Positions 1-40,757 of a stretch of 40,757 nt of DNA are shown here, piece by piece. The notes beneath the pieces were generated by a model. It was not told the origin of the DNA, made no database searches, and saw only the letters and a program-made list of their open reading frames with translations. Both the position numbers and the translations under genes were made by a program. Positions within the stretch are counted from its first letter, which is position 1, and every line of letters begins with the position of its first letter. The stretch spans positions 1 to 40,757 of the forward strand of contig JAQUTA010000008.1 of the NCBI GenBank assembly GCA_028709965.1, read 5' to 3'. The stretch comes from Lutispora sp. GTDB taxonomy: Bacteria > Bacillota > Clostridia > Lutisporales > Lutisporaceae.

Positions 1-57
1 TCCCCGTGATTTGTAGTATACCGATATCCCTATAGGTTTGATTATAGAATAAATAAC

Positions 58-96
58 GCTCAAAGGCACCTTTTCATTGCGTTTTGTGCCTTGAGC
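58..96 (+). promoter_or_regulatory. Hairpin in the htpG leader
   Basis: The arms GCTCAAAGGCAC (58-69) and GTGCCTTGAGC (86-96) pair over 11 bp with one bulged A and a 16-nt loop. The hairpin ends 7 nt before the AAAGGA ribosome binding site of htpG. No T-tract follows, so it is not an obvious intrinsic terminator. It is not the CIRCE operator (TTAGCACTC-N9-GAGTGCTAA). A role in mRNA stability, heat-responsive translation or operator function is inference only. Confidence 0.5.
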
Positions 97-120
97 GAAG
101 CGAAAGGAATGGTTATACAT

Positions 121-1998
121 ATGAGCAAAGAAAGTGGAAGTATTTCAATACATGCGGAGAATATTTTTCCAATAATAAAAAAATGGCTGTACTCCGACAA
201 GGATATATTTATCAGAGAGCTTATAAGCAATGGTACCGACGCTATAAGCAAGTTTAAGAGGCTGGTATCCATAGGTGAAGCTGAGGCTCCTGGAGAGGAG
301 AAATATGAGGTCAAGGTGTCCTTTAACAAGGATGAAAAAACCATAAAGTTTATCGATAATGGTATAGGAATGACAACAGAGGAGGTCAAAAAGTACATTA
401 ACCAGGTGGCTTTTTCCGGTGCTGAGGAATTCATAGCCAAGTATAAGGATAAAATGGGAGACGAAGCCGACATCATAGGCCATTTTGGATTAGGCTTTTA
501 TTCTGCCTTCATGGTTTCAAAAAAGGTGGAGATAGACACTCTATCTTATCAATCGGGAGCTGAGGCTGTTAAGTGGATCAGCGAGGGGGGCACTGAATAT
601 GAATTGGCAGCTTCAGACAGAGCTTTTCGAGGTACTACAATAACTCTTTATATGGACGATGAGAGTCAAGAATTTCTCGATGAGTATAAATTAAGAGGGA
701 TAATTGAAAAGCATTGTGCTTTTCTTCCAGTAGAGATATATCTAGAGGATGAAAAGTATAGTAAGGATGATGAAGAGAAGAAACCGTTAAATGACACCAA
801 TCCTCTATGGCTTAAGAATCCCAAGGATTGTACTGATGAAGAGTACAAGGAATTTTATAGAAAGGTGTTCAATGATTTTAATGAACCCCTGTTCTGGATA
901 CATTTATCCGTTGACTATCCTTTTAATCTGAAGGGAATATTATACTTTCCTAAGCTTCGCCATGAATATGAAATGAGCGAAGGTCAGATAAAGCTTTACA
1001 ACAATCAGGTATTTGTAGCCGATAACATAAAAGAGATAATACCTGAATTCCTTATGTTGCTCAAGGGAACCATAGATTGTGCTGATTTACCTTTGAATGT
1101 ATCGAGAAGCTTTTTGCAAAGGGATAGCAATGTAATAAAGCTTTCCAAGCATATTACCAAAAAGGTTGCAGATAAGCTGACAGAGCTTTTTGAAAAGGAA
1201 AGAGAGAAATACGAGGGCTTTTGGAAGGATATCAGTCCCTTTATAAAGTATGGCTCAATAAAGGATAAGAACTTCTATGATAAGATTAAGGATATACTCA
1301 TATATAAATCTATAAACGGTAATTATCTCACTCTAAATGAGTACTTTGAAAAAAACGGTGGCAAGAAAGAGGAAGACAACGCAGAGAATAAGGTGTTCTA
1401 TGCTAACGATGAAAAGCAACAGCATCAATATATAAAGCTTTTCAAAGATCAAGGGCTGGAAGCTGTCATATTGGATATGGTCATCGACAATCATTTCATA
1501 AGTTATATTGAGATGTATGAGATGAATGTCAAATTCTTTAGGATTGACTCGGATTTAGCGGAAAATCTGAAGGGTGATAACGAGGAAGAAAAAGAAGATA
1601 AAGTTGAGGATGAAAAGCTTATAGAGGCTATAAAGAAAGCATTGAATATAGAAAAGCTGGAAGTGAAGCTGGAAAGGTTGAAGGATGCCGAAGCCCAAGC
1701 AGTACTTCTTATGCCTGAGCATGAGAGAAGGCTGCAGGAGATGAGCTCCATGTTTGGTGGCGAGGATATGAGTGGCATGTTCAAAGGCGGGGAAACTTTA
1801 GTACTTAACAGATCTAATAATTTAGTTAAAGCGTTGGTAACTTTGAATGGCAAAGAGGGCAAAAAAGAAGACTTCGACCTCATATGCAGCCATGTATACG
1901 ATTTGGCAATGATGGGCAGCAGGGGCTTGGACGCCAATAAGCTGGAAGCCTTCTTAAAAAGAAGTGGTATGATACTGGAGAGGTTGGCAAATATATAG
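121..1998 (+). CDS. htpG: Molecular chaperone HtpG (bacterial Hsp90)
   Basis: This is a cytoplasmic ATP-dependent homodimeric chaperone of 625 residues, the normal HtpG length. The GHKL ATPase domain is at the N-terminus: E33 and N37 lie in IRELISNGTDA, D79 in DNGIGM (79-84), and the lid/glycine motif reads GHFGLGFYSAFMV. The middle domain includes the conserved NVSRSFLQRD stretch, and a C-terminal dimerisation domain follows. The ATG at 121 is chosen because AAAGGA (103-108) sits 12 nt upstream and it gives the family N-terminus MSKESGSISIHAEN. In-frame TTG 91 and ATG 109 would add ten or four unconserved residues, and TTG 91 lies inside the upstream hairpin. An acidic low-complexity stretch (EEEKEDKVEDEK) near residues 487-500 is a known variable segment between the middle and C-terminal domains. 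The next gene starts 3 nt after the stop. Confidence 0.97.
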   Translation: MSKESGSISIHAENIFPIIKKWLYSDKDIFIRELISNGTDAISKFKRLVSIGEAEAPGEEKYEVKVSFNKDEKTIKFIDNGIGMTTEEVKKYINQVAFSGAEEFIAKYKDKMGDEADIIGHFGLGFYSAFMVSKKVEIDTLSYQSGAEAVKWISEGGTEYELAASDRAFRGTTITLYMDDESQEFLDEYKLRGIIEKHCAFLPVEIYLEDEKYSKDDEEKKPLNDTNPLWLKNPKDCTDEEYKEFYRKVFNDFNEPLFWIHLSVDYPFNLKGILYFPKLRHEYEMSEGQIKLYNNQVFVADNIKEIIPEFLMLLKGTIDCADLPLNVSRSFLQRDSNVIKLSKHITKKVADKLTELFEKEREKYEGFWKDISPFIKYGSIKDKNFYDKIKDILIYKSINGNYLTLNEYFEKNGGKKEEDNAENKVFYANDEKQQHQYIKLFKDQGLEAVILDMVIDNHFISYIEMYEMNVKFFRIDSDLAENLKGDNEEEKEDKVEDEKLIEAIKKALNIEKLEVKLERLKDAEAQAVLLMPEHERRLQEMSSMFGGEDMSGMFKGGETLVLNRSNNLVKALVTLNGKEGKKEDFDLICSHVYDLAMMGSRGLDANKLEAFLKRSGMILERLANI

Positions 1999-2001
1999 AA
2001 G

Positions 2002-2676
2002 ATGTTATTAGCGACGGTTAGCTATCCAAGAAATATGGGAGTTGATTTTTTGAACACCGATCCGGAAATATTCGACATCTTTGAACACCATCTGCTAAAT
2101 GATCATAGGCCATCCGACTTCTTTTCCCAGGAAATAAGAAGAAACGGTTATTTTGATTACTATCCATTAACAATGCTGAAGAAGCTACAGGATATACCCC
2201 AATCGCCAGAGCATCATCCCGAGGGCAATGTGTGGAATCACACTTTGCTGGTGGTGGATGAAGCTTCCCAGCGTAAGGATAGAAGTGAGGATAAAAGGGC
2301 TTTTATGTGGGCAGCCCTCCTTCATGATATAGGTAAGGCTCCTATGACCAAGGTGAAAAAAGGAAGAATAATCGCCTATGATCATGACAAGGTAGGGGAG
2401 AAAATGGCGGTTGATTTCCTAAAATCTCTTACCGATGATAAGGAATTGATTGATAAAGTTTCAAAGCTTGTGCGATGGCATATGCAGATACTTTTTGTTG
2501 TCAAGGGATTGCCCTTTGCTGAGCTAAGAACCATGATGAGGCAAGTATCTTACAAGGAAATAGCCCTTCTAGGCATTTGTGACAGGCTTGGAAGGGGAGA
2601 ATTGACCGAAGAGCGTATACAAAAAGAAAAAGATACAGTAGAAATGTTTATAAAGAAATGTGAAGGACGGCTATAA
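2002..2676 (+). CDS. HD-domain metal-dependent phosphohydrolase
   Basis: A soluble 224-residue protein with an HD hydrolase core: the first metal histidine is in WNHTLLVVDEA, the HD pair in AALLHDIGK, and a downstream YDHDKVGEKMA segment is typical of the HD regions of tRNA nucleotidyltransferase-like proteins. The core covers roughly residues 75-190. The substrate is unknown; HD proteins of this size act on nucleotides or phosphoesters. There is no nucleotidyltransferase domain, so it is not a complete CCA enzyme. It lies 3 nt downstream of htpG and is probably cotranscribed. The start is uncertain: ATG 2002 has no good ribosome binding site, whereas an in-frame TTG at 2050 has GGGAG at 2037-2041 with 8-nt spacing and gives a 208-residue protein beginning at NTDPEIFDIF. 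Confidence 0.82.
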   Translation: MLLATVSYPRNMGVDFLNTDPEIFDIFEHHLLNDHRPSDFFSQEIRRNGYFDYYPLTMLKKLQDIPQSPEHHPEGNVWNHTLLVVDEASQRKDRSEDKRAFMWAALLHDIGKAPMTKVKKGRIIAYDHDKVGEKMAVDFLKSLTDDKELIDKVSKLVRWHMQILFVVKGLPFAELRTMMRQVSYKEIALLGICDRLGRGELTEERIQKEKDTVEMFIKKCEGRL

Positions 2677-2712
2677 TTAGTTTGTTAGTTTTTCAAGAAA
2701 GGACTGGATGTA

Positions 2713-3909
2713 ATGGGCAATAGAAAAGGCATTAAAAATAGCAGCTTAATTTTACTATCAATTTTCTTAGGTCATTTTTTTATAGATTTTTATTCTAATA
2801 TTGTACCCCCGGTGCTGTATCTTTTCAGTGAGAAGCTTTCACTTACCTTAGCTCAGCAAGGTATGGTATCTGCTTTTATTGTAGCTAGTGCTTCAATATT
2901 TCAGCCAATTATAGGTTATTATGCTGACAAAAGAACGAGGGCATGGCTATTGTTGGCATCATTGCTTTGGATTGGACTTTTCATGAGTTTAACAGGTGTC
3001 ATCAATAATTATTACTTGCTTTTAGTTGCGGTAGCCTTAGGAGGACTTGCTTCATCTGTTTTTCATCCCTTAGGCTCAGCACTTACTATTAAATTCTCTA
3101 GCAGTTCTAAAGGTACAAGCCTTTCAACCTTTTTGATAATAGGTGGTCTTGCAATGCCAGCAGCTTCTGCCATTGTGCTGCCTCTAACTATAAAGTTTGG
3201 ACTAAATGCTATAGCATATTTATTGATTCCTGGAGTATTAGTAGTAATTTTCATGTATCTTGCGGGACTTCACAAGATTACGGTGGAGCAAGAAGTAGTA
3301 AAAGAAGAAGGTCAAAAATCAAAGTTGGGAATTTATAAGATTAAATGGCTGTCACTTCTAGTTTTAATACCAACTATAAGAAACATTGTGTTTAGAGCAA
3401 TGATTACTTTTGGCATACAGTATTTGACCTTAAAATCTGTGGGCTTAAATTTAGCTGGATTGGCAGTGACTTTATTATTGTTCGCAGATTCTTTAGGAAC
3501 CTTTTTTGGAGGCATGTTGGCTGATAGATGCGGTTATAAAAATATAGTCATCATATCTGGCATTTCAGGCGCTATAGCGGCGGCTTTTACTTTTTGGATG
3601 AAAGGCTCTATAATATTAATTCCTTTGCTCATTATGGGTTTCGCTTTCGCTCTTTCTAGCGCACCAATTGTATTTATAACCCAGAGCCTCATACCTAGAA
3701 ATATTAATTTAGCCACGGGTCTTGTATTTGGCTTACCTATGGGGCTAGGCGGGTTAGGTGCAGTGATATTTGGAAAAATAGCTGATGCTATTGGACTTGT
3801 TGCGACAGCCAAGTACTTGATAATTCCTGTAATTATTATGACATGTATAATATTTATGATACCCAAGGAATGGGAAACAGAGGAATTATTATGTATGCCA
3901 AATAAGTAA
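2713..3909 (+). CDS. MFS exporter of the fosmidomycin-resistance (Fsr) type
   Basis: A 398-residue inner-membrane protein with about twelve hydrophobic segments. The first, LILLSIFLGHFFIDFYSNIV, carries the GHFxxDxY signature of Fsr-like major facilitator transporters, and HPLGSAL near residue 120 is a further family mark. GGMLADRCGYKN is the MFS loop motif at the start of the second half. Family members export small drugs such as fosmidomycin; the natural substrate here cannot be told. The ATG at 2713 follows AAAGGA (2698-2703). It stands alone between the HD gene and lplA, with a 36-nt gap upstream and no terminator visible in it, so read-through from htpG is possible. Confidence 0.88.
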   Translation: MGNRKGIKNSSLILLSIFLGHFFIDFYSNIVPPVLYLFSEKLSLTLAQQGMVSAFIVASASIFQPIIGYYADKRTRAWLLLASLLWIGLFMSLTGVINNYYLLLVAVALGGLASSVFHPLGSALTIKFSSSSKGTSLSTFLIIGGLAMPAASAIVLPLTIKFGLNAIAYLLIPGVLVVIFMYLAGLHKITVEQEVVKEEGQKSKLGIYKIKWLSLLVLIPTIRNIVFRAMITFGIQYLTLKSVGLNLAGLAVTLLLFADSLGTFFGGMLADRCGYKNIVIISGISGAIAAAFTFWMKGSIILIPLLIMGFAFALSSAPIVFITQSLIPRNINLATGLVFGLPMGLGGLGAVIFGKIADAIGLVATAKYLIIPVIIMTCIIFMIPKEWETEELLCMPNK

Positions 3910-3913
3910 GTTG

Positions 3914-3922
3914 TGCTATAAT
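3914..3922 (+). promoter_or_regulatory. Extended -10 promoter for lplA
   Basis: TGC-TATAAT is a perfect -10 hexamer (3917-3922) with the extended -10 TG. No convincing -35 is seen, as expected for an extended -10 promoter. Transcription would begin near 3929, about 36 nt before lplA. Confidence 0.5.
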
Positions 3923-3964
3923 ATTTAAAATATTGATGTTAAAACTTTTCGGGAGGCGGATAAT

Positions 3965-4948
3965 ATGCTTTACATAAGAAATGATAATACAAATCCATAT
4001 TTCAATCTGGCTATGGAAGAATATTTGTTTAATTTGGAAGACAATGAGAGTTATGTACTGCTTTGGCAAAACGAGCCTACTATAGTTGTAGGAAAGCATC
4101 AGAATACAGCACAAGAGATCAATAGTGAATACGTGAAAGAAAAAAGAATACATATAGTACGGAGAATAACAGGAGGAGGCGCTGTTTACCATGACCTGGG
4201 GAATCTTAATTTTACATTTATAATCAAAGGGATGGAAAACAGCGAGTTTGACTTTAAGAAGTTTACCATGCCAATAATCAAGGCATTGGGAAGACTAGGG
4301 GTAGAGTCTGAGCTTTCAGGCAGAAACGACATCACCATAGACGGCAAAAAATTCTCTGGGAATGCACAGTCTGTAAAGCAGGGAAAGCTTTTACATCATG
4401 GGACTTTGCTTTTCGATTCTAGGATGGAAGAATTGGTAAAGGCGCTAAAGGTGTCAGAGGATAAGTTTCAATCTAAGAGTGTAAAGTCGGTAAGGGCTAG
4501 GGTTACTAACATAAAGGATTACCTGCATGATGATATCACTGTAACTGAGTTCAAGGAACTTCTTTTGAAGTATATGTTTGATGAGGATATGGAATTAAGA
4601 GAGAGTGAGCTTTCAAAAGCTGATTTAGAAAACATTGATTCACTTATGAAGAATAAATATATGAGTTGGGATTGGAATTATGGTGAATCTCCTGAGTTTA
4701 ATGTTAAGCAAGGAAAAAGATTTGACGGCGGTAAGATAGAGGTATTAGTAAATGTAAAGGAAGGTATTATCCGAGGTATAAAATTTTATGGTGATTTCTT
4801 TGGGAGCGGCAATTTAGAAGAAGTTGAATCTGCACTTATAGGGAATCGCTATGAGGAAAGGGAAATAAAAGGTTCCCTTGCAGAGATGAATATCGATGAG
4901 TATTTTAGAAATATTAACGTAGATGAGCTTGTGAGCTGCATTTTGTGA
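3965..4948 (+). CDS. lplA: Lipoate-protein ligase A
   Basis: The enzyme activates free lipoate with ATP and transfers it to a lysine of lipoyl domains such as GcvH or dehydrogenase E2 subunits. The 327 residues match the long, two-domain LplA form. The N-terminal catalytic domain has the lipoate-binding RRITGGGAVYHDLGNLNFTF motif (about residues 67-86) and the GKKFSGNAQ stretch with the catalytic lysine region. The C-terminal accessory domain covers about 245-327. The start is ATG 3965 behind GGGAGGCGG. The window holds no lipoyl-domain target: the 2-oxoacid oxidoreductase at 36.6-39.2 kb is ferredoxin-dependent and does not use lipoate. The client proteins must therefore be elsewhere. Confidence 0.95.
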   Translation: MLYIRNDNTNPYFNLAMEEYLFNLEDNESYVLLWQNEPTIVVGKHQNTAQEINSEYVKEKRIHIVRRITGGGAVYHDLGNLNFTFIIKGMENSEFDFKKFTMPIIKALGRLGVESELSGRNDITIDGKKFSGNAQSVKQGKLLHHGTLLFDSRMEELVKALKVSEDKFQSKSVKSVRARVTNIKDYLHDDITVTEFKELLLKYMFDEDMELRESELSKADLENIDSLMKNKYMSWDWNYGESPEFNVKQGKRFDGGKIEVLVNVKEGIIRGIKFYGDFFGSGNLEEVESALIGNRYEEREIKGSLAEMNIDEYFRNINVDELVSCIL

Positions 4949-4987
4949 TATATAAAAAAATTAAATAGATATGTAGCAGAGAATAGT

Positions 4988-5041
4988 CCCGTTTAATAGA
5001 TTGTAGTAAAGAAATGCAACTATTAAATCGGGGGTTTTTTT
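4988..5041 (+). terminator. Terminator-like hairpin ending at the manA start codon
   Basis: CCCGTTTAATAG (4988-4999) pairs with CTATTAAATCGGG (5020-5032) with one bulged T and a 20-nt loop, followed by GG and seven T. This is the form of an intrinsic terminator. The 3' arm and the following G run also form the only Shine-Dalgarno sequence for manA (GGGGG at 5030-5034), whose ATG is the next base after the T-tract. Only 39 nt separate lplA from the hairpin, so manA transcripts that start upstream must read through it. It may be the lplA terminator, an attenuator, or a ribosome-site sequestering hairpin. Confidence 0.65.
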
Positions 5042-5920
5042 ATGATGCCTTATAAGCCAGAATCGGTGTTAATTCAAAAAGTCTGGGGTGGATATAGATT
5101 AAGAAGCTTTAACAAAAATTTCTCTGGCAAAATCGGAGAAAGCGTAGAGTATAACGGAGAAAAAGATGGAATACCGCTTATGGTAAAACTTATAGATGCC
5201 CGGGATAATCTATCCATACAAGTACATCCAAATAATAAATCTGCTATGGAACTTGGAGATGGGACTAGCGGAAAAGACGAATTGTGGGTTGTATTGGATT
5301 GTGATGAGGAATCTGAAATATTCTGTGGCTTCAGTAAATATTATGAAAAAGAAGACATAAGGGACGCTGCAATAGATGGGTCTATAATCAGTATGCTGAA
5401 TAGAATAAAGGTAAAGAAGGGTGATTGTGTTTTTATACCTTCCGGAACCGTCCACGCTTTGGGCAAAGGGGTTTTGGTATACGAACTTCAGCAAGCATCC
5501 ACTTTGACCTATAGGTTATATGATTGGAATAGAACAGAAAAGGGAGAAAGACGAGAACTCAACATAGATAAAGCTGTACATTCTATTGATAATAACATAA
5601 AACTGCAAAAAATTATAAACGTCTATGATATTTTGAATATGGAATGCAGGTTGACTTGCTTAGGTGAATACGAACATTTTGGAGCAATTTTTGTAGCTTT
5701 AGAAAATGAAGAATCCATAATGCAAAGATGTGATGAAACCAAAATAATTACTGTTATTTTAGGAGAAGGATTATTATGCTATAAGGATAGAAAAAAGCTT
5801 ATAAGAAAGGGAGATACTATTGTTATACCTAAGGATTCTAATGGGATTGTATCCATAATAAGCAGCGATGCATTGAAATACATTGAAAGCAGGTATATAA
5901 ATATTAATTTTGAGGTTTGA
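5042..5920 (+). CDS. manA: Mannose-6-phosphate isomerase, class I
   Basis: Interconverts fructose 6-phosphate and mannose 6-phosphate in the cytoplasm. At 292 residues it is the short Firmicutes form of the type I enzyme, a zinc cupin. The zinc-site signature is visible as QVHPNN (about residues 60-65), GKDELWVVLD (Glu and the KxE/W segment) and IPSGTVHALGKG (second histidine, about 132-143). The product begins MMPYKPESVL, and either of two adjacent ATGs (5042 or 5045) could be used. The start lies directly against a terminator-like hairpin whose arm supplies the ribosome binding site, so translation or read-through is probably conditional. No other mannose or exopolysaccharide gene is nearby. 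Confidence 0.9.
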   Translation: MMPYKPESVLIQKVWGGYRLRSFNKNFSGKIGESVEYNGEKDGIPLMVKLIDARDNLSIQVHPNNKSAMELGDGTSGKDELWVVLDCDEESEIFCGFSKYYEKEDIRDAAIDGSIISMLNRIKVKKGDCVFIPSGTVHALGKGVLVYELQQASTLTYRLYDWNRTEKGERRELNIDKAVHSIDNNIKLQKIINVYDILNMECRLTCLGEYEHFGAIFVALENEESIMQRCDETKIITVILGEGLLCYKDRKKLIRKGDTIVIPKDSNGIVSIISSDALKYIESRYININFEV

Positions 5921-5946
5921 CATAGAACATTCTATTGTGATAGCAT
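5917..5946 (+). promoter_or_regulatory. Sigma-A promoter with an operator-like palindrome
   Basis: A perfect -35 TTGACA (5917-5922) is followed by an 18-nt spacer and the -10 TAGCAT (5941-5946). The -35 overlaps the manA stop codon. The spacer holds a perfect 14-bp palindrome ATAGAA-CA-TTCTAT (5922-5935), well placed for a repressor or a MerR-type activator. It would drive the 63-residue gene at 5982. Confidence 0.5.
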
Positions 5947-5981
5947 TTAAAATAATATCTTATTGAAAAGAGGTGTTGCTT

Positions 5982-6173
5982 ATGTCTGAAAACATCAGAT
6001 ATGAAGCTGAGGCTATAAAAAGTGAAAGGTTTATTGATTGTAATAAATTGAATTGTAAAAGATTAGTTTATAATAAGAGATTGTCGGGAAAGTTCAGATT
6101 ATACTTAAGTGACAAAGGAGCTTACAATAAAGCTTTTGAATTAATTGCAAAAAAAAGGTTTACCCATCATTGA
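5982..6173 (+). CDS. Small basic protein of unknown function (63 aa)
   Basis: I do not recognise this protein. It is 63 residues, lysine/arginine-rich, with two cysteines four residues apart (DCNKLNCKR) and no signal peptide or membrane segment. The start is ATG 5982, preceded by AGAGGTG (5969-5974) at normal spacing. An in-frame GTG at 5973 overlaps that ribosome site and is unlikely. It has its own promoter (5917-5946) and its own terminator 7 nt after the stop, so it forms a complete single-gene transcription unit. This supports it being a real gene despite its size. A small DNA- or RNA-binding role would fit the charge, but that is only a guess. Confidence 0.7.
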   Translation: MSENIRYEAEAIKSERFIDCNKLNCKRLVYNKRLSGKFRLYLSDKGAYNKAFELIAKKRFTHH

Positions 6174-6179
6174 TAAAAT

Positions 6180-6203
6180 TAGGCTGCAAGGCCTATTTTT
6201 TTT
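6180..6203 (+). terminator. Intrinsic terminator after the 63-aa gene
   Basis: TAGGC (6180-6184), loop TGCAAG, GCCTA (6191-6195), then eight T. The stem is short but GC-rich, with an uninterrupted T-tract. Confidence 0.8.
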
Positions 6204-6264
6204 ATCTTTTTTGAGTAGACTATAGTTATCTGACTTAACAACATATTGGAGGGATTTATTTCAC

Positions 6265-7413
6265 ATGAATAAAAAGTCTATTAAAATGAAAATCACAATT
6301 TTTTTAGTATGTATATTATCAGCAGCTTCTTTTCGTATGCTCTGGTGCGATTCCGCTGAACTAGACGAAAAGCAGATTATCGGTATTATTCAGAATATAT
6401 ACGATGACAGGTGCAAAGCTTTAATCAGTGGTGACTGGAAAGGGCTAAAAGAATATTATGATACTTCAAAGAAATATGGTTTGTGGTCCTATGAGCATGA
6501 AGCTAAGAGGATCAAGTATATTAAGGATTGGTCTGAAGCAAGAGGAATCAAATTCAAAGATATAAAATCAACAGTTTACCTAAAGAAAATAACAAAAAAA
6601 GATGGAAACTATTCCATTTCCCTAACAGAGATCTATAAATTTGATTACGTATATAAAGATGATATAAATGAGACAGTAAATACTTTTGGCACAGGGATAA
6701 GACATACGGTAGGTTTGGTCAATAGAGATGAAATATGGCTGATGAGTAAGGACTGGTATACAGATTTTCTACAGGAAGCTTTACATTCCTATAGCGGAAT
6801 TCATATAGGAGAAATAGAACACTCGGGTATTCCTGCATCAAATATAGACATCCAAGAGAAAAAATATAAAAGAGAAAAAGCGGTGCAATATGCAGATAAA
6901 TATTGTGGCATCGCTTGGGGCAGCAGCAATAATTTCAAATATAATCCTAAGTACCAAAACTATAACGGTATTGGAGGAGATTGCACCAATTATGTATCCC
7001 AATGTATAGGTGATAAGGAAGAAGGGGGAGGCATACCCTTTGATTGGACTTGGTTTGCTTCTTATTCCAAATATGAAAAAGCGCAGGGAAGCAAAGCTTT
7101 TGTTAATGCAGATGCTTTTTGGAATTACATTATCTATAGCGGCAAAGGCAGATTGATAAAGAAAGGCACCTATAAAGAATTAACCAAACCTATTGAAGGT
7201 CATACTATTGGAGTTATTGATAAAATTGAAGTTGGAGATTTACTATGTTATGAAAAAAAGGGTAAGATAGATCATTTTGCCATAGTTACTGCAAAAGATT
7301 CAAAGGGATATCCCATGATAAACTCCCATACCAATGATCGCTACCATGTGCCTTTTGATTTTGGCTGGGGAGAAGATATTGCTAAGTTTCATCTTATTCA
7401 TATTGTATATTAA
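6265..7413 (+). CDS. Exported protein with C-terminal Amidase_6 (CHAP-like) domain
   Basis: A 382-residue protein with an N-terminal signal sequence or membrane anchor (residues 1-25, lysine-rich then IFLVCILSAASF). Residues 30-190 form an unrecognised domain. The C-terminal part from about residue 198 matches the putative amidase family Amidase_6: AVQYADKYCG, then GGDCTNYVSQC with the predicted nucleophile Cys240, then DHFAIVTA with the predicted histidine. Family members are thought to be cell-wall or peptide hydrolases of Firmicutes, often in sporulating species. It ends 53 nt before spoVAC with no terminator between them, so some cotranscription with spoVA is possible. ATG 6265 follows GGAGGG at normal spacing. 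Confidence 0.85.
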   Translation: MNKKSIKMKITIFLVCILSAASFRMLWCDSAELDEKQIIGIIQNIYDDRCKALISGDWKGLKEYYDTSKKYGLWSYEHEAKRIKYIKDWSEARGIKFKDIKSTVYLKKITKKDGNYSISLTEIYKFDYVYKDDINETVNTFGTGIRHTVGLVNRDEIWLMSKDWYTDFLQEALHSYSGIHIGEIEHSGIPASNIDIQEKKYKREKAVQYADKYCGIAWGSSNNFKYNPKYQNYNGIGGDCTNYVSQCIGDKEEGGGIPFDWTWFASYSKYEKAQGSKAFVNADAFWNYIIYSGKGRLIKKGTYKELTKPIEGHTIGVIDKIEVGDLLCYEKKGKIDHFAIVTAKDSKGYPMINSHTNDRYHVPFDFGWGEDIAKFHLIHIVY

Positions 7414-7466
7414 ATATTTTTATGAATTGCTGCAAACAATAAGAGTGGATATAGGAGGTATTACAA

Positions 7467-7946
7467 TTGGCAAGTAATAAAAACAATAAATTGAATTTGG
7501 AGCAGCAAAAGTATCAGAGTTTTGCTCAAAAAAGAGAGCCCAGGAGACCACTTCTTTCAAATTGTCTGAAAGCATTTATTTCTGGAGGAGCAATATGTGT
7601 CTTTGGACAGCTATTGCATTTTATGTATATCAAATACTTTAGTTTTACAGAAAATAATGCAGGAGATCCTACAGCAGCTACATTAATAATAATATCCGTA
7701 CTACTCACAGGGTTTGGAGTTTATGATACTATTGCTCAATGGGCAGGTGCAGGATCTGCAGTGCCTATAACAGGCTTTGCCAACACTATATCATCTGCAG
7801 CCATAGAGCACAGGAGTGAAGGCTATGTTTTGGGTGTAGGAGGAAATATGTTTAAGATTGCAGGACCGGTTATTGTATACGGCGTGTTTTCCGCTTTTGT
7901 AGTCTCCATCATAAAAATGCTAGTAAATTATATGGGAGGTATATAA
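7467..7946 (+). CDS. spoVAC: Stage V sporulation protein AC
   Basis: A membrane component of the SpoVA channel, which moves Ca-dipicolinate into the forespore and releases it at germination. The 159-residue length is usual. A basic hydrophilic N-terminus containing QQKYQSFAQKREPRRP precedes membrane segments at about residues 30-50, 65-85 and 125-150, with the family stretch GFGVYDTIAQWAGAGSAVPI. Translation starts at TTG 7467 with AGGAGGT at 7453-7459, an unusual codon with an excellent ribosome site. It is the first gene of a tight spoVAC-spoVAD-spoVAE operon, with spoVAD starting right after the stop. Forespore sigma-G control is expected from the family, but I could not find a convincing sigma-G promoter upstream. 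Confidence 0.95.
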   Translation: MASNKNNKLNLEQQKYQSFAQKREPRRPLLSNCLKAFISGGAICVFGQLLHFMYIKYFSFTENNAGDPTAATLIIISVLLTGFGVYDTIAQWAGAGSAVPITGFANTISSAAIEHRSEGYVLGVGGNMFKIAGPVIVYGVFSAFVVSIIKMLVNYMGGI

Positions 7947-8951
7947 ATGGTTAAAGGTCATCAAAGCTTTATATTTGAGTCTAAACCGGTGATACTAGCC
8001 TCTGCAACGTCAGCAGGACCCTTTGAAGCACAAGGACCCTTGGCAGAAGATATTGATTTGATACATGATGACATATACCTAGGCCAGGACAGCTTTGAAA
8101 AAGCGGAAAAACTTATGCTGGAGGGTGCAGCTGTTAAGACCATGGAAAAAGCAGGGATCAATAAGTATGATGTAGGTCTTTTTATAAGCGGTGACTTGAT
8201 GAATCAAATCATATCCAGCAGTTTCACCGCAAGAACCATAGGGATTCCATACTTGGGGATATTTGGAGCATGTTCCAGCTCTGTGGAAGGGTTGTCAATA
8301 GCCGCTGCCTATGTAGATGGTCAAAAAGTTAAATATGTTCTCACTGGAGCTTCCAGTCACAATTCTTCTGCGGAGAAGCAGTTCAGGTATCCTAATGAAT
8401 ATGGGGCACAAAAACCTCCCACCGCCCAGTGGACTGTCACCGGAGCAGGGGCATGCTTGTTATCCACACAAGGTAATGGTCCCAAGGTTACCGGAGCGAC
8501 AATCGGCAGGATAGTAGATATGGGCATATCTGATCCTTTTAATATGGGTGCAGCCATGGCACCTGCTGCAGTGGATACCATAGAAGCCCACTTTAGAGAT
8601 ATGGAGATAGAGCCTGATTATTACGACATAATAGTCACAGGAGACTTAGGGAGCATTGGGCATAAGATTACTCTTGATAAGCTTATTGAAAATGGAATGA
8701 GAATTTCAGAAAAAATTTATAAAGATTGCGGCATGATGATTTACGACAGTGAAAAACAACAGGTATTTGCTGGAGGAAGCGGCTGTGCATGCTCTGCAAT
8801 AACAGTATATGGACACTTCCTCAACAGGATGAGGAGAGGCGAGATAAAAAAAATGTTGGCAGTTGCCACTGGAGCACTTCATTCTCCTTTATCCTATCAG
8901 CAGAAAGAGAGCATACCCTGCATAGCACATGCAGTAGCCATAGAAATGTAA
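7947..8951 (+). CDS. spoVAD: Stage V sporulation protein AD
   Basis: The soluble, dipicolinate-binding subunit of the SpoVA channel, with a thiolase-like fold. At 334 residues it is a normal family length. Family stretches include VILASATSAGPFEAQGPLAE near the N-terminus, GIPYLGIFGACSSSVEGL around the position of the thiolase cysteine, HNSSAEKQFRYPNEYGAQ, and GDLGSIGH near residue 230. ATG 7947 follows GGGAGGT and comes immediately after the spoVAC stop codon, implying translational coupling. spoVAE follows after 12 nt. Confidence 0.96.
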   Translation: MVKGHQSFIFESKPVILASATSAGPFEAQGPLAEDIDLIHDDIYLGQDSFEKAEKLMLEGAAVKTMEKAGINKYDVGLFISGDLMNQIISSSFTARTIGIPYLGIFGACSSSVEGLSIAAAYVDGQKVKYVLTGASSHNSSAEKQFRYPNEYGAQKPPTAQWTVTGAGACLLSTQGNGPKVTGATIGRIVDMGISDPFNMGAAMAPAAVDTIEAHFRDMEIEPDYYDIIVTGDLGSIGHKITLDKLIENGMRISEKIYKDCGMMIYDSEKQQVFAGGSGCACSAITVYGHFLNRMRRGEIKKMLAVATGALHSPLSYQQKESIPCIAHAVAIEM

Positions 8952-8963
8952 GGAGGTTTAGCC

Positions 8964-9317
8964 ATGGAAAAAATCATTTGGGCGTTTATTGTAGGCGGAC
9001 TGATATGTGTTGTCGGTCAGATAATGATGGATGTATTTAAATTGACTCCAGCTCACACCATGAGCACTCTTGTGGTTGTAGGAGCTATATTAGGCGGCTT
9101 AGGGTTATATGAGCCTCTTATCAAATTTGCTGGTGCTGGAGCCACAGTTCCTATATGCAGCTTTGGAAATTCTCTTTTGAAAGGTGCTCTGCAGGAACTT
9201 GAGCAACATGGACCCATAGGGGTTCTTACGGGCATATTCAAGCTAACTAGTGCGGGAATATCCTCTGCAATAATATTTGGGTTTATAGCATCACTGATAT
9301 TCAAGCCCAAGGGATGA
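8964..9317 (+). CDS. spoVAE: Stage V sporulation protein AE
   Basis: A small polytopic membrane subunit of the SpoVA channel with 117 residues, corresponding to the SpoVAEb form. Hydrophobic segments cover about residues 4-22, 32-52 and 88-112. The family stretch [17 protein letters not shown] resembles the equivalent stretch of SpoVAC, as expected for related subunits. AGGAGG lies 7 nt upstream of ATG 8964. The gene ends 7 nt from the end of the convergent apbE-type gene. No terminator hairpin is visible in that gap, so the two convergent transcripts probably overlap. spoVAF and the gerA-type genes that often follow are absent. Confidence 0.94.
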
Positions 9318-9324
9318 AATAGAA

Positions 9325-10374
9325 TTAGTTCATTAGGGTGTATTCTTTATGTGTCAGTGTAAAAACATCTTTAAAACCTTTGGTCATATATATCTTTTTA
9401 TCTGTGGTTATAAACAGGGCTTCTGTATTATCAAGACCTTCTATAAGCTTCATGCCCTTATCCAGCCCCAGAAGAAATATGGAAGTTGATAGACCATCTC
9501 CATCAATGGATTTATCGGTGATGATAGAAACACCAGCTAGGCCATTATCTCCGGGATATCCGGTTCTGGGTTCTAAAATATGATGATATCTCTTTCCATC
9601 TTGTTCAAAGTATCTTTCGTATATCCCTGAAGTTACAACTGATTTATTATCTATTTGTACAATGCCAAGATAATCACCGCGAGGATTAAAAGGATTCTGA
9701 ACTCCTATCTTCCATGGATTACCGTTTACATTACCACCAACAGCAAGAATGTTGCCTCCCAAGTTGATTATGGCGTGTTTCACACCGTGATTTCTCAGTA
9801 TAGACGCAACTTCATCTGCTGCATATCCTTTGGCTATGGCACCTAAATCTACTTTCATACCGCTCGCTTCAAGCTTTGCAGTATGTCTTTGTTCATTTAG
9901 AGAAAGTTTATTATAGTCTACAAGCTTTAAGGTCTCAGCTAAAACCTTGGGTTCGGGTATTGCTGCATATGGAGTACCGATATTCCATAGTTTGACTAAG
10001 GGACCAATAGTGATGTCAAACTCCCCTTGTGACAATTGAGAATAATATTTACCTTTTTCCAAAACATAAAAGGTATCCTCACTCACCTCTACCTCGTGGG
10101 AACCAGAAGCATCGTTGAGCCTAGTAATTTGGCTTGGGTTCTCGCTGTTTATTGTCATTTTATTTTCAATTTCTTTGATTCGGTCAAAGGCTTCATCAAT
10201 AATTTTTGCATCTTTGTTATTATAAAGTGTTATATCAATCAAAGTGCCTAATATATAATTGCTCTTTGTTAAAGGACCTTGGATTTGTTCTTTTGGACTG
10301 CAACCTACCAAAAAAGACACTATAAAAGAAAATAATAATATTATTTTAATAAATCTTAAGTTGCTAAATGACAT
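9325..10374 (-). CDS. apbE: FAD:protein FMN transferase, lipoprotein (ApbE/FmnB type)
   Basis: Transfers FMN from FAD to threonine residues of exported or membrane redox proteins. The 349-residue protein begins with a lipoprotein signal: a hydrophobic run IILLFSFIVSFLVGC with a lipobox ending at Cys25, so it acts outside the cell. Family motifs include DLGAIAKGYAADEV (FAD/Mg site), NLGGNILAVGG, HHILEPRTGYP, and DGDGLSTSIFLLG in place of the common DALSTA. It is divergent from ndh2 and the eetA/eetB-like genes. This is the arrangement expected if it plays the FmnB role in flavin-based extracellular electron transfer. No obvious flavinylation substrate (PplA-like) is in the window. The start follows GGAGGTT on the minus strand. 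Confidence 0.95.
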   Translation of the reverse strand: MSFSNLRFIKIILLFSFIVSFLVGCSPKEQIQGPLTKSNYILGTLIDITLYNNKDAKIIDEAFDRIKEIENKMTINSENPSQITRLNDASGSHEVEVSEDTFYVLEKGKYYSQLSQGEFDITIGPLVKLWNIGTPYAAIPEPKVLAETLKLVDYNKLSLNEQRHTAKLEASGMKVDLGAIAKGYAADEVASILRNHGVKHAIINLGGNILAVGGNVNGNPWKIGVQNPFNPRGDYLGIVQIDNKSVVTSGIYERYFEQDGKRYHHILEPRTGYPGDNGLAGVSIITDKSIDGDGLSTSIFLLGLDKGMKLIEGLDNTEALFITTDKKIYMTKGFKDVFTLTHKEYTLMN

Positions 10375-10413
10375 ATGCCAACCTCCATAAATAGGATTTA
10401 AGTTAATAATAGA

Positions 10414-10442
10414 ATTTTATCATAATATTTGACAAAGAACAA
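10414..10442 (-). promoter_or_regulatory. Promoter of the apbE-type gene
   Basis: Read on the minus strand: -35 TTGTTC (10442-10437), a 17-nt spacer, then TAAAAT (10419-10414) preceded by the extended -10 TGA. The distance to the start codon is about 40 nt. A second possible pair, TTGTCA with N18 and TATTAT, overlaps it. Confidence 0.5.
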
Positions 10443-10512
10443 ATGAATATTATTGTTTTTTAGATGAATATACTTTGAGTAAAAAAAGATTTTATTTTAT
10501 TGGAAATATACA

Positions 10513-10541
10513 TTGAAATATATTTAAATTAATTATATACT
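10513..10541 (+). promoter_or_regulatory. Sigma-A promoter of the ndh2 transcript
   Basis: TTGAAA (10513-10518), a spacer of exactly 17 nt, then TATACT (10536-10541). Transcription should begin near 10548, giving a leader of about 230 nt before ndh2. It lies about 70 nt from the divergent apbE promoter, so one regulator bound between them could act on both. Confidence 0.75.
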
Positions 10542-10547
10542 ATAGTA

Positions 10548-10780
10548 GCAAGTTAGATTATAGCTTGATGTGTTTGATAAATCTCAAACAGATAGAGGCT
10601 ATAATACGAGAACAGAGGAAGGCTGAAAACCCCCAAGAACATGCATATATTTTGCACAGGAACTAATGCCTATTGTATTGACTGAATATAGTTGATATAA
10701 GAACTTCATACATTATTCAACGTTAATATTTGGGTTTGGCTTGTCTTATCTGTTTATCACTGAACCTTAGGAGGGTTATA
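10548..10780 (+). ncRNA. Long structured leader of ndh2, family unknown
   Basis: Between the promoter and ndh2 lie about 230 nt without a recognisable gene. The 5' end folds into a two-part hairpin. The outer stem is ATTATAGC (10558-10565) with GCTATAAT. The inner stem is TGTTTGA with TCAAACA around a TAAATC loop. A purine-rich internal loop (TTGATG opposite GATAGAG) separates the stems. Downstream are a G/A-rich segment, CCCCC at 10630-10634, and GGGTTT near 10733 that could pair with AAACCC at 10627-10632. The start site is flanked by AACC and GGTT around TTAGGAG. I compared it from memory with lysine, FMN, SAM, glycine, cobalamin, M-box, preQ1 and T-box elements and none fits. A cis-regulatory RNA is possible but unproven. 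Confidence 0.4.
10568..10666 (+). CDS. Possible 32-codon upstream reading frame in the ndh2 leader
   Basis: ATG 10568 opens a 32-codon frame ending TAA at 10664-10666. The product starts MCLINLKQIEAIIREQ and ends AYILHRN. Its composition looks protein-like and it lies wholly inside the leader. Against it: there is no Shine-Dalgarno sequence upstream, and its first codons overlap the 5' hairpin. An open frame of this length occurs fairly often by chance. It is recorded as a candidate leader peptide only. Confidence 0.15.
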   Translation: MCLINLKQIEAIIREQRKAENPQEHAYILHRN

Positions 10781-12574
10781 ATGGAAGCAAAAACTAAAAT
10801 TGTTATTCTCGGCGCTGGATATGCCGGAGTTGAGGCAGCTAAGGTTTTAAACAAAAAATTTAAAAATGACAGCAGCGTAAAAATAACGTTGATTGACCAA
10901 AATCCTTATCACACTTTGCTAACTGAACTTCATGAGATTGCAGGACATAGAACAAATAAAGAAAGTGTTATGATAGACCTGTACCAGGTTTTCAAAGCAA
11001 CAAAAGTTGAATTGATTACAGAAAAAGTTATAAAGGTAGATCAAGAAAAACAGTTGGTAACATCAGAAAGGACAAGCTATGAATATGATTATCTTGTTCT
11101 AGGTGTAGGCAGTGAACCTGCATTTTTTGGTGTTCCAGGAGTTAAGGAAAATGCATTTACTATTTGGTCATTGAAGGATGCACTAAAGATTAGACATCAT
11201 ATCGAAGACGTATTCAGAAGAGCTAGGGCAGAAAAAGATCCCAAAAAGAGGGAAAAGCTTTTGACCATCATTGTTGCAGGATCCGGGTTTACAGGAGTTG
11301 AAGTTGTTGGCGAGCTTATGGAGTGGAAAAAGCTGCTTTGTGCCCAGCATGACATTCCTGAATCAGAGGTTACTCTATACAATGTAGAAGCTATGCCGAA
11401 TATACTTCCTAATTTAAAAGCAAGCCTGCAGACAAAAGCTAAAAACTATATGATAAAAAAGGGAGTCAAAGTTTTAAACGGCGCAGCTATAGTAAAAGCT
11501 ACAGAAGAGGGCATAGTTCTTAAGGATGGCACAGAAATCTCCACAGATACTTTGATTTGGACTTGTGGTGTTCAGGGTAATTCCTTCTGCGTTGAAACAG
11601 GCTTTACTGAAGGCAAGAGGTGCAGAGTTCTTGTAAATGATTATTTGCAGACAGTTGACAAAGAAAATATATATGCTGTTGGTGATAACGCATATTATGA
11701 AATAAACGGAAGACCTATTCCTCAAATAGTTGAGACTGCAATTCAGACCGGTGAATGTGCGGCAAAGAATATAATTGCAGATATTAAAAATAAAGAAAAA
11801 GAAAAATTTCAGCTAAACACTCATGGATTCATGGTTTCAGTCGGCAGTCATTACTGTGTGGCAGAGGTCATGGGAGTTCAGATGTCTGGCTTTATCGCCA
11901 TGATGATGAAGCATTTGGTAAATATGCACTATCTATGGGGCGTAGGTGGATTAAGACTTATCTGGAACTACTTGAGACATGAATTTTTCCATATGGAAGA
12001 TCGCAGATCTTTTGTAGGGGGACACTTATCACAAAGGACTCAATCCTTGTGGCTAATACCTCTTAGAATATATGTAGGTATACTATGGCTTATTGAAGGC
12101 ATTAACAAGGTCAATGACGGATGGCTAGAGCCAGGCAATATAAAAATAGTTCAAGTAGCTGGAAACTCAGGAGCATCTCAGGCAGCAGAAGGCGCAGCCG
12201 GTGCAGCACAAACATGGGTTACACCCATATTGTCAGCACCTCCGGCAGTATACCAATGGTTTATGGATACGGTAGTTACTCCAAATGCAATGTTATTCCA
12301 AACTTCAGTAGTAGTAATGGAAATACTGATTGGTCTTGCATTGATAGCTGGATTATTTACTTTCCTGGCATCAATAGCATCTATGGGATTAGTGGCAAAC
12401 TTCATACTCTCAGCTATGGCAGGCTATGACATCCTATGGTATGTATTTGCTGCTATAGTTTTGATGGGCGGAGCAGGCAGAACCTTTGGATTGGATCACT
12501 ATGTGATACCTTGGATAAAGAAATGGTGGACAGGTACAAAGTTCGCAAGAGAACATCAGTTGTATTTTGATTAG
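10781..12574 (+). CDS. ndh2: Type II NADH dehydrogenase with C-terminal DoxX-like membrane domain (Ndh2)
   Basis: A 597-residue, two-part protein. Residues 1 to about 415 form an NDH-2 flavoprotein: FAD site VILGAGYAGVEAAKVL near the N-terminus, NAD site IVAGSGFTGVEVVGEL (about 162-177), and AVGDNAYY (about 299-306) at the second FAD contact. From about residue 423 a DoxX-like membrane module follows, with four hydrophobic segments. A small Ala/Gly-rich stretch (about 466-480) lies between its first and second segments. NDH-2 oxidises NADH and reduces a quinone. The extra membrane part distinguishes it from respiratory NDH-2 and recalls the Ndh2 of Listeria extracellular electron transfer. 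ATG 10781 has TAGGAGGG upstream; an in-frame start at 10730 has no ribosome site. It heads the group with the eetA/eetB/dmkB-like genes and is separated from them by a terminator and a second promoter. Confidence 0.9.
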   Translation: MEAKTKIVILGAGYAGVEAAKVLNKKFKNDSSVKITLIDQNPYHTLLTELHEIAGHRTNKESVMIDLYQVFKATKVELITEKVIKVDQEKQLVTSERTSYEYDYLVLGVGSEPAFFGVPGVKENAFTIWSLKDALKIRHHIEDVFRRARAEKDPKKREKLLTIIVAGSGFTGVEVVGELMEWKKLLCAQHDIPESEVTLYNVEAMPNILPNLKASLQTKAKNYMIKKGVKVLNGAAIVKATEEGIVLKDGTEISTDTLIWTCGVQGNSFCVETGFTEGKRCRVLVNDYLQTVDKENIYAVGDNAYYEINGRPIPQIVETAIQTGECAAKNIIADIKNKEKEKFQLNTHGFMVSVGSHYCVAEVMGVQMSGFIAMMMKHLVNMHYLWGVGGLRLIWNYLRHEFFHMEDRRSFVGGHLSQRTQSLWLIPLRIYVGILWLIEGINKVNDGWLEPGNIKIVQVAGNSGASQAAEGAAGAAQTWVTPILSAPPAVYQWFMDTVVTPNAMLFQTSVVVMEILIGLALIAGLFTFLASIASMGLVANFILSAMAGYDILWYVFAAIVLMGGAGRTFGLDHYVIPWIKKWWTGTKFAREHQLYFD

Positions 12575-12584
12575 CATGAATTTG

Positions 12585-12619
12585 ATCCCGTTACCTGTAG
12601 ATGGGTAACGGGATTTTTG
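12585..12619 (+). terminator. Intrinsic terminator after ndh2
   Basis: ATCCCGTTACC (12585-12595) pairs perfectly with GGTAACGGGAT (12604-12614), followed by a run of T. The loop is 8 nt. It makes ndh2 a separate transcript from the eetA-like gene. Confidence 0.9.
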
Positions 12620-12628
12620 CAGATTACA

Positions 12629-12657
12629 TTGAAATATAGTGAAAATTTGTATAAAAT
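12629..12657 (+). promoter_or_regulatory. Sigma-A promoter for the eetA-eetB-dmkB-like operon
   Basis: TTGAAA (12629-12634), a 17-nt spacer, then TAAAAT (12652-12657). It lies just after the ndh2 terminator. Its -35 is identical to that of the ndh2 promoter, which would suit coordinated expression. Confidence 0.7.
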
Positions 12658-12701
12658 AATGTAGAATTTTAATAAAGAGAAACAATAGGTCGGTGATGTT
12701 T

Positions 12702-13085
12702 GTGAAAATGAAAAAAGGAGATATACTGCTGCTTTTGATAATATTTATAGCAGGTATGTCATATTTTGGGCTGAAGTTCTTATATAAGGATACCGGAGAT
12801 AAAACAATAGTGATTTCTGTCAATGGCAAAGAATATGATAGGATTGCTATGAGCAACCTAAACGGTGAAAAGCTAATTCACATTGATTTAGAAGAGGGAA
12901 GACATATAGACATAAAGATAGACAGCCAAGGCGCTCATGTATCTGATGTCATATGCCCTGATAAAATATGTGTGAAAACCGGTGTTATAGATAAGGTTGG
13001 TCAAAGCATTGTATGCCTGCCAAACAAAGTCCAGGTATTTATAGAAGGCAGTGCAGAAACCGATGTTGATTATGTTTCTCAATAG
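12702..13085 (+). CDS. NusG_II-domain membrane-anchored protein, EetA-like
   Basis: A protein of about 128 residues. An N-terminal membrane anchor (ILLLLIIFIAGMSYFGLKFL) precedes a NusG domain II-like beta-rich domain (about residues 35-120) containing GAHVSDVICPDKICVKTG and IVCLPNKVQVFI. The domain is expected outside the membrane. Paired with a Gx-transporter protein, this family corresponds to EetA of the flavin-based electron transfer locus, where EetA/EetB are thought to pass electrons from quinol outward. GTG 12702 is chosen because GGTGAT (12692-12697) lies 4 nt upstream, the same layout as the GTG start at 22679. ATG 12696 and ATG 12708 are alternatives. It starts an operon with the next two genes. 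Confidence 0.8.
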   Translation: MKMKKGDILLLLIIFIAGMSYFGLKFLYKDTGDKTIVISVNGKEYDRIAMSNLNGEKLIHIDLEEGRHIDIKIDSQGAHVSDVICPDKICVKTGVIDKVGQSIVCLPNKVQVFIEGSAETDVDYVSQ

Positions 13086-13096
13086 GAAGTGTTATT

Positions 13097-13612
13097 TTGA
13101 CCAAAACTAGAAAAATGGTATTATTAAGCATTTTAATATCTCAGGCATTAGTCCTTCATGTAATTGAGAGGGCTATCCCTGTGCCTATCCCCGTTCCTGG
13201 TGTTAAACTTGGCCTTGCCAATATAATAAGCCTTATTACTATCATGTTGTTTGGCTATAAAGAGGCTGTTTTGGTAGTGATCCTAAGAACACTATTGGGC
13301 TCTTTTTTTGGTGGGGGTTTATCAAGCTTTCTCTATAGCTTGGCAGGAGGGATTTTGAGCAGCACTATAATGGCATATATGTATTTGAAACATAAGGATA
13401 TATTCAGCATATCCACCATAAGCACTGTTGGAGCAGTTTTTCACAATATTGGCCAAATTGGTGTTGCCAGCCTTGTAATATCAAATATTCATCTCTTTTA
13501 TTATCTTCCGGTGCTATTGATATCCGGTGTAATAACAGGAGTTTTGATAGGTTTTACTGTAGATTTTACCGTAGAACCGGTAAAAAGAATCCTAAAGATA
13601 GGAGGGGCATAG
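13097..13612 (+). CDS. Gx transporter family membrane protein, EetB-like
   Basis: A 171-residue polytopic membrane protein with about five hydrophobic segments, often annotated as heptaprenyl diphosphate synthase component I. Family marks are VIERAIPVPIPVPGVKLGLANI at the N-terminus, the glycine-rich LLGSFFGGGLSSFLYSLAGG, and AVFHNIGQIGVASLV. It has no prenyltransferase motifs, so the common enzyme name is misleading. Together with the preceding NusG_II gene it matches the EetA/EetB pair. The start codon is TTG 13097 with AGGAAGTG upstream, and it begins 11 nt after the previous stop. dmkB follows 3 nt later. Confidence 0.85.
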   Translation: MTKTRKMVLLSILISQALVLHVIERAIPVPIPVPGVKLGLANIISLITIMLFGYKEAVLVVILRTLLGSFFGGGLSSFLYSLAGGILSSTIMAYMYLKHKDIFSISTISTVGAVFHNIGQIGVASLVISNIHLFYYLPVLLISGVITGVLIGFTVDFTVEPVKRILKIGGA

Positions 13613-13615
13613 ATC

Positions 13616-14566
13616 ATGGAGCATAAGGATTTTTTAGCCATGGAACTCAATAAGGTTGAAGAGCATCTTTTAAAAACTTTGAAAACGAGAAGTAAGATGG
13701 TGGAGGCATCCTTAAGTGATTTTGTAAAAAGTGGCGGGAAGAGACTTAGACCTGCTCTTACTATAATAGGTTCTACCTTTGGAGATTATAAAAGCGAAGT
13801 AGCAATTCCCCTTGCTTCTGCTATAGAAATAATTCACATGGCCACCTTGATTCACGATGATATAGTAGATGATGCGGAAATGAGGAGAGGTACCAAAACA
13901 ATGCAATCTACTTTAGGAAAGAATACTGCAGTGTACTGTGGAGATTTTCTTTTTACCAGAGCTTTTATGCTTATAGCAGATATGGCCGAGGTAGAGATGA
14001 TGAAGGATTTATCCAAAGCCATTGCTTTTATATGTGATAGTGAGATAGATCAAAATGAGCAAAAATATGATCAAACAGTTGATGTGAGGAAATACCTAAA
14101 GAGAATAGGCGGCAAAACAGCAGCCCTTTTCTCACTTAGTATTGCTGTAGGTGCCCATAAAGCCGGCTGTGATAGAAAAATCACATCAAAGCTATCTAAT
14201 GTTTGTAAGAATATTGGAATGGCATTTCAAATAATAGATGATATTTTGGATTTCACTGGGGACGAAAAAACCGTAGGCAAACCCTTGCTCAGTGATGCTA
14301 AGCAAGGAATATTTACATTGCCTATAATATATTCCTTGCAAGGCTCATATAAAGAAGAAACAATTAAAGCCATTGAGAGGATAGAGAGGGACAACGGGGA
14401 AAGCCTTTTGAATTGTGCAGTAAAAAGCGGCGGCTTGGATAGAACAAAGCGCCTAGGAATAAAGTTTATTAGCAAAGCAACGAAGCTGAAAGATTCCTTG
14501 CCTAATGGTTATGGTAAGGATGCAATTACAGCCATAATAGAAAAACAGTTAGAGAGAAAATTTTAA
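13616..14566 (+). CDS. Polyprenyl diphosphate synthase (heptaprenyl synthase component II / DmkB-like)
   Basis: A trans-prenyltransferase that elongates farnesyl-type diphosphates to the quinone side chain. At 316 residues it is a normal length. It shows GGKRLRP (about residues 40-46), the first aspartate-rich motif HDDIVDDAEMRRG (about 80-92), the GGKTAALF stretch, and the second motif FQIIDDILDF (about 203-212). It ends the NusG_II/Gx operon. In the Listeria locus the equivalent gene, dmkB, supplies the side chain for the demethylmenaquinone used in extracellular electron transfer. The partner prenyltransferase (dmkA/UbiA type) is not in this window. The stop codon lies within the terminator stem. 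Confidence 0.92.
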   Translation: MEHKDFLAMELNKVEEHLLKTLKTRSKMVEASLSDFVKSGGKRLRPALTIIGSTFGDYKSEVAIPLASAIEIIHMATLIHDDIVDDAEMRRGTKTMQSTLGKNTAVYCGDFLFTRAFMLIADMAEVEMMKDLSKAIAFICDSEIDQNEQKYDQTVDVRKYLKRIGGKTAALFSLSIAVGAHKAGCDRKITSKLSNVCKNIGMAFQIIDDILDFTGDEKTVGKPLLSDAKQGIFTLPIIYSLQGSYKEETIKAIERIERDNGESLLNCAVKSGGLDRTKRLGIKFISKATKLKDSLPNGYGKDAITAIIEKQLERKF

Positions 14567-14590
14567 GGACCGAAAGGTCCTTAAAATTTT
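14557..14590 (+). terminator. Perfect 15-bp terminator with GAAA tetraloop
   Basis: AAAATTTTAAGGACC (14557-14571), loop GAAA, GGTCCTTAAAATTTT (14576-14590). The stem overlaps the last codons and the stop of the polyprenyl synthase gene and ends in a T run. It closes the eetA-eetB-dmkB-like operon. Confidence 0.85.
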
Positions 14591-14623
14591 TGAATCTTTA
14601 ATAAGTCCCCAAACGTCCAAAAA

Positions 14624-14632
14624 TGATATAAT
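14624..14632 (+). promoter_or_regulatory. Extended -10 promoter upstream of the transglycosylase gene
   Basis: TGA-TATAAT with a perfect -10 hexamer at 14627-14632. No good -35 is seen. Transcription would start near 14639, about 33 nt before the gene. Confidence 0.5.
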
Positions 14633-14671
14633 AGATATTAGCACTATCAAGACAGCTTTAGGAGGTAAAAA

Positions 14672-16213
14672 ATGAATAAAATTAGATTTGCAGCTTTTTT
14701 AGTAATACTATCCGCAATGTTATATGTGCCAATGTACTGTGACAACACGGCAGAGGTATGGAACAGAGATATGGATGTTCAGCTTGAGAGAGACTTAAAC
14801 AATGATGGAATCATGGACCTGAAGATAGAGGTAACAAAAAGAAAAGGAATTAATGTAAAAATTGGGGACAAGACATATGAGGAGTTGTTCCAGTGTTCCA
14901 TTTCAGATTTTAATGGAGATGGAAAAAAGGAAGCTTTGCTCGTTAATTTAGATAAAAATAAAGATGAGGTTCAATTTCTTCTATATGGAATAGAAGAAGG
15001 AAAGGCTAAGTTGTTTTCATCTTGGAAAAAACCTCTAAATGGCAATTATTTAGACATATCTTACATATTAAACTTGGATATAAACAAAAATGGGCTCATG
15101 GAAATAATGCCAGTTTTCAAGGATAAAGAAAGCGACTTGATAAATAGATGGTATATATTAGAAGTACATCAGAATAAAATAAAAGAAGTATTGGGGGAAG
15201 GTCTTCAAGGATATAATATTGGCCAAATAAAAATAACCGATGACGGAAAAATAATGAAGAAGCCAATTAAATATAATGAGGAAGGGGAAGCCCTAAGCTA
15301 TACTAAAACGTATTTTGCCATAGAAAATAATATATACTCATTCAAAAGTATGGAGGGACCTTTTAAATACTACAGCATCAGTGAAGAAGAGACTGATATG
15401 TTGTTTAAGAAAATATCTGCTGAACAAGGAGTGCCCTATGAAATAATCAGGTCAATTGCTAATACAGAAAGCCGTAGGAAACAATTTGTATGGGGTGAAC
15501 CTGTTATATCTTATGATGGAGGTATAGGCATAATGCAAGTGACGCCTATAAATGACTCTATAACAATACAATACACAGGAGAAACCTTTGAGCAAGAAGA
15601 TATTGAAAGGCTTAAAACCGATGTTGAATTTAATATACGAACCGGAGCCAAGATTCTCTATGATAAATGGCTTTTAAGCTTCAGAGGTGTTTTGCCCAAG
15701 GTATCAGATATGAATCCGGATATATTGGAGAATTGGTATTTTGCAGTAATGGCTTATAATGGATATGCTATGCAAAACTTGCCTTCGTCGGATTATATCA
15801 AGGCATATCAAGAAAAGGTATTTGACCAGATTGAGACCTTTAATAAAGAATATTTCAATGTTGAAAAGCTCGCAGCTCACGGTTTCGATAGCGATGGGCT
15901 GCCTGCCAGAGGCAAAGTATATGAATTAGGTGAACAGCTGTCTATTAAACAATCCACCGGATATGAGATAAAATCAGGTGATATTGCAGAAGTGGTAATT
16001 GAAAGCAGCAAGCTAAGGATGACTCCAAATATTTCACTAGATAATGTGATTGAAAAACTGTCAATGGGAAATAAACTGCAAATTATTGAAGATGGCGGTA
16101 TAGCTTCAGGCTATAGATGGTACAAAGTAAGGCTATTTGATAAGGATATGGAAGGATATATTGCAGGGGTATTGCTAAGAAAAGACTATGAAGAAGAGGA
16201 GTTGGTACAATGA
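14672..16213 (+). CDS. Exported lytic transglycosylase with EF-hand-like repeats and SH3 domain
   Basis: A 513-residue secreted peptidoglycan lyase. After a signal peptide (about residues 1-22), residues 25-235 contain repeats with Ca-binding EF-hand/FG-GAP-like loops: DLNNDGIMDLKI, DFNGDGKKEALL and LDINKNGLMEIM. The SLT catalytic domain covers about 235-395, with the predicted catalytic Glu266 in ANTES, then GGIGIMQVTP and AVMAYNGYA. A bacterial SH3 domain, likely wall-binding, covers about 425-505 with RMTPNISL and RWYKVRLF. AGGAGGT precedes ATG 14672. The last bases overlap uppP by 4 nt (ATGA), so the two cell-wall genes are translationally coupled. Confidence 0.9.
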   Translation: MNKIRFAAFLVILSAMLYVPMYCDNTAEVWNRDMDVQLERDLNNDGIMDLKIEVTKRKGINVKIGDKTYEELFQCSISDFNGDGKKEALLVNLDKNKDEVQFLLYGIEEGKAKLFSSWKKPLNGNYLDISYILNLDINKNGLMEIMPVFKDKESDLINRWYILEVHQNKIKEVLGEGLQGYNIGQIKITDDGKIMKKPIKYNEEGEALSYTKTYFAIENNIYSFKSMEGPFKYYSISEEETDMLFKKISAEQGVPYEIIRSIANTESRRKQFVWGEPVISYDGGIGIMQVTPINDSITIQYTGETFEQEDIERLKTDVEFNIRTGAKILYDKWLLSFRGVLPKVSDMNPDILENWYFAVMAYNGYAMQNLPSSDYIKAYQEKVFDQIETFNKEYFNVEKLAAHGFDSDGLPARGKVYELGEQLSIKQSTGYEIKSGDIAEVVIESSKLRMTPNISLDNVIEKLSMGNKLQIIEDGGIASGYRWYKVRLFDKDMEGYIAGVLLRKDYEEEELVQ

Positions 16214-16995
16214 CATTGATTCAGGCTATATTATTAGGAATTATACAAGGGATAACAGAGTTTTTACCTATAAGCAGCTCAGGCCACTTGGTGCTTTTCC
16301 AAAAAATATTTGGTATCGCAGAACCTACTCTAACCTTTGGAATAGTTGTACATCTAGGTACTCTTGCAGCAGTATTTGCAGTTTTTTGGAAAGATATTAT
16401 TTCTATATTGAGAAAACCTTTTCAGAGACTTACATATTTACTTATAGCAGGTACAATACCTACAGCTATTATTGGGGTAACATTTAAGGACTTCTTTGAA
16501 AAAGTATTTGTCAGTGGCAGCTCATTGGGTTTCGAGTTTTTCATCACCGGATTGGTGTTATTCTTTGCAGATAGTCTGAGAAGAGGCTATAAGGATGCAG
16601 AAGAAACAAGCTATTTGGACGCAGCCTTTGTGGGGTTGATGCAGGGAGCTGCCATATTGCCTGCTGTATCTAGGTCAGGTCTTACTATATCAGGAGCATT
16701 ATTTCGTAATATGGACAGAGATTTTGCTGCTAGATTCTCATTTTTGCTATCTATACCCGCCATACTTGGAGCAGCGGTATTTGATATGAAGGATGTGTTG
16801 GAAGCTGGAGTAGAAAACCTGGATTCCATGAATCTTGGAGCTGGGTTCATTTTCGCAGCTATATTTGGCTACATATCCATAAAGTACATGATTGAAATTT
16901 TGAAAAAAGGCAAGATGAGGTACTTTTCTTATTATGTATTTGGATTAGGTATCTTAATAGTAATAGACCAGTATTTGACCCATATATTCTTCTAA
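16210..16995 (+). CDS. uppP: Undecaprenyl-diphosphate phosphatase (UppP/BacA family)
   Basis: Dephosphorylates undecaprenyl diphosphate at the membrane so the lipid carrier for peptidoglycan can be reused; extra copies can raise bacitracin resistance. The 261 residues are a normal length with about eight hydrophobic segments. Both active-site signatures are present: GITEFLPISSSGHLVLF (residues 15-31) and LPAVSRSGLTISGAL (about 152-166). It overlaps the upstream transglycosylase gene by 4 nt and ends 29 nt before the sigma-54 regulator. Confidence 0.96.
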   Translation: MTLIQAILLGIIQGITEFLPISSSGHLVLFQKIFGIAEPTLTFGIVVHLGTLAAVFAVFWKDIISILRKPFQRLTYLLIAGTIPTAIIGVTFKDFFEKVFVSGSSLGFEFFITGLVLFFADSLRRGYKDAEETSYLDAAFVGLMQGAAILPAVSRSGLTISGALFRNMDRDFAARFSFLLSIPAILGAAVFDMKDVLEAGVENLDSMNLGAGFIFAAIFGYISIKYMIEILKKGKMRYFSYYVFGLGILIVIDQYLTHIFF

Positions 16996-17024
16996 TTGCA
17001 ATATAGAGGAAAAGGGGTGATAGG

Positions 17025-18866
17025 ATGCAGTACAAAGAAAATAGTCTGAAGCAATATTATGAGATGTCCCAAAAAGTAGCTGAGGCTATTGAGGCTGTAT
17101 TTGGTATCGATGTAACCATTATGAATGACGATATGGACAGGATTGCCGGCACTGGTATTTATAGAAAGTTGATAGGGAAAAAGATTGAGAAGGATTCTGC
17201 CTTTTATTATTGTCTGTGCAGTGGTAAATCCCAGGTAATTGCGAACCAAAATTCAGAAAATGATATTTGCAGAGGGTGCCCCAGATATCTCACTTGTGTA
17301 GAAAAGGCTTTGATATGCGTTCCAATAATTCACAATGAACAATATGTAGGGGTAATTGGTGTTATTGCCTTTAACGAGGAGCAAAAAAGCAAAATAGCTG
17401 AGAATAATATCATTTACTTAAATTTTTTAGAAAAGATGGCAGATTTGCTTGGGGCTAAATACTCTGAACACAAGATAAATATGGAGAAAAGGATGTTAAA
17501 TGATCGACTTATTGGAGCTTTAAATTTGATGAATGCAGGTATTGTGCTGTATGACAATACTGGAAGTGTGCTATATAAAAACAAGGCACTTGAAACGTTA
17601 TTAAATAATATAGGTATTATAAATGACGATGATTTTGCAAAAGAAATTTGGAGCAATGCCTTGGTACAACAAAAACTGATAGAAAAGGAATATTCGGATC
17701 CCTGCGAAATTGTTGTAGAGTATAACAAAGAAAAATATTCACTATTATCTTCTATTACTTGTATAAAACCTGATTGCGCTTCCGGTGAAATTATTTTAAC
17801 TCTTCAGGATGTAAGCAAATTTAAAAAGCATATAGCACAATCCATAGCTAAAAATCAGATTAAGCTGGGATTTGATAACATTCTGGGTATTTCTGAAAGC
17901 ATGCTTGAAGCAAGAAATTTAGCTCAAAAAGCAGCTCTTACTGATTCTAATGTATTAATCTATGGAGAAAGCGGAACAGGCAAAGAGCTTTTTGCTCGTG
18001 CTATTCATGATCACAGCAAGAGAGCTGAGCAACCTCTAGTTCCTATAAATTGTGGTGCCATACCGGATGGGCTATTGGAAAGTGAATTGTTTGGTCATGA
18101 AAAGGGAGCTTTTACAGGGGCATATGCTAATAAAATTGGTAAATTTGAAGTAGCTGATAATGGTACTATTTTTTTAGATGAAATAAGCGAAATGCCTTTT
18201 CGCCTACAAGTAAAATTATTGCGTATCATTCAGGAAAAGGAGATTTGCAGGGTAGGAAGCAATAAAAATCAAAAAGTAAATGTGAGAATTATCGCTGCTA
18301 CCAATGCAAATCTGACGCAGCGCATCAAAGAAGGTTTATTTAGAGAAGACTTATATTATAGGCTGAATGTAATACCAATTCACATACCTCCTCTTAGGGA
18401 TAGGAAGGAAGATATAATTTATCTTGCCAGATACTTTATACAGCATTATGCAAATATTTTTGAAAAAAGTATTAAAGAAATATCAGATGAAGTAATGGAA
18501 CTTTTTATGAGATATCCATGGCCGGGAAATGTTCGTGAGCTTCAGAGCGTAATTGAATGTGCGGTAAATTTTGAAACCAGCAGCACCATTGGTATGAAAT
18601 TTATAGAAAAGCGACTTAAGCTGAATCCGGATAAAGGTGGATTGGCAAGCAAATATGCTTCACGAAGCCTTGATGTTGCCATTAAAGATTTTGAAAAAGA
18701 GATAATTGAAAATACGATAAAGAAATATAGCTTCTTAGATACCAAAGAAGATATTACACAGAAAGTTTGCAGGGACTTGAATATAAGCAGAGCTACCCTT
18801 TATAGGAAGCTAAAAGGCGTAGATTCATATCTCAATAATGAGAAAAATCTCAATACTGAGATTTAG
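17025..18866 (+). CDS. Sigma-54-dependent activator with cysteine-rich sensor region
   Basis: A 613-residue activator. Residues 1-140 form an unusual sensor region with six cysteines: C63, C65, C82, C85, C91 and C98, arranged as CLC, CRGCPRYLTC and ICVP. Such spacing could bind a metal or Fe-S cluster or sense thiols. A PAS-like domain follows at about 160-270. The AAA+ domain (about 285-515) has Walker A GESGTGKE, the sigma-54 contact loop GAFTGA, Walker B GTIFLDEISEMP, and the arginine-finger region REDLYYRLNVIP. The Fis-type helix-turn-helix is at the C-terminus (DLNISRATLYRKLKG). It precedes the cysteine desulfidase-like gene, whose upstream DNA holds two palindromes and a -24/-12 promoter, so it very probably controls that gene. 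ATG 17025 has an AAAGGGGTGAT ribosome site. Confidence 0.92.
   Translation: MQYKENSLKQYYEMSQKVAEAIEAVFGIDVTIMNDDMDRIAGTGIYRKLIGKKIEKDSAFYYCLCSGKSQVIANQNSENDICRGCPRYLTCVEKALICVPIIHNEQYVGVIGVIAFNEEQKSKIAENNIIYLNFLEKMADLLGAKYSEHKINMEKRMLNDRLIGALNLMNAGIVLYDNTGSVLYKNKALETLLNNIGIINDDDFAKEIWSNALVQQKLIEKEYSDPCEIVVEYNKEKYSLLSSITCIKPDCASGEIILTLQDVSKFKKHIAQSIAKNQIKLGFDNILGISESMLEARNLAQKAALTDSNVLIYGESGTGKELFARAIHDHSKRAEQPLVPINCGAIPDGLLESELFGHEKGAFTGAYANKIGKFEVADNGTIFLDEISEMPFRLQVKLLRIIQEKEICRVGSNKNQKVNVRIIAATNANLTQRIKEGLFREDLYYRLNVIPIHIPPLRDRKEDIIYLARYFIQHYANIFEKSIKEISDEVMELFMRYPWPGNVRELQSVIECAVNFETSSTIGMKFIEKRLKLNPDKGGLASKYASRSLDVAIKDFEKEIIENTIKKYSFLDTKEDITQKVCRDLNISRATLYRKLKGVDSYLNNEKNLNTEI
18845..18864. 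promoter_or_regulatory. Upstream activator site 1 (palindrome)
   Basis: AAATCTCA (18845-18852), spacer ATAC, TGAGATTT (18857-18864), a perfect inverted repeat. It overlaps the last codons of the regulator gene and ends on the T of its TAG stop. It is centred about 145 bp before the predicted start of the sigma-54 promoter. Confidence 0.75.
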
Positions 18867-18881
18867 CACTATTTGCTTGCG

Positions 18882-18904
18882 ACACCTCATAGGAGGTGTT
18901 TTTT
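18882..18904 (+). terminator. Terminator of the sigma-54 activator gene
   Basis: ACACCTC (18882-18888), loop ATAG, GAGGTGT (18893-18899), then a T run. It lies between the two activator sites and separates the regulator transcript from its target. Confidence 0.85.
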
Positions 18905-18914
18905 CATTTCTTTT

Positions 18915-18934
18915 AAATCTCAGTATTAAGATTT
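18915..18934. promoter_or_regulatory. Upstream activator site 2 (imperfect palindrome)
   Basis: AAATCTCA (18915-18922), spacer GTAT, TAAGATTT (18927-18934). It matches site 1 except for one arm position and the spacer order. The centre is 70 bp from site 1, near seven helical turns, and about 75 bp before the predicted transcription start. Confidence 0.75.
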
Positions 18935-18974
18935 AGCTTATCACAAAACTATGGGAATGCTAGCTTTTTATGTT

Positions 18975-18988
18975 GGCATGGTAATTGC
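18975..18988 (+). promoter_or_regulatory. Sigma-54 (-24/-12) promoter
   Basis: TTGGCATGGTAATTGCGA contains the invariant GG (18975-18976) and GC (18987-18988) at the required 12-nt spacing, and closely fits TGGCAC-N5-TTGCA. Transcription should start near 19000, about 34 nt before the desulfidase-like gene. Confidence 0.88.
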
Positions 18989-19033
18989 GACATACTATAA
19001 ACAAATGAATATCAAGGGAGGAGGGATGAGATA

Positions 19034-20311
19034 ATGTTAAGGAGAGATGCTGTTTTATTGAGTATACTAAAAAAAGAAATTGTCCCTGCCACTGGTTGCA
19101 CTGAACCGGTAGCAGTTGCTTATTCAACGGCTATAGCTCGTCAGAGGTTAGACGGAGTGATAGAAAAGTTAGAAATATTAGTGGATGGTGGACTTTATAA
19201 AAATGGCATGAGAGTTGGCATACCAGGTATTAAAGAAAGAGGGCTAGAGATGGCGGGGGCATTGGGTTTGTTTGCCGGCTCACCGGAGCGAGATTTGCAA
19301 GTTATTGAAGACATTAGCGTTGAAGCTCTTAATAAAGCCAAGGAATTGGTAGAACAAGGCAAAGTAAAAGTTTCTGTTAAAGAAAATTGTAACAATCTTT
19401 ATATAGAGACCATACTGTATACTTCAAAGGGAAAGATTTGCGTCGTGACAAAAGATAGGCATTTAAATGCGGCTGTATCAGATAATGAAGAGAACCAGAT
19501 GAAATGCGAGTCAAAACAAGCAGAGTCTGATAAGTCATCAGAAGCTATTCAAAACTATAGCCTAGAAGATTTTTTGGATTTCAGTCAAACAATACCTATA
19601 GATGAATTATCACTTCTTGAGCAGGGAGTTAATATGAACTTAGGCTTGGCAAAAGAAGGTCTAGCTATGGAAGCTGGTATTGCCAAAAAGTTTGAGAAAT
19701 TAGTAAAAAGTGGACTTATGCATGAAGACCTTATGTATAGAGCTCAGCTTCTTTGTGCTGCAGCTTCAGAGGCACGTATGGCCGGCAGCAAACTGGCAGC
19801 TATGAGCAGTGCAGGCAGCGGTAACCATGGAATAACAGTTTTTCTTACAAATTATGCAGTAGCAGAAAAAATGGGTTTATCAAGAGAGTCTCTACTAAGA
19901 GCTTTAGCATTGAGCAATCTAGTAACCTTCTATATAAAATCATACACAGGAACCCTATCAGCCATGTGTGGCTGCGGAGTGGCTGCCGGTATAGGAGCCA
20001 GTGTGGGAGTAGTGTATCTGTTAGGAGGCAGTAGCAAAGAAATGTTAGGAGCTATTATAAATATGATCGGAAGCATTGCAGGTATTATTTGCGATGGAGG
20101 CAAGGAAGGCTGCTCATATAAACTGGCATTGTCTGCAGGTTGGGCTGTGCAGTCGGCACTCTTATCTATGGCTGGTGCAGTCGCAAACAATAAAGATGGA
20201 ATTTTATCTTCGGATTTTAAAGAGGTTATTAGAAATATGGGGTATGTATGCAACCCTGGAATGGTAGAAACAAATAATGCAATAATAAAGGTTATGACTA
20301 ATGAAATTTAA
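19034..20311 (+). CDS. L-cysteine desulfidase / UPF0597 (serine dehydratase alpha-like) protein
   Basis: A 425-residue protein of the UPF0597 family (E. coli CyuA/YhaM, archaeal L-cysteine desulfidase), which carries an oxygen-sensitive Fe-S cluster and releases sulfide, ammonia and pyruvate from cysteine. Conserved cysteines are visible: C22 in VPATGCTEP, C312 and C314 in MCGCGVAAG, C353 in CDGGKEGC and C360 at its end. An insertion rich in Glu/Lys/Ser (about residues 152-177) separates the two halves. It has its own -24/-12 promoter and is the evident target of the upstream activator, whose sensor region is cysteine-rich. GGGAGGAGGG precedes ATG 19034. Serine or another beta-substituted amino acid as substrate cannot be excluded. 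Confidence 0.88.
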   Translation: MLRRDAVLLSILKKEIVPATGCTEPVAVAYSTAIARQRLDGVIEKLEILVDGGLYKNGMRVGIPGIKERGLEMAGALGLFAGSPERDLQVIEDISVEALNKAKELVEQGKVKVSVKENCNNLYIETILYTSKGKICVVTKDRHLNAAVSDNEENQMKCESKQAESDKSSEAIQNYSLEDFLDFSQTIPIDELSLLEQGVNMNLGLAKEGLAMEAGIAKKFEKLVKSGLMHEDLMYRAQLLCAAASEARMAGSKLAAMSSAGSGNHGITVFLTNYAVAEKMGLSRESLLRALALSNLVTFYIKSYTGTLSAMCGCGVAAGIGASVGVVYLLGGSSKEMLGAIINMIGSIAGIICDGGKEGCSYKLALSAGWAVQSALLSMAGAVANNKDGILSSDFKEVIRNMGYVCNPGMVETNNAIIKVMTNEI

Positions 20312-20314
20312 TAA

Positions 20315-20346
20315 AATAATGGGGGCGATTACCGCCCCCCATTATT
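20315..20346. terminator. Bidirectional terminator between convergent genes
   Basis: AATAATGGGGGCG (20315-20327), loop ATTAC, CGCCCCC (20333-20339), one extra C, ATTATT (20341-20346). It serves the desulfidase-like gene on the plus strand and cstA on the minus strand; its edge touches the cstA stop codon. Confidence 0.85.
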
Positions 20347-21980
20347 TATGCTCCTAAATTCTTGACCTTATTATTTTTCATCACATTTGTTGCAGTATAG
20401 ATTAGAACTATTGCAAGGGCAAATAGAACAATGGCCATACAGCCTAGCAATATATTTCCTGCACTGAAGAAGTTTCTAATAAGTATTACCAGAGCAGATA
20501 ATGTGACTGCAAACATAAATATCATCGGTATCATTGTCATCTTATAATTTTGGCCTTTATTTGCAAACCAAACTGTCAGTGCTAGCAAGGATAGTCCGGC
20601 GAGGAGCTGGTTTGCTGCCCCAAATATAGGCCAAATCTTTGCATAACCATAAAGAAGAAGAAGACATGAAGCACCGACTGTGACCGCAGTAGCTACATAC
20701 ATATTTGAAGCAGCCGATTTTGCTGCAGTGCCATCAGACTTATCAAAAAATTCCTGGAAAACATATCTGCCAATTCTGGTTGCAGTATCAAGACTTGTTA
20801 AAGCAAAGGCTGAAAAGGCAAGAATTACAAATACTTTGCCTATTTCAATAGGAATACCAAAACTGTTCATTAAGGTGGAGATACCTGAAGCAAAGATGCC
20901 TGCCGGTGTTCCAGTTGCGCCTTTAAATGCAGCGACAGAAATCAATGCTAATATAGCGACCACACCTTCAATTAGCATACCTCCATAGCCTATGAGCTTA
21001 GAATCCTTTTCATTGGCAATTTGTTTTGATGTTGTTCCCGAGCCTACCAAAGAGTGAAATCCAGATATTGCTCCGCAGGCTACGGTTACAAACAGCATAG
21101 GGAATAGATATTGAGCTTTTGCTCCCTCTCCTATTGTAAAGCCGTTGGAACCTGCTATTACTATTTCAGGTCTAACAATAAATATGCCGATGACTCCACC
21201 TATCAGCATTGCATAGAGCAGATAAGAACACAAGTAATCTCTTGGTTGGAGGAGCAACCATACAGGTAGAGTCGATGCTGCAAAGATGTAAATAATCAGA
21301 ATTATATCCCATGCCAACTTGGAAAGTTTAAGGACAGGGAAACTATAGCCTAAGAAAATACAGAAGAATAGAAGTGCAACACCAATTGCCGAAGAAATAC
21401 CAAGCTTTGCTCCTTTTCTGTAAACAAAATATCCGAAGGCCATTGACAATACTATAAATAGAACCGACGCAGTGCCCGCTCTAGCTCCGGTTAAATCACC
21501 TTTAGCAGGATCAAAAGCAAAGGTACCGGCACAGATGTCCGTGAAGGCTGAAACTACAAGAACAAGTGCTAACCATGCATAGACGTTGAATAGCATTTTT
21601 GCCTTTTGACCTAGATTCTCTCTTATTATTTCACCAATAGACTTACCTCCATGTCTCACTGATGCGAATAGAGAACCCCAGTCATGAACACCACCAAAGA
21701 ATATACTTCCAATTACTATCCAAAGATAAACTGGAATCCATCCAAATGCAGCCGCCAGTATAGGACCTGTTATAGGGCCTGCCCCTGCAATAGATGAGAA
21801 GTGATGTCCCAAAAGAACACTAGGATTAGTAGGGCAATAATCAACATCATCCCTCAAAGTGTTAGCTGGTGTTTTCTTTGTGGGATCTATGCCCCAGGAC
21901 TTTGCTAGAAAACCACCATAAGTAACATAAGCAATGAAAAATAATGCCACGCCCACAATCAAAAGTACTAATGAGTTCAT
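20346..21980 (-). CDS. cstA: CstA-family carbon starvation transporter
   Basis: A 544-residue, highly hydrophobic protein with about fifteen membrane segments. Family marks are TLRDDVDYCPTNP and VLLGHHFSSIAGAGPITGPILAA near the N-terminus, GGVHDWGSL, and FHSLVGSGTTSKQIANE in the middle. CstA/BtsT transporters import peptides or pyruvate during carbon limitation. This shorter form lacks the long C-terminal extension of the E. coli protein (about 700 residues). It is transcribed toward the convergent desulfidase-like gene, whose reaction yields pyruvate, but a functional link is speculative. AGGGGG precedes the ATG. An uncharacterised gene lies 57 nt upstream on the same strand. Confidence 0.92.
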   Translation of the reverse strand: MNSLVLLIVGVALFFIAYVTYGGFLAKSWGIDPTKKTPANTLRDDVDYCPTNPSVLLGHHFSSIAGAGPITGPILAAAFGWIPVYLWIVIGSIFFGGVHDWGSLFASVRHGGKSIGEIIRENLGQKAKMLFNVYAWLALVLVVSAFTDICAGTFAFDPAKGDLTGARAGTASVLFIVLSMAFGYFVYRKGAKLGISSAIGVALLFFCIFLGYSFPVLKLSKLAWDIILIIYIFAASTLPVWLLLQPRDYLCSYLLYAMLIGGVIGIFIVRPEIVIAGSNGFTIGEGAKAQYLFPMLFVTVACGAISGFHSLVGSGTTSKQIANEKDSKLIGYGGMLIEGVVAILALISVAAFKGATGTPAGIFASGISTLMNSFGIPIEIGKVFVILAFSAFALTSLDTATRIGRYVFQEFFDKSDGTAAKSAASNMYVATAVTVGASCLLLLYGYAKIWPIFGAANQLLAGLSLLALTVWFANKGQNYKMTMIPMIFMFAVTLSALVILIRNFFSAGNILLGCMAIVLFALAIVLIYTATNVMKNNKVKNLGA

Positions 21981-22037
21981 TAAAAAACCCCCTAAGATTT
22001 ATTTTAATAAACCCAGCTCCATAAGGAGTTGAGAATA

Positions 22038-22535
22038 TTACCTAAAGTTATAGAACTTTATCACTTTTTTTCCAGGTTTATTAGTAATAATCTGTTCTTT
22101 TTTGGGGTTAATAACCAAAAGCCTTATCTCGCACCAACCATGTAATGAGAAAAAAAAGGATTTACTATATTTGAATTTCTTAATCGAGGATATCAAATCA
22201 TCCTCTAAATGGTTTTCTGTAACCAAAACTCCTGTTATGTAAGTACACATGTGACCTCTTTTAGGTTGAACATAAACGTCAACTGCTTTCTTTAAAAAAT
22301 CAGTATAATTTGAAAGAGATAGAATGTCTACTTTTTTTGCTCTCTTTACATAACATATTTCATTTATTTCATAAGAATCTATTACATCCTTTGAACTGAG
22401 GAAGGTTCTTCCATGCACGTCCTTAAACTCTGCCATTATATCAACATTTTCATTCAAAATAACTACATCTTTGCTAGTATTATAGTATATGCTATATCTT
22501 TCAAACAAATTTCCAAAATACGATGCTATATCCAT
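22038..22535 (-). CDS. Conserved-looking protein of unknown function
   Basis: I do not recognise a named family. The predicted protein has 165 residues, is soluble, with no signal peptide, and appears to be a mixed alpha/beta domain. Striking segments are EINEICYVKRAKKVD, MCTYITGVLVTEN and KFFSLHGWCEIRL-like text (exact form FFFSLHGWCEIRLLVI), followed by a basic tail. An ATG at 22544 also exists, but AAGGATG sits correctly for the ATG at 22535, and 22544 falls inside the ribosome site. It lies upstream of cstA on the same strand and back-to-back with the peptidase gene. Whether it is cotranscribed with cstA is unclear; a small AGCTCC-ATAA-GGAGTT hairpin lies between them. Confidence 0.65.
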   Translation of the reverse strand: MDIASYFGNLFERYSIYYNTSKDVVILNENVDIMAEFKDVHGRTFLSSKDVIDSYEINEICYVKRAKKVDILSLSNYTDFLKKAVDVYVQPKRGHMCTYITGVLVTENHLEDDLISSIKKFKYSKSFFFSLHGWCEIRLLVINPKKEQIITNKPGKKVIKFYNFR

Positions 22536-22621
22536 ATAAAACATCCTTATACATTATTATCAATTATTATTAGTTTTCGCCAATTATTCAAAAAATCCTT
22601 CTTTTCACAAATCATTTAATA

Positions 22622-22652
22622 TTGCATAAACTGATAATAGTATTTTATGCAA
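22622..22652. promoter_or_regulatory. 9-bp inverted repeat upstream of the M14 peptidase
   Basis: TTGCATAAA (22622-22630) and TTTATGCAA (22644-22652) are perfect inverted repeats 13 bp apart in the divergent intergenic region. They could be an operator or a leader hairpin. The left arm contains CATAAACT with an AC 16 nt before it, resembling a sigma-K mother-cell promoter (AC-N16-CATAnnnT). This is tentative. Confidence 0.35.
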
Positions 22653-22678
22653 CAACAGCTTTTTGAGGAGGTGATTTA

Positions 22679-23950
22679 GTGAGAATATTAAGAATAGGTT
22701 CTCGTGGCACAGATGTAAAAGAAGTTCAATCCTTGCTACAAAGATTAGGATATTATACAAGCTCCATTGATGGCATATTCGGATTTGGCACAGCAAATGC
22801 AGTAATTGCATTCCAAAGAGCACATGGTCTTACTCCGGACGGCATAGTAGGACCCATGACTTTCAGTGTAATGGAACCCTTGCTTATGGGATATTCAATA
22901 TATACTATCAGACCCGGTGATACTTTATACCGAATTGCACTTAATTTTGGAACCAGTGTTGCTAGGATAATAGCTGCAAATCCGGGTATAATTCCTGAAA
23001 GTTTACAAATAGGGAGAAAGATAATTGTGCCATGGCTTGATACTGTGGATACTCGTATTGATTATACCTATGAGATACTTGAGAGAGATATAACAGGCTT
23101 GAAGAGAATATATCCTTTTTTAGAGACCGGATCAGCAGGAAAGAGCGTTCTTGGCAAAAATCTATATTATATTAAATTAGGTATAGGTTCAAACAGAGTA
23201 TTTTATAACGGAGCTCATCATGCTCTTGAATGGGTTACCACTCCAGTACTCATGAAGTTTGTTGAGAATTACGGCAAGGCTTACGCGGAAGGTCGCTCCA
23301 TAAGAGGTTATGATATAAGAAGGCTGTTTGAAAGAAGTACTATATATATCCTGCCCATGGTTAACCCTGATGGAGTAGATCTAGTATTGAATGGACTACA
23401 GAGGGATAACCCATATTATAGTCAATTGCTTCAGTGGAACAGAACAGGAAGACCTTTTTCACAAGTTTGGCAGGCAAATATCAGAGGTGTAGATCTTAAT
23501 CACAACTATGATGCAGCATGGGAAGAATCAAAAGCCGCAGAGGCACAGTATGGAATCACAGGTCCCGGTCCTACCAGATATTCAGGCACAGAGCCCCTCT
23601 CTGAGCCGGAAACCAGAGCAGTAGTTGATTTAACCAATCAGATTGATCCAAGGCTTGTTTTGGCATATCACAGCCAAGGAGAAGTGATATATTGGAACTT
23701 CATGAATCTAGCTCCGCCGGAAGCTGAGAGAATTGGTCAGGCTTTGTCCAGAGCCAGCGGCTATGCGCTGGATCAAACCTATGGCATAGCATCCTATGCA
23801 GGTTATAAGGATTGGTTTATACAGTATTACAGAAGACCCGGATATACAGTGGAAGTAGGACGCGGCACAAATCCATTGCCTATTTCTCAATTTCCAACAA
23901 TATATCGGGACAATGAAGGCTTATTGCTTTTGGCAGCAGTAATAATGTAA
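22679..23950 (+). CDS. Gamma-D-glutamyl-L-diamino acid endopeptidase I-like M14 metallopeptidase
   Basis: A 423-residue zinc carboxypeptidase-fold enzyme. Residues 1-70 are a peptidoglycan-binding domain (LRIGSRGTDVKEVQSLLQRL and GIFGFGTANAVIAFQ). Residues 76-120 are a LysM domain (IRPGDTLYRIALNFGTS). The M14 domain runs from about 130: HHALE gives the first zinc pair, NPDG and GVDLNHNYD follow, SQGEVIYW contains no zinc ligand but AYHSQ carries the third histidine, and YTVEVGRG supplies the catalytic Glu. There is no signal peptide. The same layout occurs in endopeptidase I of Bacillus sphaericus, which cuts spore peptidoglycan stems. A spore role fits the spoVA-bearing genome. GTG 22679 has GAGGAGGTGAT just upstream. 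Confidence 0.9.
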   Translation: MRILRIGSRGTDVKEVQSLLQRLGYYTSSIDGIFGFGTANAVIAFQRAHGLTPDGIVGPMTFSVMEPLLMGYSIYTIRPGDTLYRIALNFGTSVARIIAANPGIIPESLQIGRKIIVPWLDTVDTRIDYTYEILERDITGLKRIYPFLETGSAGKSVLGKNLYYIKLGIGSNRVFYNGAHHALEWVTTPVLMKFVENYGKAYAEGRSIRGYDIRRLFERSTIYILPMVNPDGVDLVLNGLQRDNPYYSQLLQWNRTGRPFSQVWQANIRGVDLNHNYDAAWEESKAAEAQYGITGPGPTRYSGTEPLSEPETRAVVDLTNQIDPRLVLAYHSQGEVIYWNFMNLAPPEAERIGQALSRASGYALDQTYGIASYAGYKDWFIQYYRRPGYTVEVGRGTNPLPISQFPTIYRDNEGLLLLAAVIM

Positions 23951-23977
23951 AAACCGTTGGTGCATCCAACGGTTTTT
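23951..23977 (+). terminator. Terminator after the M14 peptidase
   Basis: AAACCGTTGG (23951-23960), loop TGCAT, CCAACGGTTT (23966-23975), then T. A perfect 10-bp stem starting right after the stop codon. Confidence 0.92.
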
Positions 23978-24071
23978 GCATAATAATACTATAAATTGTG
24001 ATACTCATGTTATATAATGTGTATATGCTAGACAGGTATTATTGCTATAGAATCAGAAGGGAGAAGAACAA

Positions 24072-24917
24072 ATGAGAGAAATAAATGTTGACATAATTAC
24101 AAATGTTGTAGAAAAATTATGCATAGATTCTAACTATTATCTTCCTCATGACGTAAAGGAAGCATTACAAGATGCAGTAGCAAAAGAAGAATCTCCTTTA
24201 GGAAAGGATATATTGCTAGATATACTAAAAAATCAGGAAATTGCACGATCTAAACATGTTCCAATCTGCCAGGATACAGGATTAGCAGTAATATTTTTAG
24301 AATTAGGTCAAGAGGTAAGGCTTGTAGGAGGAGATCTCAATGAAGCTATTAATGAAGGGGTAAGACGGGGATATAAAAATGGATATTTACGAAAATCCTG
24401 TGTTGAGGTCCCATTTTCATCAAGAAAAAACACAGGGGATAATACTCCGGCAATAATTCATACTACAATTGTAAAAGGGGATAAGGTTAAAATCATAATG
24501 GCTCCCAAGGGTGGCGGAAGCGAAAACATGAGCGCTTTGGCTATGCTCAAGCCTTCCGATGGAGTAGAAGGTATAAAAAAGTTTGTGCGAGACACCGTAG
24601 ATAAAGCGGGATCAAATCCATGCCCCCCAATTATTGTAGGAATAGGCATAGGCGGGACAATAGAAAAGACAACTTTAATAGCTAAGAGAGCACTTTTGCG
24701 CACAATAGGAGAACATAATCCAAATCCTGAGGTGTCCAAGCTTGAAAAAGAGCTGCTTGAGGAAATTAACAATTTAGGAATTGGACCTCAAGGCTTTGGA
24801 GGAAGGATGACTGCTTTGGCAGTGCATGTTGAAACCTTTCCCGCGCACATAGCTAGTATGCCCGTAGCTGTGAATATACAATGCCATGCCGCAAGACATA
24901 GGGAGGCAGTAATATGA
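24072..24917 (+). CDS. Fumarate hydratase class I, alpha subunit
   Basis: The N-terminal catalytic half of the two-subunit, oxygen-sensitive [4Fe-4S] fumarase/tartrate dehydratase family. The 281 residues match the split alpha subunit. Family marks include VPICQDTGLAVIFLE (about residues 63-77, with a cluster cysteine), NTGDNTPAIIH, APKGGGSENMSAL, and GIGIGGTIEKTTLIAKRALLR. CHAARH lies near the C-terminus. It overlaps the beta subunit gene by 4 nt (ATGA). Malic enzyme follows, so fumarate-malate-pyruvate interconversion is the likely use. L-tartrate as substrate cannot be excluded by sequence. ATG 24072 follows AAGGGAG. Confidence 0.95.
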   Translation: MREINVDIITNVVEKLCIDSNYYLPHDVKEALQDAVAKEESPLGKDILLDILKNQEIARSKHVPICQDTGLAVIFLELGQEVRLVGGDLNEAINEGVRRGYKNGYLRKSCVEVPFSSRKNTGDNTPAIIHTTIVKGDKVKIIMAPKGGGSENMSALAMLKPSDGVEGIKKFVRDTVDKAGSNPCPPIIVGIGIGGTIEKTTLIAKRALLRTIGEHNPNPEVSKLEKELLEEINNLGIGPQGFGGRMTALAVHVETFPAHIASMPVAVNIQCHAARHREAVI

Positions 24918-25462
24918 TTAAGTCTATTAATACACCTTTGACAGATGATATAGTTGAAGATTTAAACGTTGGCGACAGAGTCCTGCTAAACGGCATTATA
25001 TATACGGGTCGCGATGCTGCTCATAAGAGATTGGTTGAAATTATAAATAAGGGTGAAGAACTTCCCGTGGATCTGAAAGGTCAAATCATATATTACGTAG
25101 GTCCTTGCCCGGCCAAACCCGGATGGATTATAGGCTCTGCTGGACCGACCACAAGCGGAAGAATGGATGTTTATACAAATACTTTATTAGATAAGGGCTT
25201 AAAGGGTATGATAGGAAAAGGTCAGCGCAGGGAAGATGTGGTAGACTCCATGATGAAGAATAAAGCTGTATATTTTGCGGCGATTGGTGGCGCCGGAGCA
25301 CTTTTGGCGGAAGCAGTAAAAGAAGCCCAAATCATAGCCTTTCCAGAATTAGGACCGGAAGCTATATATAAATTAAAAGTTGAGAATTTCCCTGTTACTG
25401 TTGCAATAGATACTAAAGGAAGAGATTTATACAAAACAGGCAGAGATAAATATAAAAGATAA
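24914..25462 (+). CDS. Fumarate hydratase class I, beta subunit
   Basis: The C-terminal half of the split class I fumarase. At 182 residues it is a normal length. It has GDRVLLNGIIYTGRDAAHKR near residue 20, YYVGPCPAKPGWIIGSAGPTTSGRMD (about 57-82) and AIGGAGALLAE in the middle. It forms a heterodimer (or dimer of heterodimers) with the alpha subunit, which carries the iron-sulfur cluster. Its start overlaps the alpha stop, so translation is coupled. Malic enzyme begins 15 nt after the stop. Confidence 0.95.
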   Translation: MIKSINTPLTDDIVEDLNVGDRVLLNGIIYTGRDAAHKRLVEIINKGEELPVDLKGQIIYYVGPCPAKPGWIIGSAGPTTSGRMDVYTNTLLDKGLKGMIGKGQRREDVVDSMMKNKAVYFAAIGGAGALLAEAVKEAQIIAFPELGPEAIYKLKVENFPVTVAIDTKGRDLYKTGRDKYKR

Positions 25463-25477
25463 GGTAGGTAAAAATAT

Positions 25478-26674
25478 ATGTCCATAAGAGAAGAAGCATT
25501 AAAACTCCATAGAGATAATAAAGGCAAACTGGAAATGAAAAGCAAGGTTTCCATAAAGGATAAGGAAGCCTTGAGCTTGGCTTATACCCCGGGAGTGGCC
25601 GAACCTTGCAAAGAAATACATAAGAATATAGATACAGTATATGAATATACCTCAAAAGGTAATATGGTGGCAATCGTGTCCGACGGCACTGCAGTTCTTG
25701 GCTTGGGAGATATAGGTCCCCATGCAGCTCTTCCTGTAATGGAGGGAAAGGCAGCATTATTCAAAGAGTTTGGAGGAGTGGATGCATTTCCTATATGTCT
25801 TAACACTACTAATGTTGATGAGATTGTTAATACAGTGCTGCAAATAGAACCTGCTTTTGGCGGGATAAACTTGGAAGATATCTCAGCTCCAAGATGCTTT
25901 GAGATCGAAAGAAAGCTGAAAGAAAAGATGTCAATTCCTGTATTTCATGACGATCAGCATGGGACTGCTATCGTTGTATTAGCAGCTCTTATAAATGCTT
26001 TGAGAATAAGTAAGAAGGAAATGAAAGATATAGTGGTCGTAATAAATGGCACTGGGGCTGCCGGCATTGCTATTGCTAAAATAATATTAAATGTTGGAGT
26101 GAGCGACTTGCTCCTCTGTGACAGAAGCGGTATTGTATATAAAGGAAGACAAAATGGAATGAACTGGGCAAAAGAAGAGATTGCAGAAGTCACCAATAAA
26201 GATATAAAATCAGGAAAGCTTGCAGATGCTCTTGTTGATGCAGACGTATTCATTGGAGTCTCATCAGCCAATATTGTTACTGAAGAAATGGTGAGATTCA
26301 TGAATAAGGATGCCATAATATTTGCCATGGCGAATCCGATGCCCGAAATCGACCCTGAATTAGCTAAAAAGGCAGGAGCTAGAATAGTTGGAACAGGAAG
26401 ATCTGATTATCCCAATCAGGTCAATAACGTTTTAGTATTTCCCGGAATATTTAAAGGAGCATTTGACGTAAGAGCAAATTGCATCAACGAAGAAATGAAG
26501 ATAGCAGCGGCCAATGCACTGGCAGGGCTAATAGAAGATGATGAAATTAGTGAAGACTATATAATTCCCAAACCTTTCGACAAAAGAGTTATAACTGCAG
26601 TAGCAAAAGCAGTAGCGCAGGCTGCAGATGATACGGGGGTCGCAAGGTTGAATAGAAGCAAAGTGGAGGAATAG
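25478..26674 (+). CDS. NAD-dependent malic enzyme
   Basis: Oxidative decarboxylation of malate to pyruvate and CO2 with reduction of NAD(P). The 398 residues fit the short bacterial single-domain enzyme without a phosphotransacetylase tail. Motifs are SLAYTPGVAEPC (about residues 28-39), GLGDIGPHAALPVMEGKA with the catalytic lysine, VFHDDQHGTAIV (about 154-165, metal ligands), and the nucleotide site VVINGTGAAGIAIAKI. It directly follows the fumarase genes, and together these convert fumarate to pyruvate. AAGGTAGG precedes ATG 25478. aroD starts 2 nt after the stop. Confidence 0.95.
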   Translation: MSIREEALKLHRDNKGKLEMKSKVSIKDKEALSLAYTPGVAEPCKEIHKNIDTVYEYTSKGNMVAIVSDGTAVLGLGDIGPHAALPVMEGKAALFKEFGGVDAFPICLNTTNVDEIVNTVLQIEPAFGGINLEDISAPRCFEIERKLKEKMSIPVFHDDQHGTAIVVLAALINALRISKKEMKDIVVVINGTGAAGIAIAKIILNVGVSDLLLCDRSGIVYKGRQNGMNWAKEEIAEVTNKDIKSGKLADALVDADVFIGVSSANIVTEEMVRFMNKDAIIFAMANPMPEIDPELAKKAGARIVGTGRSDYPNQVNNVLVFPGIFKGAFDVRANCINEEMKIAAANALAGLIEDDEISEDYIIPKPFDKRVITAVAKAVAQAADDTGVARLNRSKVEE

Positions 26675-26676
26675 GC

Positions 26677-27444
26677 ATGCGATTAGGAGCCTCAAAACCA
26701 ATTACGCTAAAAAATAAAATACTGGGAGGCGATAAGCCTCTTATTTGTGTACCTCTGGTATCTGTTGATGAAATATCACTGAGAAGTGAAATTGATAAAG
26801 TGATAGGATTATCTCCAGATGTAATTGAATGGCGCGCCGACTATTTTGAGGACTATATGAGCTTTTCTAAAGTTAACAATATACTAGAAATCCTAAAAAC
26901 AAAATGCGAAGATATTCCCATAATATTTACTTGCAGGAGCCATTTTGAAGGCGGATATATGAAAATTGGAGATGAAGCAAGGCTAGAGCTTTTTGAGAAT
27001 GCTATAGCAACTGGCAATATTGATGCTATTGATTTAGAATTAGCTTTTGGCAGCGAGAAAATCAATTATATAAAATCCCAAACAGTAAAAAACGGAGTAA
27101 GATTAATATTGTCCTACCACAATTTTACGGAAACACCCTCAGAAGAATTTATGATAGAAAAAATAAAGAATGAGATTTTTAGTGGTGCAGATATTGCTAA
27201 AGTTGCGGTTATGCCAAATAATCAAGGGGATGTATTGAAGCTTCTGAATGCAACCTATAGAGCAAGAATGAGAGTTACAAACCCGCTTATTACTATTTCT
27301 ATGGACTCCCTAGGTATAATTTCCCGCTTGGCAGGATGGATGTTTGGATCAGATATGACTTTTACAGCAGGAGATAAGGCATCAGCACCTGGTCAAGTGT
27401 CCATAGGGGAAATGAGGATGTATATAGATAGGATTATGGGATAG
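26677..27444 (+). CDS. aroD: 3-dehydroquinate dehydratase, type I
   Basis: Third step of the shikimate pathway: dehydration of 3-dehydroquinate through a Schiff base. At 255 residues it has the usual type I length. Visible marks are DVIEWRADYFED (about residues 48-59), IFTCRSHFEGG, the catalytic histidine in LSYHNF (about 145-150), the Schiff-base lysine in GADIAKVAVMP (about 169-179), and the C-terminal SAPGQVSIGEM. It sits 2 nt after malic enzyme and has GGAGG upstream, so it belongs to the fumarase-malic enzyme transcript although the pathways are unrelated. No other aro gene is nearby. Confidence 0.95.
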   Translation: MRLGASKPITLKNKILGGDKPLICVPLVSVDEISLRSEIDKVIGLSPDVIEWRADYFEDYMSFSKVNNILEILKTKCEDIPIIFTCRSHFEGGYMKIGDEARLELFENAIATGNIDAIDLELAFGSEKINYIKSQTVKNGVRLILSYHNFTETPSEEFMIEKIKNEIFSGADIAKVAVMPNNQGDVLKLLNATYRARMRVTNPLITISMDSLGIISRLAGWMFGSDMTFTAGDKASAPGQVSIGEMRMYIDRIMG

Positions 27445-27454
27445 ATATAGGAAA

Positions 27455-27509
27455 AAAGTTATATTTTTATAATAATCTATGTAACTTTCTACTGGTTTTG
27501 GTGTATAAT
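27455..27509 (+). promoter_or_regulatory. Weak hairpin and -10-like element between aroD and cdaA
   Basis: AAAGTTATAT (27455-27464) pairs with ATGTAACTTT (27479-27488) with one G-U pair. A long T-tract is missing, so it would be a weak terminator. A perfect TATAAT follows at 27504-27509, without a good -35. It may start the cdaA-cdaR transcript. Confidence 0.4.
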
Positions 27510-27547
27510 TAATATGAAAAATATTGCACGGCAGGAGAGGTGAGGAC

Positions 27548-28366
27548 ATGAATGAATTTAAAGAGCTGCTGCCCTATCTGAGGCTTTGGAGTACCTATTT
27601 GGATATAGGAATCGTAGCCTTCATAATATATAAACTCATGCAGCTTATAAAGGAGACTAGGGCAGAGCAGCTCATAAAGGGAATTATTATTTTGATTGTT
27701 ATTACTAAACTAAGTGATGTGATGCAGCTGCATACCATGTATTGGCTGCTCAAAAATGCCATGACAGTTGGAGTTATTGCTATACTTATCATATTTCAGC
27801 CAGAGCTGAGAAGAGCCCTGGAACACATAGGAAGAGGCAAATTTTTTGCTAAAAATGAGCTTCATGAAAAGGAATTGGAAAGCATGCTGGAGGAAATTAT
27901 CGTAGCAGTAAGCGATCTTTCCAAAAATAGAACGGGAGCAATAATCGCCGTTGAGCAGGATACAGGACTCAATGAATACATTGAAACCGGTGTAAGAATT
28001 GATGGAGTGATTTCTGCCGGACTTTTGATAAATATATTTGAGCCAAATACTCCTCTCCACGATGGTGCAGTTATTATAAGAAAAAATAGAATAGCTGCTG
28101 CAGGGTGTTTTTTGCCTCTTACAGAAAGTCAGAATCTCAGCAAGCAGCTGGGAACAAGACATAGAGCTGCATTGGGACTCACAGAAATATCAGACAGCCT
28201 TGTTGTAATAGTATCAGAAGAAACGGGAGTCATATCCTTTGCCAGAGAAGGCAAGCTTTCTCGATACCTTGACACCAAGTCTTTAAAAGAAATTCTCAAA
28301 AACAATTATATAAAAATTGAATCCAAGCAACCCGTCTGGTCGAAATGGGGTGTAAAAAATGAATAA
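27548..28366 (+). CDS. cdaA: Diadenylate cyclase CdaA
   Basis: Makes c-di-AMP from two ATP at the membrane; the signal controls potassium and osmolyte uptake and wall homeostasis. The protein has 273 residues, the usual length. Three hydrophobic segments (about residues 12-30, 40-55 and 62-80) precede the DAC domain. The domain carries LHDGAVIIR (DGA motif) and the RHR motif in LGTRHRAALG. ATG 27548 is chosen because GGAGAGGTGAGG lies just upstream; an in-frame start at 27524 would read through that ribosome site. The last 8 nt overlap cdaR, its regulator. Confidence 0.95.
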   Translation: MNEFKELLPYLRLWSTYLDIGIVAFIIYKLMQLIKETRAEQLIKGIIILIVITKLSDVMQLHTMYWLLKNAMTVGVIAILIIFQPELRRALEHIGRGKFFAKNELHEKELESMLEEIIVAVSDLSKNRTGAIIAVEQDTGLNEYIETGVRIDGVISAGLLINIFEPNTPLHDGAVIIRKNRIAAAGCFLPLTESQNLSKQLGTRHRAALGLTEISDSLVVIVSEETGVISFAREGKLSRYLDTKSLKEILKNNYIKIESKQPVWSKWGVKNE

Positions 28367-29564
28367 CTTATTAGACAAAAAGATCACAGCCAAAATATTA
28401 TCAGTGCTTTTAGCTACTATGTTTTGGATTTATGTAATTACAGAGCAAAACCCTGTGGTTTATAAGGACATCGCCTTGCCTGTAAAACTTGTGAATGTTG
28501 AATCTCTTGCAACAAATAACATCACAATGATGAATAAGAATGATTATAAAATTTCATTAAAGTTAAAAGGAAACAAAAATACATTGGATAGAATAAATAA
28601 TTCTACCATAACCGCTACAGCAGACCTTAGGGATCAAAAAACTAAGGGAGAGTTTTTAGTACCGGTTCAAATAAGCGGAGTTCCTTCGGGCGTAGATATT
28701 ATCTCTATGTCTTCAGGCTCAATCAAGGTGAATATGGATAATGTCATCTCTATAACGATGCCGGTGATTATAAAGGTTACAGGAAATCCACTGCAGGGCA
28801 TGGCAGCCATGACTCCTGCCGTGTCACCAACTGAGGTAACTATTAGAGGTGCTGAAACCTTGGTAAATCTTATTAAAACTGCTGTAGTTGATTTGGATAT
28901 AAGCAGTTTTTCAACAGAGGTAAAGAAGAATATAATGGTTCAGATCCAAGATGGTGATGGAAAAGCAGTTGAAGATGTAGAAGTTTATCCCAAATCAGTA
29001 GACGTGAGAATACCCATAGAATACACCAAGATTGTACTTTTGGATCCTGATTTTGTTGTGAAGCCTGCACCAGGTTACATAGTTACCGGTGTTTCGGTGA
29101 ATCCTAAAGAAATTCACATTACAGGTAAAAAAGAGCTGCTAGATACCTTGACCTCAGTTAAAACGGAGAGGATAGAGCTATCTGATGCCAAGGCTTTTGT
29201 AGATCAAGAGGTAGCTTTAATACTTCCACCGGGTGTAGAATTAGCAAATAAATCTGAAATAATCAGGCTCAATGCAAATATTGAAAAAATAATTGAAAAA
29301 CCCATTGAAACAAATAATATTTCCATTAGGAATCTTTCGGATGACCTTGATGCTGAAGTTCAGCAAACCTTGATTGGAGCATTTGTGAGAGGTCCTGAGA
29401 GCATAGTAAATGCTTGGGATATAAACAAGGCTTTTTATATTGAGGCCTTGGGCTTGGACGAAGGAACACACACACTTCAAATCTTTTATGATAAGCCGGA
29501 AGAATTAGAAGTAATGGGTGTAAATCCAAATGTGGTAAATATAACTATAAAGAAAAAGGAGTAG
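28359..29564 (+). CDS. cdaR: CdaA regulator, YbbR-domain protein
   Basis: A 401-residue single-pass membrane protein. The N-terminal anchor (KILSVLLATMFWIYVITE, about residues 11-28) is followed by four YbbR repeats outside the membrane, recognisable by recurrent VxV-x-G-N/VxI-x-G-like beta patterns such as VNVKGNxxxG-type text (KVTGNPLQGM and VTGVSVNPKEIHITGKKE). In Bacillus and Staphylococcus CdaR binds and modulates CdaA. It overlaps cdaA by 8 nt. The gene that normally follows, glmM, is absent here and an FAD dehydrogenase occupies that place. Confidence 0.92.
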   Translation: MNNLLDKKITAKILSVLLATMFWIYVITEQNPVVYKDIALPVKLVNVESLATNNITMMNKNDYKISLKLKGNKNTLDRINNSTITATADLRDQKTKGEFLVPVQISGVPSGVDIISMSSGSIKVNMDNVISITMPVIIKVTGNPLQGMAAMTPAVSPTEVTIRGAETLVNLIKTAVVDLDISSFSTEVKKNIMVQIQDGDGKAVEDVEVYPKSVDVRIPIEYTKIVLLDPDFVVKPAPGYIVTGVSVNPKEIHITGKKELLDTLTSVKTERIELSDAKAFVDQEVALILPPGVELANKSEIIRLNANIEKIIEKPIETNNISIRNLSDDLDAEVQQTLIGAFVRGPESIVNAWDINKAFYIEALGLDEGTHTLQIFYDKPEELEVMGVNPNVVNITIKKKE

Positions 29565-29573
29565 AAAAAATTA

Positions 29574-31178
29574 ATGCTTCTTGAAGTGAAGGATTTGAAA
29601 TTGCATATAGATGAAGCAGAAGAAGAACTATTAAAAGCAATAGAAAAAAAACTCAGAATTGGATCTCAAAACGTAAAAGAATATAGAATATTAAAGAAGT
29701 CAATCGATGCAAGAAAGAAAGGAAGCATATATTTTTTATATAATGTTTCTGTAGAGCTTGACGATTGTAGAAATTATGAAAAACTTATAAATAACAAGGA
29801 CATATTGGAACATCAAGAGTTTCAGTATGTCACAACTTATTTTGGTGAAGAGAAGCTGGAGGGCAGGCCGGTGATAATAGGCTCCGGTCCAGCCGGTCTC
29901 TTTGCAGCTTTGATTTTAGCCCAAGGAGGGTATAGACCTCTTATCCTTGAGCGAGGAGCAGATGTGGATAGCCGTACCAATGATATTGAAGCTTTCATGT
30001 CAGATGGAATTTTCTCCGAGAGATCCAATATACAATTTGGAGAAGGGGGAGCAGGTGCCTTTTCTGATGGAAAGCTTACTACCAGGATCAAGGATATCAG
30101 AATAAAGCTAGTACTAAGCAGCTTCGTTGATTTTGGGGCACCAAAAGAAATACTCTATGAATATAAGCCTCATATCGGCACAGATATTTTGAAAACTGTA
30201 ATAAAGAATATGAGGAATTTCATAGTAGGTTTGGGTGGAGAATTCAGGTTCAACAGTTTTGTAGATGAAATTATTGAGAGAGATGGCAAAGCTGTAGGTG
30301 TCCATGTAAAGGATTTAGGGAATATCAGCTCCAATGCAATAATAGGAGCCATAGGACACAGTGCAAGAGATACGTATGAAATGCTATTTGATAAAGGTCT
30401 CTCCATGGAACCAAAGCCAATGGCTATAGGGGTTAGGGTTGAGCATTTGCAAGAGATGATAAATAAAGCTCAATATGGAAGTTTCGCGGGGCACCCAAGG
30501 CTTGGCGCCGCAGACTATATGCTGACCCACAGGAGTGAAAGCACGGGCAGATCTGCATATACATTTTGCATGTGCCCGGGGGGCTATGTAGTGCCTGCGG
30601 CTTCAGAAAAAGAAAGACTGGTAGTGAATGGCATGAGCTTTCATGACAGAGCTGGAGAAAATGCTAACAGCGCCATAGTTGTGGGTATTTATCCTGAGGA
30701 TTTTGGGGATAACCACCCTCTATCAGGTATTAGTTTCCAAAGATTATGGGAAGAGAAAGCCTACAATTTGGGTGGAGGAGGATATACGGCTCCTGTTCAA
30801 TTGGTTGGAGATTTTTTGTGCGATAAACCTTCAAAAGGTTTTGAAGCAGTTAAACCAACCTATAGACCTGGAGTGGAGCTGGTTGAGCTGAAGAATTGTC
30901 TGCCAGGCTTTGTGACCACGGCGCTTAAGGAAGCAATCATAAGCTTGGATAATAAGCTTAAGGGTTTTGCTCAACCGGAAGGTATATTGACAGCAATAGA
31001 AACAAGAACTTCATCACCTGTAAGACTTCTCAGAGGAACAACTATGGAGAGTGAGAGCCTGAAGAACTTTTATCCTGCCGGTGAAGGTGCCGGCTATGCT
31101 GGAGGTATAATGAGCTCAGCTGTGGATGGAATTAAAGTTGCGGAAGCCATAATGAAACGATTCAAACCTTTGGATTAA
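29574..31178 (+). CDS. FAD-dependent dehydrogenase of the COG2509 type
   Basis: A 534-residue flavoprotein. The first 90 residues form a small alpha/beta domain found in this family (starting MLLEVKDLKLHIDEAEEEL). The FAD-binding Rossmann motif IIGSGPAGLFAALILAQGG is at about 101-119, followed by the glutamate of LILERG. QFGEGGAGAFSDGKLTTR is a family mark, and the C-terminal FAD contact is YPAGEGAGYAGGIMSSAVDG. The substrate of this family is not known to me. It starts 9 nt after cdaR behind AAAAGGAG, with rather long spacing. The next gene, a sigma-54 activator, begins 17 nt after its stop, so the activator may be transcribed from here. Confidence 0.9.
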   Translation: MLLEVKDLKLHIDEAEEELLKAIEKKLRIGSQNVKEYRILKKSIDARKKGSIYFLYNVSVELDDCRNYEKLINNKDILEHQEFQYVTTYFGEEKLEGRPVIIGSGPAGLFAALILAQGGYRPLILERGADVDSRTNDIEAFMSDGIFSERSNIQFGEGGAGAFSDGKLTTRIKDIRIKLVLSSFVDFGAPKEILYEYKPHIGTDILKTVIKNMRNFIVGLGGEFRFNSFVDEIIERDGKAVGVHVKDLGNISSNAIIGAIGHSARDTYEMLFDKGLSMEPKPMAIGVRVEHLQEMINKAQYGSFAGHPRLGAADYMLTHRSESTGRSAYTFCMCPGGYVVPAASEKERLVVNGMSFHDRAGENANSAIVVGIYPEDFGDNHPLSGISFQRLWEEKAYNLGGGGYTAPVQLVGDFLCDKPSKGFEAVKPTYRPGVELVELKNCLPGFVTTALKEAIISLDNKLKGFAQPEGILTAIETRTSSPVRLLRGTTMESESLKNFYPAGEGAGYAGGIMSSAVDGIKVAEAIMKRFKPLD

Positions 31179-31195
31179 GGGAAAGGTATGATGAA

Positions 31196-32590
31196 ATGCA
31201 TGATACAAGGATTACCGTAGAAAATTTAAAAGAAGTCCAAAGCATGTTGGGGGCAGTATTTAATGCTACCCAAGATGCCATATCTGTAGTGGACAAAGAT
31301 GGATTGGGCATAATGATTAATCCGGCTTACACCAAGATTACCGGTCTTTCGGAAAAGGATGTAATCGGAAAGTATGCAACAGTAGATATAGCAGAAGGTG
31401 ATAGTGTTCATTTGCAGGTTCTTGCCACAAAAAGCCCTGTAAAAGGTGCTTTGCTCAAGGTTGGACCCAATCGGAAGGAAGTATTGGTAAACGCAGCACC
31501 AATAATTGTAGATGGAGAGCTTATCGGAAGCGTAGGAGTGCTCCACGACATAACGGAAATGAATAGACTATCCGAAGAACTAAGACAAGCTAAGCAAATA
31601 ATAAGGAAGCTGGAAGCAAAATATACTTTTGACGACATAGAAGGAAAAGATGCTGAACTGCTAAACGCCATAGACAAGGCCAAAAAAGCGGCAGATACGC
31701 CGGCGACTGTTCTTTTGATTGGCGAGAGTGGAACAGGCAAAGAAATTTTTGCCCATGCAATTCATAATTCCAGTGAGAGAAAATATAAGCAGTTTGTTCG
31801 TGTGAATTGTGCGGCTATTCCTCAAACTCTGTTAGAATCTGAACTCTTCGGTTATGAAGAAGGGGCCTTTACAGGAGCCAAAAAAGGAGGCAAGAAAGGA
31901 CTTTTTGATGAAGCTAACGGGGGCACTATATTTTTGGATGAGATCGGTGAAATAAATGTGGAAACCCAGGCTAAGCTCCTAAGAGTCCTTCAGGAAAAGG
32001 AAATAATGAAGGTAGGCGGAATAAAGCCTGTAAATATTGATGTCCGAGTCATAGCTGCTTCAAATATTGATATTGAGAATGCTATCAAGCAGGGTAAGTT
32101 TAGAAAAGATCTTTACTATAGAATAAACATGTTCCCTATCAGGATACCTACACTAAAAGAAAGAAAGGGAGATATCGGTCATCTTGCAAGATTCTTTTTA
32201 AAAAAATTCAATCAGGAATATGGCAGAAATATAGAAGGAATAAATGAAGATGCATTACAAAAACTTATAGAATATAAGTGGCCCGGTAACGTGAGAGAAT
32301 TAGAGAATATAATAGGCAGAGCTATAATCAATATGAAGATGACAGAGAAAACTATACAAAAGAGGCATTTACCAAAGTTTGATCTTGGTGACGAAAGAAT
32401 CAATATACCCTCGGAAACAGAGTTTTCTGAGATGGAAACTATGACCTTAGAGCAGTTGACTGATAGGATTGAGAGTGAATATATTGTCCATGTGTTGAAG
32501 CTTTGCGACAACAATAAAACTCAAGCTGCAAAGATTTTGAAAATATCTCTAAGGAATCTATACTATAAGCTGGAAAAGCATGGTATATAA
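31196..32590 (+). CDS. PAS-domain sigma-54-dependent activator of the branched-chain acid operon
   Basis: A 464-residue activator. The PAS domain covers about residues 15-120 (VFNATQDAISVVDKDG, then MINPAYTKITGLSEKDVIG). A short coiled linker (LSEELRQAKQIIRKLEAK) leads to the AAA+ domain (about 145-375) with GESGTGKE, the sigma-54 contact loop GAFTGA, GTIFLDEIGEI and RKDLYYRINMFP. The Fis-type helix-turn-helix is at the C-terminus (NNKTQAAKILKISLRNLYYKL). It lies directly before three tandem palindromes and a -24/-12 promoter that drive the buk-ptb-VOR operon. This is the position and architecture of BkdR in Bacillus. The inducer is unknown; a branched-chain 2-oxoacid or acyl-CoA would be logical. 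ATG 31196 follows AAAGGT. Confidence 0.93.
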   Translation: MHDTRITVENLKEVQSMLGAVFNATQDAISVVDKDGLGIMINPAYTKITGLSEKDVIGKYATVDIAEGDSVHLQVLATKSPVKGALLKVGPNRKEVLVNAAPIIVDGELIGSVGVLHDITEMNRLSEELRQAKQIIRKLEAKYTFDDIEGKDAELLNAIDKAKKAADTPATVLLIGESGTGKEIFAHAIHNSSERKYKQFVRVNCAAIPQTLLESELFGYEEGAFTGAKKGGKKGLFDEANGGTIFLDEIGEINVETQAKLLRVLQEKEIMKVGGIKPVNIDVRVIAASNIDIENAIKQGKFRKDLYYRINMFPIRIPTLKERKGDIGHLARFFLKKFNQEYGRNIEGINEDALQKLIEYKWPGNVRELENIIGRAIINMKMTEKTIQKRHLPKFDLGDERINIPSETEFSEMETMTLEQLTDRIESEYIVHVLKLCDNNKTQAAKILKISLRNLYYKLEKHGI

Positions 32591-32595
32591 CATCG

Positions 32596-32650
32596 TGCAA
32601 TTTCTTGCATAATGTTATATATTGCAAAAAGTTGCATGCAAAATATTGCG
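32596..32650. promoter_or_regulatory. Three activator sites TGCAA-N4-TTGCA
   Basis: Site 1: TGCAA-TTTC-TTGCA (32596-32609). Site 2: TGCAA-AAAG-TTGCA (32623-32636). Site 3: TGCAA-AATA-TTGCG (32637-32650), one mismatch. Sites 2 and 3 abut exactly. The centres lie about 135, 108 and 94 bp before the predicted start of the sigma-54 promoter, the usual range for activator binding. Confidence 0.8.
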
Positions 32651-32670
32651 CATATAAAGATTGTGAAAAA

Positions 32671-32697
32671 ACTGACACTGATATGTCGGTTTTTTTT
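32671..32697 (+). terminator. Terminator of the PAS/sigma-54 activator gene
   Basis: ACTGACA (32671-32677), loop CTGATA, TGTCGGT (32684-32690) with one G-U pair, then a T run. It separates the activator from its target operon. Confidence 0.85.
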
Positions 32698-32712
32698 ATG
32701 AATAAAAAAGCT

Positions 32713-32727
32713 GGCATACATATTGCA
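32713..32727 (+). promoter_or_regulatory. Sigma-54 (-24/-12) promoter of the buk-ptb-VOR operon
   Basis: TGGCATACATATTGCA has GG at 32713-32714 and GC at 32725-32726 with the required 12-nt spacing, a near-perfect match to the consensus. The leader to the first start codon is about 54 nt and holds TACCAAATC twice (32749-32757 and 32761-32769). Confidence 0.9.
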
Positions 32728-32791
32728 TATATTATAAAGAAAGAATATTACCAAATCCGCTACCAAATCTATTTATAAGGGGTGTTCAAGC

Positions 32792-33874
32792 TTGACGAGA
32801 GAATACATATTAGTCATAAATCCCGGCTCTACTTCAACAAAAGTCGCATTATTCAAAGAAAGTCAATCAGCAAAGCAAAAAAATCTCTCTCATCCTAATG
32901 AAGAGCTGGAAAAATTTGAGAGAATTGCTGACCAATATGATTATAGAAAAAACATTATACTTGATTGGCTGAAAGAAGAGGGGATCGAGCTTTCAGATCT
33001 ATCCGCTGTTGTAGGAAGGGGAGGACTTCTAAAATCAATGCCAAGTGGTACATATATGGTTACCGATGCGATGATAGAGGACTTGAAGATAGGAATTCAA
33101 GGTGAACACGCTTCTAATCTTGGAGGTATTATAGCAAAAAGCATAGGTGATTCTCAGGGAATACCCTCCTTAATTGTGGATCCTGTTGCTGTAGACGAGT
33201 TCGATGAAGTGGCGAGAATATCAGGCATGCCTGAACTGCCTAGGAAATCCTTAGTCCACGCTTTAAATATAAAAGCCGTTGCTAGAAGAGCGGCTAATGA
33301 TATGGGAAAGACTATCGATGATATAAATATTGTTATAGCACATTTGGGCGGGGGCATATCTATCGCACCTATGAATAAGGGAAAAATAGTTGATGTTAAT
33401 AATGGTAACGAATGGGGACCATTTTCTCCAGAAAGAGCAGGAGGACTTCCTGTGGGAGATATAATTAAAATGTCCTACTCCCAAAAATATACCCAAGCAG
33501 AAATGAAAAAGAAGATGGTAGGCAAAGCTGGATTTGTAGGCTATTTAGGAACCAATGATGGCAGAGAAGTAGAGAAAATGATTGCCAAAGGTGATAAAAA
33601 TGCAGATTTAATACATGATGCCATGGCTTATCAAATCTCAAAAGAAATAGGCGCCATGGCCACAGTTCTCAAAGGTGATATTCAAGCCATAGTTATTACC
33701 GGAGGTCTCGCTCATTCAAAACTTTTATGTGAGAGAATAGAAAAGAGAGTAAAATTTATTGCACCATTTATGGTATACCCGGGAGAAGATGAAATGCTTG
33801 CCTTGGCTGAAGGGGCATTGCGGATTATCATCGGCGAAGAAAAACCAAAAATTTACGAAGAAGAGGTGAGGTAA
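32792..33874 (+). CDS. buk: Butyrate kinase (first copy)
   Basis: An acyl-phosphate:ADP phosphotransferase of the acetate/butyrate kinase (ASKHA) family, making ATP from butyryl-, isobutyryl- or isovaleryl-phosphate. The 360 residues are the usual length. Motifs are [14 protein letters not shown] (residues 7-20), GRGGLLKSMPSGTY, HASNLGG, the IAHLGGGISI phosphate loop, and YPGEDEMLALAEG at the C-terminus. It starts at TTG 32792 behind AAGGGGTG. It is the first gene of the sigma-54 operon; ptb follows after 5 nt. A second, clearly paralogous kinase lies after ptb. Confidence 0.95.
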   Translation: MTREYILVINPGSTSTKVALFKESQSAKQKNLSHPNEELEKFERIADQYDYRKNIILDWLKEEGIELSDLSAVVGRGGLLKSMPSGTYMVTDAMIEDLKIGIQGEHASNLGGIIAKSIGDSQGIPSLIVDPVAVDEFDEVARISGMPELPRKSLVHALNIKAVARRAANDMGKTIDDINIVIAHLGGGISIAPMNKGKIVDVNNGNEWGPFSPERAGGLPVGDIIKMSYSQKYTQAEMKKKMVGKAGFVGYLGTNDGREVEKMIAKGDKNADLIHDAMAYQISKEIGAMATVLKGDIQAIVITGGLAHSKLLCERIEKRVKFIAPFMVYPGEDEMLALAEGALRIIIGEEKPKIYEEEVR

Positions 33875-33879
33875 AGCTT

Positions 33880-34782
33880 ATGATAAAAGCTTTTGATGAA
33901 ATTGTTAAATGTGCTAAGGCAAAAGGACCTAAAATTCTTGCTGTCGCAGTAGCTCAAGACGTAGAAGTATTGACAGCGCTCAATACCGCCAAAGATTTGG
34001 GCATAGCCGAGGCTATTTTGGTTGGAGATAAGGATGAAATACTAAAAGCTGCAGGCGAGTGTGGAGTAGAACTGGATAAGTTTACTATTATTGATGAAAA
34101 AGATAAAGCTGAAGCATGTAAAAAGGCTGTAAAGCTTGTATCCGAAGGGAAAGCTCACATTGTGATGAAAGGTCTTGTAGATACAGCCATAATATTAAAG
34201 GCAATATTAGCAGAAGAGGCAGGACTAAGAACCGGAAATGTGCTTTCACATGTGGCTGTATTTGAGGTAAATGGCTTTGACAGACTCTTTATAGTTACTG
34301 ATGCAGCAATGAACATAGCTCCAAATCTGGAGCAGAAAAAGCAGATAATTGAAAATGCCGTAAAAGTAGCCCATGCATTAGAAAACCCTGAGCCTAAAGT
34401 AGCAATATTGGCTGCAGTAGAGAAAGTGAATCCTAAAATGCAAGCAACTGTAGACGCAGATGCTTTGGTCAATATGAACAAAAATGGAGAGCTAAAAGGC
34501 TGCGTCCTGGGAGGACCATTTGCACTTGACAATGCAGTATCTGTAGAGGCGTCAAAGCACAAGGGTATCAACCACCCTGTCGCCGGTTACGCAGATATAC
34601 TAATGGTTCCTCAGATAGAGGCTGGAAATATGTTATATAAGTCTATGGTATATTTTGCAAAGGCTCAAAATGCAGGCATCATAGTAGGAGCAAAGATTCC
34701 AATAGTGCTGACATCAAGGGCAGACAGCGATATTGCAAAGCTGAATTCTATAGCTATAGGCGTTTTGATGGCTGATATTTAG
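33880..34782 (+). CDS. ptb: Phosphate butyryltransferase
   Basis: Converts butyryl- or branched acyl-CoA plus phosphate to acyl-phosphate and CoA. At 300 residues it is the usual length of the phosphate acetyl/butyryltransferase fold. Visible family stretches are AVAVAQDVEVLTAL, IVMKGLVDTAIILKAIL (about 89-105), LSHVAVFEV, VTDAAMNIAPNLEQK and the C-terminal GAKIPIVLTSRADS. It sits between two kinase genes with tight spacing (5 nt before, 32 nt after) and is preceded by GAGGTGAGG. Confidence 0.96.
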   Translation: MIKAFDEIVKCAKAKGPKILAVAVAQDVEVLTALNTAKDLGIAEAILVGDKDEILKAAGECGVELDKFTIIDEKDKAEACKKAVKLVSEGKAHIVMKGLVDTAIILKAILAEEAGLRTGNVLSHVAVFEVNGFDRLFIVTDAAMNIAPNLEQKKQIIENAVKVAHALENPEPKVAILAAVEKVNPKMQATVDADALVNMNKNGELKGCVLGGPFALDNAVSVEASKHKGINHPVAGYADILMVPQIEAGNMLYKSMVYFAKAQNAGIIVGAKIPIVLTSRADSDIAKLNSIAIGVLMADI

Positions 34783-34814
34783 TGTATTCTACCTAGAGAG
34801 AGGAGGAATTTTTG

Positions 34815-35888
34815 ATGCAGGAAATTTATAGGCTTTTGATTATTAACCCAGGCTCCACATCTACGAAGATAGCCATATATGATAATGAAAAGCCTGTATT
34901 CGAAGAAACCTTGAGACATTCAAATGATGAACTGGCACCTTATGCTGCAATTTATGACCAATATGAATTCAGAAAAAATGTCATACTTGACACCCTAAAT
35001 GCTAAAGGCATCAACATTACAAAGCTAAGCGCTGTTATTGGCAGAGGCGGTCTCTTAAAGCCTATGGAAGGCGGCACATATAGAGTAAATGAAACCATGC
35101 TTCAGGATTTGAAAGTAGGAGCTATGGGGCAGCATGCATCCAACTTGGGAGGCATTATTGCCCACGAAATAGCATCCCAACTCCATATCCCCGCTTTCAT
35201 AGTAGACCCTGTGGTAGTAGATGAGCTGGAGGATGTGGCAAGAATTTCAGGTATGCCGGAGATCAAAAGGCTCAGTATAATACATGCCTTAAATCAAAAG
35301 GCAGTAGCAAGAAGAGCTTCCAAAGAGTTAGGCAAAGCATATAATGAGGCTAATTTGATAGTAGCCCACATGGGTGGGGGTATCTCCGTAGGAGCTCACA
35401 AAAAAGGAAGAATAATAGAGGTCAACAATGCCTTAGATGGAGAAGGACCCATGTCGCCGGAAAGAACAGGGAGCCTGCCTGTAGGAAGTCTCATGAAACT
35501 ATGCTACTCAGGTAAATATACACAAGACGAAATGAAGAAGAAAGTTGTAGGCAAGGGCGGCTTGGTAGCTCATCTAGGCACAAATGACGGCAGGGAAGTA
35601 GTAAAGAGGATAGAAGCAGGAGATAAACATGCAGAACTAATATACTACGCCATGGCCTATCAGGTAGCTAAGGAAATTGGCAGCTGCGCCGCAGCCCTAG
35701 AAGGTAAAGTAGATGCCATATGCCTAACAGGAGGATTGGCCTATGATAAGCTTCTCACAGGTTGGATAAAGGAAAGAGTACAATTCATATCTAAAGTCCT
35801 TATTTATCCCGGAGAAGATGAAATGATAGCTCTGGCTGAAGGCGGTCTAAGAATTTTAAGAAACGAAGAAAAAGCAAGGGAATATTAA
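34815..35888 (+). CDS. buk: Butyrate kinase (second copy)
   Basis: A paralogue of the kinase at 32792, with 357 residues and all the same motifs: [39 protein letters not shown] and [13 protein letters not shown]. Differences between the copies spread over the whole length, so this is not a recent tandem duplication. The two may differ in chain length or branching preference. ATG 34815 is chosen over the adjacent TTG 34812 because AGGAGG (34801-34806) is at ideal spacing. The P-loop gene follows after 16 nt. Confidence 0.94.
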
Positions 35889-35904
35889 CAATAAGGATGA
35901 TTTT

Positions 35905-36582
35905 ATGGAAAATGATAAGAGGATCAGAATAATAACAGGACATTATGGCAGTGGCAAAACAGAGTTTGCTGTAAACTATACGTTAACCCTTGCAGAAAAA
36001 GGATACAATACAGCTATAGTGGATTTAGATATTGTTAATCCATACTTCAGGTCAAGAGAAATGGAACCTATGTTTGAAGAAAAAGGTGTAAGAGTAATAT
36101 CCTCTTCAATAAAAGGATTGGCAGGAGACCTGCCTGCATTATCGCCGGAGATATATACTATTCTTGAGGATAAAAGCTATGAGGCAGTTATAGATGTAGG
36201 AGGAGATAAGGCAGGAGCTACAGCTTTAGGGCGGTTCTATAACAGAATAGACAAAGATGAATGTGATATGTTTTTTGTATTAAACGCTAATAGACATCTC
36301 ACAGGTGACAAGCAAAATGCCATAAGATATTTAAAATCAATAGAACAAGGCTCAAGGCAAAAGGTTACTGCATTGATAAATAATACTCATCTATGCGGCG
36401 AAACCAAAATTGAGGACATAATGAAAGGTCAGGATCTCTGTTTGCAAGTATCTCAAGAGCTTGGCCTACCAATAAAATATACGGTAGTCCATAAAGGACT
36501 CGCAGACTATTTGCCTAATAATATCTGCGGGGAAATATTTCCAATAGATATTTTTATGAAAAAACCCTGGGAAATGGAATAA
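35905..36582 (+). CDS. P-loop nucleotide-binding protein of the VOR operon
   Basis: A 225-residue soluble protein of the CobQ/CobB/MinD/ParA-like group. The P-loop is GHYGSGKT (residues 12-19); IVDLDIVNPYFRSRE (about 38-52) has the form of a switch region, and VIDVGGDKAGATALGRF holds the Walker B-like aspartate. No DNA-binding or membrane-targeting part is seen. It lies between the acyl kinase genes and the ferredoxin subunit, in close operon spacing. Its function is not known to me; assembly or activation of the 2-oxoacid oxidoreductase, by analogy with CooC-type accessory ATPases, is a hypothesis from position only. Confidence 0.85.
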   Translation: MENDKRIRIITGHYGSGKTEFAVNYTLTLAEKGYNTAIVDLDIVNPYFRSREMEPMFEEKGVRVISSSIKGLAGDLPALSPEIYTILEDKSYEAVIDVGGDKAGATALGRFYNRIDKDECDMFFVLNANRHLTGDKQNAIRYLKSIEQGSRQKVTALINNTHLCGETKIEDIMKGQDLCLQVSQELGLPIKYTVVHKGLADYLPNNICGEIFPIDIFMKKPWEME

Positions 36583-36595
36583 AGGAGGTTTAAAA

Positions 36596-36808
36596 ATGGC
36601 AGGAAAGGTTACATTTGACGAAAACAGGTGCAAGGGCTGCGAACTCTGCACAACAGTATGTCCAGTGAAGATAGTGATTATGGACAAGGACAAAATTAAT
36701 ATCAAGGGATACCATCCAGCAACAGTAAAAGAGATGGACAAATGCATAGCTTGCGGTTCATGCGCAAGAATGTGCCCCGATGTTGTTATCACAGTTGAAA
36801 AATTGTAA
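36596..36808 (+). CDS. 2-Oxoacid:ferredoxin oxidoreductase delta subunit (2[4Fe-4S] ferredoxin)
   Basis: A 70-residue ferredoxin-like subunit with two complete CxxCxxCxxxCP cluster motifs: C12, C15, C18, C22 and C50, C53, C56, C60. The layout is that of the small electron-transfer subunit of four-subunit 2-oxoacid oxidoreductases. It passes electrons from the TPP-bound intermediate to free ferredoxin. AAAGGAGG lies 7 nt before ATG 36596. The alpha subunit follows after 19 nt. Confidence 0.95.
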   Translation: MAGKVTFDENRCKGCELCTTVCPVKIVIMDKDKINIKGYHPATVKEMDKCIACGSCARMCPDVVITVEKL

Positions 36809-36827
36809 TTTGTAAGGAGGGATATTA

Positions 36828-37895
36828 ATGGCAAAAGAATTATGGAAGGGTAATGAAGCTATAGCTGAAGCTGCTATAAAAGCTGGCTGCAAATATTTCT
36901 TCGGCTACCCCATCACACCACAAAATGAAATACCTGAATACATGGCCTTAAAACTTCCCCAAGAAGGAGGTTGCTTTTTACAGGCAGAATCCGAAGTAGC
37001 TGCCATAAACATGGTATATGGTGCTGCTGGAGCAGGTGCCAGAGTTATGACATCCTCATCCAGCCCAGGAATAAGCTTGAAACAGGAAGGTATAAGCTAT
37101 ATAGCAGGAGCAGAGCTGCCCTGCGTAATAGTTAACATAGTCAGAGGAGGTCCAGGGTTGGGCAGCATTCAACCTGCACAATCTGATTATTTTCAAGCAA
37201 CTAAAGGTGGAGGTCATGGAGACTACAGAATGATAGTATTAGCTCCGGCTTCAGTTCAAGAAGCAGTTGACCTAGTGCAAGAAGCCTTTGATATAGCTGA
37301 TCAATATAGAAATCCTGTTATGGTCATGGGTGATGGCATGATAGGTCAAATGATGGAACCTGTGGAATTTGTTGAAATACCCAAAAGACAACTCCCGGAA
37401 AAAGATTGGGCTACAACAGGTTTACGAGGCAGAAAAGAACATAATGTAATCAATTCTTTGTATATAGAGGCTTCTCAATGTGATAAACATAATGAAGACT
37501 TATTTGCTAAGTATGCAAAAATGGAAGAAACTGAAATCAGATGCGAAGAATATAACCTAGAAGGCGCAGAAATAGTATTTGCAGCTTATGGCACAGTTGC
37601 TAGAATTGTAAAAAATGCAATAAAATCTTTGGAAAAAGAAGGCATAAAAGCAGGACTTATAAGACCTATCACTCTTTGGCCTTTCCCAAAAGCAAACTTC
37701 TTGAAGGCTGCAGATATGCCTAACGTTAAGGCATTTTTAAGTGTTGAAATGAGCATGGGTCAAATGGTTGAAGACGTTGAATTGTCAGTAAAAGGAAAGA
37801 AACCTGTCTACTTCTACGGCAAAGCCGGCGGTGCTATTCCAACTCCAAAAGCTATAGTAGAAGAAGCTAAAAAGATATTAGGGGGTGCAAAATAA
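36828..37895 (+). CDS. vorB: 2-Oxoacid:ferredoxin oxidoreductase alpha subunit, VorB type
   Basis: A 355-residue subunit of the 2-ketoisovalerate (branched-chain 2-oxoacid) oxidoreductase, which with TPP, CoA and ferredoxin makes branched acyl-CoA, CO2 and reduced ferredoxin. Family marks are GNEAIAEAAIKAGCKYFFGYPITPQNEIPE at the N-terminus, QAESEVAAINMVYGAAGAGARVMTSSSSPG (about 44-75) and RGGPGLGSIQPAQSDY. The C-terminal part resembles transketolase domain II. A 2-oxoglutarate specificity is possible on sequence alone; the adjoining ptb/buk genes favour valine-, leucine- and isoleucine-derived oxoacids. It overlaps the beta gene by 1 nt (TAATG). Confidence 0.92.
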   Translation: MAKELWKGNEAIAEAAIKAGCKYFFGYPITPQNEIPEYMALKLPQEGGCFLQAESEVAAINMVYGAAGAGARVMTSSSSPGISLKQEGISYIAGAELPCVIVNIVRGGPGLGSIQPAQSDYFQATKGGGHGDYRMIVLAPASVQEAVDLVQEAFDIADQYRNPVMVMGDGMIGQMMEPVEFVEIPKRQLPEKDWATTGLRGRKEHNVINSLYIEASQCDKHNEDLFAKYAKMEETEIRCEEYNLEGAEIVFAAYGTVARIVKNAIKSLEKEGIKAGLIRPITLWPFPKANFLKAADMPNVKAFLSVEMSMGQMVEDVELSVKGKKPVYFYGKAGGAIPTPKAIVEEAKKILGGAK

Positions 37896-38641
37896 TGGCA
37901 ATTGTATTCCAAAAAACAAAAGGACTAACTGAAAAGCAAACACACTATTGTCCCGGCTGCACCCATGGCATAATCCACAGGCTTGTAGCAGAGTCCTTGG
38001 AAGAATTAGGGCTTTTGGACAAAGCAATAGGCGTAGCTCCGGTTGGATGCTCAGTATTTGCTTATGATTATTTCTCCTGCGATATGCAAGAAGCTTCCCA
38101 CGGAAGAGCTCCCGCCTGTGCAACAGGAATAAAGAGAGTTCATCCGGATTCAGCAGTATTCACATATCAGGGTGATGGTGACTTAGCTTCCATAGGTGCT
38201 GCAGAAATAGTACATGCTGCTATGAGAGGCGAGAAGTTTACAACCATATTCGTAAACAATGCCATATATGGTATGACAGGCGGCCAGATGGCGCCAACAA
38301 CTTTGATTGGACAAAAAGCTACAACTGCTCCTTTGGGAAGAGATGAAAATCATGCTGGCATGCCCTTAAGAGTAAGTGAAATGCTTGCAACAATACCAAA
38401 GGCAGTATTTGTTGAGAGAGTATCAGTACATGATGTACCTAACATAATGAAAGCCAAAAAGGCAATAAAGAAAGCTTTTGAAATACAGATGAAGGGTTTG
38501 GGTTTTGGTATAGTAGAAGTTCTTTCAACCTGTTCTACTAACTGGGGCAAAACTCCTGTTGAAGCACTGAAATGGCTGAAAGAAAATATGATTCCTTACT
38601 ATCCAATACAAAATTTCAGAAATCCTGAGGAGGTGAAATAA
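37895..38641 (+). CDS. 2-Oxoacid:ferredoxin oxidoreductase beta subunit (TPP-binding)
   Basis: A 248-residue thiamine diphosphate subunit. The N-terminal HYCPGCTHGIIHRL holds the conserved CPGC. The TPP/Mg motif is YQGDGDLASIG (about residues 90-100) with the downstream NNAIYGMTGGQMAPTT. It pairs with the alpha subunit to form the active site. Its stop codon directly abuts the gamma gene start, with GAGGAGGTGA as the ribosome site for the latter, so the subunits are translated in close coordination. Confidence 0.93.
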   Translation: MAIVFQKTKGLTEKQTHYCPGCTHGIIHRLVAESLEELGLLDKAIGVAPVGCSVFAYDYFSCDMQEASHGRAPACATGIKRVHPDSAVFTYQGDGDLASIGAAEIVHAAMRGEKFTTIFVNNAIYGMTGGQMAPTTLIGQKATTAPLGRDENHAGMPLRVSEMLATIPKAVFVERVSVHDVPNIMKAKKAIKKAFEIQMKGLGFGIVEVLSTCSTNWGKTPVEALKWLKENMIPYYPIQNFRNPEEVK

Positions 38642-39178
38642 ATGACACATCAAATTATAATGGCAGGCTTTGGAGGACAAGGCGTTATGTCCATGGGTAA
38701 AATACTTGTAGAAGCAGGTTTGAAAGAAGGTAAGAATGTGTCATGGCTGCCATCTTATGGACCTGAAATGCGTGGAGGCACAGCTAACTGCAGCGTAATA
38801 ATTTCAGAAGAGCCTGTAGGAGCACCTACAGTTACAGAAGCCACAGCAGCTATAGTAATGAACAGACCTTCCTTGGATAAGTTCGAAAAGGACGTAATAC
38901 CGGGAGGAGATCTATTAATCAATAGCTCCTTAATAGACAAAAAGGCTACAAGAGACGACATAAATGTTTATTATGTACCTGCAAATGAAATTGCAAACGA
39001 TATGGGCTCAGGTAAAATTGCCAACATGGTAATGCTGGGCGCATATTTAAAGATTACAGGTGCAGCTAAAGAAGATACAATAATGGAATATATTGCAGAG
39101 GTATTTTCAGGCAAAAAGGCATCTGTTGTACCTTTGAACAAGGAAGCCTTAAAGAGAGGCGCAGACTGCATCAAGTAA
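38642..39178 (+). CDS. 2-Oxoacid:ferredoxin oxidoreductase gamma subunit
   Basis: A 178-residue subunit of the catalytic-domain gamma family. The signature AGFGGQGVMSMGKILVEAG (residues 8-26) and LPSYGPEMRGGTANCSVIIS (about 38-57) are typical. It completes the delta-alpha-beta-gamma set and is the last gene of the sigma-54 operon. A strong terminator follows 18 nt after the stop. Confidence 0.94.
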   Translation: MTHQIIMAGFGGQGVMSMGKILVEAGLKEGKNVSWLPSYGPEMRGGTANCSVIISEEPVGAPTVTEATAAIVMNRPSLDKFEKDVIPGGDLLINSSLIDKKATRDDINVYYVPANEIANDMGSGKIANMVMLGAYLKITGAAKEDTIMEYIAEVFSGKKASVVPLNKEALKRGADCIK

Positions 39179-39196
39179 TAATCAAAATAAATAAAG

Positions 39197-39250
39197 CCAT
39201 CCTGGGACAAATAACCCGTCAACCCATCCTTCAGTCCCAGGGTGGTTTTT
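39197..39250 (+). terminator. Terminator of the buk-ptb-VOR operon
   Basis: CCATCCTGGGAC (39197-39208) pairs over 12 bp with GTCCCAGGGTGG (39234-39245) with one G-U pair and a 25-nt loop, then five T. Confidence 0.88.
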
Positions 39251-39286
39251 ATATTGTGCTATAATAACAGTGTTTATCTACATGCT

Positions 39287-39490
39287 TTAATCTATCGAAC
39301 TTAAGATTCGAATTGCTTCTTCAAGCTCCACATCTTCGCCGTTGGCAATGCGCATGGCATTTTCGGCTGTCATTGGTATCCTTATAGATGGACTTGCCCC
39401 GCCAATTCCATCTTTGCTATCCAGTTGAATATTTTTGTTCTCATCAAGGGATTGGCCTGAAGGCCAATCAACCGTGTTTAATTTTGCATA
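39287..39490 (-). pseudogene. C-terminal gene remnant on the minus strand
   Basis: Read on the minus strand, an open stretch of 67 codons ends in TAA at 39289-39287. The text is protein-like (for example TVDWPSGQSLDENKN, DGIGGASPSIRIPMTAENA and EDVELEEAIRILSSID), with good codon use, but there is no start codon or ribosome site and TAA/TAG stops lie directly upstream. I take it as the truncated 3' end of a lost gene. The family is not recognised. It contains the perfect inverted repeat GATTGGCC-TGAA-GGCCAATC (39450-39469). The intact relatives might be elsewhere in the genome. Confidence 0.5.
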
Positions 39491-39504
39491 CTATTAAAAA
39501 CATT

Positions 39505-39738
39505 ATGACAGATGCTGAATATGAAGGATTAGTAGACTATTTTAAAGATATATTCGATAATACCATTAAGTACACTTACGAATTCTACGTATCAGATGGA
39601 ACAGTAATCAAGCAGGCTTACAAATTTGAAGGCTCAATTACTGAACCAGGCACTAACTCTGCAGGCGAAATGAAAATATATGTAGATGTAAATTATAATA
39701 ACATTGGAGAAACCTTTGAGATTCCAGTACCAAAATAA
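39505..39738 (+). pseudogene. C-terminal gene remnant on the plus strand
   Basis: From about 39505 to the TAA at 39738 a plausible 77-residue sequence begins TDAEYEGLVDYFKDIF and ends GETFEIPVPK. It reads like the last part of a secreted beta-sheet lipoprotein (alternating KFEGSITEP and IYVDVNYNNIG strands), but lacks a signal peptide, a lipobox and a ribosome site. The reading frame continues upstream only into sequence antisense to the minus-strand remnant. It is therefore probably the 3' end of a gene cut by a rearrangement. Its own terminator still follows. A short functional protein starting at ATG 39505 is less likely. Confidence 0.5.
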
Positions 39739-39753
39739 ACATTTGACTACTTA

Positions 39754-39785
39754 AAGCTATGCTTTGTAGTATCAAAGCATAGCTT
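39754..39785 (+). terminator. Hairpin after the plus-strand remnant
   Basis: AAGCTATGCTTTG (39754-39766), loop TAGTAT, CAAAGCATAGCTT (39773-39785), a perfect 13-bp stem followed by GTTTATT. The T-tract is imperfect. It is probably the surviving terminator of the truncated gene. Confidence 0.7.
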
Positions 39786-39844
39786 GTTTATTATGCATCA
39801 ATATGTTACAATTGTAATAATCTGGTTGAATGTGAGGTGTCGAG

Positions 39845-40360
39845 ATGGATAATAAAAATAGAGAAGTACTAATCGACATTCTTCATGACATGGAGGATTT
39901 TGCACAGTTAAAGGGATTAAAATGCACTCCCATATATATTCTAGGCGGCTCAGGCTGCATTGTGGGAGGATATATAGACCGTGCAACAATGGATTTTGAT
40001 ATAATGAACATGGACTATCCTGCTTATGTAGGAAGAATATTTAGGATGCTTGGGGAAGTGGATTATCTAGAGTTGAATTTAACCACTGTTGCACCTGGGT
40101 TCGAGAGTAGAGCTAAAAGATTAGAAGAGTTTAAGTATCTTGATATATTTGTCTTATCCAAAGAAGATATCATTGTGACCAAAATTGGCAGATATTCAGA
40201 AAAAGACGTTTCAGATATCCAAGAGTTAATCAAAAGCAGCGATAAGTATTTGATTTTAAAGCTTATAAATGAAGTAAGTCAAAGAATTGATATAGGGGAG
40301 AAGATTAAAGATGAGTTTATAAAGAATGCAACGAAATTCAGGAGGGACTTCGATGTATAA
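39845..40360 (+). CDS. Nucleotidyltransferase-fold protein (DUF6036-like)
   Basis: A 171-residue soluble protein with the marks of a minimal polymerase-beta-type nucleotidyltransferase: YILGGSGCIVGGY with GGS at residues 34-36, DFD at 50-52 as the metal-binding pair, and a later acidic strand YLDIFVLS that could give the third carboxylate. The remaining half is helical (VSDIQELIKSSDKYLILKLI). Such proteins are often the toxin or enzyme half of two-gene modules. It overlaps the next gene by 8 nt, which starts inside its last codons. AGGTG lies upstream of ATG 39845. It sits next to a rearrangement scar, which is typical of mobile accessory genes. The assignment to DUF6036 is from memory. Confidence 0.7.
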   Translation: MDNKNREVLIDILHDMEDFAQLKGLKCTPIYILGGSGCIVGGYIDRATMDFDIMNMDYPAYVGRIFRMLGEVDYLELNLTTVAPGFESRAKRLEEFKYLDIFVLSKEDIIVTKIGRYSEKDVSDIQELIKSSDKYLILKLINEVSQRIDIGEKIKDEFIKNATKFRRDFDV

Positions 40361-40709
40361 GGTATTTAGGCAAAATATAGATAACTTTTTCTTCCTAAAT
40401 AGGCATGGGTCTTCTGAAAAAGAATTTAGATTAAAAATTGCCCAAGTCCTGAAAGGATTGGCTTATAAAGATATATATGAGCAATGGGCTGTTGAAAACA
40501 AGGAGATGTATGAGGAAGTTAATAATTTAGTATATGAAATACAGCAAAATAAAGATCGCTTTCACTCCTTTGATGCTTTTTCATGGGATTTATGGGGTCT
40601 TGACTATAAAGCTGAGAAAAATAACAGGTTTTCAAAAGATATTGTGGGAGAACAATTGAAGCTGATCAATCTTCTTTTGGGGACCCAATATTGGATTGAA
40701 ACCAAGTAG
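40353..40709 (+). CDS. Small partner protein of the nucleotidyltransferase gene, function unknown
   Basis: A 118-residue soluble protein that I do not recognise. It is rich in aromatic residues and appears mainly helical, with text such as NIDNFFFLNRHGSSEKEFRL and FDAFSWDLWGLDYK. No HEPN motif (Rx4-6H) is clear and no helix-turn-helix is evident. ATG 40353 is chosen because AGGAGGGA (40339-40346) is ideally placed; a start at 40326 has no ribosome site. The 8-nt overlap with the preceding gene shows translational coupling, so the two products probably act together. The stop at 40709 is inside the window, so the gene is complete. Confidence 0.7.
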   Translation: MYKVFRQNIDNFFFLNRHGSSEKEFRLKIAQVLKGLAYKDIYEQWAVENKEMYEEVNNLVYEIQQNKDRFHSFDAFSWDLWGLDYKAEKNNRFSKDIVGEQLKLINLLLGTQYWIETK

Positions 40710-40757
40710 GATTAACTATTGACTATTCATATATTATTCAATAGAATAGTAAATAAT

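Follow-up and report, generated by a model that had tools for sequence, protein, structure and literature searches.

The five genes in positions 9,325 to 14,566 of the window (the whole 40,757-nucleotide stretch of Lutispora sp. DNA analyzed here) are probably one part of a split flavin-based extracellular electron transfer (FLEET) system that would pass electrons from NADH to the outside and draw on a flavin supply shared with other proteins. This reading follows from the Listeria-like gene order, the full-length homology of Ndh2, an ApbE closest to FmnB, and the RibU-like fold of EetB, and also from the occurrence of PplA in all six genomes of the genus, DmkA scores above cut-off, and the adjacency of ndh2 and pplA in sister genera. 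The block adds an example of a system that is already known, and it would bring the spore-forming anaerobes of this family into the range of Listeria-type electron export; its additions to what is known are evidence that the locus is split, a probable dependence on quinones from outside, a flavin cassette shared with other functions, and a structured leader upstream of ndh2. The window corresponds to contig 96 of a 171-contig draft bin that totals 2.41 Mb. Because this bin is 88% complete (and 2.6% contaminated), every absence of a gene from it is provisional.

Table 1. Features of the ndh2 block, in window coordinates.
Feature	Position	Strand	Evidence or remark
apbE (fmnB-like), FAD:protein FMN transferase, lipoprotein	9325..10374	-	PF02424, 313.8 bits
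Promoter-like site before ndh2, TTGAAA-N17-TATACT	10513..10541	+	Consensus match only; kept in five members of the genus
Structured leader of ndh2	10558..10754	+	Hairpin at about 10571-10590; long-range helix of 10612-10623 with 10743-10753
Ribosome-binding site of ndh2, AGGAGGG	10769..10775	+	Conserved in five species of the genus
ndh2, type II NADH dehydrogenase with C-terminal membrane (DoxD-like) domain, 597 aa	10781..12574	+	PF07992
DoxD-like membrane part of ndh2	12254..12526	+	PF04173, 26 bits (cut-off 22.7)
eetA, membrane-anchored NusG_II protein	12693..13085	+	PF07009, 91.4 bits; N-terminal hydrophobic segment
eetB, ECF-S-type flavin carrier subunit ("heptaprenyl diphosphate synthase component I")	13097..13612	+	PF07456, 168.1 bits
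dmkB, polyprenyl diphosphate synthase	13616..14566	+	PF00348, 220.3 bits

Domain matches place all five genes where a preliminary description of the window had put them (Table 1), and together with identities to Listeria proteins they support its assignment of the products as homologues of FmnB, Ndh2, EetA, EetB, and DmkB; coordinates and strands agree with its statement that apbE diverges from ndh2. Three more genomes of the genus share the order spoVA, apbE, ndh2-eetA-eetB-dmkB, again with divergent apbE. For comparison we used loci of other Listeria species, Vagococcus, and Enterococcus (L142-L147), retrieved with the sequence of Listeria FmnB that the PDB match described below supplied. 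The FLEET locus of Listeria was reportedly described by Light et al. in 2018. It has dmkB-eetB-eetA-ndh2 on one strand and, divergent on the other, pplA-fmnB-dmkA followed by a 266-aa gene at the position of fmnA. The window thus has ndh2, eetA, eetB, and dmkB in the same order and on one strand, with its FmnB-like apbE on the divergent side. Since the order is both kept across the genus and matched in Listeria, the arrangement does not appear to be due to chance.

The individual proteins resemble their Listeria counterparts at 32-46% identity, a distance that sets the Lutispora system apart from that of Listeria. ApbE, a lipoprotein with the lipobox LVGC, is 44% identical to the Listeria cossartiae protein, and its best relative among solved structures is Listeria FmnB (7esa, 324 bits; the next solved structure reaches 203 bits), with which it has the stretch SIDGDGLST in common. 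Ndh2 is 46% identical to L. cossartiae Ndh2 over residues 7-585 of 597, membrane domain included; in the predicted model the membrane part is of low confidence, and we relied on the first 400 residues. Listeria Ndh2 carries the same C-terminal domain, and the thiosulfate chemistry that the name DoxD might suggest was rejected on that ground. Identity to L. cossartiae is 33% for EetA, 37% for EetB, and, for DmkB, 39% to the protein at the same position of the locus. The EetB model (pLDDT 90) is a polytopic membrane protein with the six-helix ECF-S fold, and its best fold match in the PDB is the riboflavin subunit RibU (TM 0.76), other ECF S-subunits coming next. This fold agrees with published work on Listeria EetB, which binds FAD and is required for FAD export (PMC9973259). 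It does not fit a prenyl synthase small subunit, as implied by the PF07456 name heptaprenyl synthase component I, and so bears out the remark in the preliminary description that the Gx protein is commonly misnamed.

That description also observed, correctly, that pplA, dmkA, and fmnA are missing from the window, and left the locus as either split or reduced. The locus is split, not reduced, because this bin encodes PplA and DmkA on contigs other than the window and both occur elsewhere in the genus, unlike in Listeria, where both genes belong to the locus. PplA (contig C125; 32% identical to L. cossartiae PplA) is a lipoprotein with two FMN_bind-type repeats that occurs in six of six genus genomes, with GAT or GAS at both predicted flavinylation sites. 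DmkA (contig C128; 45% identical to L. cossartiae DmkA) lies above two NCBIfam cut-offs for 1,4-dihydroxy-2-naphthoate polyprenyltransferase and is found in five of the six genus members, with a fragment in the sixth. Its gene has the same neighbor, that for YchF, in this bin and in the near-complete genome G001, so the contig does not look like a binning stray; pplA and dmkA of G001 likewise lie on other contigs than the ndh2 block. In four genomes of sister genera (G006, G010, G017, and G009, the last with a shorter PplA), the ndh2 orthologue directly adjoins pplA, an adjacency that ties the two genes together; electron export in Lactiplantibacillus plantarum depends on both (PMC9888254; PMC8837199). 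FmnA, which has a gene position in the Listeria locus, was not identified in the 88% complete bin, an observation that we counted against the FLEET reading, and the sole EcfT found in the bin sits in a different ECF operon, on contig C144. FLEET genes usually cluster, but their function does not require it, and in 'Ca. Contubernalis alkaliaceticus' they are dispersed over the genome (PMC10608574). Lutispora is like that organism in the spread of its genes and differs from it in content: that genome is without DmkA and has a reported FmnA-EcfA set, whereas Lutispora has DmkA but yielded no FmnA.

The steps of such a system can be proposed from L. plantarum and Listeria genetics. Ndh2 would oxidize cytosolic NADH and deliver the electrons to a membrane naphthoquinone, which DmkA would assemble from scavenged DHNA and the prenyl chain made by DmkB, or which could be taken up as free naphthoquinone. 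From there EetA and the two-site lipoprotein PplA would transfer them to extracellular acceptors, flavins or others. Working within an ECF machine, EetB would export FAD; from this exported FAD, ApbE would attach FMN to PplA and also to RnfG, RnfD, and the FMN-binding proteins of contig C144. Candidate final acceptors are ferric iron, humics, an electrode, or a soluble compound. The proposal of the preliminary description that the block is an electron outlet from NADH to extracellular acceptors is strengthened by the homologues, their order, PplA, and DmkA, and weakened in two respects taken up below: the flavin genes alone are no proof of it, and a route to the quinone headgroup was not found.

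The quinone may come from other organisms. In searches that used known genomes as positive controls, MenD gave no match above cut-off in 22 genomes of the family (seven of which reach 90% completeness or more with contamination of 5% or less), MenB gave none above cut-off in this bin (88% complete), and MqnA was not found in this bin and appeared in one of the 22 family genomes as a marginal fragment. With DmkA and DmkB present and no headgroup route found, the naphthoquinone headgroup is probably scavenged rather than made de novo, through the use of exogenous DHNA. The preliminary description regarded the absence of any demethylmenaquinone or menaquinone pathway and of ApbE substrates as an argument against electron export; half of this applies, with DmkA and DmkB present but no headgroup route found. 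Failure to find a DHNA or futalosine route in the incomplete bin was counted against the FLEET reading, and it distinguishes Lutispora from Listeria. There is precedent in lactic acid bacteria that are unable to make quinones and use exogenous DHNA (PMC10746273). The FLEET system of L. plantarum is similar in having Ndh2, PplA, and EetA/B without its own DHNA synthesis and in drawing on external quinone (PMC8837199, PMC9888254, PMC10746273); Lutispora differs from it as a spore-former that has Rnf and dispersed genes, and its quinone dependence is inferred. DmkA itself is dispensable in L. plantarum (PMC9888254) and may be so in these anaerobes, since the complete genome G009 encodes two Ndh2 proteins and has no DmkA match, a combination that was also counted against the FLEET reading. 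If the lack of quinone synthesis holds, outside acceptors would be usable only with naphthoquinones cross-fed by other microbes.

The end point of the pathway need not be a metal. Contig C144 encodes three proteins with FMN_bind domains: a NapH-like FeS protein, a protein with an Oxidored_molyb domain, and a LysM-FMN_bind-FAD_binding_2 reductase. Because of the third, a soluble organic acceptor deserves serious consideration, and electrons from Ndh2 and the quinone could conceivably go mainly to this extracytosolic, flavinylated reductase and on to a soluble fumarate-like substrate, with metals and electrodes as side acceptors, although on present evidence we consider this doubtful. Most of its steps are the same as those of the FLEET reading, the difference being where the electrons end. 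In the reductase, FMN_bind and a flavocytochrome c-type FAD domain (417 bits, above the NCBIfam cut-off) are combined with a signal sequence and a wall-binding LysM domain; fumarate-reductase-like enzymes that contain FMN_bind are frequent, and some of these serve respiration (PMC8238504), and the window encodes a two-subunit fumarase and malic enzyme. However, the NapH-like protein encoded on the same contig is a possible electron donor of its own, the flavinylation motif of the reductase reads AGCT instead of AGAT, and no positional link connects contig C144 with ndh2.

A second question is how much of the block is specific to electron export at all. Seven genomes from other genera of the family have apbE together with eetA-eetB but no adjacent ndh2, and G020 has apbE-eetA-eetB with no match to Ndh2, DmkA, or PplA; both observations were counted against the FLEET reading. 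Across 572 genomes of Clostridia, eetB is linked to Rnf (PMC9973259). Because other genera keep it without adjacent ndh2, and given that published linkage, the apbE-eetA-eetB cassette is best read as a shared flavin supply of the family that on its own would not prove electron export, so that genome scans with eetA or eetB as markers should be read with care. Rnf-linked cassettes of Clostridia (PMC9973259; L174) contain the same three genes as a unit for flavin export and flavinylation; in Lutispora, by contrast, ndh2 separates apbE from eetA, and the Rnf genes lie on a different contig. This contig, C133, encodes RnfA, RnfD, RnfE, and RnfG, with flavinylation motifs in RnfG (AGAT) and RnfD (SAAT). 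Since the ApbE of the window is the only one found in the bin, it likely must also serve Rnf and other FMN-binding proteins, with PplA, RnfG, RnfD, and the three C144 proteins as its likely targets. Rnf and these FMN-binding redox proteins also make "strictly fermentative", as the preliminary description had it, too strong a term for the genome.

In its full form, this view would make the cassette a device for flavinylating RnfG, RnfD, and other FMN-binding proteins, with ndh2 a mere neighbor and no electron-export locus present. The Rnf genes and their motifs, the single ApbE, the cassettes without adjacent ndh2, that of G020 included, and the linkage in Clostridia are all in its favor, but three features would be superfluous for Rnf: the Ndh2 membrane domain, which is of the electron-export type, the presence of PplA in every genus member, and the adjacency of ndh2 and pplA in sister genera. 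We therefore regard it as unlikely. More remote still is an NADH oxidase route in which Ndh2 with its DoxD-like part removes oxygen or peroxide rather than exporting electrons, as the name of DoxD, after a thiosulfate:quinone oxidoreductase subunit, and a desulfoferrodoxin gene adjoining dmkA in G001 might suggest, because Listeria Ndh2 has the same C-terminal part and no terminal oxidase is seen within the window.

In the EetB tree the window protein groups with the EetB of its host family, apart from the electron-export group of Listeria and Lactobacillales, and ApbE is likewise placed with its family and apart from that group. The preliminary description would have held a clustering of the NusG_II and Gx proteins away from EetA/EetB against its reading; we take the EetB grouping, which fits vertical descent, as neutral for function. 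The two trees were rejected as proof of FLEET membership, both following the host family. Either ndh2 was inserted into the cassette in this genus or it was lost from it elsewhere, two histories between which the trees do not discriminate.

In the gap between apbE and ndh2, a conserved promoter-like site is followed by a strongly folding leader of some 200 nucleotides, a further difference from the Listeria locus. The start of ndh2 is most likely the ATG at 10781, five bases past AGGAGGG, a site common to all five genus members examined; it displaces a TTG start at 10730. A Rex operator in the gap was rejected, pattern matches being below chance and none of them falling in the gap. Rfam gave no match on the window, nor on the gap at a relaxed setting. 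Among the loci compared, a sequence profile of the leader matches only upstream of ndh2 in this genus, and no relatives outside the genus were found. The leader is a concrete candidate for a regulatory element, and we tentatively suggest, as one possibility, a new class of cis-regulatory RNA (a riboswitch or attenuator) that would gate the entry of electrons from NADH into extracellular transfer, perhaps by sensing quinone, flavin, or redox state. All five genus members read have a leader that folds more stably than its dinucleotide-shuffled copies (z of -3.9, -2.2, -2.1, -3.5, and -4.5), with 17-21 expected long-range pairs; in the window, the domain that these pairs close ends 15 bases before the ribosome-binding site. 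Covariation among the five sequences is weak, with one compensated pair in the alignment, and an additional exchange between A-U and G-C can be seen by eye.

The stretch of roughly 200 nt upstream of ndh2, the gene for the type II NADH dehydrogenase with a C-terminal membrane domain, folds strongly and is conserved across the genus, and no Rfam entry matches this leader. In one species (G003, locus L044), the leader is set apart from ndh2 and its ribosome site by about 120 nt of inserted GC-rich, repeat-like sequence. Loci from sister genera (L106, L107, L108, L109, and L110) carry a second Ndh2 paralogue, with 51-56% identity, and beside it a large gene, which encodes a PreP-type M16 peptidase in both cases checked (n=2). 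In three sister-genus genomes a single-FMN_bind protein precedes the paralogue.

On C144, another contig of the same draft bin, three FMN_bind proteins, likely targets of flavinylation, are grouped together in locus L038. A secreted repeat protein of 1507 aa lies between the two secreted proteins with Oxidored_molyb domains and, judged by eye, looks like a series of Oxidored_molyb modules; the neighbourhood of these proteins includes a MobB gene as well as genes for iron/ECF-type transport. Among the other metabolic genes of the window, the whole set at 31196-39178, which includes the 2-oxoacid:ferredoxin oxidoreductase, looks like one for branched-chain 2-oxoacid fermentation.

Features of the window and of locus L038 on contig C144
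Feature	Location	Remark
Hairpin TGTTTGA-N6-TCAAACA and long-range helix	window, within 10558-10754	ndh2 leader
Class I fumarase (two subunits), then malic enzyme	window 24072-26674	
Sigma-54 activator and two acetate/butyrate-kinase-family genes	window 31196-39178	
Phosphate acetyl/butyryl transferase gene and 2-oxoacid:ferredoxin oxidoreductase	window 31196-39178	
LysM-FMN_bind-FAD_binding_2 reductase	L038:356-5097 (group)	AGCT motif, unusual
NapH-like FeS protein	L038:356-5097 (group)	FMN_bind at C-terminal end
FMN_bind protein with Oxidored_molyb domain	L038:356-5097 (group)	
Lipoprotein and another small secreted protein	L038:5109-10484 and 19099-19611 (group, 1507-aa repeat protein included)	Oxidored_molyb domains
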